Of a stretch of 43,015 bases of DNA, positions 1 to 43,015 are shown one piece after another. Under the pieces are notes generated by a model that was not told the origin of the DNA, made no database searches, and saw only the letters and a list, made by a program, of their open reading frames with translations. The first letter of the stretch is position 1, and every line of letters begins with the position of its first letter. This DNA is from a bacterium (GTDB taxonomy: Bacteria; Lindowbacteria; 2-12-FULL-62-27). The position numbers were made by a program, and so were the translations under genes. The DNA is taken from positions 1-43,015 of the forward strand of contig JACQOF010000006.1 of assembly GCA_016202645.1 (NCBI GenBank). The letters run 5' to 3'.

Positions 1-431
1 GCCACGCGCTGTGCGTTGTCCGGCGGGAAGGACATCTCAAATTGAAATTCGGCGGCGCGCCGGCTGAGCCACTCGAATGCGGCCGTCGTTTCAAAAACGG
101 TTTCGTCATCGGCTTCTGGCCGGCCAACGTCGCCGATGTCGAAGGCCAGGCCGGTCTGGTGTTCGGAATATCCCGGCGGAGCCACCCAGCGCGCCGCATG
201 GAGGCGGCCGTGCCGGCGTTGCGCGTTGTGAAACAATTCACGTTGACGATCGGGCGAACGGTATCCGGAGAAGGCGATGAGACCGACCCCACTCGATGCG
301 GCTGCGGATTTCATCCGCCCGAACGCCGCGGCCGCGTCGGGAGTCGACTGCGTCGGCCGGCCACGCCGATCTTGGTCGGCGGTTCTGAGTTCGGATTCGT
401 TGGCGACCGGGTAGGGTTTATGTAGAACCAA
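1..431 (-). CDS. VanY/LAS-family D-alanyl-D-alanine carboxypeptidase, 3' end outside window, 5' end possibly lost
   Basis: The minus strand reads through without stops. It shows a VLHKPYPV start, then FSGYRSPDRQRELF and a zinc-binding SEHQTGLAFDIGD motif, which match the SGYRS and SxHxxGxAxD signatures of the LAS (VanY/DacA-like M15B) peptidases that trim peptidoglycan stem peptides. The final catalytic Glu/His region lies beyond base 1. The only usable start is TTG at 431-429, and an in-frame TGA stands at 443-441. The VanY domain therefore begins at once, with no signal peptide or membrane anchor, although these enzymes act in the envelope. The frame breaks exactly where a palindromic repeat (432-535) begins, and that repeat carries GGAGAGG upstream of the TTG. 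Either the native 5' end was removed by the element and this is a pseudogene, or the gene is translated from a repeat-borne ribosome-binding site. Family assignment is firm; functionality is doubtful. Confidence 0.75.
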   Translation of the reverse strand, partial: MVLHKPYPVANESELRTADQDRRGRPTQSTPDAAAAFGRMKSAAASSGVGLIAFSGYRSPDRQRELFHNAQRRHGRLHAARWVAPPGYSEHQTGLAFDIGDVGRPEADDETVFETTAAFEWLSRRAAEFQFEMSFPPDNAQRV

Positions 432-535
432 GGTTACTATTCAGCCCTCTCCGTCATTCCCGTCCGCCTGAGGCGGAGGAATCCAGTCCGCTTGGCGATG
501 CTCTGGCTGCCAGGCATGACGACCTGAACACTTAC
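432..535. repeat. Family A palindromic element, copy 1 (degenerate)
   Basis: Degenerate copy of the element also found at 10438, 10951, 33902 and 36729. The outer ends are GTTACTATTCAG and CTGAACACTTAC. The usual CGCGAAAGCG inner arm is replaced by TCCGCCTGAGGCGGA, which keeps the hairpin. The right arm has decayed (GCCAGGCATGACGACCTGAAC). It abuts the start of the VanY-type gene. Confidence 0.75.
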
Positions 536-540
536 GACTG

Positions 541-700
541 AAGTTTTGCAAAATTCCTCCTCCCCCCTTGAGGGGGAGGCTGGGAGGGGGGGTTACAACT
601 CCGAAATACACTGCTTTTCCTTCGGAAACCCCCCATCCAACTTCCCCCTCAAGGGGGGAAGGGTTGGTTGCGCAAATGCTGTAAATCGAATTTGCAAAAG
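541..700. repeat. Family B palindromic doublet (CCCCCTTGAGGGGG hairpins)
   Basis: Two hairpins with CCCCCTTGAGGGGG cores face each other around a short centre (about 600-635). The outer ends are inverted TTTTGCAAA/TTTGCAAAA stretches, giving a MITE-like inverted doublet of about 160 bp. It ends six bases before the permease stop codon and so could also act as a transcript 3' end. A second copy of its left half runs off the right edge of the window at 42953-43015. No gene is supported between 432 and 705; the short ORFs there are repeat translations. Confidence 0.8.
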
Positions 701-705
701 TCCAG

Positions 706-2079
706 TTACGAACCAAGTGCCTGCCGGGTGTGGAGTTTTCTCCATACATAGTAGACTGGGATCCCGATCAGGCAGACGATCAACCCGACGATCACTTTGT
801 TGGTCTCAAGGTCGGCCACGCCGAGCGGGATCAGCACTTTCTCGTCCCATCGGGTCTGGATGCGGCTCACCAGCATCCAGATCGAAATGATGACGTAGAG
901 ACCCGGAATCCAGGGATAGCCCCAGCACCGGTAGGGTCGCGGAAGGTCCGGGTGTTTGACCCGCAGAACGAAGATCGCCGCGACGGTCAGGCACAGGAAA
1001 ACCACCAGCGGCACGGACAGGAACGTCAGGATGTCCTCGAAATTCGCGCCGAAGAGCAGAATGAGTCCGCAGGACCAGGCGCCGGAAAACAGGATGGCGC
1101 CGGTCGGCGTGCCGTAGGTGGGATGCACCGTTTCGCCGAAATCAAAAAAGAGTCGGTCCCGGGACATCGCAAAAAGCGTCCGCGGATTTGTCAGAATCGA
1201 CGCGCTCAAACAGCCCAACGCCGAAAACGCGACCAGAAAGGCGATGGCGCGGCCGGCCGCCGGACCGAAGAGAGTCGCCGCCGTGGATTCGGCCACCGAG
1301 GACTGCTCGGGCATGTCCGCCAGAGGGACCGCATAGAGATAGATGAAATTCATCGCGACGTAGATGGCGGCTGTCAGCAGCGTGCCGAGCGCCAGGGACA
1401 TCGGGATGTTCCGGGAGGGGTTCTTCACTTCCTCCGACATGAACACCGTCGCGTTCCAGCCCGAATAGGCAAACGCCATCGGCACGAGGGCCGAGCCGAT
1501 CCCGGTCCAGACGCCGGCGGTCGGCGCCGGCAGAGCATTCTGAAAATGCTCGGGATGGCCGGTTCCGATCGTGGCGCCTAGACCAATGAGGGCCGCCATT
1601 GCCACAATTTTGGCGAGCGTGATGGCGTTCGTCACGCCCGCGCCGAATTTCACGCCGAGGTAGTTGAGGTAGGACAGCACCAGCACCGCCGACAGCGCGA
1701 AAATTTCGATCCACCGGCTGTCTTTCGGAAATCCGAGCTGTTCCGCGAAGCCGATGGCCAGAAGCGCGATCGTGCCGGTGCTCGTGACCAGCACAAACGC
1801 CCAGCCGTACAAAAACGCCACGAGGGGCCCGTAGGCGGCCCGCAGGAAAACGTAATTCCCGCCCGCGTACGGATAGGCCGCTCCAAGTTCCCCGTAGGTG
1901 AGCGCCCCCGCCATCGCCAGAAAGCCGCCGATCGCCCAGGCCACCAGCACCCAGCCGGCGGTCGGCAAATGCGCGGCGATGCCGCCGGGCGTGAGAAATA
2001 TGCCGATTCCGATGATGTTCCCGGCAACGAGCATGATGCAGGTAAAAAGTCCAAGCTCGCGCTTGAGTTCCCCCGTCAT
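706..2079 (-). CDS. APC-superfamily amino-acid permease/exchanger
   Basis: A 457-residue integral membrane protein of the amino acid-polyamine-organocation superfamily, most like the LAT/SteT-type exchangers. It would move amino acids across the inner membrane. The N-terminus MTGELKRELGLFTC leads into the first helix with the substrate-binding GxGIF motif (GNIIGIGIF, about residues 20-28). About twelve hydrophobic segments follow, with NPSRNIP and TNPRTLFAMSRD loops typical of the family. The start at 2079 was chosen because the upstream extension is Arg/Pro-rich and overlaps the end of rnr. The gene lies 38 bases downstream of the rnr stop on the same strand, so co-transcription is likely. 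Substrate cannot be read from the sequence. Confidence 0.9.
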   Translation of the reverse strand: MTGELKRELGLFTCIMLVAGNIIGIGIFLTPGGIAAHLPTAGWVLVAWAIGGFLAMAGALTYGELGAAYPYAGGNYVFLRAAYGPLVAFLYGWAFVLVTSTGTIALLAIGFAEQLGFPKDSRWIEIFALSAVLVLSYLNYLGVKFGAGVTNAITLAKIVAMAALIGLGATIGTGHPEHFQNALPAPTAGVWTGIGSALVPMAFAYSGWNATVFMSEEVKNPSRNIPMSLALGTLLTAAIYVAMNFIYLYAVPLADMPEQSSVAESTAATLFGPAAGRAIAFLVAFSALGCLSASILTNPRTLFAMSRDRLFFDFGETVHPTYGTPTGAILFSGAWSCGLILLFGANFEDILTFLSVPLVVFLCLTVAAIFVLRVKHPDLPRPYRCWGYPWIPGLYVIISIWMLVSRIQTRWDEKVLIPLGVADLETNKVIVGLIVCLIGIPVYYVWRKLHTRQALGS

Positions 2080-2117
2080 ACCCCACTTATCGGCAGGCGG
2101 CGCGGCTGAATGAACGG

Positions 2118-4115
2118 CTACTTCGCGAGGGAAAAATCGAGCTGGCGGAGCGGCAGGTCGACGCGTTCGACCCGCACGCGGACTTCGTCGCCGATGCGGT
2201 GGCGCTTGCCGGTGTTTCGACCCACCAGGCTGGCGGTGATTTCGGAGAGGCGATAGTGGTCGTCGGTCATGGAGGAGACGTGGAGGAGGCCCTCGACGGT
2301 GTTGGGGAGTTGGACGAAACACCCGAAGGTCACGACGCCCGAGATGGTGCCGGTATAAATTTCTCCGACGCGGCTTTGCATGTCCTCCAGAAGTTTCACC
2401 TTGACTGATTCCCGTTCAGCCTCGGCCGCTTCGATCTCCCGCTCGGTGCTTCGCTTCGCCGCCTCCGTCAGGGCCAGATCGATTTTCTTCAGGTCCGGTT
2501 TCGGCGGCATTTTTTTCTGAAGGACCGCCGACAGCATCCGGTGCACCGTCAGGTCCGGGTAGCGGCGGATGGGCGACGTGAAGTGGCAGTAGCAGGAGGA
2601 CCCGAGGCCGAAATGGCCGACGTTTTGGGTGGCGTAGATGGCTTTGGGCATCGACCGGAGGAGCTGGTAGTTCACGACTCGTTCCCAGGGGCCGCCTTTG
2701 ACTTCCGCCAGCAGAGTCTGAATCCTCCGGGCGACGGTTTTCGAATCGGACCCGCGGGGCCCGTCAAATTTCCCCCGGAGTTTTACTTTGACGCCGAGAT
2801 TGAACAGGAACTGTTCCAGGACCAGAAGTTTCGCCGGTTCGGGTTCGGCGTGGACGCGGTAGATCATCGGAAGCTTCCGCGCGGTCAGATATTCGGCGAC
2901 GGCCTCGTTGGCGCCAATCATGTATTCCTCGATCAACTGATGCGACAGGGTGTGCGTCATGACCTTCACGTCTTTGACCTTCCCGCGCTCGTCCAGGATC
3001 AGTTTGACTTCCGGAAAATCAAAATCGATGCTCCCGCGGTCGGACCGCCTCGCCCGGATGTTCCTCGCCAGTTCCGCCAGGTCCCGCAGAAACTCGAATT
3101 TCGGCGGATAGACCTGCCGGTCGAATATCTCGTCCACCTCGTCGTAATGAAACCGGCGGCCGACGTGGATCACGCTTCGCGCGAAACTTGCGCCAAGAAG
3201 CCTTCCGTCCGGCGAATAATTCAGGAAGGCCGACAGGGTCAGCCGGTCCTCCCCGGCGTTCAGACTGCAGATGCCGTTGGAAAGTTTGGGCGGAAGCATC
3301 GGGATGACGCCGTCCACGAGGTAAATCGACGTGCCCCGCTCGACCGCTTCATCCTCCAGGGCGCTGCCGGGCTGAACGTAATGGGAAACGTCCGCGATGT
3401 GAACCCCGACGCGCGCGTGGCCGTCCGCAAGACGCTCAAAGGAAATCGCGTCGTCCAGGTCCCGGGCGTCGATCGGGTCGATGGTCAGAATCGGGAGGCG
3501 CCGCAGGTCGGTCCGGCCGGACAAGTCCGCATGGGCCGGCCGGTCCGGAATTTTGTCGGCTTCGTGCCGGACGTCCCGGGGGAAATCCCGCGGGACGGAA
3601 TATTTCGCCAGGACGGTTTTCATCTCGACGTCCGGAGATCCGCTCGCCCCGATGACTTCGATGATCTTGGCCCGCATCGGCGCATACCCGATCAGCTCGG
3701 CCGCCACCCGGTCGCCTTCCCGCGCGCCGGCCAGATCGTCCGGCTCGACGGTGATGGTTTCGTAGACCCGATAGATCATCGGCAGTAGATAATAGAACGC
3801 GCCGTGCCGGCGCAGTTCCCCGATGATCCGCCGCATGCCTCTTTCCAGAACCTCGATCACGCGGCCTTCCCGGCGCCTGCCGGGCGGTGCCGAACCCTGG
3901 GGTACGGCGCGGACGCGGTCGCGGTCCTGGGCGCCGCCGAGCGCAGCGCCCTTCAAAAACAGATCCTCCCGGGTTTTGTCCTCCGGAACAAAAAACCCCG
4001 CGCCCGCGTCGATCCGGCGGACCGTCCCAATCCAGGCTTCCTGCTCCGCCCGCCCCCGCCCCGTTTTTCTGTCCGGCCGGCTGTGCCTCCGGCCCTTTTG
4101 AAATTTTTTCGACAT
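2118..4115 (-). CDS. rnr: Ribonuclease R (RNase II/R family exoribonuclease)
   Basis: A 665-residue 3'-5' exoribonuclease that degrades structured RNA. The very basic N-terminus (MSKKFQKGRRHSRPDRK) is followed by a cold-shock-like OB fold (about 25-95), then the RNB catalytic domain. Its metal-binding TIDPIDARDLDDA motif lies at residues 211-223, with HIADVSHYV after it. A C-terminal S1 domain begins with GEIYTGTISGVVTFGCFVQL (about residue 580 on). Length and order fit RNase R, though the Lys-rich tail of E. coli RNase R is absent. ATG 4115 is preferred to the upstream ATG at 4184: it fits the domain start, and a promoter (TTGCGA, 16 nt, TATGAT) ends six bases before it, predicting a leaderless mRNA. 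The gene is divergent from the M50 protease gene. Confidence 0.95.
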   Translation of the reverse strand: MSKKFQKGRRHSRPDRKTGRGRAEQEAWIGTVRRIDAGAGFFVPEDKTREDLFLKGAALGGAQDRDRVRAVPQGSAPPGRRREGRVIEVLERGMRRIIGELRRHGAFYYLLPMIYRVYETITVEPDDLAGAREGDRVAAELIGYAPMRAKIIEVIGASGSPDVEMKTVLAKYSVPRDFPRDVRHEADKIPDRPAHADLSGRTDLRRLPILTIDPIDARDLDDAISFERLADGHARVGVHIADVSHYVQPGSALEDEAVERGTSIYLVDGVIPMLPPKLSNGICSLNAGEDRLTLSAFLNYSPDGRLLGASFARSVIHVGRRFHYDEVDEIFDRQVYPPKFEFLRDLAELARNIRARRSDRGSIDFDFPEVKLILDERGKVKDVKVMTHTLSHQLIEEYMIGANEAVAEYLTARKLPMIYRVHAEPEPAKLLVLEQFLFNLGVKVKLRGKFDGPRGSDSKTVARRIQTLLAEVKGGPWERVVNYQLLRSMPKAIYATQNVGHFGLGSSCYCHFTSPIRRYPDLTVHRMLSAVLQKKMPPKPDLKKIDLALTEAAKRSTEREIEAAEAERESVKVKLLEDMQSRVGEIYTGTISGVVTFGCFVQLPNTVEGLLHVSSMTDDHYRLSEITASLVGRNTGKRHRIGDEVRVRVERVDLPLRQLDFSLAK

Positions 4116-4121
4116 GCCCTG

Positions 4122-4149
4122 ATCATAACCGAATTCCGGCGTTTCGCAA
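4122..4149 (-). promoter_or_regulatory. Promoter of rnr, predicted leaderless
   Basis: On the minus strand, TTGCGA (4149-4144), a 16-nt spacer and TATGAT (4127-4122) are followed after six bases by the rnr ATG. No Shine-Dalgarno sequence fits in the gap, so transcription should start at or next to the A of the ATG. Confidence 0.7.
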
Positions 4150-4164
4150 GTAGGCCCGGTTCTA

Positions 4165-4192
4165 TTGAAAAGTCGGGGGGGCAAGGTAGACT
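4165..4192 (+). promoter_or_regulatory. Promoter of the M50-trpS-glpX operon
   Basis: TTGAAA (4165-4170), 16-nt spacer, TAGACT (4187-4192). This predicts a start near 4199 and a leader of about 25 nt carrying GGAGG at 4210-4214. It is divergent from the rnr promoter, with 15 bases between the -35 boxes. Confidence 0.55.
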
Positions 4193-4223
4193 GCGGGCGA
4201 AATCAATTCGGAGGGGTGGAGAG

Positions 4224-4874
4224 ATCGAAGCGAACCCGATTTTGCAGTACGCAACCCTGATTGTCGTGATGCTGATGGCGGTGACCGTCCACGAATTCTG
4301 CCACGGCCTGGCGGCGTTCCGGCTTGGAGACGACACCGCCCACTATGCGGGCCGCCTGACCCTGAACCCGATCGCGCATCTCGACCTCATCGGAAGCATT
4401 CTCCTGCCGATTCTTCTGAGCGTCGCCTCCCGGGGCGCGTTTACCTTCGGCTGGGCCAAACCGGTCCCGGTCAACCCTGTCAGGTTCCGCCGGGACGTCA
4501 CGATGCGCGGGGGCATGGCCATCGTCGCGGCCGCGGGGCCGCTTTCGAATATTTTGCTCGCCGGCATTTTCGCGCTGCTCTTCCGTCTGAGCGCCGTCAA
4601 CCCCAGCCCGTTTTTCGGAACGGCGGCAGGCCTGGCCGAATATGCTGTCACCCTCAACCTCTTTCTGGCCTTTTTCAATTTGGTCCCGGTCCCGCCTCTG
4701 GACGGATCGAAGGTCCTCATCCCGTTTCTGCCCCACGGCGCGGCGCGGGCGCTCATCCGTCTTGAGGCCTACGGATTCATGATCGTGATTCTGCTGTTCT
4801 ACGTGACGCCGGTGGGCCGCATCGTCGCCGTCCTGGCCCACGCGACCGCGGGCATCCTGCTGGGGCGCGCATGA
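4224..4874 (+). CDS. M50 (site-2 protease-like) membrane metalloprotease, possibly ATC-initiated
   Basis: A small polytopic zinc protease of the YwhC/Rv-type M50B branch. The first helix carries HEFCH (zinc ligands and catalytic Glu) in AVTVHEFCHGLAAFRLGD, followed by GRLTLNPIAHLDLIG. A second metal motif, NLVPVPPLDGSKVL, provides the NxxPxPPLDG aspartate. No in-frame ATG, GTG or TTG lies where family members begin. An ATC at 4224 gives the expected N-terminus (IEANPILQYATL) and sits nine bases after GGAGG (4210-4214). The only nearby conventional start is TTG 4242, about 27 bases past that site, which would cut into the first helix. The stop overlaps the trpS start (ATGA), so the two are translationally coupled. 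The target is unknown. Confidence 0.85.
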   Translation: MEANPILQYATLIVVMLMAVTVHEFCHGLAAFRLGDDTAHYAGRLTLNPIAHLDLIGSILLPILLSVASRGAFTFGWAKPVPVNPVRFRRDVTMRGGMAIVAAAGPLSNILLAGIFALLFRLSAVNPSPFFGTAAGLAEYAVTLNLFLAFFNLVPVPPLDGSKVLIPFLPHGAARALIRLEAYGFMIVILLFYVTPVGRIVAVLAHATAGILLGRA

Positions 4875-5851
4875 AAGACCGGATCCTGTCGGGCATGCGT
4901 CCCACGGGGCGATTGCATCTCGGAAACTATTTCGGCGCCCTGAAAAACTGGATCGAGCTTCAGAAAACCTACGAGTGTTTTTTCTTTATCGCCGATTTTC
5001 ACGCTCTCACCACGTCCTACGAGTCTCCGGCCGATATCCGGTCGAACGTCGAGGAAATGGCGCTCGATTTTCTGGCCGCCGGGATCGATCCAGGCAAAAG
5101 CACGCTCTTTCTCCAGTCTCTCGTGCCGACCCACGCGGAGGCGCATCTTCTCTTTTCCATGTTTACGCCGCTCGCATGGCTGGAACGGACGCCCAGCTAC
5201 AAGGAAATGATCGAGACCCTCAAGGACCGCGACCTTCGCACGTACGGGTTTCTGGGTTATCCGCTCCTGCAAACGGTCGACATCGTTCTCTACCATCCCA
5301 AATTCGTCCCGGTGGGCGTCGACCAGGTTCCGCACATCGAGCTTTGCCGCGAAATCGTCCGCCGGTTCAACCATCTCTACAAATCGGATCTGCCGGAACC
5401 CCAGCCGCTCTTGACGGCGTCGCCGAAACTGCCGGGGATCGACGGGCAAAAAATGAGCAAGTCTTACAACAACACGATTGAGCTGTTCGGGTCAGCGTCG
5501 GAAACAAAAAAGCGGATCATGTCGATCAAAACCGATTCGACGCCCGTCGGCGAGCCCAAAGACCCGGCCGCGTGCAACGTGTTCGCGATCCTGTCGCTTC
5601 TTTGCGGCGACGCGGAGCGCAAATCGTGGGAAGAGCGCTACCGGGCGGGCGGGATGGGCTATGGCGACGTGAAGAAGGCCCTTGCGGAAAAATACGAGGA
5701 AGTTTTCGGCGCGATGCGCGCCCGGCGTGACGAGCTGGCCCGCGACCGCGGCGCGGTCTGGGAGATTCTCCGGAAGGGATCGGCGCGCGCGCTCGATATT
5801 TCGACGAACCATCTCGCCGCGATGCGGCGGGCAATCGGAATCGCGTATTAA
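4871..5851 (+). CDS. trpS: Tryptophanyl-tRNA synthetase
   Basis: A 326-residue class Ic aminoacyl-tRNA synthetase that charges tRNA-Trp with tryptophan using ATP. It begins MKDRILSGMRPTGRLHLGNY, with the HIGH-type motif (HLGN, residues 16-19). The KMSKS loop is intact at 194-198 (GQKMSKSYNN). Length matches bacterial TrpS. ATG 4871 overlaps the stop of the M50 gene by four bases. The C-terminal helical tRNA-binding part is complete, and the next gene, glpX, follows after 15 bases with its own strong ribosome-binding site. Confidence 0.97.
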   Translation: MKDRILSGMRPTGRLHLGNYFGALKNWIELQKTYECFFFIADFHALTTSYESPADIRSNVEEMALDFLAAGIDPGKSTLFLQSLVPTHAEAHLLFSMFTPLAWLERTPSYKEMIETLKDRDLRTYGFLGYPLLQTVDIVLYHPKFVPVGVDQVPHIELCREIVRRFNHLYKSDLPEPQPLLTASPKLPGIDGQKMSKSYNNTIELFGSASETKKRIMSIKTDSTPVGEPKDPAACNVFAILSLLCGDAERKSWEERYRAGGMGYGDVKKALAEKYEEVFGAMRARRDELARDRGAVWEILRKGSARALDISTNHLAAMRRAIGIAY

Positions 5852-5866
5852 CAGGAGGAGGCTGAC

Positions 5867-6829
5867 ATGGGCATAGTATTTGGACGGGAACTGATCATCG
5901 AGGCGGTTCGGATCACCGAACCGGCCGCGGTCGCTTCGGCCCAGAAAGTCGGCCACGGCGATCCCGACGGCGCGGACCAGGCGGCGGTCGACGCGATGCG
6001 GCGGATGTTCGAGCACGTGAACATCCGCGGGACCGTCGTGATCGGGGAGGGCGAGAAGGACGAAGCGCCGATGCTCTACATCGGCGAAAAGGTGGGCACG
6101 GGCCAGGGCCCGGCCGTGGACATCGCGGTGGATCCTCTCGAAGGCACAACCATCGTCGCGGAGGGGCGGAACAACGCCCTCTGCGTTCTGGCCATCGGCG
6201 AGCGCGGGGCCTTTCTCCATGCGCCCGACGTCTACATGATGAAAATCGCGGTCGGCCCGAAGGCGGCTGGACATATTGATCTCCGAAAAAACATCGCCTT
6301 CAACTGCCGGGCTGTCGCCAAGGCTCTGGAAAAACCGATCCGTTACCTGACGGTGGTGGTTCTCGACCGGCCGAGGCATGAGGACATCATCCGGGAACTG
6401 CGGCAGCTTGGCGTTCGGATCAAACTCATCGGCGACGGCGACGTCTCGGCGGCCCTCTCAACGGCCGTCCCCGACTCCGGCGTCGACATGCTGATTGGCA
6501 TCGGCGGATCGACCGAAGGCGTCCTCGCCGCGGCGGCGCTCCGGTGCCTGGGCGGGGAAATCCAGGGGAGACTGACTCCCATCGGCGACAGTCAAGTCAG
6601 GCGGATCCGGGAACTGAAAATCCGCAACGTCGACCGCGTCTACCGGACGGCCGACATGGCGGGCGGTTCGGACGTCATCTTCGCGGCGACCGGAGTGACG
6701 GACGGAGATTTTCTGAAGGGCGTGCGTTTCGGCGACCGATTGATTTACACCCACTCCATGGTCCTCCGCGCGAAAACCGGCACCGTCCGGTATATCGACG
6801 CCCAGCGGAGATATTTCAAGAAGCCGTGA
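5867..6829 (+). CDS. glpX: Class II fructose-1,6-bisphosphatase
   Basis: A 320-residue GlpX-type phosphatase that hydrolyses fructose-1,6-bisphosphate to fructose-6-phosphate in gluconeogenesis or the Calvin cycle. The metal-binding GEGEKDEAPML (60-70) and DPLEGT (89-94) motifs are intact, as is the GIGGSTEGVLAAAAL segment near residue 210. The start has a clear AGGAGG ribosome-binding site (5852-5857 region) ahead of ATG 5867, as expected for an internal operon gene. The next gene starts in its stop codon (GTGA). Some class II enzymes also act on sedoheptulose bisphosphate; this cannot be judged here. Confidence 0.96.
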   Translation: MGIVFGRELIIEAVRITEPAAVASAQKVGHGDPDGADQAAVDAMRRMFEHVNIRGTVVIGEGEKDEAPMLYIGEKVGTGQGPAVDIAVDPLEGTTIVAEGRNNALCVLAIGERGAFLHAPDVYMMKIAVGPKAAGHIDLRKNIAFNCRAVAKALEKPIRYLTVVVLDRPRHEDIIRELRQLGVRIKLIGDGDVSAALSTAVPDSGVDMLIGIGGSTEGVLAAAALRCLGGEIQGRLTPIGDSQVRRIRELKIRNVDRVYRTADMAGGSDVIFAATGVTDGDFLKGVRFGDRLIYTHSMVLRAKTGTVRYIDAQRRYFKKP

Positions 6830-7332
6830 TCCGGCCGTTCAAGGGCGTTTCACCGGACATCGCCGGGAGCGCCTACGTCGACGAGTCGGCGGTGATCGAG
6901 GGGCAGGTGACGATCGGCGAAGAAAGTTCCATCTGGTGCGGCGCGGTGCTTCGGGGAGACGTCAACCGGATCGTGGTCGGCGCCCGGACCAACGTCCAGG
7001 ACAACGCCGTTCTCCACGTCCGGCGCCGCGCGCCGCTCATCATCGGGGATGAAGTCACCATCGGTCATCTGGCGCATCTCCACGCCTGCGTGGTCTCCGC
7101 CCGGTGCCTCATCGGCAGCGGATCGATCCTGCTGGATGAATGCGAGATTGGCGAGGGCGCGGTCATCGCCGCGGGCGCGCTGATTTCTCCCGGCGTCAAA
7201 GTCCCGCCGCGGACCCTGATGATGGGCGTGCCGGCGAAACCCAGGCGTCCGATCACGGACGAGGAATTCCAGGAAATCCTCTATTCTTCCCAGAACTACG
7301 TCCGGTACGCCCGGGAACACAAAACACCCTGA
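6826..7332 (+). CDS. Gamma-class carbonic anhydrase-like hexapeptide protein
   Basis: A 168-residue left-handed beta-helix protein built of hexapeptide repeats, of the gamma-carbonic anhydrase/YrdA/PaaY group. All three zinc-ligand histidines are present: His64 (NAVLHV) and His81/His86 (GHLAHLHAC). Arg43, Asp45 (RGDVNRI) and Gln58 (NVQDN) of the active site are present too. It probably forms a trimer. Many members of this group are active carbonic anhydrases, but others are acyl-CoA related, so the reaction is inferred only. GTG 6826 overlaps the glpX stop by four bases, giving translational coupling; the longer upstream frame is a shadow of glpX. Confidence 0.9.
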   Translation: MIRPFKGVSPDIAGSAYVDESAVIEGQVTIGEESSIWCGAVLRGDVNRIVVGARTNVQDNAVLHVRRRAPLIIGDEVTIGHLAHLHACVVSARCLIGSGSILLDECEIGEGAVIAAGALISPGVKVPPRTLMMGVPAKPRRPITDEEFQEILYSSQNYVRYAREHKTP

Positions 7333-7336
7333 CGCC

Positions 7337-8089
7337 GTGGACGTCTTTCTCATCCGGCACGGCCGCTCGACCTGGAACAACCTCCGGAAAATCCAGGGTC
7401 ATAAAAATCCCAGGCTTGCTCCGGAAGGCAAATTGGCCGCCCGCCGGATCGGCCGCCGCCTCGTGGCGGCTTTCGGTCCGTTCTCGGATTCGGACGACGT
7501 CCTCCTCACCAGCCCGCTCTTTCGCGCGCGCGAGACGGCACAGATCATTTCCGAAATTCTACGATTGCCTCTCCGGTCCCGCCTTCACCTGCGGGAGGCA
7601 TGCCTCGGGGAATGGGAGGGCCTGAGCGTCGACGACATTCGCAGGCGCGACGGCGCGAGACTTCGGCAGTGGTATCGCGACCCGACGCGGGTGCGGCTGT
7701 CGGGCGGCGAGCCGATCCCGTCGTTTCGGAGGCGCGTGCGGTCGGAGATGCGCCGCCTGCTCCGTCAATACGGCCGGAAACGACGCCTGATCCTCGTGAC
7801 ACACGGCGGCTGGATATCAACGCTCCTCACGGACGTGGTCGGCATCCCACTCGGCCGGATGTGGACTTTCGTCGTCGACAACTGCTCCCTCACGCGCCTT
7901 CACTGGGATGGCCGGAAACTGTATCTTCGAAGCTTCAACGAGTCGGCCGGACGTCCGCCAGGCGCATCGGCGGGCACGTCCAGTTTCCGCCTCCCGCCCA
8001 GGCGGACAGGGATGTCCAGTCCCCGAAGCTCCAGACTCAGGAAATCCCAGGACGGGATTTCCTTCAATCTGCGAAGGGGGCCGGCTTGA
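7337..8089 (+). CDS. Histidine phosphatase (phosphoglycerate mutase-like) with repeat-derived C-terminus
   Basis: A branch-1 histidine phosphatase. Catalytic LIRHG (His8), the LFRARETA arginines (63, 65), GEWEG (Glu92) and VTHGG (His156) are all present. The substrate is unknown; such proteins include phosphoglycerate mutases, alpha-ribazole phosphatases and general phosphatases. Family members usually end soon after the last strand, here near residue 204 (LYLRSFNES). The remaining tail to residue 250 is Arg/Ser/Pro-rich. Its last 28 residues (223-250) are encoded by a 79-bp sequence that recurs exactly at 14547-14625, where it is non-coding. The tail is therefore probably a repeat insertion that extended the frame. 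GTG 7337 starts four bases after the previous stop. Confidence 0.88.
   Translation: MDVFLIRHGRSTWNNLRKIQGHKNPRLAPEGKLAARRIGRRLVAAFGPFSDSDDVLLTSPLFRARETAQIISEILRLPLRSRLHLREACLGEWEGLSVDDIRRRDGARLRQWYRDPTRVRLSGGEPIPSFRRRVRSEMRRLLRQYGRKRRLILVTHGGWISTLLTDVVGIPLGRMWTFVVDNCSLTRLHWDGRKLYLRSFNESAGRPPGASAGTSSFRLPPRRTGMSSPRSSRLRKSQDGISFNLRRGPA
8003..8081. repeat. Family C repeat, copy 1 (inside a coding 3' end)
   Basis: 79 bp identical to 14547-14625. It contains ACAGGGATGTCCAGTCCCC, then GGAAATCCC-AGGAC-GGGATTTCC (a perfect 9-bp stem). This copy lies in the last codons of the histidine phosphatase gene, just before the DUF502 promoter. Confidence 0.9.
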
Positions 8090-8114
8090 AAAGAGCCCGC
8101 CGGTCTTTTACCAT
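8086..8114 (+). promoter_or_regulatory. Promoter of the DUF502 gene, predicted near-leaderless
   Basis: TTGAAA (8086-8091, overlapping the previous stop codon), 17-nt spacer, TACCAT (8109-8114), then nine bases to GTG 8124. There is no Shine-Dalgarno sequence. Confidence 0.65.
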
Positions 8115-8123
8115 TCCGGTCCT

Positions 8124-8801
8124 GTGAAAGACCGCACGCTTTCGGAGTGGTTCCGCAGGACGTTCCTGACGGGAATTCTCTTTCTGGTCCCCGTCTTCGC
8201 CACCATCTGGGTGGCGATGTTTCTCTACAACAGCACCATCCGGCCGATCGCGGGTCCCATGGTCCGGTATGCCCTCGGCCACCTCGCGATCCCGGTCTCC
8301 CCCCTGTTTGTGACCCTCGCCATCAATCTTGCCGCCGCGCTCATGCTCGTCTCCGTCATTCTCTTTGTGGGATTTCTCGGCCGAAATGTTCTGGGCCGGC
8401 GCCTCCTCAAATTGGGAGAATCTCTCGTCGCGCGGGTCCCGGTCCTGCGCGGTGTTTATTCGGCGGTCAAGCAATTCATGGAAACCTTTTTTTCAGAGCA
8501 GAAGGCGACCTTCAAACAGGTTGTCCTGGTCGAATATCCGCGGCCCGGCATCCACTTTATCGGTTTTGTCGCCTCCCGTATTCAAGTTCCCAACGAGCCG
8601 GACATTCTCAACGTCTTTCTCCCCACCACGCCCAATCCCACGTCCGGGTGGTTTGCCATGGTCCGGGAGGATTCGGTTCAAGTGCTGGACATGTCGGTCG
8701 AGGATGCGATGCGGATCGTTGTTTCGGCCGGGGTCCTTTTCTCCGAGGACCTGAGAGCCCGTGTCCTTAAGAATATTGAAAAAATCGAGAAAAAGTCATG
8801 A
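8124..8801 (+). CDS. DUF502 family membrane protein
   Basis: A 225-residue protein of the DUF502 family, which is widespread in bacteria and plants (COV-like proteins) and has no settled biochemical role. Two hydrophobic hairpin segments lie near residues 14-36 and 62-86. Conserved family motifs follow: GRRLLKLGESLVARVPVLRGVYSAVKQ, the VVLVEYPRPGIHFIGFV strand and VFLPTTPNPTSGW. GTG 8124 is the start because the family alignment begins there and a promoter ends nine bases upstream; the longer open frame belongs to repeat sequence. Confidence 0.9.
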   Translation: MKDRTLSEWFRRTFLTGILFLVPVFATIWVAMFLYNSTIRPIAGPMVRYALGHLAIPVSPLFVTLAINLAAALMLVSVILFVGFLGRNVLGRRLLKLGESLVARVPVLRGVYSAVKQFMETFFSEQKATFKQVVLVEYPRPGIHFIGFVASRIQVPNEPDILNVFLPTTPNPTSGWFAMVREDSVQVLDMSVEDAMRIVVSAGVLFSEDLRARVLKNIEKIEKKS

Positions 8802-8805
8802 CCGC

Positions 8806-8834
8806 TTGCGTGCCGACCCTTTGGCGGGTACGAT
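8806..8834 (+). promoter_or_regulatory. Promoter of the secreted Lys/Pro-rich protein gene
   Basis: TTGCGT (8806-8811), 17-nt spacer, TACGAT (8829-8834). Here the start codon is 28 bases further on and is preceded by GGAGGTG, so this gene has a normal leader. Confidence 0.55.
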
Positions 8835-8862
8835 GGGTGCATCCTGACTTGGAGGTGAACCT

Positions 8863-9552
8863 GTGAAAGCATCTGTTGGAATGATTCGAATGTTGGCGGC
8901 GCTGATCGTCGGGCTGGGCGTTTGGGGAATCCCGGCATGGGCGGATATGCCGCCCGTGCTGGCGGAACTCGACGCGCTCCGGGCGGAACTTCAGAAGGCG
9001 GTGGATGGCCAGAAATTTGAGGAGGTCGCGTCTCTGGCCTCCGGGGTCCGCGACGTCGCGATTCGGATCAAGGACAAGCCGGGCGTTGAGGATCCGGAGA
9101 TCAGCCGGAGCATTGCGGGCGCGGCACAGGAGGCGAAAGTTCATTCCGACATGCTGGAAAAAACCGCGCAGTCCAAAAATTCCGGGCATACGCGTTACGC
9201 TTACCGGCTTCTGACCGAATCGATCGACGCGATCGGGAACTATTACAGAACCAAACCGAAACCCAAGCCCGAACCGCCCGTTCAAATGAAACCGGAACCG
9301 AAACCCGCGCCCGCGGCCGACACAACGATCACCACCGGGGATTCGGACACCGCAATCCGCGCGGATACGGCCCTCCGGCGGGCCAAGTCGGCCGTTCCAT
9401 CCGACACGGCGGCAAAACCGGCGGACCAGGCCATCAAAAAAGAAACCCCACCGCCGACCGAAAAGAAGTCAACGGCCGCTCCCGCCAAGCCGAAGAAGGC
9501 CGCGCCATCGAAGGGTGCGGAGACCAAGAAACCGGAAACCAAGAAAAAGTAA
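8863..9552 (+). CDS. Secreted hypothetical protein with Lys/Pro/Ala-rich tail
   Basis: A 229-residue protein of unknown function. An N-terminal signal peptide (hydrophobic residues about 8-22, cleavage likely after PAWA) is followed by a helical region (about 25-125) with regular Ala/Leu/Glu spacing. The low-complexity tail is rich in KPKPEPP and KKPETKKK-type repeats and very basic at the end. Such tails occur in periplasmic or envelope-attached proteins, but no domain is recognised. GTG 8863 has a strong GGAGGTG site seven bases upstream. The gene ends three bases before the end of the convergent rhomboid gene. Confidence 0.8.
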   Translation: MKASVGMIRMLAALIVGLGVWGIPAWADMPPVLAELDALRAELQKAVDGQKFEEVASLASGVRDVAIRIKDKPGVEDPEISRSIAGAAQEAKVHSDMLEKTAQSKNSGHTRYAYRLLTESIDAIGNYYRTKPKPKPEPPVQMKPEPKPAPAADTTITTGDSDTAIRADTALRRAKSAVPSDTAAKPADQAIKKETPPPTEKKSTAAPAKPKKAAPSKGAETKKPETKKK

Positions 9553-9555
9553 TTT

Positions 9556-10212
9556 TTATCGGGTTCGGGGTTTGAGCATCGGCAGGAGCGCCATGCCCGC
9601 GATGAATCCTCCGATGTGCGCCCACCACGCCACGCCGCCCTCGTCTCCGCCCGCCGTCGACCAGCCGCTGGCCAGTTGCATGCCGAACCAGACCAGAAGC
9701 AGGAGCCACGCGGGTACTCGCATCATCCGGGTATAAATGCCCAGCGGCACGAGCGCGAGCACCCGGGCGCGCGGAAACAGAAGGAGGTATGCGCCGAGAA
9801 CGCCTGAAATCGCGCCGCTGGCGCCGATGCACGGGACGGTCGAATCCGGATTGGTCAGGATATGCGCCGCGGATGCCGCCGCGCCGGACAGCACATAGAA
9901 CGCGATGAATCGCGCCCGCCCCAGCGTGTCTTCGATGTTGTTTCCGAATATCCACAAATAGAGCATGTTCCCCGCCAGGTGCATGACGCCGCCGTGAAGA
10001 AACATCGAACTGATCAGCGTCCCGTACGCTCCCGCGCCTCCGACGCCTGTGATCTCCGCCGGAACGACCGCAAACTGCGCGTAAAATCCCCACAGCATCT
10101 CCCGCCCGGGCAGAAGCGCCTGATAGAGAAACACCGCGACGTTAAGACCAATCAGCCCGATGGTCAGGACCGGCGTCGATTGGGTTGGGTTGTCGTCGTG
10201 TAATGGGATCAT
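9556..10212 (-). CDS. Rhomboid family intramembrane serine protease
   Basis: A 218-residue membrane protease. Six or seven hydrophobic segments are visible, with HLAGN (79-83) in the second, the catalytic serine in GASGAISG (Ser132) and the catalytic histidine in WWAHIGG (His199). This is the standard rhomboid Ser-His dyad with GxSG geometry. It cleaves helices of other membrane proteins; the substrate is unknown. ATG 10212 (MIPLHDDNPTQ) is chosen over the longer frame because it has AAGGA about eight bases upstream and matches family length. Two copies of a 21-nt palindrome lie upstream. Confidence 0.93.
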   Translation of the reverse strand: MIPLHDDNPTQSTPVLTIGLIGLNVAVFLYQALLPGREMLWGFYAQFAVVPAEITGVGGAGAYGTLISSMFLHGGVMHLAGNMLYLWIFGNNIEDTLGRARFIAFYVLSGAAASAAHILTNPDSTVPCIGASGAISGVLGAYLLLFPRARVLALVPLGIYTRMMRVPAWLLLLVWFGMQLASGWSTAGGDEGGVAWWAHIGGFIAGMALLPMLKPRTR

Positions 10213-10236
10213 GCTGCTGTTCCTTGTGTTGACGCA

Positions 10237-10257
10237 ACAGGGACTATACACCCCTGT
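10237..10257 (-). repeat. 21-nt palindrome related to family C, unit a
   Basis: Plus-strand ACAGGGACTATACACCCCTGT forms ACAGGG/CCCTGT arms. Read on the minus strand it is ACAGGGGTGTATAGTCCCTGT, closely matching the start of the family C repeat (ACAGGGATGTCCAGTCCCCG). Confidence 0.65.
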
Positions 10258-10311
10258 CTCCTCCGCATTCTTGCGCCGTGCTCACCATCCATGGTTGCGC
10301 GCGGCGCTGCT

Positions 10312-10332
10312 ACGGGGACTATACATCCCTGT
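10312..10332 (-). repeat. 21-nt palindrome related to family C, unit b, abutting the tRNA 3' end
   Basis: Minus-strand ACAGGGATGTATAGTCCCCGT, differing from unit a at two positions and from family C at few. It begins one base after the discriminator base of tRNA-Leu, so its GGGA/UCCC hairpin would form in the tRNA 3' trailer. Confidence 0.65.
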
Positions 10333-10333
10333 A

Positions 10334-10417
10334 TGCCGGTGGAGGGAGTTGAACCCCCACGACCTTGCGGCCACTAGGCCCTGAACCTAGCGCGTCTGCC
10401 AGTTCCGCCACACCGGC
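10334..10417 (-). tRNA. tRNA-Leu (anticodon CAG)
   Basis: An 84-nt class II tRNA on the minus strand. The acceptor stem pairs GCCGGTG with CACCGGC and the discriminator base is A. The anticodon stem CTAGG/CCTAG encloses the loop TTCAGGG, giving anticodon CAG for CUG codons. The long variable arm (TGGCCGCAAGGTCG) and T-arm GGGGGTTCAACTCCC are typical of tRNA-Leu. CCA is not encoded; TAC follows. Confidence 0.96.
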
Positions 10418-10437
10418 GAAGCCATGTGGGAAGCATT

Positions 10438-10543
10438 GTTACTGCTCAGCCTTCTCCGTCATTCCCGCGAAAGCGGGAATCCAGTTCCGACTGGCTGCGA
10501 TCTGGATTCCCGCCTTCGCGGGAATGACGACACGAACAGTATT
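10438..10543. repeat. Family A palindromic element, copy 2
   Basis: Left arm CCGTCATTCCCGCGAAAGCG, right arm CGCCTTCGCGGGAATGACGA, with outer ends GTTACTGCTCAG and GAACAGTATTG. It sits 20 bases upstream of the tRNA-Leu 5' end, between the tRNA and its best promoter candidate. Confidence 0.85.
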
Positions 10544-10548
10544 GGTGC

Positions 10549-10575
10549 AGTATACATTTTTCGCGCCGTATTCAA
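10549..10575 (-). promoter_or_regulatory. Candidate promoter for tRNA-Leu
   Basis: On the minus strand TTGAAT (10575-10570), 15-nt spacer, TATACT (10554-10549). It is 131 bases upstream of the tRNA, and nearly all of that distance is the family A element, suggesting the element separated promoter and tRNA. Confidence 0.4.
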
Positions 10576-10579
10576 AGCC

Positions 10580-10608
10580 TTCTGTCTGATCCAGGACTGA
10601 GATAAACT
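10580..10608 (+). promoter_or_regulatory. Weak promoter of the 95-aa protein gene
   Basis: A -10 box TAAACT (10603-10608) ends seven bases before ATG 10616, the leaderless spacing seen elsewhere in the window. The -35 position (TTCTGT) is poor. Confidence 0.35.
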
Positions 10609-10615
10609 TCACCCG

Positions 10616-10903
10616 ATGACCGACGCCGATCCGCCCGAACTTGATTCGTCCGACCGCGCCGCCCTGATCCGCAAGGGGAACGAGTGTCTGAACCGGGGCG
10701 AGATTGAACTCGCGTCACGCATTTACGCCACCGCAAAATACGCGGACGGACTCAAGCGGATCGCCGAATATTATTACCGGAAGGAAAAAAACGTGAAGAA
10801 GGCTGTCGAACTCTACAAGCTGGCCGGCGGTAAGGAAGAGGAAGCGATGTACTATCTGATCGCGCAGGGCATCAAGCGTCTTCTGGCGGACGATAAATCT
10901 TGA
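10616..10903 (+). CDS. Small TPR/Sel1-like helical protein
   Basis: A 95-residue acidic-to-neutral protein with two to three helix pairs (KGNECLNRGEIELASRIYATAKYADGL; YYYRKEKNVKKAVELYKLAGG). The spacing resembles tetratricopeptide or Sel1-like repeats. No signal peptide or catalytic motif is seen. It is likely a cytoplasmic protein-interaction module of unknown role. Codon use matches neighbouring core genes. The following 47 bases up to the next repeat contain only short CGGAGAA/CGGTAAAA iterations. Confidence 0.75.
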   Translation: MTDADPPELDSSDRAALIRKGNECLNRGEIELASRIYATAKYADGLKRIAEYYYRKEKNVKKAVELYKLAGGKEEEAMYYLIAQGIKRLLADDKS

Positions 10904-10941
10904 GAGAATCGGAGAAACGGTAAAACGGAGAACCGGACATC

Positions 10942-12093
10942 TCAAATAGGGTAACGGTTCAGGTCGTCATTCCCGCGAAAGCGGGAATCCAGTCCGCCCG
11001 GCGATGATCTGGATTCCCGCTTTCGCGGGAATGACGGAGGGGGCCGAACCGTGGCAAAATATGTTTCATTTCCCCAGAGTACGCGGACCTGTTTTTCCAT
11101 CTCCCCCTTTCGGGCCAACATGGAATCGTACAGCGCGGTCATGCCGCGGGCCCGGGCCAGGTTGTGGGCCGGCCGCGACGGAAATCGCGCCGGGTCCCAG
11201 CCAAAGTATCGGTCTTCAAACGCGTCCCGGACGAATCTGGACGCCAGCTCCAGCGGAATCAACAGACAGGCCCTTACGAGAAGTTCCCGTTCCGCCGCGC
11301 TGACGGGCGCGCCGGATTCCCGGTATCCCTCCAAAATCGCCTGAAATCGGTCCATCTCAAACGGCGCCTCGGCGTCTTCGGGGCCGCTACGGCACCAGGA
11401 TCGCGCGGCATCGCCGAGATCGACGAGAACGGAATGTCGCGCGCACGAGTCGAGATCAACCAGGCCCACGGCTTTTCGGGCCGCGATATCAAACAGGACA
11501 TTGTTTATTTTGGGGTCCCCGTGCACGACGCGGGAAGGAATCGGCGCCGGGAGGAACCACCGGGGAAGCTCCGTCTCGATGCGCCGGATCAGCGCCTCCG
11601 GCGCCTCCGGCGGAACCCGCCCGACCGCTTTCCGGAACGCGTCGAAATGAACGGGACTGTCATGCAGAGCGCGCCGCCGGGTAAAGGCGTACCGGAATTC
11701 CGCAAGCGCCCGGTGAAATTCTCCGAGAAGCCGCGCCGCCTCACGGGCCATCCAAAGGTCCGACACGCTTTCGACGGTCGCGCCCTCCAACCGGGTGATG
11801 AGCCGGTATCGTCCATCCGTTCCGTCCAACGCGGGTCTTCCTGACGTTGTCCGAACCAGCCGCGGCGCCGGGAAATTTCGCGCGGCGAGGGCTTCCGTGA
11901 CAGCCGCAAAATCTTGAAGACCGTCGTCGCCCGCCATGTCCGGGTGAAGCCGTTGGAGGATCCACACTCCCCGGTCGGTTTCGGCGCGCCAAGTCAGATG
12001 GATCAACCCCTGCGGAATCCGCGTCAGGGAGCGAACCTCCCCCACCGGATATTCCAATAGAGCCCGCCGGGCCATCGATTCGGATGCTGTCAT
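10942..12093 (-). CDS. APH-fold small-molecule kinase with repeat-derived C-terminus
   Basis: A 383-residue member of the aminoglycoside/choline phosphotransferase superfamily. It has an N-lobe with PQGLIHLTWRAET and YRLITRLEG, the catalytic loop HGDPKINN (His191-Asn198) and the metal-binding VDLDS (Asp213, Asp215). N-acetylhexosamine kinase- or homoserine kinase-type substrates fit at least as well as an antibiotic, and no resistance role is implied. Residues 347-383 (including SFPRKRESR and DSRFRGND) are the translation of a family A repeat, so the native C-terminus probably ended near residue 345. ATG 12093 has a strong promoter ending six bases upstream, predicting a leaderless mRNA. Confidence 0.85.
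   Translation of the reverse strand: MTASESMARRALLEYPVGEVRSLTRIPQGLIHLTWRAETDRGVWILQRLHPDMAGDDGLQDFAAVTEALAARNFPAPRLVRTTSGRPALDGTDGRYRLITRLEGATVESVSDLWMAREAARLLGEFHRALAEFRYAFTRRRALHDSPVHFDAFRKAVGRVPPEAPEALIRRIETELPRWFLPAPIPSRVVHGDPKINNVLFDIAARKAVGLVDLDSCARHSVLVDLGDAARSWCRSGPEDAEAPFEMDRFQAILEGYRESGAPVSAAERELLVRACLLIPLELASRFVRDAFEDRYFGWDPARFPSRPAHNLARARGMTALYDSMLARKGEMEKQVRVLWGNETYFATVRPPPSFPRKRESRSSPGGLDSRFRGNDDLNRYPI
10951..11055. repeat. Family A palindromic element, copy 3 (inverted, in a coding 3' end)
   Basis: Starts GTAACGGTTCAGGTCGTCAT and ends GGGAATGACGGAGGGGGCCG. Arm order is reversed relative to copies 2, 4 and 5. It encodes the last about 37 codons of the kinase gene on the minus strand (SFPRKRESR and DSRFRGND). 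Confidence 0.88.
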
Positions 12094-12099
12094 TCAGCT

Positions 12100-12128
12100 A
12101 GGCTAGGACGCGGCCTCGAAGCCGTCAA
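12100..12128 (-). promoter_or_regulatory. Promoter of the kinase gene, predicted leaderless
   Basis: On the minus strand TTGACG (12128-12123), 17-nt spacer, TAGCCT (12105-12100), then six bases to the ATG at 12093. Confidence 0.7.
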
Positions 12129-12139
12129 GGAGAACACAT

Positions 12140-12377
12140 GACCACAAGGGCGGCTGGTATTTCTGTTGTCAAAAAACCAAATTCATACAGTTGAAAAAGA
12201 GGTGCTTTGTGTTGTAATCAGAACTTACAAAACAGGTGGGTCTCGATAGGTGGGATTACACCAGGTCCGGATAGGTGGGTTGTGACAATCGGGTGGGCGC
12301 GGGTGCGTGAGTGCCATGGTCGTTAGGCGACAGATGGCTCAGAAAAATTGATTTGATGAAAAAAAAGGGAGAGTGAC
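12140..12377. other. Intergenic region with GGTGGG iterations, possible IS-end remnant
   Basis: No gene is seen. GC falls sharply here. Four G/AGGTGGG heptamers occur at 12234-12240, 12248-12254, 12273-12279 and 12291-12297, among TTGTGACA-like sequence. Clusters of such short direct repeats occur at the ends of some insertion sequences (IS21-type multiple terminal repeats). No transposase gene is present, so this is at most a remnant and marks the left edge of the accessory island. Confidence 0.35.
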
Positions 12378-13220
12378 ATGATGAAGATCAATAAGTGGAT
12401 ATTTCTTGGCGTTTTATTTGTGTGTATGGCCGTGTTGCCGGATTCTAGCCCGAGTTTTGCAGGAAATGAGTTGCCTGACAAATATAGATATTGGTCGGGA
12501 GACGTGGAAGTTCTACTGACCGGAATCTCCATCGTTGGACACACATATTTTACAACGGATAGAGTTCCTTCCTTCAAATTTAGGATTGAAACAAAGCATC
12601 GTGAAGATTTAATGCCGAAAGTGATCGACCAAACAGGAAGACTCGATAAAATGACATGTGATAATGAATGGTCACCAACGGAAGACCAAATATCGGAAGT
12701 CACGGATATGGCCAAACTCAATAAGGTGGAACACAAGGGGACCTATTATGTGTTTATGAACATTCCAATGCCGCCACGGACCGCGCAGACGATTAAAGAA
12801 CTTGAAGGCAGTATTACCGTCTATTATCGAGAACCGGAAAAGAAAGAGGTTTTTTTAGAGTATTCTGAAAAAGGTCACCCCTCGGTAGATGCAGGCCCGT
12901 TTCGTTTGACATGGACTGATATAGATGATGAATCTCACCTAAGAGTAAAACTGGCGGGTGAACGTCTAACAGATCATCATGTCAAACCAATCAACTTATA
13001 TGAATGGGAATTGGTTCTCAAAAATGGAAAAAGTATTATGAAGGAGGGCATGGGCACTTCTGGGATGAAAACAGGTAAAAAAACAGATTTCACACCTCGC
13101 TTTCCTTTTAAAGGAGAATTGGATCAGATCAAAGGTCTAAAAATCTCTTGGTATGAAGATATAAAGGGAGCTGGTGGAACAACGATACCGTTCGCTTTTA
13201 GGGATATCCCATTACCATAA
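12378..13220 (+). CDS. Secreted hypothetical protein, AT-rich island gene
   Basis: A 280-residue protein of unknown function. A classic signal peptide (MMKINKWIFLGVLFVCMAV, cleavage near SPSFA-G) precedes a soluble region with alternating hydrophobic strands that looks beta-rich. One Cys at about residue 94 is the only one in the mature protein. The gene is markedly AT-richer than all core neighbours and uses A/T-ending codons, which suggests recent transfer. GGGAGAG lies upstream of ATG 12378, so translation is Shine-Dalgarno driven. It precedes an ATPase gene on the same strand, but 129 bases and a separate promoter intervene. Confidence 0.8.
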   Translation: MMKINKWIFLGVLFVCMAVLPDSSPSFAGNELPDKYRYWSGDVEVLLTGISIVGHTYFTTDRVPSFKFRIETKHREDLMPKVIDQTGRLDKMTCDNEWSPTEDQISEVTDMAKLNKVEHKGTYYVFMNIPMPPRTAQTIKELEGSITVYYREPEKKEVFLEYSEKGHPSVDAGPFRLTWTDIDDESHLRVKLAGERLTDHHVKPINLYEWELVLKNGKSIMKEGMGTSGMKTGKKTDFTPRFPFKGELDQIKGLKISWYEDIKGAGGTTIPFAFRDIPLP

Positions 13221-13292
13221 TGAGTAAATTTTTGGAAGAACGGAAAAACGGGGACGGTGATTTACAAATTCCCTACGTGTTCTGAATTGAGT

Positions 13293-13326
13293 TGAATTAT
13301 AGATATTATAAAAGTTGCATAATTCA
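13293..13326. promoter_or_regulatory. Inverted repeat upstream of the ATPase, possible operator
   Basis: Perfect 8-bp arms TGAATTAT (13293-13300) and ATAATTCA (13319-13326), 18 bases apart. The right arm overlaps the -35 region of the ATPase promoter, as an operator would. This part of the 13221-13349 gap also holds ACGGGGACGGTGATTTAC (13249-13266), a string often seen beside REP-type elements. Confidence 0.4.
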
Positions 13327-13343
13327 GCTAAATTTGATATAAA
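13315..13343 (+). promoter_or_regulatory. Promoter of the ATPase gene, predicted leaderless
   Basis: TTGCAT (13315-13320), 17-nt spacer, TATAAA (13338-13343), then six bases to GTG 13350. No Shine-Dalgarno sequence. Confidence 0.7.
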
Positions 13344-13349
13344 TCAAAC

Positions 13350-14546
13350 GTGGATCCAATAAATAATCCATTTTCACCTGGCGCCGGTACACCGCCGCCA
13401 GAGCTTGCGGGTCGCGATGAATTGCGGGAAACCGTTCGAATTGCGATTGAACGTATCCGTTTGGGCAACCCATCCAAAAGTGTTCTGATGGTTGGACTTC
13501 GTGGGGTCGGAAAGACTGTTTTGCTCGACCAAATGAGAATGGACGCGGAAGCTAAAGGCATACACACCCTGTGTATCGAAGCGCCTGAAAACCGTTCCCT
13601 GCCTGCCATCCTTGCTCCTGAATTGCGCCAAGTGCTGCTAAAACTCTCACGAAATAAAAAAGCCAGGGATCTCGCTCAGCGCGGGCTAAAAGCTTTGGCG
13701 GGTTTTGCCAGGGCGCTAAAATTTAAATTTCATGATATCGAGGTAGGATTTGATTTCGATCCGGAGCCGGGATTGGCCGACAATGGGGATTTGGAACACG
13801 ATCTACAGGCATTATTGGAAACCGCGGGCTTGGCCGCGAAGGAAGCGGACACGGCCTTGGTCGTCTTCGTTGATGAATTGCAATACGTAAAAGAAGAAGA
13901 GCTCGCGGCGCTGATCACCGCCCTCCACCGCACCGCGCAACGGAAGTTGCCTGTCGTTCTTGTGGGAGCCGGCCTGCCTCAGTTGAGAGGTCTGATGGGA
14001 CGCGCAAAGTCCTACGCCGAGCGGCTATTCGATTTTCCGGCGATTGGCCCGCTTTCTCCGGATGCGGCAAAGCTCGCCATAGCAAAACCGGCCAAAGATC
14101 GGAATGTGGAAGTGACTTCCGAAGCTATAGACTTGATCATTGAAAGGACGCACCGATATCCCTATTTTTTGCAGGAGTGGGGAAAGCATTCGTGGGAATG
14201 CGCAAGCCACAGTCCCATCAGAATCGATGACGTTGAGAACGCCACTCAAACGGCCATTGCCGCCCTTGACGAGAGTTTTTTTCGCGTGAGATTCGACCGT
14301 CTAACGCCATCCGAAAAGCGATACCTTCGGGCCATGGCGGAACTTGGAGACGGCCCGCATCGGTCAGGCGATATCGCGGAAGAATTGGGCCGGGAAGTCA
14401 CTTCTTTCGGGCCCACAAGAAGCCAGCTTATCGCCAAAGGCATGATTTGGAGTCCAACTCATGGCGACACCGCTTTTACTGTTCCGCTCTTTGATTCCTT
14501 TATGAAAAGAATCATGCCCGGGAAGGAATGGAAAAAGAACAACTAA
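13350..14546 (+). CDS. Orc/STAND-like AAA ATPase
   Basis: A 398-residue P-loop ATPase of the archaeal-ATPase/Orc1-like (AAA_16) type. Walker A is GLRGVGKT (49-56). Walker B is LVVFVDE with the DELQYV extension (Asp175, Glu176). A sensor-like VVLVGAGLPQL follows, then a C-terminal winged-helix-like region (LTPSEKRYLRAMAELGDGPHRSGDIAEELG). Related stand-alone ATPases are common on mobile islands and often have no assigned function; regulation or defence roles are speculative. GC is intermediate between the AT-rich gene upstream and the core genes. GTG 13350 is supported by the promoter ending six bases before it. Confidence 0.85.
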   Translation: MDPINNPFSPGAGTPPPELAGRDELRETVRIAIERIRLGNPSKSVLMVGLRGVGKTVLLDQMRMDAEAKGIHTLCIEAPENRSLPAILAPELRQVLLKLSRNKKARDLAQRGLKALAGFARALKFKFHDIEVGFDFDPEPGLADNGDLEHDLQALLETAGLAAKEADTALVVFVDELQYVKEEELAALITALHRTAQRKLPVVLVGAGLPQLRGLMGRAKSYAERLFDFPAIGPLSPDAAKLAIAKPAKDRNVEVTSEAIDLIIERTHRYPYFLQEWGKHSWECASHSPIRIDDVENATQTAIAALDESFFRVRFDRLTPSEKRYLRAMAELGDGPHRSGDIAEELGREVTSFGPTRSQLIAKGMIWSPTHGDTAFTVPLFDSFMKRIMPGKEWKKNN

Positions 14547-14625
14547 CGGACAGGGATGTCCAGTCCCCGAAGCTCCAGACTCAGGAAATCCCAGGACGGG
14601 ATTTCCTTCAATCTGCGAAGGGGGC
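14547..14625. repeat. Family C repeat, copy 2
   Basis: 79 bp identical to 8003-8081, beginning at the first base after the ATPase stop codon. It contains the GGAAATCCC-AGGAC-GGGATTTCC hairpin and may form the 3' end of the ATPase transcript. Confidence 0.9.
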
Positions 14626-14630
14626 GCGCC

Positions 14631-14660
14631 GGGCGTAATTCCCGATTTGTTTTGGCGGCC
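14631..14660. repeat. Left copy of a sequence bracketing the secreted gene pair
   Basis: GGGCGTAATTCC (14631-14642) followed by ATTTGTTTTGGCGGCC (14645-14660). The same two blocks recur in swapped order at 17645-17672, the other side of the pair of secreted genes. Confidence 0.6.
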
Positions 14661-14663
14661 CCC

Positions 14664-14690
14664 TTGACACCCGTTTTTTTTTGATAGGGT
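14664..14690 (+). promoter_or_regulatory. Promoter of the uORF and MepA-like gene
   Basis: Perfect TTGACA (14664-14669), 15-nt spacer, TAGGGT (14685-14690), then six bases to the ATG of a 19-codon ORF at 14697, matching the leaderless spacing of other genes here. Confidence 0.55.
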
Positions 14691-14696
14691 ACCCAC

Positions 14697-14756
14697 ATGA
14701 GTCGCAATTCAACGCATCGGATGAAGGGTGAAGACAAATCAGATGCGAAAAGGTGA
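14697..14756 (+). CDS. 19-aa leaderless upstream ORF
   Basis: Encodes MSRNSTHRMKGEDKSDAKR. Its ATG lies six bases after the -10 box, and its stop TGA (14754-14756) overlaps the GTG start of the next gene (GTGA). This fits a leader peptide that is translated first on a leaderless mRNA and hands ribosomes to the downstream gene, which has no good Shine-Dalgarno site. It has no run of one amino acid that would suggest attenuation. The prediction rests on spacing only. Confidence 0.45.
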   Translation: MSRNSTHRMKGEDKSDAKR

Positions 14757-16444
14757 GCCAGGGTGAGAATTTGTCGATGAGCCGGGCGCGCGGAAAGATT
14801 TCGATCTGGGTCGGTTTTATGGCGATATTGGGCGGGGTTGAGCCTGCCGTGTCCAGTCATCGACCGCTGGTGTTGCCTTCGCCGAGCGTCTGCGACGCCA
14901 CCATCGGAAGTGAAGGCACGGGCGACCATTCTGTCGGCCGCATCGATGGAATAAGTCAGGTGATGCTGGAGGGAACGTGGAAAGCTTACAAACGTATTCG
15001 GAATCCGGCATCCGATAATCCATACTACATATATCCGTCGGCGCCCGACCAATACATCCTTCCGGGAGCGAACAATGTGTTCGGGTGCCCGGTGGTCGGA
15101 ATCGCCCGCGGGGAAACCTTCACCATTGCGAGGCCCTGCGCGGTGTTTGCGGAACGTCCGACGTGGTTTGACCTGACGTTGATCGATCCGGTCGCAACGG
15201 GGGAGGAGGAGCCGTTCGACTGGCTCGGGCAGATCATCCTGTTCGGCAGTTCGTCGCGGATGAGGATCGAAATACAGGTGATGAACGGGGGTACATGGCG
15301 GGACGTGGCGACGTCGGACAAGGTCAAGTTTGTGGAGGCGGATGAGTATGTGAATGGAACCATCAACCCGGAGATCACGGAGGAGTTGTTCGCGCCGTTG
15401 GGATTCGAGTTCGGAACGCCGGGGACGTATCGGATGACGTACATCTGGATGATGATCAACCCCGCGACGTGGACCAGGTTTTCAGGCCCCGATTTGATCG
15501 AGGCGAGCCGCTCGTCGCTTGTCATCGTCGTGAATCCGATGGGAGAGATGACCGTACAGCCGAAGGGGACGGGGGGGACAACCACAAAGTCATATACATT
15601 TACGTCTGATCCGCTGGCCAAGCCGGCGTTGACGCGGCTGGCGTTTTTGGTAGAACGAAAGGGCGGAAGCGGCGGACACGAGGCCGCGCAACATTTGGGT
15701 GGAGCGGTGCCGAAGGGAGCGTGGGAAGTGATGAAGGGGACAAGTGAGGCCGCGCCGGTGACGCACCCGACGGGAAGGATCACATCGGCGCTGGTGGAGG
15801 CCCGCCAGGATTCCATCGTGAAAGAATACGAATCAAGTTCATTCGGCGGCGATGAGCGTGTGTCGATGTATCTGGTGCCGCCGACGTTCCCAACCGTCAC
15901 GACGCAAAAGGACCTGAGGGCGGCGTTGGACGCGCTGGACGCGAAGGACAAATGCATCGCGGATGTGGTCGAGATCGAGGTCAAGGTGCCGGATTTGATT
16001 CGGCTCCGCGATCTTCCGGGAAATGGACTCTTGGATCATTACACGCTTGTCGGCGGCACGGACAAGCACGTGGGACCACCCGGATCAACAAATCCAGATA
16101 ACAATCATTATGGAGAAGAAAACGCGATACAAGACTTGGATAGCGTGGCAGTGACGGTTCATCAGACTTCGTGGAACACATCAAACGAAAGACCAAAAAT
16201 AAATGACATCAGTTTACCTTTCGGTGGTGGATTGGATGTCGGTGGGCATTGGGGACAGGACCTTACTGACCCCGCAGTTGGCCATGCATCACATCGGACC
16301 GGCAAGGATTTTGACCTGAACAACAATTCACTATTCGATAATAACGAAACAAGATTTCGGGCGCTTATGTGTGCGGCGGGTTGGAAATTCATTCCTGTTG
16401 CTGGCGCTGCTGATCGACATTTCAGGTATAAATCATGTCATTGA
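14753..16444 (+). CDS. Secreted protein with C-terminal MepA/LAS-like peptidase domain
   Basis: A 563-residue protein with a signal peptide (hydrophobic about residues 16-34). The middle region of about 400 residues is unrecognised and beta-rich. The C-terminal 120 residues carry GHASHRTGKDFDLN (about 508-521) and DRHFRY near the end. The HxxGxDxD pattern and final His match zinc ligands of M74/M15 LAS murein endopeptidases such as MepA, so cleavage of peptidoglycan cross-links is plausible. From about base 16035 the gene is AT-richer than its first part. GTG 14753 is coupled to the upstream ORF; ATG 14777 is an alternative that gives a tighter signal peptide. The stop region overlaps the next gene by ten bases. 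Confidence 0.75.
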   Translation: MSQGENLSMSRARGKISIWVGFMAILGGVEPAVSSHRPLVLPSPSVCDATIGSEGTGDHSVGRIDGISQVMLEGTWKAYKRIRNPASDNPYYIYPSAPDQYILPGANNVFGCPVVGIARGETFTIARPCAVFAERPTWFDLTLIDPVATGEEEPFDWLGQIILFGSSSRMRIEIQVMNGGTWRDVATSDKVKFVEADEYVNGTINPEITEELFAPLGFEFGTPGTYRMTYIWMMINPATWTRFSGPDLIEASRSSLVIVVNPMGEMTVQPKGTGGTTTKSYTFTSDPLAKPALTRLAFLVERKGGSGGHEAAQHLGGAVPKGAWEVMKGTSEAAPVTHPTGRITSALVEARQDSIVKEYESSSFGGDERVSMYLVPPTFPTVTTQKDLRAALDALDAKDKCIADVVEIEVKVPDLIRLRDLPGNGLLDHYTLVGGTDKHVGPPGSTNPDNNHYGEENAIQDLDSVAVTVHQTSWNTSNERPKINDISLPFGGGLDVGGHWGQDLTDPAVGHASHRTGKDFDLNNNSLFDNNETRFRALMCAAGWKFIPVAGAADRHFRYKSCH

Positions 16445-17583
16445 TTAAAACCGTATCCGTCGTTTGCGTTGTTTGTCTTGCTCTCTCTATTTCCAACGGC
16501 GTAGCACTTTCGTCAATCAGGGATAACTATAACCAATTCGGTTATGATCCATCGAGTTTTGTCCCTCCAAATCAAATTCAATTAAAAGTATCCCCAACGC
16601 TAAGTCACGATGTGCCGAGCGGTGAGTTTATCTATTCATATAAGGTGGAAAGTCTACCACCGAGCAAACAGAAACTGTTTGCCTTTGAAGTGGAGACGGA
16701 AGATCGGCATGGGTTCACGGCAGATAAACTTGGATGGTCGGGTGACGCGTCTATATCAGCGGGATTCAGATTTTTACCGCCAAATTTCGTCGGCTCCGTC
16801 TTATGGTCTGTCGAGAGGATTGAACTTGCCGGAAGAGAGATCACCACAGACGAAGAACGTGTTGAAGCGCCTAAGAACGCCATTGGGCCAGGTGAAAATG
16901 TTTCTTTTTCATTCCGTTCGAAGGGCATTCCTACAGTGCGTAGATTTTGGGCTAGGGGCTGGGTCAGACCTTATTTCGAGAATGAAGTGATTGCCTACGC
17001 CGCCCACGTCACAGGAGACTCAACGATTGACAACATGGATGCAATTCTGGACAACGTTTGGGATTCCATACCATCACCCGAAGGATATCGGGATGCATAC
17101 CAAGGGAAAATTTTGTCTGCGCGTATCCCACCGTCGAATCCTGTGATTCTATGCGACACCTTCATCCTCGACCTGATCGGCCATGTGCGCGAAGCGGCGG
17201 CGTTGGGCTGGATCAAGCACGACCCGCTGAAGGGCGGTGATCACGGGAGCGGCGACAACGTGGAGAAGATATGCCACCGGCCGGGGACGCCGGCGCAGAT
17301 GACGCTGGTGGTTCCCGCCGGGGCCGTCGCAGGGCACCTTGGGCATGGAGACCGGCTGGGATCATGCGCGGGTGAGGAAACCGAGCTTCCTGAAATTGCC
17401 CGTGCCGTGATCGCAGACCTTGCGCAAATCCGCGAGGATTGCCTGGCGGGCCGATTTTTCGACGCCCGCCGGGGCCTTCGGGGGTTGATCGCCCTGACGA
17501 GACGCGAGCGCGGCAAGACCCTGACGGACGAGGCGTACTACCTCATCCGATTCAACGCGGAATTCCTGCTGGAAAAACTCTGA
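16435..17583 (+). CDS. Secreted protein with C-terminal CHxPGT/HLGHGD motif
   Basis: A 382-residue exported protein (signal peptide about 1-25, cleavage near GVALS). Residues 26 to about 238 are AT-rich, unrecognised and probably beta-sandwich-like. The rest is GC-rich and contains KICHRPGTPAQMTLVVP and AGHLGHGDRLGSC, a short Cys/His module found at the C-terminus of various exported bacterial proteins. A helical tail follows, with a LRGLIALTRRERGKTLTDE stretch. The composition break inside the gene (near 17145) suggests domain exchange. It overlaps the MepA-like gene by ten bases, so the two are probably co-translated partners. Function is unknown. Confidence 0.75.
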   Translation: MSLIKTVSVVCVVCLALSISNGVALSSIRDNYNQFGYDPSSFVPPNQIQLKVSPTLSHDVPSGEFIYSYKVESLPPSKQKLFAFEVETEDRHGFTADKLGWSGDASISAGFRFLPPNFVGSVLWSVERIELAGREITTDEERVEAPKNAIGPGENVSFSFRSKGIPTVRRFWARGWVRPYFENEVIAYAAHVTGDSTIDNMDAILDNVWDSIPSPEGYRDAYQGKILSARIPPSNPVILCDTFILDLIGHVREAAALGWIKHDPLKGGDHGSGDNVEKICHRPGTPAQMTLVVPAGAVAGHLGHGDRLGSCAGEETELPEIARAVIADLAQIREDCLAGRFFDARRGLRGLIALTRRERGKTLTDEAYYLIRFNAEFLLEKL

Positions 17584-17590
17584 ATTTCAT

Positions 17591-17641
17591 CCCCTCTCAC
17601 CCATTCGGGGGATAGGACGGCCGAAGGCCGGGTGAGGGGGG
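17591..17641. repeat. Nested hairpin downstream of the secreted pair
   Basis: Outer arms CCCCTCTCACCC (17591-17602) and GGGTGAGGGGGG (17630-17641) enclose GGCC-GAA-GGCC. There is no T-run, so it resembles a REP-type palindrome more than an intrinsic terminator, though it may protect the transcript 3' end. Confidence 0.6.
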
Positions 17642-17644
17642 AGA

Positions 17645-17672
17645 ATTTGTTTTGGCGGCCGGGCGCAATTCC
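17645..17672. repeat. Right copy of the sequence bracketing the secreted gene pair
   Basis: ATTTGTTTTGGCGGCC (17645-17660, identical to 14645-14660) followed directly by GGGCGCAATTCC (17661-17672; 11 of 12 match 14631-14642). It lies just upstream of the next promoter, as the left copy does. Confidence 0.6.
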
Positions 17673-17677
17673 GAAAT

Positions 17678-17706
17678 TTCATTCCGGCGATCTCATGTGA
17701 TACACT
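17678..17706 (+). promoter_or_regulatory. Promoter of the 985-aa TPR gene, predicted leaderless
   Basis: TTCATT (17678-17683, weak), 17-nt spacer, TACACT preceded by TG-A (17701-17706), then seven bases to ATG 17714. Confidence 0.5.
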
Positions 17707-17713
17707 GCCCGCA

Positions 17714-20671
17714 ATGGGCCAGGTGTCCCGCGTTCGAAAATTCGGAATGTTGCCCGTCTTGGCCGGCTGGATTCTCGCGGCCGCCCTCCCGATCCCGGCG
17801 GCGGACCCGCCCGTGGGCGGGGTGTACCGGGAGGCCATGCCTCATTATCACGCCGGACTTGGACTGGAGCGGGCCGGCAATCTGGAGGCGGCGATGCGGG
17901 AGTACCAGGCGGCGCTTGCGATCGGCGGAGACCTCCGCGCCGTTGTTGGGGCGCTCGTCCGGACGGCCAACATCCACATGATCCGGCGGGATTTGGAGGC
18001 CGCCAAAGATTCCCTGGACGAAGCGTTCCGTCGCGACCCTGGAAATTCCGATGCGCTCAGAATGCAGGCCCGCTTCTGGATTCTGCGGGATCAACCGCGC
18101 CGCGCGGTGAAACCTCTGGAAGATTTGGTCCGGCGCGCCCCCGATGCCCTGTCGGGAATGATGGGCCTGGTGGAGGCGGCACAGGTTCGGGCCGATCCCT
18201 CCGTCCTGCGGGATGCGCAGGCCCGTCTGGACGCCGCCCTGGGATCCAGTCTCGAAAACCGCCTGAGGGCGGCGGAGCAGGCCCGTGAGGACGCCGAATT
18301 TTTCGCCGCCGCCGACAAACCCGCCCTCGCGGAATTCCTCGCGTCCCTTTCCCTGCGGATGGACCCCTCTCCCGGAGGCAAGGCATTCCTGGCGATGGCC
18401 TACTATCAGTCCAACCGGCTTGATTCGGCCGCCGCGCTCTTCCAGGAAATTTCAGCCGATCCGGAATTCCAGTCGAGGGCCGCGGAGATGCTCTCCCAGA
18501 TCGACATCCAGAAAAAAGAAACCCAAATCGAGTTCCGCCGGGCGCAAATGAAGGCCCTTCAGGCCGCGGTCCGGGAAGCCGAACGGGCCGGCCGGGTGGA
18601 GGATGCCGTCCGCGCGTGCGAGGAGATAATTTCGTTCGGCCGGGATGTTTTTGCGTACGAGATTCGCGAGGCGGAGTCGAAACTGGTCCTCTTCAAAAAA
18701 GAAATCTCCGAAAAAACGGCCGTTGAATCGCGCCGCAAGGCATTCGACCTCATGAAGACCGGCCGCCACGCCGAGGCGGCGGCGCTCCTCAGGCAGGCCA
18801 AGTCTGTCATCGGCACGGATCTTCTTCTGGACGGAATGCTGGCCGAGGCCCTCCTGCAGGGGTCCTCGAATTTGACGGAATCAGAGCAGGAACCGGCCCT
18901 CCGGGAAATCCTCGGCTTGGCCGCCGCCCTTGCCGCATCCGGCGGTTCCCTGCCGTCGCACGTTCTCGGCGCCGCGCACGCCCGGCTTGGCCTGATCATG
19001 GAATCCCGGAAACGCTGGCCTGAAGCGCTTGAACAGTATACCGCCGCCCGCGCGCGAAACGCGGACATGCCGGATATTTCGAGAAGACTTCTGAAGGCCC
19101 GCATTCGCGCGCGACTCCCGCAGGTCTTTCTCCTGCTGGCCGCCGCCGCCGGTTTCGTCGGACTGACGGCCTGGCAGTGGCCGAGGGTCTACCGGACGAT
19201 CCTTGCCTGGATGCTCTATCAGGTTGCGATCCGTCAGGCCAACCTGGAACGGGAATTCCGCGCCCTCAAAGACCTCGCGACGCTCTTGCCGGGCCGCCTG
19301 GACCTCCGTCTGAAATTGGCGCACCTGGCGTTGAAAAAAGGCGATGAAGAACTCGGCCTGTATTTGCTGGATCAGCTTCGCAGGGAACACGGCCTGGAAA
19401 AGGACGACCTGGTCCGGCTCTACGAACTGTACGAACGAAAGGGTGACCGGTCCAAGCTCTACACGCTCCTGGACGAGCTTCTAAAATTTCCCCTGGATGC
19501 CGGCCTCCGGATCCGCTTTCTCGAAAAAAAATTGGATATCGAAATGGAAAAAGCGTCGACCCGAATGGCCCTCCGGACCGGCCAGGAGATTTTACAGATC
19601 CGGCCGAGCGCGGGGCTGGCCCGGCGGATGGCGGACCTGACACGCGCCGATTCCGATTTCAAAAATTATCTCTCGCTCCTGCGGACCCTCATCCGGCTGG
19701 ATCCTGAATCGGAGAGGCCGGTGGTCCCGGAGCTGGAAAAAATCCTGCCGGCGATCGAGTCGACGGATCCGGAATTGGCGAAGGACACCCTGCGACTCCT
19801 GATCGATTTGCACCTCAGGTCGGGACGGCAGAAACGCGCCGCCGAACTCCTCGAAACCCTCCTCCCCCGCGAGTCGAGCCCCGCCCCGGTCCTGCAGAGC
19901 CTCCTGAAAATATATACCGGTCTCTCCGAGACCGAGTCCGTCTTCCGAATCAGCCGTCTGCTCTTCGAGGCAGACACCGCCAGCCTCGAATTCGGCTTCA
20001 AGTACGCGGCGCTTCTGGAACTTCGCGGCCGGCCCGCCGACGCGCTGGACGTCTATCTAAAAATCCTCCCGCACCAGCCCAACAACGTCGAGCTCGTGAG
20101 GCGCCTGCAGGACATCGGCCAGGCCGCGTTCGTGGCGGGATCGGACAAGGATCTTGATTGCGCGGTCCGGATTTTTCGGGAGATCATCGGGTACACGTTT
20201 CTGGACACGAAGGAAATCCGGCTCATGCTCGCGAGGTGCCTCATGAAAAAAGGCCGGCATGACGAGTCGATCGCGATTCTTCAAGCCATCGAAGGCGGCG
20301 GGTACCCGCGTCTCCGGGCGCAGTCCCTGGCCGCCCAGGCGTTTTTGCTCAAGGGACAACCAACCCTTGCGGTCGATATCCTGACCAAAATCAAATTCAC
20401 CGACCCACAGCTCACGGAAGACCTCCGGAAGGAAATGCGGTACCTTCTGGCCGACGCGCTGGAGGCGACCGGGCAGACCGGGCCTGCCGCCGAAATTTTC
20501 GACCAACTCATCCTGGAGGACATCACCTATCGGGATGTGCAAGCCCGTCACGCGCGGCTCGCGCGCGTCTCCCGGGCCGGGCAGGCGCAGGCCTGTCCAA
20601 CCTGCGGCAAACCCAATCCCGCCGCATCCCGCTTCTGCGCCTCCTGCGGGTCCGCCATCGCCCCAGCATGA
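17714..20671 (+). CDS. Large membrane-anchored TPR protein with C-terminal zinc ribbon
   Basis: A 985-residue protein. After an N-terminal hydrophobic segment (about 12-30, signal peptide or anchor) it has many tetratricopeptide-like helix pairs (for example GLGLERAGNLEAAMREYQAA). A transmembrane helix follows near residues 470-490 (QVFLLLAAAAGFVGLTAW), then a second TPR array (about 510-945). It ends in a four-cysteine zinc ribbon, CPTCGKPNPAASRFCASCG (about 958-976). If both hydrophobic segments span the membrane, the first TPR array is periplasmic and the second array plus ribbon cytoplasmic, an envelope-spanning scaffold. The partner is unknown. ATG 17714 is seven bases after the -10 box. 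Confidence 0.8.
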   Translation: MGQVSRVRKFGMLPVLAGWILAAALPIPAADPPVGGVYREAMPHYHAGLGLERAGNLEAAMREYQAALAIGGDLRAVVGALVRTANIHMIRRDLEAAKDSLDEAFRRDPGNSDALRMQARFWILRDQPRRAVKPLEDLVRRAPDALSGMMGLVEAAQVRADPSVLRDAQARLDAALGSSLENRLRAAEQAREDAEFFAAADKPALAEFLASLSLRMDPSPGGKAFLAMAYYQSNRLDSAAALFQEISADPEFQSRAAEMLSQIDIQKKETQIEFRRAQMKALQAAVREAERAGRVEDAVRACEEIISFGRDVFAYEIREAESKLVLFKKEISEKTAVESRRKAFDLMKTGRHAEAAALLRQAKSVIGTDLLLDGMLAEALLQGSSNLTESEQEPALREILGLAAALAASGGSLPSHVLGAAHARLGLIMESRKRWPEALEQYTAARARNADMPDISRRLLKARIRARLPQVFLLLAAAAGFVGLTAWQWPRVYRTILAWMLYQVAIRQANLEREFRALKDLATLLPGRLDLRLKLAHLALKKGDEELGLYLLDQLRREHGLEKDDLVRLYELYERKGDRSKLYTLLDELLKFPLDAGLRIRFLEKKLDIEMEKASTRMALRTGQEILQIRPSAGLARRMADLTRADSDFKNYLSLLRTLIRLDPESERPVVPELEKILPAIESTDPELAKDTLRLLIDLHLRSGRQKRAAELLETLLPRESSPAPVLQSLLKIYTGLSETESVFRISRLLFEADTASLEFGFKYAALLELRGRPADALDVYLKILPHQPNNVELVRRLQDIGQAAFVAGSDKDLDCAVRIFREIIGYTFLDTKEIRLMLARCLMKKGRHDESIAILQAIEGGGYPRLRAQSLAAQAFLLKGQPTLAVDILTKIKFTDPQLTEDLRKEMRYLLADALEATGQTGPAAEIFDQLILEDITYRDVQARHARLARVSRAGQAQACPTCGKPNPAASRFCASCGSAIAPA

Positions 20672-20678
20672 CCGGGTC

Positions 20679-20720
20679 AGCCGCCCTGCGGCTCCAAGTG
20701 CCGGTGTCTCCGACACCGGC
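20679..20720. terminator. Tandem hairpins after the TPR gene
   Basis: AGCCGC-CCT-GCGGCT (20679-20693) and the perfect 9-bp stem GCCGGTGTC-TCC-GACACCGGC (20700-20720) follow the stop codon at once and precede the lptE promoter. A U-tract is lacking, so termination may need Rho or the structures may only protect the 3' end. Confidence 0.45.
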
Positions 20721-20726
20721 GGCGTG

Positions 20727-20755
20727 TTGACTTCGATCCCTTGCCTGTTTACACT
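20727..20755 (+). promoter_or_regulatory. Promoter of lptE-holA, predicted near-leaderless
   Basis: TTGACT (20727-20732), 17-nt spacer, TACACT (20750-20755), then nine bases to ATG 20765. The gap CGGCCCCAT has no ribosome-binding site. Confidence 0.7.
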
Positions 20756-20764
20756 CGGCCCCAT

Positions 20765-21283
20765 ATGAAAATCCGAATGCGGATCGGGGCCGCCCTCCTG
20801 GCGCTGGCGGCCCTGGCGGCCTGCACGAGTGAATCGATAGAGTTTGGCGTGCCTGACAGTCTGAGAAGAATTCATGTCCGGACGTTCGAGAACAACACCT
20901 ACGAACTCGGAATCGAGGACCTCATCACGCACAAGACCATCGAATCGCTCCTGCGGGACGCGCGCGTGGCGGTCACCAACATCGAGGCGGCCAACGCGGT
21001 CCTCCAGGGCCGCATCGACAAATATGTCCGGCAGCCCATCGCCTTCGACCAGAATAACGTCGCCACGCTCTACCGGATCTACATCACCGTCCAGGCGGCC
21101 CTCGTTAATCCGCAGACGAAGGAGGTCTACTGGATGGAACCCCTCATCGACCATGAAACAACCTACTCGACAGTGTCCCCGCCCATCGAAACCGAAGCGG
21201 CGGCCAAGGAGCGCCTGGCGACGCTCCTGGCAACGGATCTTCTCACGCGCGTGACCGAGGGCTGGATCAATCTCCGAAAATAG
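20765..21283 (+). CDS. lptE: LptE-like LPS-assembly lipoprotein
   Basis: A 172-residue lipoprotein. The signal peptide ends in the lipobox LAAC (Cys at about residue 20). The mature part has the two-strand, two-helix pattern of LptE: RIHVRTFENNTYELGIEDLITHKTIESLL, then VLQGRIDKYVRQPIAFD and a YRIYITVQAALVNPQT strand. LptE plugs the LptD barrel in the outer membrane and helps place LPS in the outer leaflet. The lptE-holA order is conserved in many proteobacteria, and lptD lies two genes away. ATG 20765 is preferred over ATG 20741, which lies between the promoter boxes. The stop is six bases before the holA TTG. Confidence 0.85.
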   Translation: MKIRMRIGAALLALAALAACTSESIEFGVPDSLRRIHVRTFENNTYELGIEDLITHKTIESLLRDARVAVTNIEAANAVLQGRIDKYVRQPIAFDQNNVATLYRIYITVQAALVNPQTKEVYWMEPLIDHETTYSTVSPPIETEAAAKERLATLLATDLLTRVTEGWINLRK

Positions 21284-21289
21284 ACTGAC

Positions 21290-22372
21290 TTGAAATCCAA
21301 ATCCCCGCGCGTATCCCTCAGCCCGGAGGCCGCCCTCAAGCGGTTTGAACCGGCGGCTGGAAGAGAGGAATGGCCGGCCTGGATCTCAGTTCAATGGGAG
21401 GAGCCGTACCTCTTCAAACGCTGGCTCGGCCGCTTGTGGGACGTGATCCGGGCCTCGGATCCGGAATCGGCCGAACGCGTGGTTCTCTATCCGGCGGACT
21501 CGGCAACTTCGGCGGGCCTCCTGGAGGAGATCGGCGGCGCATCGCTCTTTTCGTCCACACGCCTCGTCATCGCGCACCTTCAACGCAATACCCGCCGCTG
21601 TCTGCAGATTCCGCTCCTCGCCGAGCGTCTGGCCGGAATACCGGGCCGCACGGTCGTGGTTCTGGCCGCGGAGGGCGTTGGATGGTTTCGGGAAGACACC
21701 GAAAAATTGATGGCGCCCTCGCCCGGTGGCCGCAGGGCCCCGCTGGAGCTGGTTTTCTGGAAACCTTTCCCCGACCGGATCGACGCGCTGGCGAGGGAAA
21801 TTTTGTCGGTCACGGGTCTCAATGCCGACGCCGAAACCCTGTCCTTCTGGCTCGACCGGCTCGGCTCGAATCTCGAACGGTTGCACATGGAGTCAAAGAG
21901 CGTGAAGGCCCTGATTCGGGGGAGCGAAGTGACGCGGGAAATACTGGAAGACCTGTTCGAATCACCGCACGTGCATGACCGGACCCTCTGGGACGCCCTC
22001 AAACTGCTCTTTCAGCAGGACTCCCGGGCGCAGGCCGAAGTCGAGCGGCTCCTGCGGTCCTCCGACGCGCAGGCCGTCGTTGTTCGACTGTCGCAGGCGC
22101 TCCTCTGCGTTCAAGCCCTGGTTCAAGTCCGGCTCGGAATCGATTCCCGGGGACCGGATGATGTGTTCAAGGCGTTTGACGTTAAATGGAAACGGCGAAA
22201 GGACCTTCTTCTCGAGGCCGCATCGCAACTCTCACGCCCGATCCCTCATCTCGCTTCGCGGCTGCTCGATCTGGATGTCTCGGTGAAACAGGCGAAAACC
22301 CCGGCGGCTCGTCAGGAGACGGTCCTCCGGTGCATGACGGCGCTATGCGGCGAGCCTGAGCCGGCGGCGTAA
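21290..22372 (+). CDS. holA: DNA polymerase III delta subunit
   Basis: A 360-residue HolA-like clamp-loader subunit. It has the poorly conserved N-terminal ATPase-like fold (SLFSSTRLVIAHL; GRTVVVLAAEG), the three-domain length of the family, and the C-terminal helical collar domain (LLRSSDAQAVVVRLSQALLCVQAL; RHLASRLLDLDVSVKQ-like end). Delta opens the beta sliding clamp for loading. TTG 21290 gives the expected N-terminus and follows the lptE stop by six bases without a clear Shine-Dalgarno site, so it depends on coupling. Its last 30 bases overlap the end of rpsT on the other strand. Confidence 0.88.
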   Translation: MKSKSPRVSLSPEAALKRFEPAAGREEWPAWISVQWEEPYLFKRWLGRLWDVIRASDPESAERVVLYPADSATSAGLLEEIGGASLFSSTRLVIAHLQRNTRRCLQIPLLAERLAGIPGRTVVVLAAEGVGWFREDTEKLMAPSPGGRRAPLELVFWKPFPDRIDALAREILSVTGLNADAETLSFWLDRLGSNLERLHMESKSVKALIRGSEVTREILEDLFESPHVHDRTLWDALKLLFQQDSRAQAEVERLLRSSDAQAVVVRLSQALLCVQALVQVRLGIDSRGPDDVFKAFDVKWKRRKDLLLEAASQLSRPIPHLASRLLDLDVSVKQAKTPAARQETVLRCMTALCGEPEPAA

Positions 22373-22606
22373 CCCGGCGATCTTGCGCGCGGCGGCATTC
22401 TTGTGAATGACATGACGCTTCGCCGCCTTGTCTATTGCGCTTTGCGCCGCCTGAAGAGCCGTTTCAGCCTCCTTCAGATTTTTCGCGCCGATCAACTCAT
22501 GGACCTTGCGGCTCAGCGTATGCACCCGGGTCCGGTAAATTCGATTTTCCTGCGTCCTCCGGACGTCGTGCCGGGCCTTCTTGATGGCAGATCGAATGTT
22601 GGGCAT
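22343..22606 (-). CDS. rpsT: 30S ribosomal protein S20
   Basis: An 87-residue basic helical protein (MPNIRSAIKKARHDVRRTQENR, with HKNAAARKIAGLRRRL at the C-terminus) with the length and sequence of bacterial S20, which binds 16S rRNA in the lower body of the small subunit. AAAGGAGGGTGATCC precedes ATG 22606, an unusually strong ribosome-binding site. It is transcribed toward holA and overlaps its end by 30 bases. Its promoter lies inside the 5' part of the lptD frame. Confidence 0.97.
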   Translation of the reverse strand: MPNIRSAIKKARHDVRRTQENRIYRTRVHTLSRKVHELIGAKNLKEAETALQAAQSAIDKAAKRHVIHKNAAARKIAGLRRRLRLAA

Positions 22607-24706
22607 GGATCACCCTCCTTTCCCACGACTCTACCAGCGCACGCCGCCATCGTCAACTGGCCTCAGTCCACGCTCCGCGCGGCCGCTTTCCTGGCCGCCC
22701 TGCTCAGCCTCGGTCCCTCCGCATCCGCCTCGGTCGGAGAGCTGGTTCATCTCCGCAGCGCCGGGAACATCGACGTGTCGCTTCTCGAAGGCCGCCGGCA
22801 GGTCACCTTTACCGACAGCGTCGTCTTCGATTACGCCGGATATCACATGAAGGCGGGCCGGCTGACTCTCGATGAAGTCGTCGGCCGGGCCTGGGCGGAG
22901 GGAGGACTGTCCCTGGCCGGGCCGGGCGGGTCGGCGGTGGCGAGCGAAGCCTGGATGGATCTGAATCGGGATCGGATCGTCCTCCGGAACATCGACGTGC
23001 GCGCCGGCCCATGGTCGGCCTCGGCGGCGGAGGCGACGGTGGAGGGCGAACGGATGGACCTCATTGAAACACGCATGACGGTCTGCCCGACACCCAATCC
23101 CCTCTATTCCCTCCGCGCCCGGCGGCTGTCGCGTGAAACGCCGTTTCGATACGTCGCGCGCGGCGTCGTCCCCTATTTCTACGCCATCCCTTTTTTCTAT
23201 CTCCCCAAATATTCCTACGAACTTGAAAAATCGGCGGAGGGAACCTTGGTGGCGAGCCGTCAGGGTCCGGCGTTCGAACCGGGCCGCGGAAACTTTACGG
23301 GAATATTTTTCAAAACATTCTGGCGGAAAAAATTCCTGGATCGCCGCCTGCTGTCGACGTCCCACTTCGACTATTACACCCGGCCGGGGCCCGCCCTCGG
23401 GCAGGAACTCGAGTACCGGTCCAGGTCGTCCGAACACTACACCTTCGCTTACTTCACCCGCCAGCGTGTCATCAACCACGACAATTTCAGCCGGCCCGGC
23501 GGCCGCGTCAACCGGTGGCGCCTCTGGCAGACGTGGACGCGGAAATTTTCCAACGGGCATTTCAAATCTTTCGTGAACGAAACCTCCGACAGCGTGATGG
23601 AGGATGATTATCGGCTGTATTTCGACGACCGTCGGCCCCCGGAGCGCGAAGTCAATGTCGAGTTCGTGTACGACAGGCCCCAGGTGAGGTTCAAACTTCT
23701 GGGCGAACGCATCAGGTCCCTGAACATCGGCGGGCCGCGGGAATACCGGCTGGACCGAAAACGCATGCCGGCCGTGCGCGCTCTGACGTTCCCGGCCCTG
23801 CTGTCCCGCCCGCCCGCGCCGACCGCGCGGCTCTACGGGAGCCGGCGGCTCTACGGATTCGCGGACGTGACGGCGGGCCGGGGCCGGGACCGGCCGGACC
23901 GCGCGGACGGCGAGTTTGGCGAGGCGAAACTGTCCGGCCTGTTCGCCGTTTCGCTGGCGGAAAAACTTTCGATGACAACGGAAGCGGGCGTTCAGACGGA
24001 TTATTATCAGAAAAAAATCACGGGCCAGACCCGCGCGAACACCCACATCGGCGGCGGCCGGATGACCGTCCACCGTCCCTTCTGGGGCGAGCGCCTCCAG
24101 GCTGACGCCGGGTATGCGTTCCGGAAAGCCATCACGAACGAGTCTCTGTACGCGGCGGATGACGGACAGGTTGAAAATCAACTCTTTCTTTCCCTCCGCC
24201 AGTTTCGGCCCTGGTGGCGCGCGTCCCTCGACGGCGGTTATGATTTTCGGAAAAGCCGCCGGGATATGGCGACCCTCGATCTGCTCGGACGCGTCGGCGG
24301 TTCCGCCCGATGGCTCTCATCCGTCGCCCGGTACGACCCGACCCATAACCGCCTCCAGAGCGTCTATACCAGTGGCGCCTTCAAGTGGGGAACGGCTGTC
24401 CGGGCCGGAATCGGATATCAGATCGTGAACACGGACACGGAAAATCAAAGGCAGTTCTCGCCCTACCTGGAATTCACGCCGCCGGTCTGGCCCTACCGGC
24501 TCTCCTTTACCGGTCTCTACGACGCCGATCAGAATCGTCTGAGGACCCTGCGCGCCGCGCTGACTCGGATGTTCAACTGTATCGAGACAACATTCACGGT
24601 CACAAAAGCCGACCGGGACATTCAGTTCAATTTTTCATTCCGGGTCACGGGATTCGAAAAAGGAGAGTCTCTCTTCAACCAGCCTCGACTCGAATCGGGC
24701 CGATAG
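22568..24706 (+). CDS. lptD: LPS-assembly outer-membrane protein LptD, start uncertain
   Basis: About 680-710 residues. A signal-peptide-like stretch (STLRAAAFLAALLSLGPSASAS) precedes an OstA/LptA-like beta-jellyroll (GNIDVSLLEGRRQVTFTDSV to about residue 200). The LptD hallmark region MTVCPTPNPLYSLRARRL with PYFYAIPFFYLPKY follows, then a long Tyr/Arg-rich beta-barrel ending in FNFSFRV. It inserts LPS into the outer leaflet. No ATG, GTG or TTG lies where the signal peptide should begin. GTG 22568 is the nearest conventional in-frame start but lies inside rpsT and adds about 35 odd residues. An ATC at 22649 would give a normal signal peptide. The gene runs convergent with lptF/G, leaving four bases between them. 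Confidence 0.85.
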   Translation: MPGLLDGRSNVGHGSPSFPTTLPAHAAIVNWPQSTLRAAAFLAALLSLGPSASASVGELVHLRSAGNIDVSLLEGRRQVTFTDSVVFDYAGYHMKAGRLTLDEVVGRAWAEGGLSLAGPGGSAVASEAWMDLNRDRIVLRNIDVRAGPWSASAAEATVEGERMDLIETRMTVCPTPNPLYSLRARRLSRETPFRYVARGVVPYFYAIPFFYLPKYSYELEKSAEGTLVASRQGPAFEPGRGNFTGIFFKTFWRKKFLDRRLLSTSHFDYYTRPGPALGQELEYRSRSSEHYTFAYFTRQRVINHDNFSRPGGRVNRWRLWQTWTRKFSNGHFKSFVNETSDSVMEDDYRLYFDDRRPPEREVNVEFVYDRPQVRFKLLGERIRSLNIGGPREYRLDRKRMPAVRALTFPALLSRPPAPTARLYGSRRLYGFADVTAGRGRDRPDRADGEFGEAKLSGLFAVSLAEKLSMTTEAGVQTDYYQKKITGQTRANTHIGGGRMTVHRPFWGERLQADAGYAFRKAITNESLYAADDGQVENQLFLSLRQFRPWWRASLDGGYDFRKSRRDMATLDLLGRVGGSARWLSSVARYDPTHNRLQSVYTSGAFKWGTAVRAGIGYQIVNTDTENQRQFSPYLEFTPPVWPYRLSFTGLYDADQNRLRTLRAALTRMFNCIETTFTVTKADRDIQFNFSFRVTGFEKGESLFNQPRLESGR
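22628..22656 (-). promoter_or_regulatory. Promoter of rpsT
   Basis: On the minus strand TTGACG (22656-22651), 17-nt spacer, TAGAGT (22633-22628), then 21 bases to ATG with a strong GGAGGG site. This gene has a conventional short leader. Confidence 0.7.
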
Positions 24707-24710
24707 AGGC

Positions 24711-25757
24711 TCAGAAGACAAATATCAGGCGGTAGAAGAAGTATCCCAGGGTGAGTAAAATCAGGTTCGGCGTCCACACCATCAGGAGCGCCCCGTCCGG
24801 CGCGGCGGAACGGCTCGCGCCCGCCAGGGCCAGAATGATGTAGTACCCGGCCAGCACGCCCAGCGTCAGCATGAACCCGAGCACGCGGTTGCCGCGCTTG
24901 ATCAGCATCGAAAGCGTCGCGGCGAACCATGCGAAAAAAAACGGCGCGAATACCAGCGCCATTTTTTTATGATACTCGAACCTCGCCGCGCCGCCGGGCA
25001 TTGCCCAGAGTTCCAAAATCCCGAGGTCCTTCGGCCGCGCCCCGCCCGTTGACGGCTGGGGCGGCGGCAGAGCGTAGGCGGCGGACTGGAACTGGACCGA
25101 CAGATATTTTTCGGCCTCGGTCCAGAGTATCTGCCCGTTGCCAAACTGAAACTCGGGCGCCGCCCCTTCCCGGTCGATCCACGCCTTTTCCGCCATGATC
25201 CGGTACGGCGGGTCTCCCGTGTACTCGAAAAAAATGTTCTTAAACACCGGCACCCGGCCCGGCTCGACTCCGTCACAGGAGAATTTGATTTTGCCGAAGG
25301 TCAGCATCGTCCCGGGCTGGATGAGGTTTTCGATCCGGGCGTCCCGCGTGATCTCCGTGAGTTTTTTCTGGAAGGTAAGCCGCGCCGGCGGCGCCACCCA
25401 GGCTTCGTTCACGAAGAGCGCCAGGGTCAGAGCCGCGCCGAGATAGATCGCCGGCGACAGCAGTTCGACGGGCGACACGCCGGCCGACCGGATTGCCGTC
25501 AGCTCCTCCTGCTGGGCCATCTGGCCGTACCCGATCAGAATCGCAAACAGCAGGCTCATCGGGATCGCATAGGAAATGCCGCTGGGCATCCAGAGCGCCA
25601 CGATGGAGAGAATATTGAGCAGCGGCGCGCCCTCGTTCAGCACCAGCCTCAGCAGATCCATGAGCCGTCCGAGCACGAGCAGCCCGGAGAAAAAAAACAT
25701 CGCGGCTCCGAAGAGTTTCAGTTCCTCGCGAAGGCAGTAGAGAGTCAGAATCCGCAT
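24711..25757 (-). CDS. LptF/LptG-family LPS-export permease
   Basis: A 348-residue YjgP/YjgQ-family inner-membrane protein, the transmembrane part of the LptB2FG transporter that extracts LPS. It has three N-terminal helices, with the typical SYAIPMSLLFAILIGYGQMAQQEELTAIRSAGVS coupling-helix region. A periplasmic beta-jellyroll spans about 130-240, and three C-terminal helices follow (ALVFAPFFFAWFA; RVLGFMLTLGVLAGYYIILALAG; LLTLGYFFYRL). Only one such gene is present here; the partner and LptB must be elsewhere. TAAACC ends six bases before ATG 25757, a weak leaderless-type signal. Whether it is LptF or LptG cannot be settled. Confidence 0.9.
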   Translation of the reverse strand: MRILTLYCLREELKLFGAAMFFFSGLLVLGRLMDLLRLVLNEGAPLLNILSIVALWMPSGISYAIPMSLLFAILIGYGQMAQQEELTAIRSAGVSPVELLSPAIYLGAALTLALFVNEAWVAPPARLTFQKKLTEITRDARIENLIQPGTMLTFGKIKFSCDGVEPGRVPVFKNIFFEYTGDPPYRIMAEKAWIDREGAAPEFQFGNGQILWTEAEKYLSVQFQSAAYALPPPQPSTGGARPKDLGILELWAMPGGAARFEYHKKMALVFAPFFFAWFAATLSMLIKRGNRVLGFMLTLGVLAGYYIILALAGASRSAAPDGALLMVWTPNLILLTLGYFFYRLIFVF

Positions 25758-25809
25758 GTGACGGGTTTACCAGAAACCCGGCAAATGCAGAAGCTGAATG
25801 GCCTCCATA

Positions 25810-25838
25810 TTTACATTTTTCGTTCGCCGTTTTACATT
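25810..25838 (+). promoter_or_regulatory. Promoter of yebC-ruvA, predicted near-leaderless
   Basis: TTTACA (25810-25815), 17-nt spacer, TACATT (25833-25838), then ten bases to ATG 25849, leaving room for at most a few leader bases. Confidence 0.65.
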
Positions 25839-25848
25839 GAACCCCGTC

Positions 25849-26607
25849 ATGTCCGGACATTCGAAGTGGGCGAACATCAAATTCCGCAAGGCTGCGCAGG
25901 ATTCACGGAAGGGGGCTGTCTATTCCAAGCTCTCGAAGGCAATTCTCCTTGCGACCCGGCGCGGCGGCAAGGACCCCGAAACGAATTTTGACCTGAAGAA
26001 CGCGCTGATGAAGGCGCGGGAGTTCGGCCTCCCGAAGGACAACATCCAGCGAGCGATCGCGCGCGGCGCCGGCGAGGTCGAGGGGATCACGATGGAGGAA
26101 CTGACGTACGAAGGCTACGGCCCGGGCGGCGCCGGCATTATTGTCGAGGCCGCATCCGAAAACCGCAACCGCACGGCCTCGGATGTCCGGCATCTCTTTA
26201 CGAAATTCGGCGGGTCCCTCGGGACCATCGGCTCTGTCTCCTGGAAATTCAAACGCATGGGTCTCATTGTGGTCCCGAAGGACATCGGGGACAAATCGGT
26301 GACGGAGATGGAGGCGCTTGAAGCCGGCGCCGACCTCGGGGCGGAGGACGTGAAGCCCATTTCAGACGGATACGAGATCCTGACCTCCATCGAGGACTTT
26401 GGCCGCGTCCGGCTCGGACTTGAAAAACGCGGCCTTGCGCCCAGACTCGCGGAACTTTCACTCCTCCCCTCCGTCCAGATCCCGATCGTTGGGGACGACG
26501 CCAAACGCACCCTGGAACTCGTCATGGAACTCGAATCCCTGGAGGACGTCCAGAATGTCACCACCGACGCTGACATCCCCGACGAGCTTTTCTCCCAAGC
26601 GGCCTGA
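25849..26607 (+). CDS. yebC: YebC/PmpR family protein (TACO1-like)
   Basis: A 252-residue protein beginning MSGHSKWANIKFRKAAQD, the invariant N-terminus of YebC/PmpR. The three-domain family layout is complete (DNIQRAIARGAGE; EELTYEGYGPGGAGIIVEA; FGGSLGTIGSVSWKF). Members have been described as transcription regulators and, more recently, as ribosome-associated factors that relieve stalling. ATG 25849 is chosen because the longer frame starts inside the promoter. RuvA begins at the very next base after the stop; in many bacteria yebC precedes ruvC-ruvA-ruvB. Confidence 0.95.
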   Translation: MSGHSKWANIKFRKAAQDSRKGAVYSKLSKAILLATRRGGKDPETNFDLKNALMKAREFGLPKDNIQRAIARGAGEVEGITMEELTYEGYGPGGAGIIVEAASENRNRTASDVRHLFTKFGGSLGTIGSVSWKFKRMGLIVVPKDIGDKSVTEMEALEAGADLGAEDVKPISDGYEILTSIEDFGRVRLGLEKRGLAPRLAELSLLPSVQIPIVGDDAKRTLELVMELESLEDVQNVTTDADIPDELFSQAA

Positions 26608-27183
26608 ATGCTGCGCCACCTGCGAGGCCAACTCCTGAAAAAGGATCCTACCTCCGTCGTCATCGACTGTTCCGGCGTGGGCTTCGGGGTCCACATTACC
26701 CCCAAGGACGCCGAGCGAATTGGCCGTTTGGGAACGGAAGTTGCTCTCCATATATATATGCACGTCCCGGAGGGGGATGTCCGGCTGTACGGGTTCCTGG
26801 AAGAATCCGACCTGGATTATTTTCAATTCCTTTTTTCCGTGGACCGTGTGGGTCCCAAAACCGCCATGGCCGTCGTTTCGGTCCTCCCATGGGATACTTT
26901 CCTGGCCGCCGTTTCCGCCCAGGACCCCGCCCCTCTCTGCCGAGTCCCGGGCATCGGCCAGAAAACAGCGGAGCGGATCGTCTTTGAACTCCGCGAAAAA
27001 GTTCCAGCCGCCAAGTCCGCCCACGCCGTTTCCTTTGACGCCGGCGCCGTGGAAGCCCTCCTCAGCCTGGGCTTCGACCGCCGCTCCGCCCAGAAAGCCG
27101 TCGCGGAAGCGCAATCCGCCGGCGCCGCCTCCCTGGAATCCCTCGTCACCGCCGCCCTCAGAAAACTCGGCCAGCCTTCGTGA
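26608..27183 (+). CDS. ruvA: Holliday junction branch-migration protein RuvA
   Basis: A 191-residue RuvA. It has an N-terminal OB domain (MLRHLRGQLLKKD; VGFGVHI), the two helix-hairpin-helix motifs (FQFLFSVDRVGPKTAMAVVS; LCRVPGIGQKTAERIVFEL) and the C-terminal RuvB-contact domain (EALLSLGFDRRSAQKAVAEA). It binds four-way DNA junctions and directs the RuvB motor. ATG immediately follows the yebC stop (TGAATG). RuvC is not between them and RuvB does not follow, so the resolvase genes are dispersed. Confidence 0.96.
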   Translation: MLRHLRGQLLKKDPTSVVIDCSGVGFGVHITPKDAERIGRLGTEVALHIYMHVPEGDVRLYGFLEESDLDYFQFLFSVDRVGPKTAMAVVSVLPWDTFLAAVSAQDPAPLCRVPGIGQKTAERIVFELREKVPAAKSAHAVSFDAGAVEALLSLGFDRRSAQKAVAEAQSAGAASLESLVTAALRKLGQPS

Positions 27184-27194
27184 CCTAAAGGGGC

Positions 27195-27224
27195 TTGTCA
27201 AAGTCCTCTTCGTCCTAGTAGGAT
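27195..27224 (+). promoter_or_regulatory. Promoter of the response regulator-MoxR operon, near-leaderless
   Basis: TTGTCA (27195-27200), 18-nt spacer, TAGGAT (27219-27224), then ten bases to ATG 27235. The upstream ATG 27223 overlaps the -10 box and so is unlikely to be used. Confidence 0.55.
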
Positions 27225-27234
27225 GCCGGATCCT

Positions 27235-27609
27235 ATGGCCAAACTTCTGGTGATCGATGATGACAGGGACACGATGCGGATTCTTGAGGCCAAGCTGACT
27301 GACGCCGGGTACCAGATTCTGCAGGCGACGGACGGCAAGGCCGGGTTGGAGAAGGCGCAAGAGACTCTGCCCGACCTGATCCTGCTTGACGTGATGATGC
27401 CGGAGCTGGACGGGCTCTCAGTGCTCAAGCATCTGAAATTCGACGCGCAGACAGAAAAGATTCCGGTGATCATCATGACGGCGAAGGGGGAGAAAATGGA
27501 GGGCGTCTTCAAGATGGAGGGCGCCGCCGGATATCTCACCAAACCCTTCGTGTTCGCCAGCCTTCTGGAGGAATTGAACAAATCTCTTCCGAAAGAGCGC
27601 GGGCGATGA
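27235..27609 (+). CDS. Stand-alone response regulator receiver (CheY-like)
   Basis: A 124-residue receiver domain with no output domain. The acidic pair Asp8/Asp9 (VIDDD), phospho-acceptor Asp52 (LLLDVMMPELDG), the Thr of IIMTAKG and Lys of YLTKPF are all present. It is the first gene of an operon with a MoxR-type ATPase, whose start overlaps its stop (ATGA). No histidine kinase is adjacent, so its input is unknown. ATG 27235 is preferred to 27223 because of the promoter position. Confidence 0.92.
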   Translation: MAKLLVIDDDRDTMRILEAKLTDAGYQILQATDGKAGLEKAQETLPDLILLDVMMPELDGLSVLKHLKFDAQTEKIPVIIMTAKGEKMEGVFKMEGAAGYLTKPFVFASLLEELNKSLPKERGR

Positions 27610-28577
27610 CCGTGTCGGCCGCGCCGTCCGCCGCGGAATTCCGCGCGAAACTTCTGGCCGCGGTTGGCCGCCGGATCGTCGGCCAGGAGGCCGTGCTCGA
27701 TCAGATGGCGGTGGCGCTCGTGGCCGGCGGGCACGTGCTTCTCGTCGGCGTTCCGGGCCTGGCCAAGACTCTGATGGTGCAGAGTCTCGCGTCCGCCTGC
27801 GACCTTTCTTTTTCCCGCATTCAATTTACGCCGGACCTCATGCCGTCCGACATCATCGGCACGGAAATCCTGGTGGAGGACCAACAGCGCCGCCGCGAGT
27901 TCCGGTTCCAGCGCGGGCCGATCTTCGCGTCCATCATTCTCGCCGACGAAATCAACCGCACGCCCCCCAAAACCCAGGCGGCGCTCCTCGAGGCGATGCA
28001 GGAACGCCAGATCACCGTCGCCGGCGCGGACCATCCCCTGCCCGATCCGTTTTTTGTCCTCGCCACGCAAAATCCGATCGAGCAGGAGGGGACTTATCCC
28101 CTGCCCGAAGCCCAGCTCGACCGGTTTTTATTTTCGCTTGAAGTCCGCTACCCGACGGAGGATGAGGAGCGGAAGATCCTGACGCGCGAGAGCGCCGCGG
28201 CCGGCGAGCCGATCCGGCCGGTCGTCACGGGCGACGAGATCAAAGCCTTCCAGGCCCAAGCCCGCGATATTTTGGTGGCCGACAGTCTCGTGTCGGCGGT
28301 GGTGCGGATGCTGAGGGAGAGCCGGCCGGAAGTGTCCAGCATCCCGGAAGTCCAGCGGCATGTGAGGCTCGGAGTCGGGCCGCGCGCCGGGACGTTTCTC
28401 ATCACGGCCGCCAAGGCCAGGGCGCTGCTTTCGGGCCGCTCGCATGTGACGCCGGAGGACATCCGGTCGGTTGCCGCGCCGGTTCTGTCCCATCGGTTGC
28501 TCATGGATTTCACGGCGGAAGCCGAAGGAGTCCGCGCCGGACAGCTCATCGAGCGTCTCATCGGCCTCATTGCTTGA
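27606..28577 (+). CDS. MoxR-family AAA+ ATPase
   Basis: A 323-residue MoxR ATPase. Walker A is VGVPGLAKT (47-55), and Walker B with the MoxR signature is IILADEINRTPPKTQAALLEAMQE. Sensor 1 (FVLATQNPIEQEGTYPLPEAQLDRF) and the C-terminal lid domain are intact. MoxR proteins act as chaperone-like ATPases with VWA/DUF58 partners, and the next genes are exactly such partners. Its ATG overlaps the receiver stop, and its own stop overlaps the DUF58 TTG start. Confidence 0.95.
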   Translation: MTVSAAPSAAEFRAKLLAAVGRRIVGQEAVLDQMAVALVAGGHVLLVGVPGLAKTLMVQSLASACDLSFSRIQFTPDLMPSDIIGTEILVEDQQRRREFRFQRGPIFASIILADEINRTPPKTQAALLEAMQERQITVAGADHPLPDPFFVLATQNPIEQEGTYPLPEAQLDRFLFSLEVRYPTEDEERKILTRESAAAGEPIRPVVTGDEIKAFQAQARDILVADSLVSAVVRMLRESRPEVSSIPEVQRHVRLGVGPRAGTFLITAAKARALLSGRSHVTPEDIRSVAAPVLSHRLLMDFTAEAEGVRAGQLIERLIGLIA

Positions 28578-29470
28578 TTGAACATCAACTCCATCCGGCC
28601 GGCGGCGGCCGGGCTCAAACCCTCTTTGACGTAATCGGCGGACTCAAAGTCCGCCCGAGATTCTGCCGCGCCGAAGGTCCCTCGGGACTGCATCGGTCGC
28701 CCCAGCGCGGCGAGACTGTGGAATTTTCGGAATACAAACCCTACGCGCCCGGCGTGGAACTCCGGTTCCTCGACTGGAAACTCTACGCCCGGACCGACCG
28801 CCTCTACGTCAAATCCTTCTGCGACGAGCGCGCGTCCCGGTTCCTTCTCGTCGTCGACGACAGCCCCTCGATGCGGTTTCCGCCGGAAGGCCGGACGAAA
28901 CTGGATCTCGCGCGGGACTTGGCGGCCGGCCTGGCCTTTCTGGCCGCGCAGAAGCAGAAGGACGCCGTGGGTCTGTTGCCGCTGTCACAGGTTGCTTCGG
29001 GCATCTCCGGCGATTTCCGGTCCTTCGGGTGGCTTCTTTCCGAACTTCAAAAAGAATCTTTCGCCGCGCCGTCCCAACCGTCTGCGCCGCCCTCTCCGCT
29101 TGCGGACGCGCTGTCGATGCTGGACCTCCGGCATCCCACCACCGTGATTTTTATTTCGGACTTGTACGAGGCGCCGTCCCGGCTGATGACCCTGGCGCTC
29201 GGCGCGCGCCGCCGGGGCCATGAATTCTGGTTCATGCACGTTCTTTCCAAAGAGGAAATCGCCCTGCCCTTTTCGGAATTCCGAAATTTCGTTGACATGG
29301 AATCCTCCGAACGCGTCGACCTCGATCCCCAGGCCGTCCGGGCACACTACAGCGGCGCCCTCCACGATCACCTGCAGGCCCTGAAACCTCTTGCGGGCAT
29401 GGGCCGGTATGGAATGGGCATCCTGGGACAGAACCCCGCGGACATTTTGAAGAGGTTTCTCGCTGACTGA
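28574..29470 (+). CDS. DUF58 / VWA-like protein
   Basis: A 298-residue DUF58 protein. The family motif ELRFLDWKLYARTDRLYVKSF (about 62-82) is followed by a VWA-like fold with the MIDAS DDSPS (95-99) and a DLYEA strand later. It is presumed to be a partner of the MoxR ATPase in envelope-associated complex assembly. TTG 28574 overlaps the moxR stop (TTGA) and gives the conserved N-terminus. No signal peptide or membrane segment, as usual for DUF58 in Bat-type operons. The next gene starts three bases after its stop. Confidence 0.93.
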   Translation: MIEHQLHPAGGGRAQTLFDVIGGLKVRPRFCRAEGPSGLHRSPQRGETVEFSEYKPYAPGVELRFLDWKLYARTDRLYVKSFCDERASRFLLVVDDSPSMRFPPEGRTKLDLARDLAAGLAFLAAQKQKDAVGLLPLSQVASGISGDFRSFGWLLSELQKESFAAPSQPSAPPSPLADALSMLDLRHPTTVIFISDLYEAPSRLMTLALGARRRGHEFWFMHVLSKEEIALPFSEFRNFVDMESSERVDLDPQAVRAHYSGALHDHLQALKPLAGMGRYGMGILGQNPADILKRFLAD

Positions 29471-29473
29471 GCC

Positions 29474-31249
29474 ATGAACTTCGGCGTCCCGGCGCTCCTG
29501 CCTTGGATCGGGCTTCTCGCATTGCCCTGGATCCTGCATCTTTTTCTCTTCCGGAAATCAAAAACTTTGCTCTTTCCGTCGGTGTTTTTTCTCAAACGAT
29601 GCGTCGGCTGGTCCCGTCGGCTGAAACTCCGCCGCCTCCTGCTCCTCCTCACCCGCTCGGCGCTCATCCTCTATTTTGTTCTCAGCGTCCTCGATCCGCG
29701 GATCGAACGGGCCGCCTCATCCGTGTCCGCCGGTCCCGCTCTCATCGTCCTCGACGACCGGCCGGCCATGCGGATGAAATTGCTGGCGAAGTCCGAATCG
29801 TTCCTTCAGCTGTACCGGTCGGCCGCCGTCGAGGAATTGAATCGCCGTCCCCCGGAATCGGTCCTCGGAGTGTCGGTGCTGTCGGAATTGGCTCTGTCCG
29901 GATCTGCCGGCCACGTGTCTCCGGGCAACTCCGCCGCAACGCTTCGGAATGCCGCAACCTATCCGTTGGATTTTCCGGCCGAACCCCTCCTTCGCTCCGC
30001 CGCCGCGCGGATCCCGCCCGGCGCCCGGATTATTTTCTTCAGCCCCTTTCAACTGAATCTTCAGGATCCGAATATCGTCCGGACAGGGCCAGTGTCCCCG
30101 TCTGAACCGAACCTGAGTCTGCTCTCTCTGGATGCGCCCGCCGCCGGGGCGCTCGGAACGCCGGTTTCGGTCCGGGCAACGGTGGTGGACCAATTCGGCC
30201 TTCCCGCGGATGCCATGGTCAGGCTTCTCTTGAATGATCGGCAGATATCAGTCGCTAGAACGGAGCAGGGCGTGGCAACGTTTCTGGTTGGAGAACTTCC
30301 GGCGGCCCGCCACCTCTTGCGGGTCGAAGTGGCCGGGTCCGAAAGCGACGCCTATCCGGACGACAACTTCCGCATGGCCCAAATCGACGTGCGGACGGAC
30401 CGCCCGGTCGGGATCGCGGCGCGGGTCGTGCCGCCGGCCCTGATCGCGGCCCTGCGTGCGCTGGGCGCGTCCGATCCCGAATCGTTCCGGATCGCCTCGG
30501 AAAAAGAATGGCGCGTCCGCGAGCGCATCCTCGTGCTGGACGGCGGCGCCGCGCGGGAAGAATGGATCAGTGATGCGTTGGCCCGCGGCGCGGAGGTGAT
30601 CGTCTTCGGGGTCCCTCCGGAATCTGGAACAGTCGGAACCCCGGCTGAGCTTCGCCGGAGGATAGAGTCTCTCGGTTCCGGGGGCTTTGTCCGGGCCGCG
30701 TTTACCCTCGACGACCCGTCTCTCCTGGTGGACCCCGTTTACTTGATGCTCGTCCGGGAACTTATTTCTTCGGGTCTGAATCGGAAAGAGGCGCCGCCGC
30801 CGTCTGCCGTCTTCGCCGAAATGCCGCTCGCCCGCGGCGCGACGATCCGGATCGGGCCGGCCGCGCCTTCCGGAACGGTGCGGTTTGTACGGATCAGCCT
30901 CTCCGAGGCCCCAAGTGCCTCCGCCTCCGGCGGAGGCTTGGACAATCAAATCATTCCGCTGGCGCTGGGTTATTCCCGGGGAGCGTTTTACGCCGAACTG
31001 CCGTCCTCCTCTCACGCTCCCGGCCTCTACCGGTTCTTGATCGGCGCCGAGGAAAAGGGCCGCGTCCACGTTCATGCGGCGCCGCCCCCGCCGCTGGCCA
31101 TTCCCGTGGCCGCGGAATTTCAAAAACGGCGATCGTCCGTCGGGCCGTTTTTCTTCTGGATTGCCGTCCTCCTGATGGCGGTAGAATTGTTGCTTCTGCG
31201 TCATATGCGTTCCGGCGCAAGCCCGGCTCATCCGGGAATCGCGGGTTGA
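29474..31249 (+). CDS. BatA-domain membrane protein
   Basis: A 591-residue protein with the N-terminal BatA signature: two membrane helices around PWILHLFLFRKSKTLLFPSVFFLKR and LKLRRLLLLLTRSALILYFVLSVLDP. The large extracytoplasmic region follows the layout of these proteins, which resemble a BatA/BatB fragment with immunoglobulin-like parts. One membrane helix lies near 555-577. Like the other genes of this operon it probably forms part of a Bat-type envelope complex of uncertain purpose. A short palindrome at 30908-30942 lies inside the coding sequence. Its stop is one base before the next ATG. Confidence 0.85.
   Translation: MNFGVPALLPWIGLLALPWILHLFLFRKSKTLLFPSVFFLKRCVGWSRRLKLRRLLLLLTRSALILYFVLSVLDPRIERAASSVSAGPALIVLDDRPAMRMKLLAKSESFLQLYRSAAVEELNRRPPESVLGVSVLSELALSGSAGHVSPGNSAATLRNAATYPLDFPAEPLLRSAAARIPPGARIIFFSPFQLNLQDPNIVRTGPVSPSEPNLSLLSLDAPAAGALGTPVSVRATVVDQFGLPADAMVRLLLNDRQISVARTEQGVATFLVGELPAARHLLRVEVAGSESDAYPDDNFRMAQIDVRTDRPVGIAARVVPPALIAALRALGASDPESFRIASEKEWRVRERILVLDGGAAREEWISDALARGAEVIVFGVPPESGTVGTPAELRRRIESLGSGGFVRAAFTLDDPSLLVDPVYLMLVRELISSGLNRKEAPPPSAVFAEMPLARGATIRIGPAAPSGTVRFVRISLSEAPSASASGGGLDNQIIPLALGYSRGAFYAELPSSSHAPGLYRFLIGAEEKGRVHVHAAPPPPLAIPVAAEFQKRRSSVGPFFFWIAVLLMAVELLLLRHMRSGASPAHPGIAG
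30912..30940. repeat. Palindrome inside the BatA-domain gene
   Basis: CAAGTGCCTCCGCCTCCG followed by GCGGAGGCTTG forms CAAG-GCCTCCG/CGGAGGC-CTTG arms. It encodes a low-complexity SASASGGG stretch in frame. The CCAAGTGCC start is shared with the hairpin at 20694-20720. Confidence 0.5.
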
Positions 31250-31250
31250 A

Positions 31251-33248
31251 ATGACCGCGGCGCACTTCGAATTCCTCAGCGACTGGCGGACCATCGGCCT
31301 CGCGCTTCTGGTTCTCGCTTCGCTGTTGGCCCTCGCCGCCGGATTCGTCTACCCGGGACGGTTCAAAACGGGGCTGACGGCCCTGCGTCTGGCGGTCCTG
31401 ATCTGTTTTTTTCTCGCCATTGCGTCCTTCACGGTCGTGATGACGCGGCCCTCCGGCGAATCGGACGTGCTGTACGTCCTCATGGACCGGTCGGTCAGCA
31501 TGGACCGGAAGGAGGAGGGATCCCAGCCGGAAAAATCCCGCGCGGACCGGGCGTTGGAGGCGCTTGACGGCCTTGCGGAATTTTTCCGGAAAGAAAGCCG
31601 TGACGTCCATCCGATCTATTTCGCGGCCGCGGCCTCCGAGTCGCCCCGCCAGGTGGGGGACCGGCGGATGACGCAGTACGCGCCCGCCCTCGCGCTCCTG
31701 CTCGAAAAAATATCGGCCGGACCTTCCCGGAAAGCGCGCGCGGTGATGATTTCAGACGGCGCCGCGTCGGACGAACCGGGCATCGATCCGCATCTGTCCG
31801 CGCTGGTGACCCGCGGCGTTTCCGTGTCGGTCTATCCCGTGGGCGCAAGGCCCGAGGACTGGGATGAGGAATCTCAGCCGGGAAATCAGCCGCCCCGGCT
31901 GTTTTTCAGGGTTCCGCCGCCCGCAACCGCCACCGTCGGCGAAAGCATCCCGCTGGATCTCGGATACATCTCGTCCGCCGCGTCGAGCCTGACGGTCTTT
32001 GACGGATCGGCGGTACTCCTTCAGCGAAAAATCCCCGGCCGCGGCGGTCCGCCCGACCTGCCGTCGTCCCTGAGTATTTCTTCACCGGGTCTGAAAACAA
32101 TCCGGGTTGAGGCGAAAAATTCCGCGGGCAAGTCGGAACTCCGGTTTCGGATCAAGATCCTGCCGCGCCTGGCCTTCGAACTGCGCGGCCGCCCATCCTG
32201 GGACGCCCGATTGTTTCTGACGTCGGCCGGCAGCCGCCCGCAGATATCCGTCCGGGGCGGGTGGGGCGCGGAAAAGGCGTCTCCGAAATCCGACCCCTCT
32301 CCGGAACATCCAGTCCTCTACGTCCTGTTTGATCCGGGACAGGACCTCGCCGTGCCGGAGCGCGCGCCGGCGGTCTACTGGCCGCAGATGGAACCGGCGC
32401 GGATGGACCGCCAAACCCGCGGGATCCGCTGGCTGGGCAGGCAGACGGGATCGTTTCTTCCGGCTTTTCTCTCCGAAGATCCCCGCGCGTCTTCCCGGAT
32501 GCAGCCTCTGACGGCCCGGCAAAAAATTTCTCTGGACCTGGGCTGGAAAGTCCTGGAACGCTACACGGATGGCGAGGTCTTCCTGGCCGAGCGGGATGAC
32601 ACGCAGGCGCCGCCGGCTTTTCTGGTCAACGGGGAGGGTCTCTGGCGCTGGCGCCTGAATCCCCAGCTCATGAATGCGCCCTATTCGCGCGTCCTCGAAC
32701 GCATGATTGCCTGGGGATGGAAGTCGACTTCGCCGCCTGTCGAATTGTTCGCTCTTCAGGAAATCGGGCAGATCGGCGCTGGTCTCGACATCGTTGCGCT
32801 CTTTTCCGCTCCGCCGAATGGCGTGCCCCCCTTGGAAATTCTCAGGCCGGACGGCTCGCGACAGACCGTTTACGGCGCCGGCGCCGCCGCCGCCCGGTAT
32901 TCGTTCGTTCCGTCTCTCGAAGGTTCGTACCGGGCGGTGATCCGTTCGCAAGGCGCACCTACCAGCCTGACCTTCCAGGTTTCCGATATTCCATTTGATA
33001 TCGCGCATCCGGAAGCCCGGCCGGACACCCTGCGCCGGATCGCCGCGCGGACCGGCGGCGTTGTTTTGCGGGACCGCCCCCATCAGCCGCTTGAAGCATC
33101 CCTGGGCCATGCGCTCGCCTTGCCGGAAAATGTCTCGCCGAGTTTCGAGGAACATCGCGTCACCCTGTCCCGCACGCCGCTGTTCTTTGTCATCCTCGCC
33201 CTGCTCATGTGCGTTCTCTGGACCCTGGAATCCCGTTGGCTCCGCTGA
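31251..33248 (+). CDS. VWA-domain membrane protein of the Bat-type operon
   Basis: A 665-residue protein. Two N-terminal helices (14-32, 42-64) precede a VWA domain with the MIDAS motif DRSVS (79-83) in YVLMDRSVSMD. A long extracytoplasmic region follows, and a final helix lies near 640-660 (LFFVILALLMCVLWTL). The C-terminal part resembles glutamine-amidotransferase-like proteins that often occur in DUF4159/DUF58 operons, though no catalytic triad was recognised. It starts one base after the BatA gene and overlaps or abuts the DUF4159 gene, so the operon is translated as one unit. Confidence 0.88.
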   Translation: MTAAHFEFLSDWRTIGLALLVLASLLALAAGFVYPGRFKTGLTALRLAVLICFFLAIASFTVVMTRPSGESDVLYVLMDRSVSMDRKEEGSQPEKSRADRALEALDGLAEFFRKESRDVHPIYFAAAASESPRQVGDRRMTQYAPALALLLEKISAGPSRKARAVMISDGAASDEPGIDPHLSALVTRGVSVSVYPVGARPEDWDEESQPGNQPPRLFFRVPPPATATVGESIPLDLGYISSAASSLTVFDGSAVLLQRKIPGRGGPPDLPSSLSISSPGLKTIRVEAKNSAGKSELRFRIKILPRLAFELRGRPSWDARLFLTSAGSRPQISVRGGWGAEKASPKSDPSPEHPVLYVLFDPGQDLAVPERAPAVYWPQMEPARMDRQTRGIRWLGRQTGSFLPAFLSEDPRASSRMQPLTARQKISLDLGWKVLERYTDGEVFLAERDDTQAPPAFLVNGEGLWRWRLNPQLMNAPYSRVLERMIAWGWKSTSPPVELFALQEIGQIGAGLDIVALFSAPPNGVPPLEILRPDGSRQTVYGAGAAAARYSFVPSLEGSYRAVIRSQGAPTSLTFQVSDIPFDIAHPEARPDTLRRIAARTGGVVLRDRPHQPLEASLGHALALPENVSPSFEEHRVTLSRTPLFFVILALLMCVLWTLESRWLR

Positions 33249-33901
33249 CAAGGTTCTGGGCGTTGGTTTTGCTGTCGATCCCGGCGGGTCTCTCCGCCGC
33301 GGCCTCCGAACTGCCGGGCTTCGCGCGAGTCTCCTACGGCGGGGGCGGCGACTGGTACAACGACCCGGGGATTTTGCAGAATCTCCATCGGTACGCCCAG
33401 AAACGGACGGGGTTCCCGTTCGACATTCAGGAACCGGTCGTTCGGCTGACCGACCCGGACCTGGCCGAGCACCCGTTTTTATATCTCACGGGTCACGGGG
33501 ACGTCCGTTTCTCGGACGAGGAGATATCCCGGCTCAGGGCATTCCTGCTCGGCGGCGGCTTCCTCTACGCGGACGACGATTTCGGAATGGATGAATCCTT
33601 CCGGCGGGAAATGAAAAAAGTCTTCCCGGAAAAATCTTTCGTCGAACTGCCGAAATCCCACAAGCTTTTCTCAGCCTGGTTCGATTTCCCGGACGGCGCC
33701 CCAAAAATCCACAAACATCATAGCGGCCCCCCGAGAGTCCTGGCTCTCATGGAAGGCCCGCGGATCCTCGCGCTCTACACCTTCGACACCAACATCAGCG
33801 ACGGCTGGGCCGACCCGGAAGTCCACCAGGATCCCCCGGCGGCCAGGGAGGCGGCGCTGAAGTTCGGGGTGAATATTCTGATGTTGCCTTTTTTGGAGTA
33901 G
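33236..33901 (+). CDS. Exported DUF4159 protein
   Basis: About 221 residues. A signal peptide (LTRFWALVLLSIPAGLSAAASE) precedes a DUF4159 domain: FARVSYGGGGDWYNDPGILQNL, FLYLTGHGDVRFSDEEISRLRAFLLGGGFLYADD, then HKLFSAWFDFP. DUF4159 proteins are usually encoded with MoxR, DUF58 and BatA-type genes, as here. Their function is not established. TTG 33236 gives a normal signal peptide and overlaps the VWA gene by 13 bases; GTG 33209 is an alternative with a longer N-terminus. A family A repeat begins right after the stop codon. Confidence 0.88.
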   Translation: MAPLTRFWALVLLSIPAGLSAAASELPGFARVSYGGGGDWYNDPGILQNLHRYAQKRTGFPFDIQEPVVRLTDPDLAEHPFLYLTGHGDVRFSDEEISRLRAFLLGGGFLYADDDFGMDESFRREMKKVFPEKSFVELPKSHKLFSAWFDFPDGAPKIHKHHSGPPRVLALMEGPRILALYTFDTNISDGWADPEVHQDPPAAREAALKFGVNILMLPFLE

Positions 33902-34001
33902 ACAACGGTCCTCTCCGTCATTCCCGCGAACGCGGGAATCCAGATGATCGCTGGGCGGACTGGATTCCCGCTTTCGCGGGAATGACGACCTGAACAGTTG
34001 C
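33902..34001. repeat. Family A palindromic element, copy 4
   Basis: Begins at the first base after the DUF4159 stop. Left arm CCGTCATTCCCGCGAACGCG, right arm CCGCTTTCGCGGGAATGACG, outer right end CCTGAACAGTTGC. It lies between the convergent ends of the Bat-type and Mla operons. The following 34005-34045 holds five irregular TTGA iterations and no gene. Confidence 0.88.
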
Positions 34002-34055
34002 GAAAACTTGAGCATTGAAAATTGAGTGTTGATTATTGAGCCTTCCCACCCCCGC

Positions 34056-34850
34056 TCACTTCTCCCCTTTGCTCTTCCGGATCAGCTTCCACGGATGACG
34101 CCGCACGTCGGAGGAAAGGGCCTTGAGGTTGTCGCTTGTCGTGTTCAGGTTCTTCACCATCTCGTGGATCTCTGGTCGATTCTCCGCAGTCATCCCCTTG
34201 AGGTTCTCGGCCAGGGCTTCGATGTCGCCCGCCGCCGCCTCGATCTTTTTCAACAGACCCGGTAGATGGTCCGAACTTTTCGCGGCGTTCGACAGAATCC
34301 GCTCAAGATCGTCCCCGTGCTCGGCCGACAGGCGGCGCAGAGTCGAGGTCACTTCGTTCATGTCCTCAGTCAGTTTCAGGACGTTCGCCGCGACCTGCCG
34401 GATGTTGCCAGAGGTCTTGTCGTCCAAAAGAGAGCCGACCTGATCGAATATCTGCGACAGGAGGATCGGGTCGGACCCCCGGAGGACGTCGCCATCCGGA
34501 AGGGGCTCTCCCGCCGCCGGCAGAATCTCCACGACTTTCTCGCCCATCATGCCCATCGACGCGATCAACACCTCCGCGCCGCGGCTCACCGGAAGATCCT
34601 TCGGGACCGTCAGCGTCGCCCGGAGCCGGACGGGCGTCCCGGGAAGAATCTGGACCGATTCGACCTTGCCGACCCTGTACCCCGCATACTGAACGGGCGC
34701 GTCTGGCCCGAGCCCGTCGACGTATCCAAATTCAACCAGAACTTCCCGGGTCGGGCCGGTGAATTGTCCGATTGAGAAAACAAACACGGCAAATATCACA
34801 ATCCCTGCCGCCGCAAAAATGCCCGCCGTCAGTTCCTTTCGTTCGTTCAT
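34056..34850 (-). CDS. mlaD: MlaD-type MCE-domain protein
   Basis: A 264-residue protein. One N-terminal transmembrane helix (about 9-28, TAGIFAAAGIVIFAVFVFSIG) precedes an MCE domain (about 35-115, with YAGYRVGKVESVQILPG and LIASMGMMGEKVVEI). A long alpha-helical coiled tail follows (about 130-250). MCE proteins form hexameric rings in the periplasm that carry phospholipids between membranes. GGGGAGG precedes ATG 34850. It follows mlaF by 16 bases, and mlaE/mlaF complete the ABC transporter. MlaC and MlaA homologues are not in the window. Confidence 0.92.
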   Translation of the reverse strand: MNERKELTAGIFAAAGIVIFAVFVFSIGQFTGPTREVLVEFGYVDGLGPDAPVQYAGYRVGKVESVQILPGTPVRLRATLTVPKDLPVSRGAEVLIASMGMMGEKVVEILPAAGEPLPDGDVLRGSDPILLSQIFDQVGSLLDDKTSGNIRQVAANVLKLTEDMNEVTSTLRRLSAEHGDDLERILSNAAKSSDHLPGLLKKIEAAAGDIEALAENLKGMTAENRPEIHEMVKNLNTTSDNLKALSSDVRRHPWKLIRKSKGEK

Positions 34851-34866
34851 ATGCGCCTCCCCGTTA

Positions 34867-35658
34867 TTATTCCGCCCCCATCATGCTCTTCAAATATTCG
34901 TCCCGGTGCCGTCTCAGCGGGATGGGACCGTCCGGCTGGCCGTCGATGAATTGCCGGATCAGCGGGTCCCTTGACGCCCGGAAGTCGCCCGGTTTCCCCT
35001 CCGCAACCACGACGCCCTCGTGAAGCAGGATCATGCGGTCGGCGACGGTGAACGCGCTTTTCATTTCGTGCGTCACCAGGATCGTTGTGATCTTCGTCTT
35101 CTTCGTCAGATCCAGAATGAGCTGATCGATCGCCGCCGACATGACCGGGTCAAGACCGGCCGACGGCTCGTCCATGAACAACACCTCGGGGTCCAGGGCC
35201 ATCGCCCGGGCCAGCGCCACGCGCTTGGCCATCCCGCCGCTGATTTGCGAGGGCTTTAAATCCCCGAATCCCGTCAGTCCGACCATGTCGAGCTTCATCT
35301 TCACCATGATGTCGATCACTTTTTCCCCGAGATCCGCGTGTTCGCGGATCGGAAACGCGACGTTCTGGCCGACCGTGAGGGACCCGAATAGCGCCCCGCC
35401 CTGAAAACAAAATCCCCAGCGTTTCCGCAGCCGGTCCAGCTCCGCCTCCGACATTCGGGCGATGTCCTCCCCGTCATACCTCACGGACCCCGCGGTCGGC
35501 CGCTCGATTCCGGACAGCACCCGCAGGAGCGTCGATTTCCCGCACCCGCTTCCGCCCATGATCACCACGGTCTCGCCGGTCTCGATGGTGAACGTCACGC
35601 CCTTGAGAACACACCGCGGGCCGTAGCGCTGTTCGACTCCGCCAACTTCAATTTTCAT
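34867..35658 (-). CDS. mlaF: MlaF-type ABC transporter ATPase
   Basis: A 263-residue ABC ATPase. Walker A is GGSGCGKST, the Q-loop region is FCFQGGALFGSLTVGQNVAFP, the signature is ISGGMAKR, Walker B is VLFMDEPSAGLDP, and the switch His is in TILVTHEMKSA. The ALFGSLTV and GGMAKRVALARA segments are typical of the Mla/Ttg2A group. It powers phospholipid transport with MlaE and MlaD. Its ATG overlaps the mlaE stop by four bases. The C-terminal tail is short, about where MlaF contacts its STAS-domain partner MlaB in E. coli. Confidence 0.95.
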   Translation of the reverse strand: MKIEVGGVEQRYGPRCVLKGVTFTIETGETVVIMGGSGCGKSTLLRVLSGIERPTAGSVRYDGEDIARMSEAELDRLRKRWGFCFQGGALFGSLTVGQNVAFPIREHADLGEKVIDIMVKMKLDMVGLTGFGDLKPSQISGGMAKRVALARAMALDPEVLFMDEPSAGLDPVMSAAIDQLILDLTKKTKITTILVTHEMKSAFTVADRMILLHEGVVVAEGKPGDFRASRDPLIRQFIDGQPDGPIPLRRHRDEYLKSMMGAE

Positions 35659-36428
35659 ATCGCGAAATAAAACAAAGCCGTAAAGAGCAAATCCGCGACG
35701 ATGATCGCCACGATCGACATGACCACCGTCTCGGTCGTCGCGGTACCGACGCCCACGGCGCCGCCCCGGACGTAGTAGCCCTTATAGCAGGCGATGAGCC
35801 CGATCAAAATCGCGAAGATGATGCTCTTGGCGAACCCCGTCAGAAAATCCTTCATCACGAGGCCTTCGACGGCCACTTTGTAGAAAAGCTCCGGCGGAAG
35901 ATGCAGATACCCCCAGCCAATCACAAGTCCCCCCGCGATCGCCACGGAATCGCCGATGAGGGTCAGGATCGGGAGCGCGATGATGAGGCCGGCGACGCGG
36001 GGGACGAGAAGGATCCGGACGGGATTCAACGCCATGGTCCGAAGCGCCGTGATTTCCTCCGAAACGGCCATCGTCCCCAGCTCCGCCGCGACGCCGGCGC
36101 CGACCCGGCCCGATACCAGAATCGCCGTGATGAGCGGTCCGAGTTCGCGGACGACCGAGACCGACACAAGCGACGCGACGTAGAGCGTGGCGCCGAACTT
36201 GGCAAGCTGGTAGGCCGTCTGCATCGCCAGGATCATGCCGACGAAACCGCAGATGAGAACGACGATCGGCACGGATCCGACTCCCATCCGGTGGATGAAC
36301 CAGACGATCTCGGCGCCCTTTGGAAATTTCCCCCGAAGGGACTGCAGGAGCCCCCGTTCGACAATGTCTCCGGAAAGCAGACAAAACCGGCCGAACCGCT
36401 CCAGGCTGTCGGCGAGCCTACTCGACAA
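35655..36428 (-). CDS. mlaE: MlaE-type ABC transporter permease
   Basis: A 257-residue permease of the MlaE family with five to six hydrophobic segments. It contains the conserved MGVGSVPIVVLICGFVGMILAMQTAYQL region, RELGPLITAILVSGRVGAGVAAELGTM, and a late GLIACYKGYYVRGGAVGVGTATTE motif. It forms the membrane channel of the Mla complex. TTG 36428 overlaps the STAS gene by 11 bases, so its translation should depend on that gene. Confidence 0.95.
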   Translation of the reverse strand: MSSRLADSLERFGRFCLLSGDIVERGLLQSLRGKFPKGAEIVWFIHRMGVGSVPIVVLICGFVGMILAMQTAYQLAKFGATLYVASLVSVSVVRELGPLITAILVSGRVGAGVAAELGTMAVSEEITALRTMALNPVRILLVPRVAGLIIALPILTLIGDSVAIAGGLVIGWGYLHLPPELFYKVAVEGLVMKDFLTGFAKSIIFAILIGLIACYKGYYVRGGAVGVGTATTETVVMSIVAIIVADLLFTALFYFAI

Positions 36429-36729
36429 TTTCGAACACCTCCATCAAGTGCGCTATCTCGAAAACCGCCTTCACCTGCGGCGTCATGGCCTTCAGCACGA
36501 GCCGGCCCTTGGTCTTGTTCAATATCTGGAGCATCTCCACCAGCGTGGCGATCCCGGATGAGTCCATGTACGCGACGCCGGCGAGGTTCACCGTGACGGT
36601 CTTCAGGCCCTGGGCGGATGCGGACTTGAACAAGTCCCGAAGTTTCGGCGATGTGTTCATGTCGACTTCTCCCGCGACATGGATGACCGCCTCGCCCGGA
36701 GACAGGACTTCGCTTTTGAGATCCAACAT
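36418..36729 (-). CDS. STAS-domain protein (anti-anti-sigma factor or MlaB-like)
   Basis: A 103-residue single STAS domain. It has the VAYMDSSGIATLVEML loop, whose serine is the residue phosphorylated in SpoIIAA/RsbV-type proteins. It sits between a gene encoding a phosphatase/kinase fusion (upstream) and mlaE, which it overlaps. It could be an anti-sigma antagonist switched by the upstream protein, the MlaB partner of the Mla ATPase, or both. ATG 36729 lies at the edge of a family A element, and the only ribosome-binding site (GGAGAGG, 11 bases upstream) belongs to that element. Confidence 0.88.
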   Translation of the reverse strand: MLDLKSEVLSPGEAVIHVAGEVDMNTSPKLRDLFKSASAQGLKTVTVNLAGVAYMDSSGIATLVEMLQILNKTKGRLVLKAMTPQVKAVFEIAHLMEVFEIVE

Positions 36730-36835
36730 GACTATTCAGACCTCTCCGTCATGCCCGCGAAGGCGGGCAACCAGACACCCACCAAGCAGACTGGATTCCC
36801 GCTTTCGCGGGAATGACGGCCTGAATCGTTACGAT
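36730..36835. repeat. Family A palindromic element, copy 5, filling an operon gap
   Basis: It occupies essentially the whole interval between the SpoIIE-type gene stop (36836) and the STAS ATG (36729). Arms are CCGTCATGCCCGCGAAGGCG and CCGCTTTCGCGGGAATGACG; the outer right end is CCTGAATCGTTAC. On the minus strand it reads GGAGAGG-TCTGAATAGTC-ATG, so it supplies the STAS ribosome-binding site. Confidence 0.9.
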
Positions 36836-38497
36836 CTAACACTCCAACCGCCGCCTGAGAACCAGCCGGTTGCCGTCCGGCACGGATGGATCGTATCGGA
36901 ACTCCTCGAAAATTTTCCGGATGAAGTGGACCCCAAGACCACCCGGCCGCACGTCTTCAAGCGCCCGGCCGGCGACGCGGGCGGGGTCGACCTTCGGGCC
37001 GTAGTCCCGGACGACGGTTTCAAAACCGTCCGGCGAGGCCTCCATCGTGATTTCAATTTCCCGCGTCTGGTCGTTCTTGTACGTGTGGCGGATCACGTTG
37101 CTTACCGCCTCCGACAGCGCCACCTGGATTTCCGTGAGAATCTTGGGGTCGACGCCGGTCAGCACCCTTGCCGCGGCGTTCCGGACCAGGGCGAGATAGG
37201 CGGGGTGGGATGTCATTTCAAAGCTGAGGCGGGAAACGCCGGCCATGTTTCCGAAGCCCACGGCGGTCGTGTCGTCCACGGGATCGGACTCTCCGCCGAA
37301 GCGGTCGAGATCGAGATAGATTTTTTCGAGAAGAAGCGCCGGCGGCAGATCGTTTTTGGAGAGCAGGGCTTCAAACCGGCCCATCCCGTAAAGTTCTCCG
37401 GCGGAATTTCTGGCCTCCGTCACGCCGTCCGTCACCGCCAGCACCCGGGACCCCGGCGGGAGGTCGACCCGGTGCGAGACAAACACGCGGTCCGGCAGGA
37501 TGCCGAGCGGCGGATTCTTGTCGCGGCTCACGCTCTGCCAGCGGCCGTCCTTGTACAGAAGATACGGCAGGTGCCCCGCGTTCGCCACCGTCATTTTCCG
37601 TCCGGTCGATTCGATCAGAAACAGAATCATCGTCACGAACATCCCCCGGGTCGACTGCTCCGCCAGGTGGCGGTTCACCGCTCCCAGCGCCGCCTCCGGC
37701 CGGCGGTCGTGCTTGAGACTGCCCCGGATTTCCGTGACCAACCGGCACATGTAGAGCGCCGCGGGAAGTCCCTTGCCGGAGACGTCGCCGATCAGGACGG
37801 CAACGCGGCCGTCCGGCGTGCGGAAGGCGTCGTAAAAATCTCCGGAAACCTGTTGCGCCGGCGCCAGCCGCCCCGAAAATTCCGTTCCCTCCAGCGCCGG
37901 GAATTCCCTCGGCAGGTAGCTTTCCTGGACCTGCCGCGCCGCCGTGATTTCCTGGCGGATCTTTTCCTGGTCGAGAAGATGCTTGTGGAGCCGCGCGTTT
38001 TCGATTGCCACGCCGAGCGTGCCGGAAAACGCGGAGAAAAGCCCGAGGTCCTCGTCGGTGAAACTGCCGCCATCCGTCCGGTTGATGACCTGCGCCACCC
38101 CGATCAGCCGGTCCGCCCCCTCGATGGGGACGCAGAGGACGCTCCGCGTCTGAAATCCGGTCTTGCCGTCGAAATAGGCGTTGAAGCGCTTGTCCTTCCG
38201 GACGTCCTCTATCAGGAGGGGCTGGCGGTGCTTCGCGACGTGGCCGGCGATGCCTTCGCCGACACGGATGCGGTGATTTTTCAGGATGTTTTCCGCGTCC
38301 CCGAGCGCGACGGCGAACTCGAGGTATTCGCCGGTCGGATCCAGAAGCAGAATACTGCCGGTCTCGGCGTCGACGACTTCCCGCTCAAGCTCCAAACTCC
38401 GCTTCAGGACCTCGGAAATGTCCAGGCTTCCGGCCACCGTCTGGTTGATCCGGATAAGTTTCCTGAGCTTGGGCGAAATATCCGCTTGGGACATCAT
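36836..38497 (-). CDS. GAF-SpoIIE phosphatase-HATPase fusion regulator
   Basis: A 553-residue cytoplasmic partner-switching regulator. Residues about 20-165 form a GAF sensor domain. About 175-400 are a PP2C/SpoIIE phosphatase with SGDFYDAF, VLIGDVSGKGLPAALYM and VLAVTDGVTEA metal sites. About 415-550 are an RsbW-like HATPase_c domain (ALSEAVSNVIRHTY; DYGPKV; GGLGVHF). It thus carries both a phosphatase and a kinase-like module, as in HsbR-type proteins, able to reset a STAS antagonist. The STAS gene follows, separated only by a repeat. The promoter ends seven bases before ATG 38497, so the mRNA should be leaderless; an ATG follows at once as second codon. Confidence 0.92.
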   Translation of the reverse strand: MMSQADISPKLRKLIRINQTVAGSLDISEVLKRSLELEREVVDAETGSILLLDPTGEYLEFAVALGDAENILKNHRIRVGEGIAGHVAKHRQPLLIEDVRKDKRFNAYFDGKTGFQTRSVLCVPIEGADRLIGVAQVINRTDGGSFTDEDLGLFSAFSGTLGVAIENARLHKHLLDQEKIRQEITAARQVQESYLPREFPALEGTEFSGRLAPAQQVSGDFYDAFRTPDGRVAVLIGDVSGKGLPAALYMCRLVTEIRGSLKHDRRPEAALGAVNRHLAEQSTRGMFVTMILFLIESTGRKMTVANAGHLPYLLYKDGRWQSVSRDKNPPLGILPDRVFVSHRVDLPPGSRVLAVTDGVTEARNSAGELYGMGRFEALLSKNDLPPALLLEKIYLDLDRFGGESDPVDDTTAVGFGNMAGVSRLSFEMTSHPAYLALVRNAAARVLTGVDPKILTEIQVALSEAVSNVIRHTYKNDQTREIEITMEASPDGFETVVRDYGPKVDPARVAGRALEDVRPGGLGVHFIRKIFEEFRYDPSVPDGNRLVLRRRLEC

Positions 38498-38504
38498 CCC
38501 CGAA

Positions 38505-38533
38505 ACGCTACGTCAGGGCGGTTGAAGTTTCAA
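38505..38533 (-). promoter_or_regulatory. Promoter of the SpoIIE-STAS-Mla operon, leaderless
   Basis: On the minus strand TTGAAA (38533-38528), 17-nt spacer, TAGCGT (38510-38505), then seven bases to ATG 38497. Its -35 box abuts the -35 box of the divergent TPR gene. Confidence 0.7.
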
Positions 38534-38550
38534 GTTGCGTAGGATATATC
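38522..38550 (+). promoter_or_regulatory. Promoter of the TPR-NYN-GGDEF operon, leaderless
   Basis: TTGAAG (38522-38527), 17-nt spacer, TATATC (38545-38550), then seven bases to ATG 38558. The two divergent -35 boxes form the palindrome TTGAAGTTTCAA (38522-38533). Confidence 0.7.
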
Positions 38551-38557
38551 CATAGGC

Positions 38558-40615
38558 ATGGCGAAGGAACGCGAGATCATTTTCCAGTTCCGGCTGGACG
38601 ACGATCCCCCAAAAAATAACGCCGCCGTCGAGCGGTTTTTGAAAGATCTGATCCGGGCCTGGGAAAAGAGCGATGAGATCCGGACGGAACTCGACGCGGT
38701 GAAGTCCGAGGGCGGCGCTTACAGCGTCGACTTCCGGGCCTACGTCCCCAAACTCTCCACCGACGTCCGGGGCGTCGAAATCGTCGGCCGGGGAGACGAG
38801 GAATACGACCAGATTTTCGAACTGGCGATCCTGCTCCTCGAGGAAAAACTCCAGAAAAAAGAAGTCCCCTACATCATGCGCGCCTCCAAGGAGCGCTTCA
38901 CCGCGGGTTTCGAGGACCTCCACATGCGGCTCGACGAGATCGACGAAGTGCTGAAGGAGAAGAAGCTGACGGAAGAGGAGCGCAAGGAGATCGTCGCGGA
39001 CCTGTCGGGGATCGTTTCCAAGCTAGATTTTCTGGCGCTGAACATCCGCCTGATCGAGGACCGGATCGTCGAGATGATGAACCGCTATGAACTTGAGATC
39101 CAGAAAGCGCCCTCGTCCACGCCGTCCCCGGCGCCCCAGCCGCCCCAGGAACTCGCCGTGAACCGCCCCCGGGACGACTTCGTTCAGCATTTCTCCGCCG
39201 GCAGCGGGTATTTCGACCTCGGTCTCTACAAGGAAGCCGCCGAGGAGTTCGGCCGGGCGATTGCCATCGACAAGAAGGACTTCGGCGCGCGGACGAACCT
39301 CGCCTGGGCGTACCTCCTCGACAACAAAATCGACATGGCGATCAAAAAATTCCAGGAGATCCTCAAGGCCCGGCCCGAGTACGTCCACGCCTACAACGGC
39401 CTCGGCTACGCGCTTCTTCGGGCCGACCGGAACTTCGAGGCCCGCACGGCCTTTCAGAAAGTCCTTGAATCTCCGGCCTCCGACAAAAATACCCGGTACT
39501 TCGCCCATATCAATCTGGGTCTCCTCTACGAAAAAGAAACCGACCCGGACCGGGCCATCCGCGAGTTCGAGAAGGCGTCGGCCCTGCTCCCGAAAAATCC
39601 CGACGCGCATTTCAACATCGCCAACGTCTATTACAATATCGGTCTCTACGACGAGGCCGAACGGAAGTACAGAAAAACCCTGGAACTCAAGCCCGGGTCC
39701 ACCACCGTCAAGCATTTCATGCTCGCCGCGCGCGCGCAGACGGAAATCCAGGGGAAAAAATACGACGAGGCCCGCGCGCTCTATGAGGAGATCATGGCGG
39801 CCAAACCCGCCGAACCCATTTTCTATAATAATTTCGGGTCTCTCCTCGAAAAAATCGGCGACTACCCGGGGGCCCTCCAGGCCTACAAGGACGCCACGCG
39901 GCTGGACCCGTCCTACGCGATTTCCTATTTCAACCTCGGCTATATCTTTGACCGCATGATGAACGCGCGCCGGGCCATCGGCTATTACAAGAAATTTCTG
40001 GAATTTCATCCGGAAGACAAGATCGCCCTCAACAACCTCGGCTGGGACTATTTTGTGCTTGGAGAAAACGACAAGGCGATCTACTACTACAAAAAAGCCG
40101 CGGCGATTGACGACAAGTTTACCTATCCCGTCAACAACATGGGATGGCTGTACATAAAAACAGGACAGTACGAGGAGGCTGCATCATGTTACGCGCAAGT
40201 GTTGAAAAAAGATCCGAGGAACGCCCTCGCCTACAACGACCTGGGGTATCTGTATTACCTCAAGGGCCTGTACGACCGGGCGATCGTGGAGCTGAAGAAG
40301 GCGGTCAAATTTTCGAAGAAGGAGGACGTGGCCTACGTCTACGCGCATTACCACCTGGGGCTCGTGTATCATACGATCGGCAAGCCCGACCGGGCCCTCG
40401 AGGCCTTTACGCTGGCCCTGGCGACGGACGACAAATACGTTTCGGCGCACGAGAAAGTCGCGGAATTGTACGAGTCGCTGGGGAGCTTCCAGAAAGCCAA
40501 AGACCATTACAAGAAATGCCTGGAACTTCTGGACCCGAAGAGTTCGCTCAAGGAGAAAATCCAGTCCAAACTCAGGAGCCTGTCCCAGCGCGAGAAGACC
40601 AGGGGCGAGGTGTAA
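38558..40615 (+). CDS. TPR-repeat protein with novel N-terminal domain
   Basis: A 685-residue soluble protein. Residues 1 to about 185 form an unrecognised domain that begins with strands (EREIIFQFRLDD) and has a helical, coiled-coil-like part (about 115-185). A Pro/Ala linker (STPSPAPQPPQ) leads to about twelve canonical TPR units (for example ARTNLAWAYLLDNKIDMAIKKFQEILKARPEYVHAYNGLGYAL). No signal peptide is present, so it is a cytoplasmic scaffold. It is first in an operon with an NYN RNase and a diguanylate cyclase, and is divergent from the SpoIIE regulator. ATG 38558 is seven bases after the -10 box. Confidence 0.88.
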   Translation: MAKEREIIFQFRLDDDPPKNNAAVERFLKDLIRAWEKSDEIRTELDAVKSEGGAYSVDFRAYVPKLSTDVRGVEIVGRGDEEYDQIFELAILLLEEKLQKKEVPYIMRASKERFTAGFEDLHMRLDEIDEVLKEKKLTEEERKEIVADLSGIVSKLDFLALNIRLIEDRIVEMMNRYELEIQKAPSSTPSPAPQPPQELAVNRPRDDFVQHFSAGSGYFDLGLYKEAAEEFGRAIAIDKKDFGARTNLAWAYLLDNKIDMAIKKFQEILKARPEYVHAYNGLGYALLRADRNFEARTAFQKVLESPASDKNTRYFAHINLGLLYEKETDPDRAIREFEKASALLPKNPDAHFNIANVYYNIGLYDEAERKYRKTLELKPGSTTVKHFMLAARAQTEIQGKKYDEARALYEEIMAAKPAEPIFYNNFGSLLEKIGDYPGALQAYKDATRLDPSYAISYFNLGYIFDRMMNARRAIGYYKKFLEFHPEDKIALNNLGWDYFVLGENDKAIYYYKKAAAIDDKFTYPVNNMGWLYIKTGQYEEAASCYAQVLKKDPRNALAYNDLGYLYYLKGLYDRAIVELKKAVKFSKKEDVAYVYAHYHLGLVYHTIGKPDRALEAFTLALATDDKYVSAHEKVAELYESLGSFQKAKDHYKKCLELLDPKSSLKEKIQSKLRSLSQREKTRGEV

Positions 40616-40716
40616 GGCATCAGGGGCGGGGACAGCGCCCGCCGCATCGCGGAGACGGCCGGCCGCTCGTTCGGACTCTCCGCCAGCGGCCGCCCACGCG
40701 TCTTCGGGATCAGCGC

Positions 40717-41178
40717 CTGGCGATCCTGGTCGACGTGCAGAACATGTTTTATTCGGCCAAGTACCAGCACAACGCCAAGCTGAATTTTTCGCGGCTCAAG
40801 GACATCATCGTCTGCGGCCGCCAGCTCGTTCGGGCGATCTGCTACATCGTCCAGACCCCGGAAATCGACCAGAGCAATTTCATCAAGACCCTCGAGGCCA
40901 TCGGGTATGAGGTCAAGAGCAAGGACTTGAAACTCCGGCAGGACGGGTCGGCCAAGGGCGACTGGGACATGGGCATCGCGATCGACGCCATGTCGATCGC
41001 CTCCCGGGTCGACGTCATCGCGCTCGTGACGGGCGACGGGGATTTTTCGGAACTGGTGTGGCACCTTCGCGGCCAGGGCGTCCGGCTTGAGGTCTATTCC
41101 TTCGAGCAGAGTACCGCGGAGGAACTGAAACGCGCCGCGACGGCCTATTGTCCCCTGAGCGAGTCGGTCCTCATGTGA
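40717..41178 (+). CDS. NYN-domain (LabA/DUF88-like) ribonuclease, start unresolved
   Basis: A PIN-like NYN domain of about 150 residues. Catalytic acidic positions are visible in ILVDVQNMFY, KGDWDMGIAIDAM and LVTGDGDFSELV. Such proteins are predicted RNases for RNA processing or decay. The core is certain but the start is not: between the TPR stop (40615) and the motif there is no ATG, GTG or TTG in any plus frame. A CTG at 40717 fits family N-termini (LAILVDVQN). The nearest in-frame conventional start is ATG 40516, deep inside the TPR gene, which would add 67 residues with a long Arg-rich linker. The stop overlaps the GGDEF gene start (ATGTGA). Confidence 0.8.
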   Translation: MAILVDVQNMFYSAKYQHNAKLNFSRLKDIIVCGRQLVRAICYIVQTPEIDQSNFIKTLEAIGYEVKSKDLKLRQDGSAKGDWDMGIAIDAMSIASRVDVIALVTGDGDFSELVWHLRGQGVRLEVYSFEQSTAEELKRAATAYCPLSESVLM

Positions 41179-42953
41179 TCGAGACCTTCCGGCGCGGGCT
41201 TGCGCCGAAATTTCTCCTTCTGATCGGTCTGGTCGTCGCCGGCGTGACGGCGGCGGTGGTGTACTTCGCGCTCAATGTCTACCGCGACAGCATGTACCGC
41301 CAGCTTCTCACGCGCGCGTTCAACAATCTCGAGAACATCAACACGCGCCTGCAGAATTCCCTCTGGACCAAAACCGGCCGGCTCAAGGGCGTCCGGGAAC
41401 GGTCGATCTCCGCGGAGCTTCCGCCGGAACTGGTCTACCGCGTCGAAAAAATTTTCGACGACCTCCTGAGAAGCGACGACGCCGTCCGGTACTTCGTCCT
41501 GCACTACCCCGGCGGCACCCTGATCTATCCCGGAATCCCGGGGCCCAAGAAGGGACGGCTGAAAGCGGACCGGAATTCTGTCAGGGACGTGGAGAAAGTT
41601 GACGCGCGCTACAACCGCGAGACCGGCTACGTCGAGACCTTCATCGCCATTCCCGACCGGGAAAACAACGCGTGGGCCCACATCGAAATGGGCTTGAGCA
41701 CGGCGGCGGTGGAAAGCGGAATTCTCCGGACGGTCGTCAGCAGTTCCATCGTCGCGCTCCTTTGCATCGGGGTCGCCCTCGCCGTCGCCCGGCACTTTCT
41801 GAAAAATATCCTGGGGCCCGTCAAACGCCTTCAGACCGCCGCCGCCTCCATTTCCTCCGGAGACCTCGCCCAGCGAGTGCCGGTCACGACGACCGATGAG
41901 ATCGCGGACCTCGGACGGTCCTTCAACACGATGGCCGACAGCCTCGACCACCGCATCCAGGACCTGAACGCGGTCCAGGCGTTTTCGAAGGAAATGAGCG
42001 CGAAGCTCAGCCGCGAGGAACTTCTGCGGACGATCGTGCAGACCTTCGCCAAAATTTCCGGCGCGGGCCAGTGCGCGATGCTGTCGCTGTCGAAGGACAA
42101 GAGCCATTTTTTCGTCTCTTCCGGGATCGGCGTCGTCGAGGAACACGCGAAACTTCCGCCCGACGGCCGGGTCCTCTCCCGCCTCGGAAACGGCGTGGAG
42201 GATCTTCACCTCGCGGCGCCGCTTGAGGCGTGCCCGGAGTTGGAAATTTTCTATCCGCACGGCATCCCCATTCCGTCCGCGCACGGCGCGCTCGTCCTCC
42301 CCCTCCGGATCCGCGACCGCCTCGACAGCGTGATGCTCCTGCTGGGGGAAAATCTCAACGCGGGCGCGGACGACCTGCGCCTCTACCGGACCCTGCTCGG
42401 GCACACAGTTGTCTCGATTCAAAACGCCAGATTGTATGAACTGGCCATCACGGATGGTCTGACTGGACTTTTCCTTCGCCGGCACTTTCTCTTCGAACTC
42501 GATCGCATCCTCGAATCCCCGCCCGGCGTCGGCCTGGCCCTCGTCATGCTCGACATCGATCACTTCAAAAAAGTCAACGACACCTACGGCCACCCGGAAG
42601 GCGATTTCATCCTCGTGTCCGTCGCCGAAACCCTGCGCCAGACTCTCCGGACGGCCGACATCCGCCGTGCCGCGCGCGATCCGGACATCCTCGGCCGGTA
42701 CGGCGGGGAGGAGTTCATCGCGCTTCTGCGGAACGTTGACCGGGCCGGCGCCCAAATCGCGGCGGAAAAAATGCGCCGGGCAATCGAGGACGCGGCGTTC
42801 GCGGGAGAAAAACACCGCCATCGAATCACCGTCAGTCTTGGGGTATGCCCGTACCGTCCGGGCCTGAAACCGGAAGAATGGATTTCGCTGGCGGACGGCG
42901 CTCTGTATGCTTCGAAGTCCGGGGGAAGGAACCGGGTGACGGTGCATGAATGA
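41175..42953 (+). CDS. Membrane diguanylate cyclase (sensor-HAMP-GAF-GGDEF)
   Basis: A 592-residue c-di-GMP synthase. It has an N-terminal helix (about 9-30), an extracytoplasmic sensor (about 32-175), a second helix (about 180-202), a HAMP domain (about 203-255), a GAF domain (about 270-415) and a GGDEF domain (about 420-590). The active-site signature is RYGGEEF, and metal-site residues lie in MLDIDHFKKVNDTYGH. An RxxD product-inhibition site (RDPD) stands exactly five residues before GGEEF, and a second RxxD (RTAD) lies nine residues further up. GTG 41175 overlaps the NYN stop. It probably ends the operon; a family B repeat follows its stop. Confidence 0.94.
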   Translation: MIETFRRGLAPKFLLLIGLVVAGVTAAVVYFALNVYRDSMYRQLLTRAFNNLENINTRLQNSLWTKTGRLKGVRERSISAELPPELVYRVEKIFDDLLRSDDAVRYFVLHYPGGTLIYPGIPGPKKGRLKADRNSVRDVEKVDARYNRETGYVETFIAIPDRENNAWAHIEMGLSTAAVESGILRTVVSSSIVALLCIGVALAVARHFLKNILGPVKRLQTAAASISSGDLAQRVPVTTTDEIADLGRSFNTMADSLDHRIQDLNAVQAFSKEMSAKLSREELLRTIVQTFAKISGAGQCAMLSLSKDKSHFFVSSGIGVVEEHAKLPPDGRVLSRLGNGVEDLHLAAPLEACPELEIFYPHGIPIPSAHGALVLPLRIRDRLDSVMLLLGENLNAGADDLRLYRTLLGHTVVSIQNARLYELAITDGLTGLFLRRHFLFELDRILESPPGVGLALVMLDIDHFKKVNDTYGHPEGDFILVSVAETLRQTLRTADIRRAARDPDILGRYGGEEFIALLRNVDRAGAQIAAEKMRRAIEDAAFAGEKHRHRITVSLGVCPYRPGLKPEEWISLADGALYASKSGGRNRVTVHE

Positions 42954-43015
42954 AGTTTTGCAATTTACTTCCTCCCCCCTTGAGGGGGAGGCAAGGAGGG
43001 GGGTCACAACTCCGA
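42953..43015 (+). repeat. Family B repeat, partial copy at window edge
   Basis: From the GGDEF stop to the end, the sequence matches 539-605 closely: GAAGTTTTGCAA, then CCCCCTTGAGGGGGAGGC and a final ACAACTCCGA. Only the left half of the doublet lies in the window. Confidence 0.85.

Follow-up and report, generated by a model that had tools for sequence, protein, structure and literature searches.

Gene content of the locus

The stretch of DNA analysed here (the window, 43,015 nucleotides) belongs to a 2.9-Mb metagenome-assembled genome of Candidatus Lindowbacteria, 82% complete. Its nearest named relatives, in which MlaE is 84-85% identical, are also Candidatus Lindowbacteria, a phylum sampled by three genomes. 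The genes follow each other on the minus strand in the order GAF-SpoIIE-HATPase, STAS, mlaE, mlaF and mlaD (table 1), so that the fusion gene is found ahead of a STAS gene with a DSSG motif, and the latter overlaps mlaE, with mlaF and mlaD following, as in the preliminary description of the locus. The mlaE gene has a TTG start and shares 11 bp with the end of the STAS gene, and a 4 bp overlap is found between mlaE and mlaF.

Table 1. Features of the locus, with positions counted along the window.
Feature	Position	Strand	Remarks
GAF-SpoIIE-HATPase_c_2 fusion	36836..38497	-	553 aa; Pfam SpoIIE 4e-47, HATPase_c_2 3e-25, GAF 9e-19
Palindromic (REP/MITE-like) element	about 36740..36822	.	~80 bp; between fusion gene and STAS gene
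STAS	36418..36729	-	103 aa; Pfam STAS 5e-18; NCBIfam ant_ant_sig above cut-off
mlaE (permease)	35655..36428	-	Pfam MlaE 3e-71; TIGR00056 above cut-off
mlaF (ATPase)	34867..35658	-	263 aa; best solved relatives are MlaF chains, C-terminal extension aligned
mlaD (MCE-domain protein)	34056..34850	-	264 aa; Pfam MlaD 5e-13
TPR protein	38558-40615	divergent	conserved in the other two Lindowbacteria
HAMP-GGDEF protein	41148-42953	divergent	not beside the module in two other Lindowbacteria
Dispersed palindromic element, paired copies	10456-10530, 10964-11037, 33915-33988, about 36740-36822		arms GATTCCCGCTTTCGCGGGAATGACGG

The catalytic residues are intact in both the SpoIIE and the HATPase domains of the fusion protein. 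From its domain composition, this protein is predicted to sense a signal and to act on the STAS protein as both phosphatase and kinase, with SpoIIE as a PP2C-type phosphatase and HATPase_c_2 as a kinase of the RsbW/SpoIIAB type. The GAF domain retains some elements of the NK-F-D motif known from phosphodiesterase GAF domains, and among solved structures its best relatives are the GAF domains of PDE5 and PDE2; our guess is that it binds a small molecule, possibly a cyclic nucleotide. The phospho-site motif of the STAS protein is D56-S57-S58-G59, the Ser57 codon being at 36561..36559.

The palindromic element that separates the fusion gene from the STAS gene folds at -53 kcal/mol (z -5), and one of its arms has seven matches in the window versus 0 expected. 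It is absent from the two nearest relatives (L008 and L009), and the fusion gene of L009 directly adjoins the start of the STAS gene, from which we infer that a tight operon is likely the ancestral state in this lineage. The element is probably incidental, and it could influence read-through from the fusion gene into the STAS gene.

The divergent genes at 38558..42953 encode TPR, NYN and HAMP-GGDEF proteins, and include the diguanylate cyclase from which a connection with c-di-GMP had been proposed. However, the cyclase gene is not beside the module in either of the other two Lindowbacteria, both of which keep the TPR and NYN genes, and the c-di-GMP linkage was rejected for this reason. Convergent to the mla operon, a cluster at 27606-33901 encodes MoxR, a DUF58-like protein, two vWA/BatA-like proteins and another conserved protein, and it is partly conserved in L009/L108. 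The genome of the window has a second, unlinked MlaE-F-D set (L101), so that the linked system represents an additional transporter there.

Recurrence of the kinase-STAS-mlaE order

The first homologue search was carried out with MlaE only, neither STAS nor kinase being required, and yielded 70 named loci. The complete order from the GAF-SpoIIE-HATPase fusion to MlaD was found in two other Lindowbacteria and in five Elusimicrobia, while the HATPase is encoded separately in the Auribacterota loci L010 and L011, and Planctomycetota (L019, L021) show the order HATPase-STAS-MlaE. Among the loci of this search, relatives from Bacteroidetes, Verrucomicrobia and Lentisphaerae have MlaE-F-D without kinase or STAS. 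In 290 genomes sampled across the domain, from 223 families, about 90 MlaE loci taken from the better-scoring matches were examined, and at least 17 of these families proved to have the kinase-STAS-MlaE arrangement, which is a minimum; two genomes of this sample (G089, G229) are the same as entries of the Auribacterota search. The arrangement was found at 11 of the 12 closest MlaE loci in Auribacterota, the twelfth ending at a contig edge, and at 15 of the 28 closest in Planctomycetota. In Elusimicrobiota it is patchy, with MlaE of this type in 2 of 120 genomes.

Overall, about 50 loci with HATPase-STAS-MlaE were seen, mostly with SpoIIE and MlaF-MlaD. The preliminary description had asked whether the gene order recurs in other genomes, and it proved to be widely conserved across several phyla (Lindowbacteria, Auribacterota, Elusimicrobiota and Planctomycetota). 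The possibility that the order is a peculiarity of the genome in the window was rejected on these grounds, and a chance arrangement is excluded because the same order recurs in many phyla. Exactly one STAS gene lies between the kinase and mlaE in every linked locus, and no third gene conserved in the linked operons was found. Some linked loci have a HATPase without a neighbouring SpoIIE. At L213 and L214 such a HATPase-STAS-mla set lies beside genes for a PASTA-domain protein, a Sun-like methyltransferase and a ribulose-phosphate epimerase, and the phosphatase for these two loci may be encoded elsewhere.

The active-site and phospho-site residues are kept at the kinase-linked loci: the STAS phospho-position is Ser in 28 and Thr in one of 29, the Glu and Asn of the HATPase N-box are found in 29/29, and the metal-binding Asp residues of SpoIIE are invariant (22/22). 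These values bear on the alternative that the STAS protein is a constitutive MlaB-like subunit and that the neighbouring kinase and phosphatase do not act on it. Linkage of STAS to mlaE without a kinase does exist (L015, L038, L220), and no kinase is known for E. coli mlaB (PMC5016091). With that alternative, however, the kinase, phosphatase and phosphosite residues would not be expected to be kept despite great divergence, nor the kinase to adjoin STAS-mlaE both when fused to SpoIIE and when encoded separately, so that it is regarded as very improbable.

STAS helix 2, the MlaF terminal helix and the MlaE tree

By sequence, the STAS protein is nearer to the anti-sigma antagonists RsbV and SpoIIAA than to MlaB, and its AlphaFold model (pLDDT 96) is likewise closer to RsbV and SpoIIAA (TM about 0.9) than to MlaB (0.6-0.75). 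It scores 27 bits with the NCBIfam MlaB equivalog NF033618, below the cut-off of 90, and is not assigned to MlaB for this reason. In the model helix 2 begins at Ser57, and the last helix seen in SpoIIAA is missing, as in MlaB, but a short fifth strand is present, unlike in the minimal STAS fold of MlaB. Helix 2 carries Ala61 in 29 of 29 and Glu65 in 28 of 29 kinase-linked STAS sequences, as opposed to 1/48 and 4/48, respectively, in unlinked STAS sequences, mostly from the same genomes and including STAS adjoining other HATPases, which mostly have Gly at position 61; the two positions were picked from the alignment with the linked sequences in view and the counts are to be read cautiously. Ala at this helix-2 position is also found in E. 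coli MlaB. By sequence and model, the protein resembles an anti-sigma antagonist whose helix 2 is of the MlaB kind, which is what would be expected if it were to serve both a kinase and MlaF.

Other partner-switch modules were seen along with the linked loci. Contig C72 of the same genome carries two, L002 (SpoIIE-STAS-HATPase) and L004 (SpoIIE-HATPase-STAS), the STAS proteins of which are without the Ala61 signature. At several planctomycetal loci (L020, L026-L028, L033, L036, L040, L047 and L077) a divergent SpoIIE-HATPase-STAS trio lies about 2.5 kb upstream of MlaE, and in several of the trio-bearing Planctomycetota a separate STAS adjoining MlaE has the Mla-type signature, which the STAS of the trio does not have.

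E. coli MlaF has a C-terminal extension of ~25 residues, the last helix of which (Tyr261, Leu265, Leu266) inserts at the MlaF-MlaB interface, as described in PMC7367683. The corresponding handshake extension of MlaF in the window is DGQPDGPIPLRRHRDEYLKSMMGAE, with Tyr255, Met259 and Met260 as the counterparts of these three residues. The terminal helix was detected at 28 of 28 kinase-linked loci versus 3 of 100 MlaE loci without STAS, counts that are not phylogenetically independent and for which the p-value is descriptive, the motif having been set after sight of the linked sequences and of the E. coli structure. The pattern misses the tails of L015 and L220, which are helix-like by eye, and the class-0 matches L062 and L149 are probably due to chance. 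A GPI-motif test of the MlaF tail gave no discrimination, and the terminal-helix test was used instead. Both the MlaF terminal helix and Ala61/Glu65 of STAS indirectly suggest a STAS-MlaF contact.

In a tree of 193 MlaE sequences, all kinase-linked rows fall in one clade of 54 rows (SH-aLRT 96), which also includes rows with a linked or a fused STAS and seven in which no STAS was detected. Since the linked loci mostly belong to this one clade, the co-occurrences correspond to few independent events. An independent-pairs test of STAS versus the MlaF helix had too few pairs for a clear result. A comparison of MlaE, STAS and HATPase distances gave no clear correlation either (0.28, p 0.03 for MlaE and STAS, and not significant for HATPase and MlaE). 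The MlaE proteins of E. coli, P. aeruginosa and A. baumannii are found in another part of the tree, so that the presence of STAS and the handshake helix in two separate parts reflects either an old shared state or two origins.

Loci without an adjoining STAS are also found near the linked clade: L014 (also L142, L227), L216 and L217, the last two located after a TolC-like gene. L014 keeps the MlaF terminal helix though no STAS adjoins. At eight further loci (L154, L157, L173, L188, L189, L194, L201 and L225) MlaE has a fused or directly preceding divergent STAS-like region and no kinase, and MlaF, where seen, is without the terminal helix; in the long MlaE rows L188, L189, L194 and L201 the N-terminal region is STAS-like, with weak or absent Pfam support.

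A putative phosphorylation switch acting on the transporter

The kinase-STAS-Mla arrangement would represent partner switching in a new form. By taking into account gene order and sequence signatures, it is likely that the operon encodes a partner-switching module with an ABC lipid transporter as its output, instead of or before a sigma factor. The single STAS protein would probably be both the substrate of the kinase and the MlaB-like subunit of MlaF, and would probably behave as an MlaB that can be phosphorylated.

In the solved E. coli MlaFB structure, MlaB contacts MlaF with the helical face that surrounds Thr52, helix 2 being central, and the T52E substitution makes binding weaker (PMC7367683). 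By analogy, the STAS protein would clamp the MlaF dimer by way of its helix 2 and of the handshake helix at the MlaF C-terminus, and the upstream GAF protein would also act on it, with the HATPase domain as its kinase and the SpoIIE domain as its phosphatase. It is the corresponding serine that SpoIIAA and RsbV offer to the kinase. Since the Thr52 face of MlaB binds MlaF and the serine of SpoIIAA and RsbV faces the kinase, the HATPase and MlaF would be expected to compete for one face of the STAS protein. Phosphorylation by the HATPase of Ser57, which lies where helix 2 begins and is central to the docking face, would cause STAS to leave MlaF or to stop activating it, so that transport would fall; a signal perceived by the GAF domain would then lead SpoIIE to dephosphorylate STAS, which would return to MlaF and allow transport to resume. 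In this scheme we infer enzymatic activity, STAS-MlaF binding, the on/off direction and the GAF ligand or signal. The T52A variant of E. coli MlaB abolishes ATPase activity without dissociation (PMC5016091), and, as this variant is bound yet inactive, phosphorylation might act on catalysis rather than on assembly.

The similarity with MlaFEDB of E. coli, P. aeruginosa and A. baumannii includes a STAS protein encoded with MlaE, MlaF and MlaD, the MlaF handshake helix, Ser or Thr at the phospho-position and Ala at the helix-2 position. However, MlaB has no known kinase or phosphatase, and in the window the STAS gene comes first rather than last, its product is far under the MlaB equivalog cut-off and MlaE lies elsewhere in the tree. 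In STAS-MlaE fusion permeases, STAS is also tied to MlaE, and relatives of these proteins are found inside the same MlaE clade, but the STAS region is fused and often degenerate, no kinase adjoins and MlaF is without the terminal helix. The Bacillus SpoIIE/SpoIIAB/SpoIIAA and RsbU/RsbW/RsbV systems share the same three enzyme and substrate domains, and RsbV and SpoIIAA are the nearest structures to the STAS model; they differ from the operon described here, which contains no sigma gene and has Ala61/Glu65 in STAS helix 2 where the Bacillus proteins have Gly/Gly. HsbR-HsbA of P. aeruginosa and CrsR-CrsA of Shewanella, as described, also combine PP2C and HATPase in a single polypeptide whose target is a STAS protein, with outputs beyond a single sigma factor. 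The comparison with HsbR/HsbA made in the preliminary description holds for the phosphatase-kinase fusion and not for the sensor, since a receiver domain takes the place of the GAF domain, and the targets given in PMC6482189 are FlgM, the cyclase HsbD and RpoS rather than a transporter.

An alternative is a classical partner switch with transcriptional output only, in which the HATPase would be an anti-sigma factor (for RpoD or the RpoS-like sigma) relieved by STAS, and the mla genes would merely be co-operonic. HsbR and CrsR, which share the PP2C-HATPase fusion, are described as binding RpoS (PMC6482189), the genome in the window encodes a 413-aa RpoD/RpoS-like sigma factor, and STAS is closest to anti-sigma antagonists. 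Such a switch is nevertheless improbable: a sigma gene was not found in the locus, nor a SigB/F/G factor above the cut-off in nine linked genomes, and it would leave unexplained a linkage that follows mlaE across phyla, the co-occurrence of the MlaF helix with this linkage, and a STAS helix-2 signature that is absent in other HATPase-linked STAS proteins. It is unlikely, though less so, that the switch is dual, with STAS binding MlaF and the kinase, and the HATPase also engaging a further protein, for instance a sigma factor, and thereby coupling the state of the transporter to transcription. This possibility is in line with a HATPase of the RsbW/SpoIIAB type and with the several partners of HsbA described in PMC6482189, but not with the lack of a conserved third gene in the linked operons.

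A switch acting on the transporter itself is supported by the conserved order, the near-invariant residues of kinase, phosphatase and phosphosite, and an MlaF helix and STAS signature that track the linkage. It is weakened by the linked loci without SpoIIE, the helix without STAS at L014, HATPase distances that do not correlate significantly with those of MlaE, a STAS protein nearer to RsbV/SpoIIAA than to MlaB and the palindrome that splits the fusion gene from the STAS gene. As to the initial proposal that Mla transport is gated by a GAF-sensed STAS phosphorylation switch, its core is supported, with a widely conserved gene order, and its c-di-GMP part is not. On balance, it is more likely than not that a widespread class of Mla-type lipid ABC transporters is switched directly by serine phosphorylation of its STAS subunit through a dedicated, operon-encoded, GAF-sensed phosphatase and an RsbW-type kinase, with transport, not transcription, as the output.

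A report of such a kinase-STAS-Mla system was not found in the open-access literature, as searched by titles, abstracts and selected passages. Control of E. coli MlaB by Thr52 phosphorylation has been proposed, with no kinase named (PMC5016091, PMC7367683), and the regulation of MlaB is called an open question in PMC7367683. With a candidate kinase and phosphatase now found next to MlaB-like genes of several phyla, MlaB-type regulation becomes directly testable with purified proteins. If the proposal is correct, an ABC transporter would join sigma factors and biofilm regulators as a target of partner switching, and these operons would represent a natural system of the kind that has been postulated for E. 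coli MlaB in the absence of a kinase.
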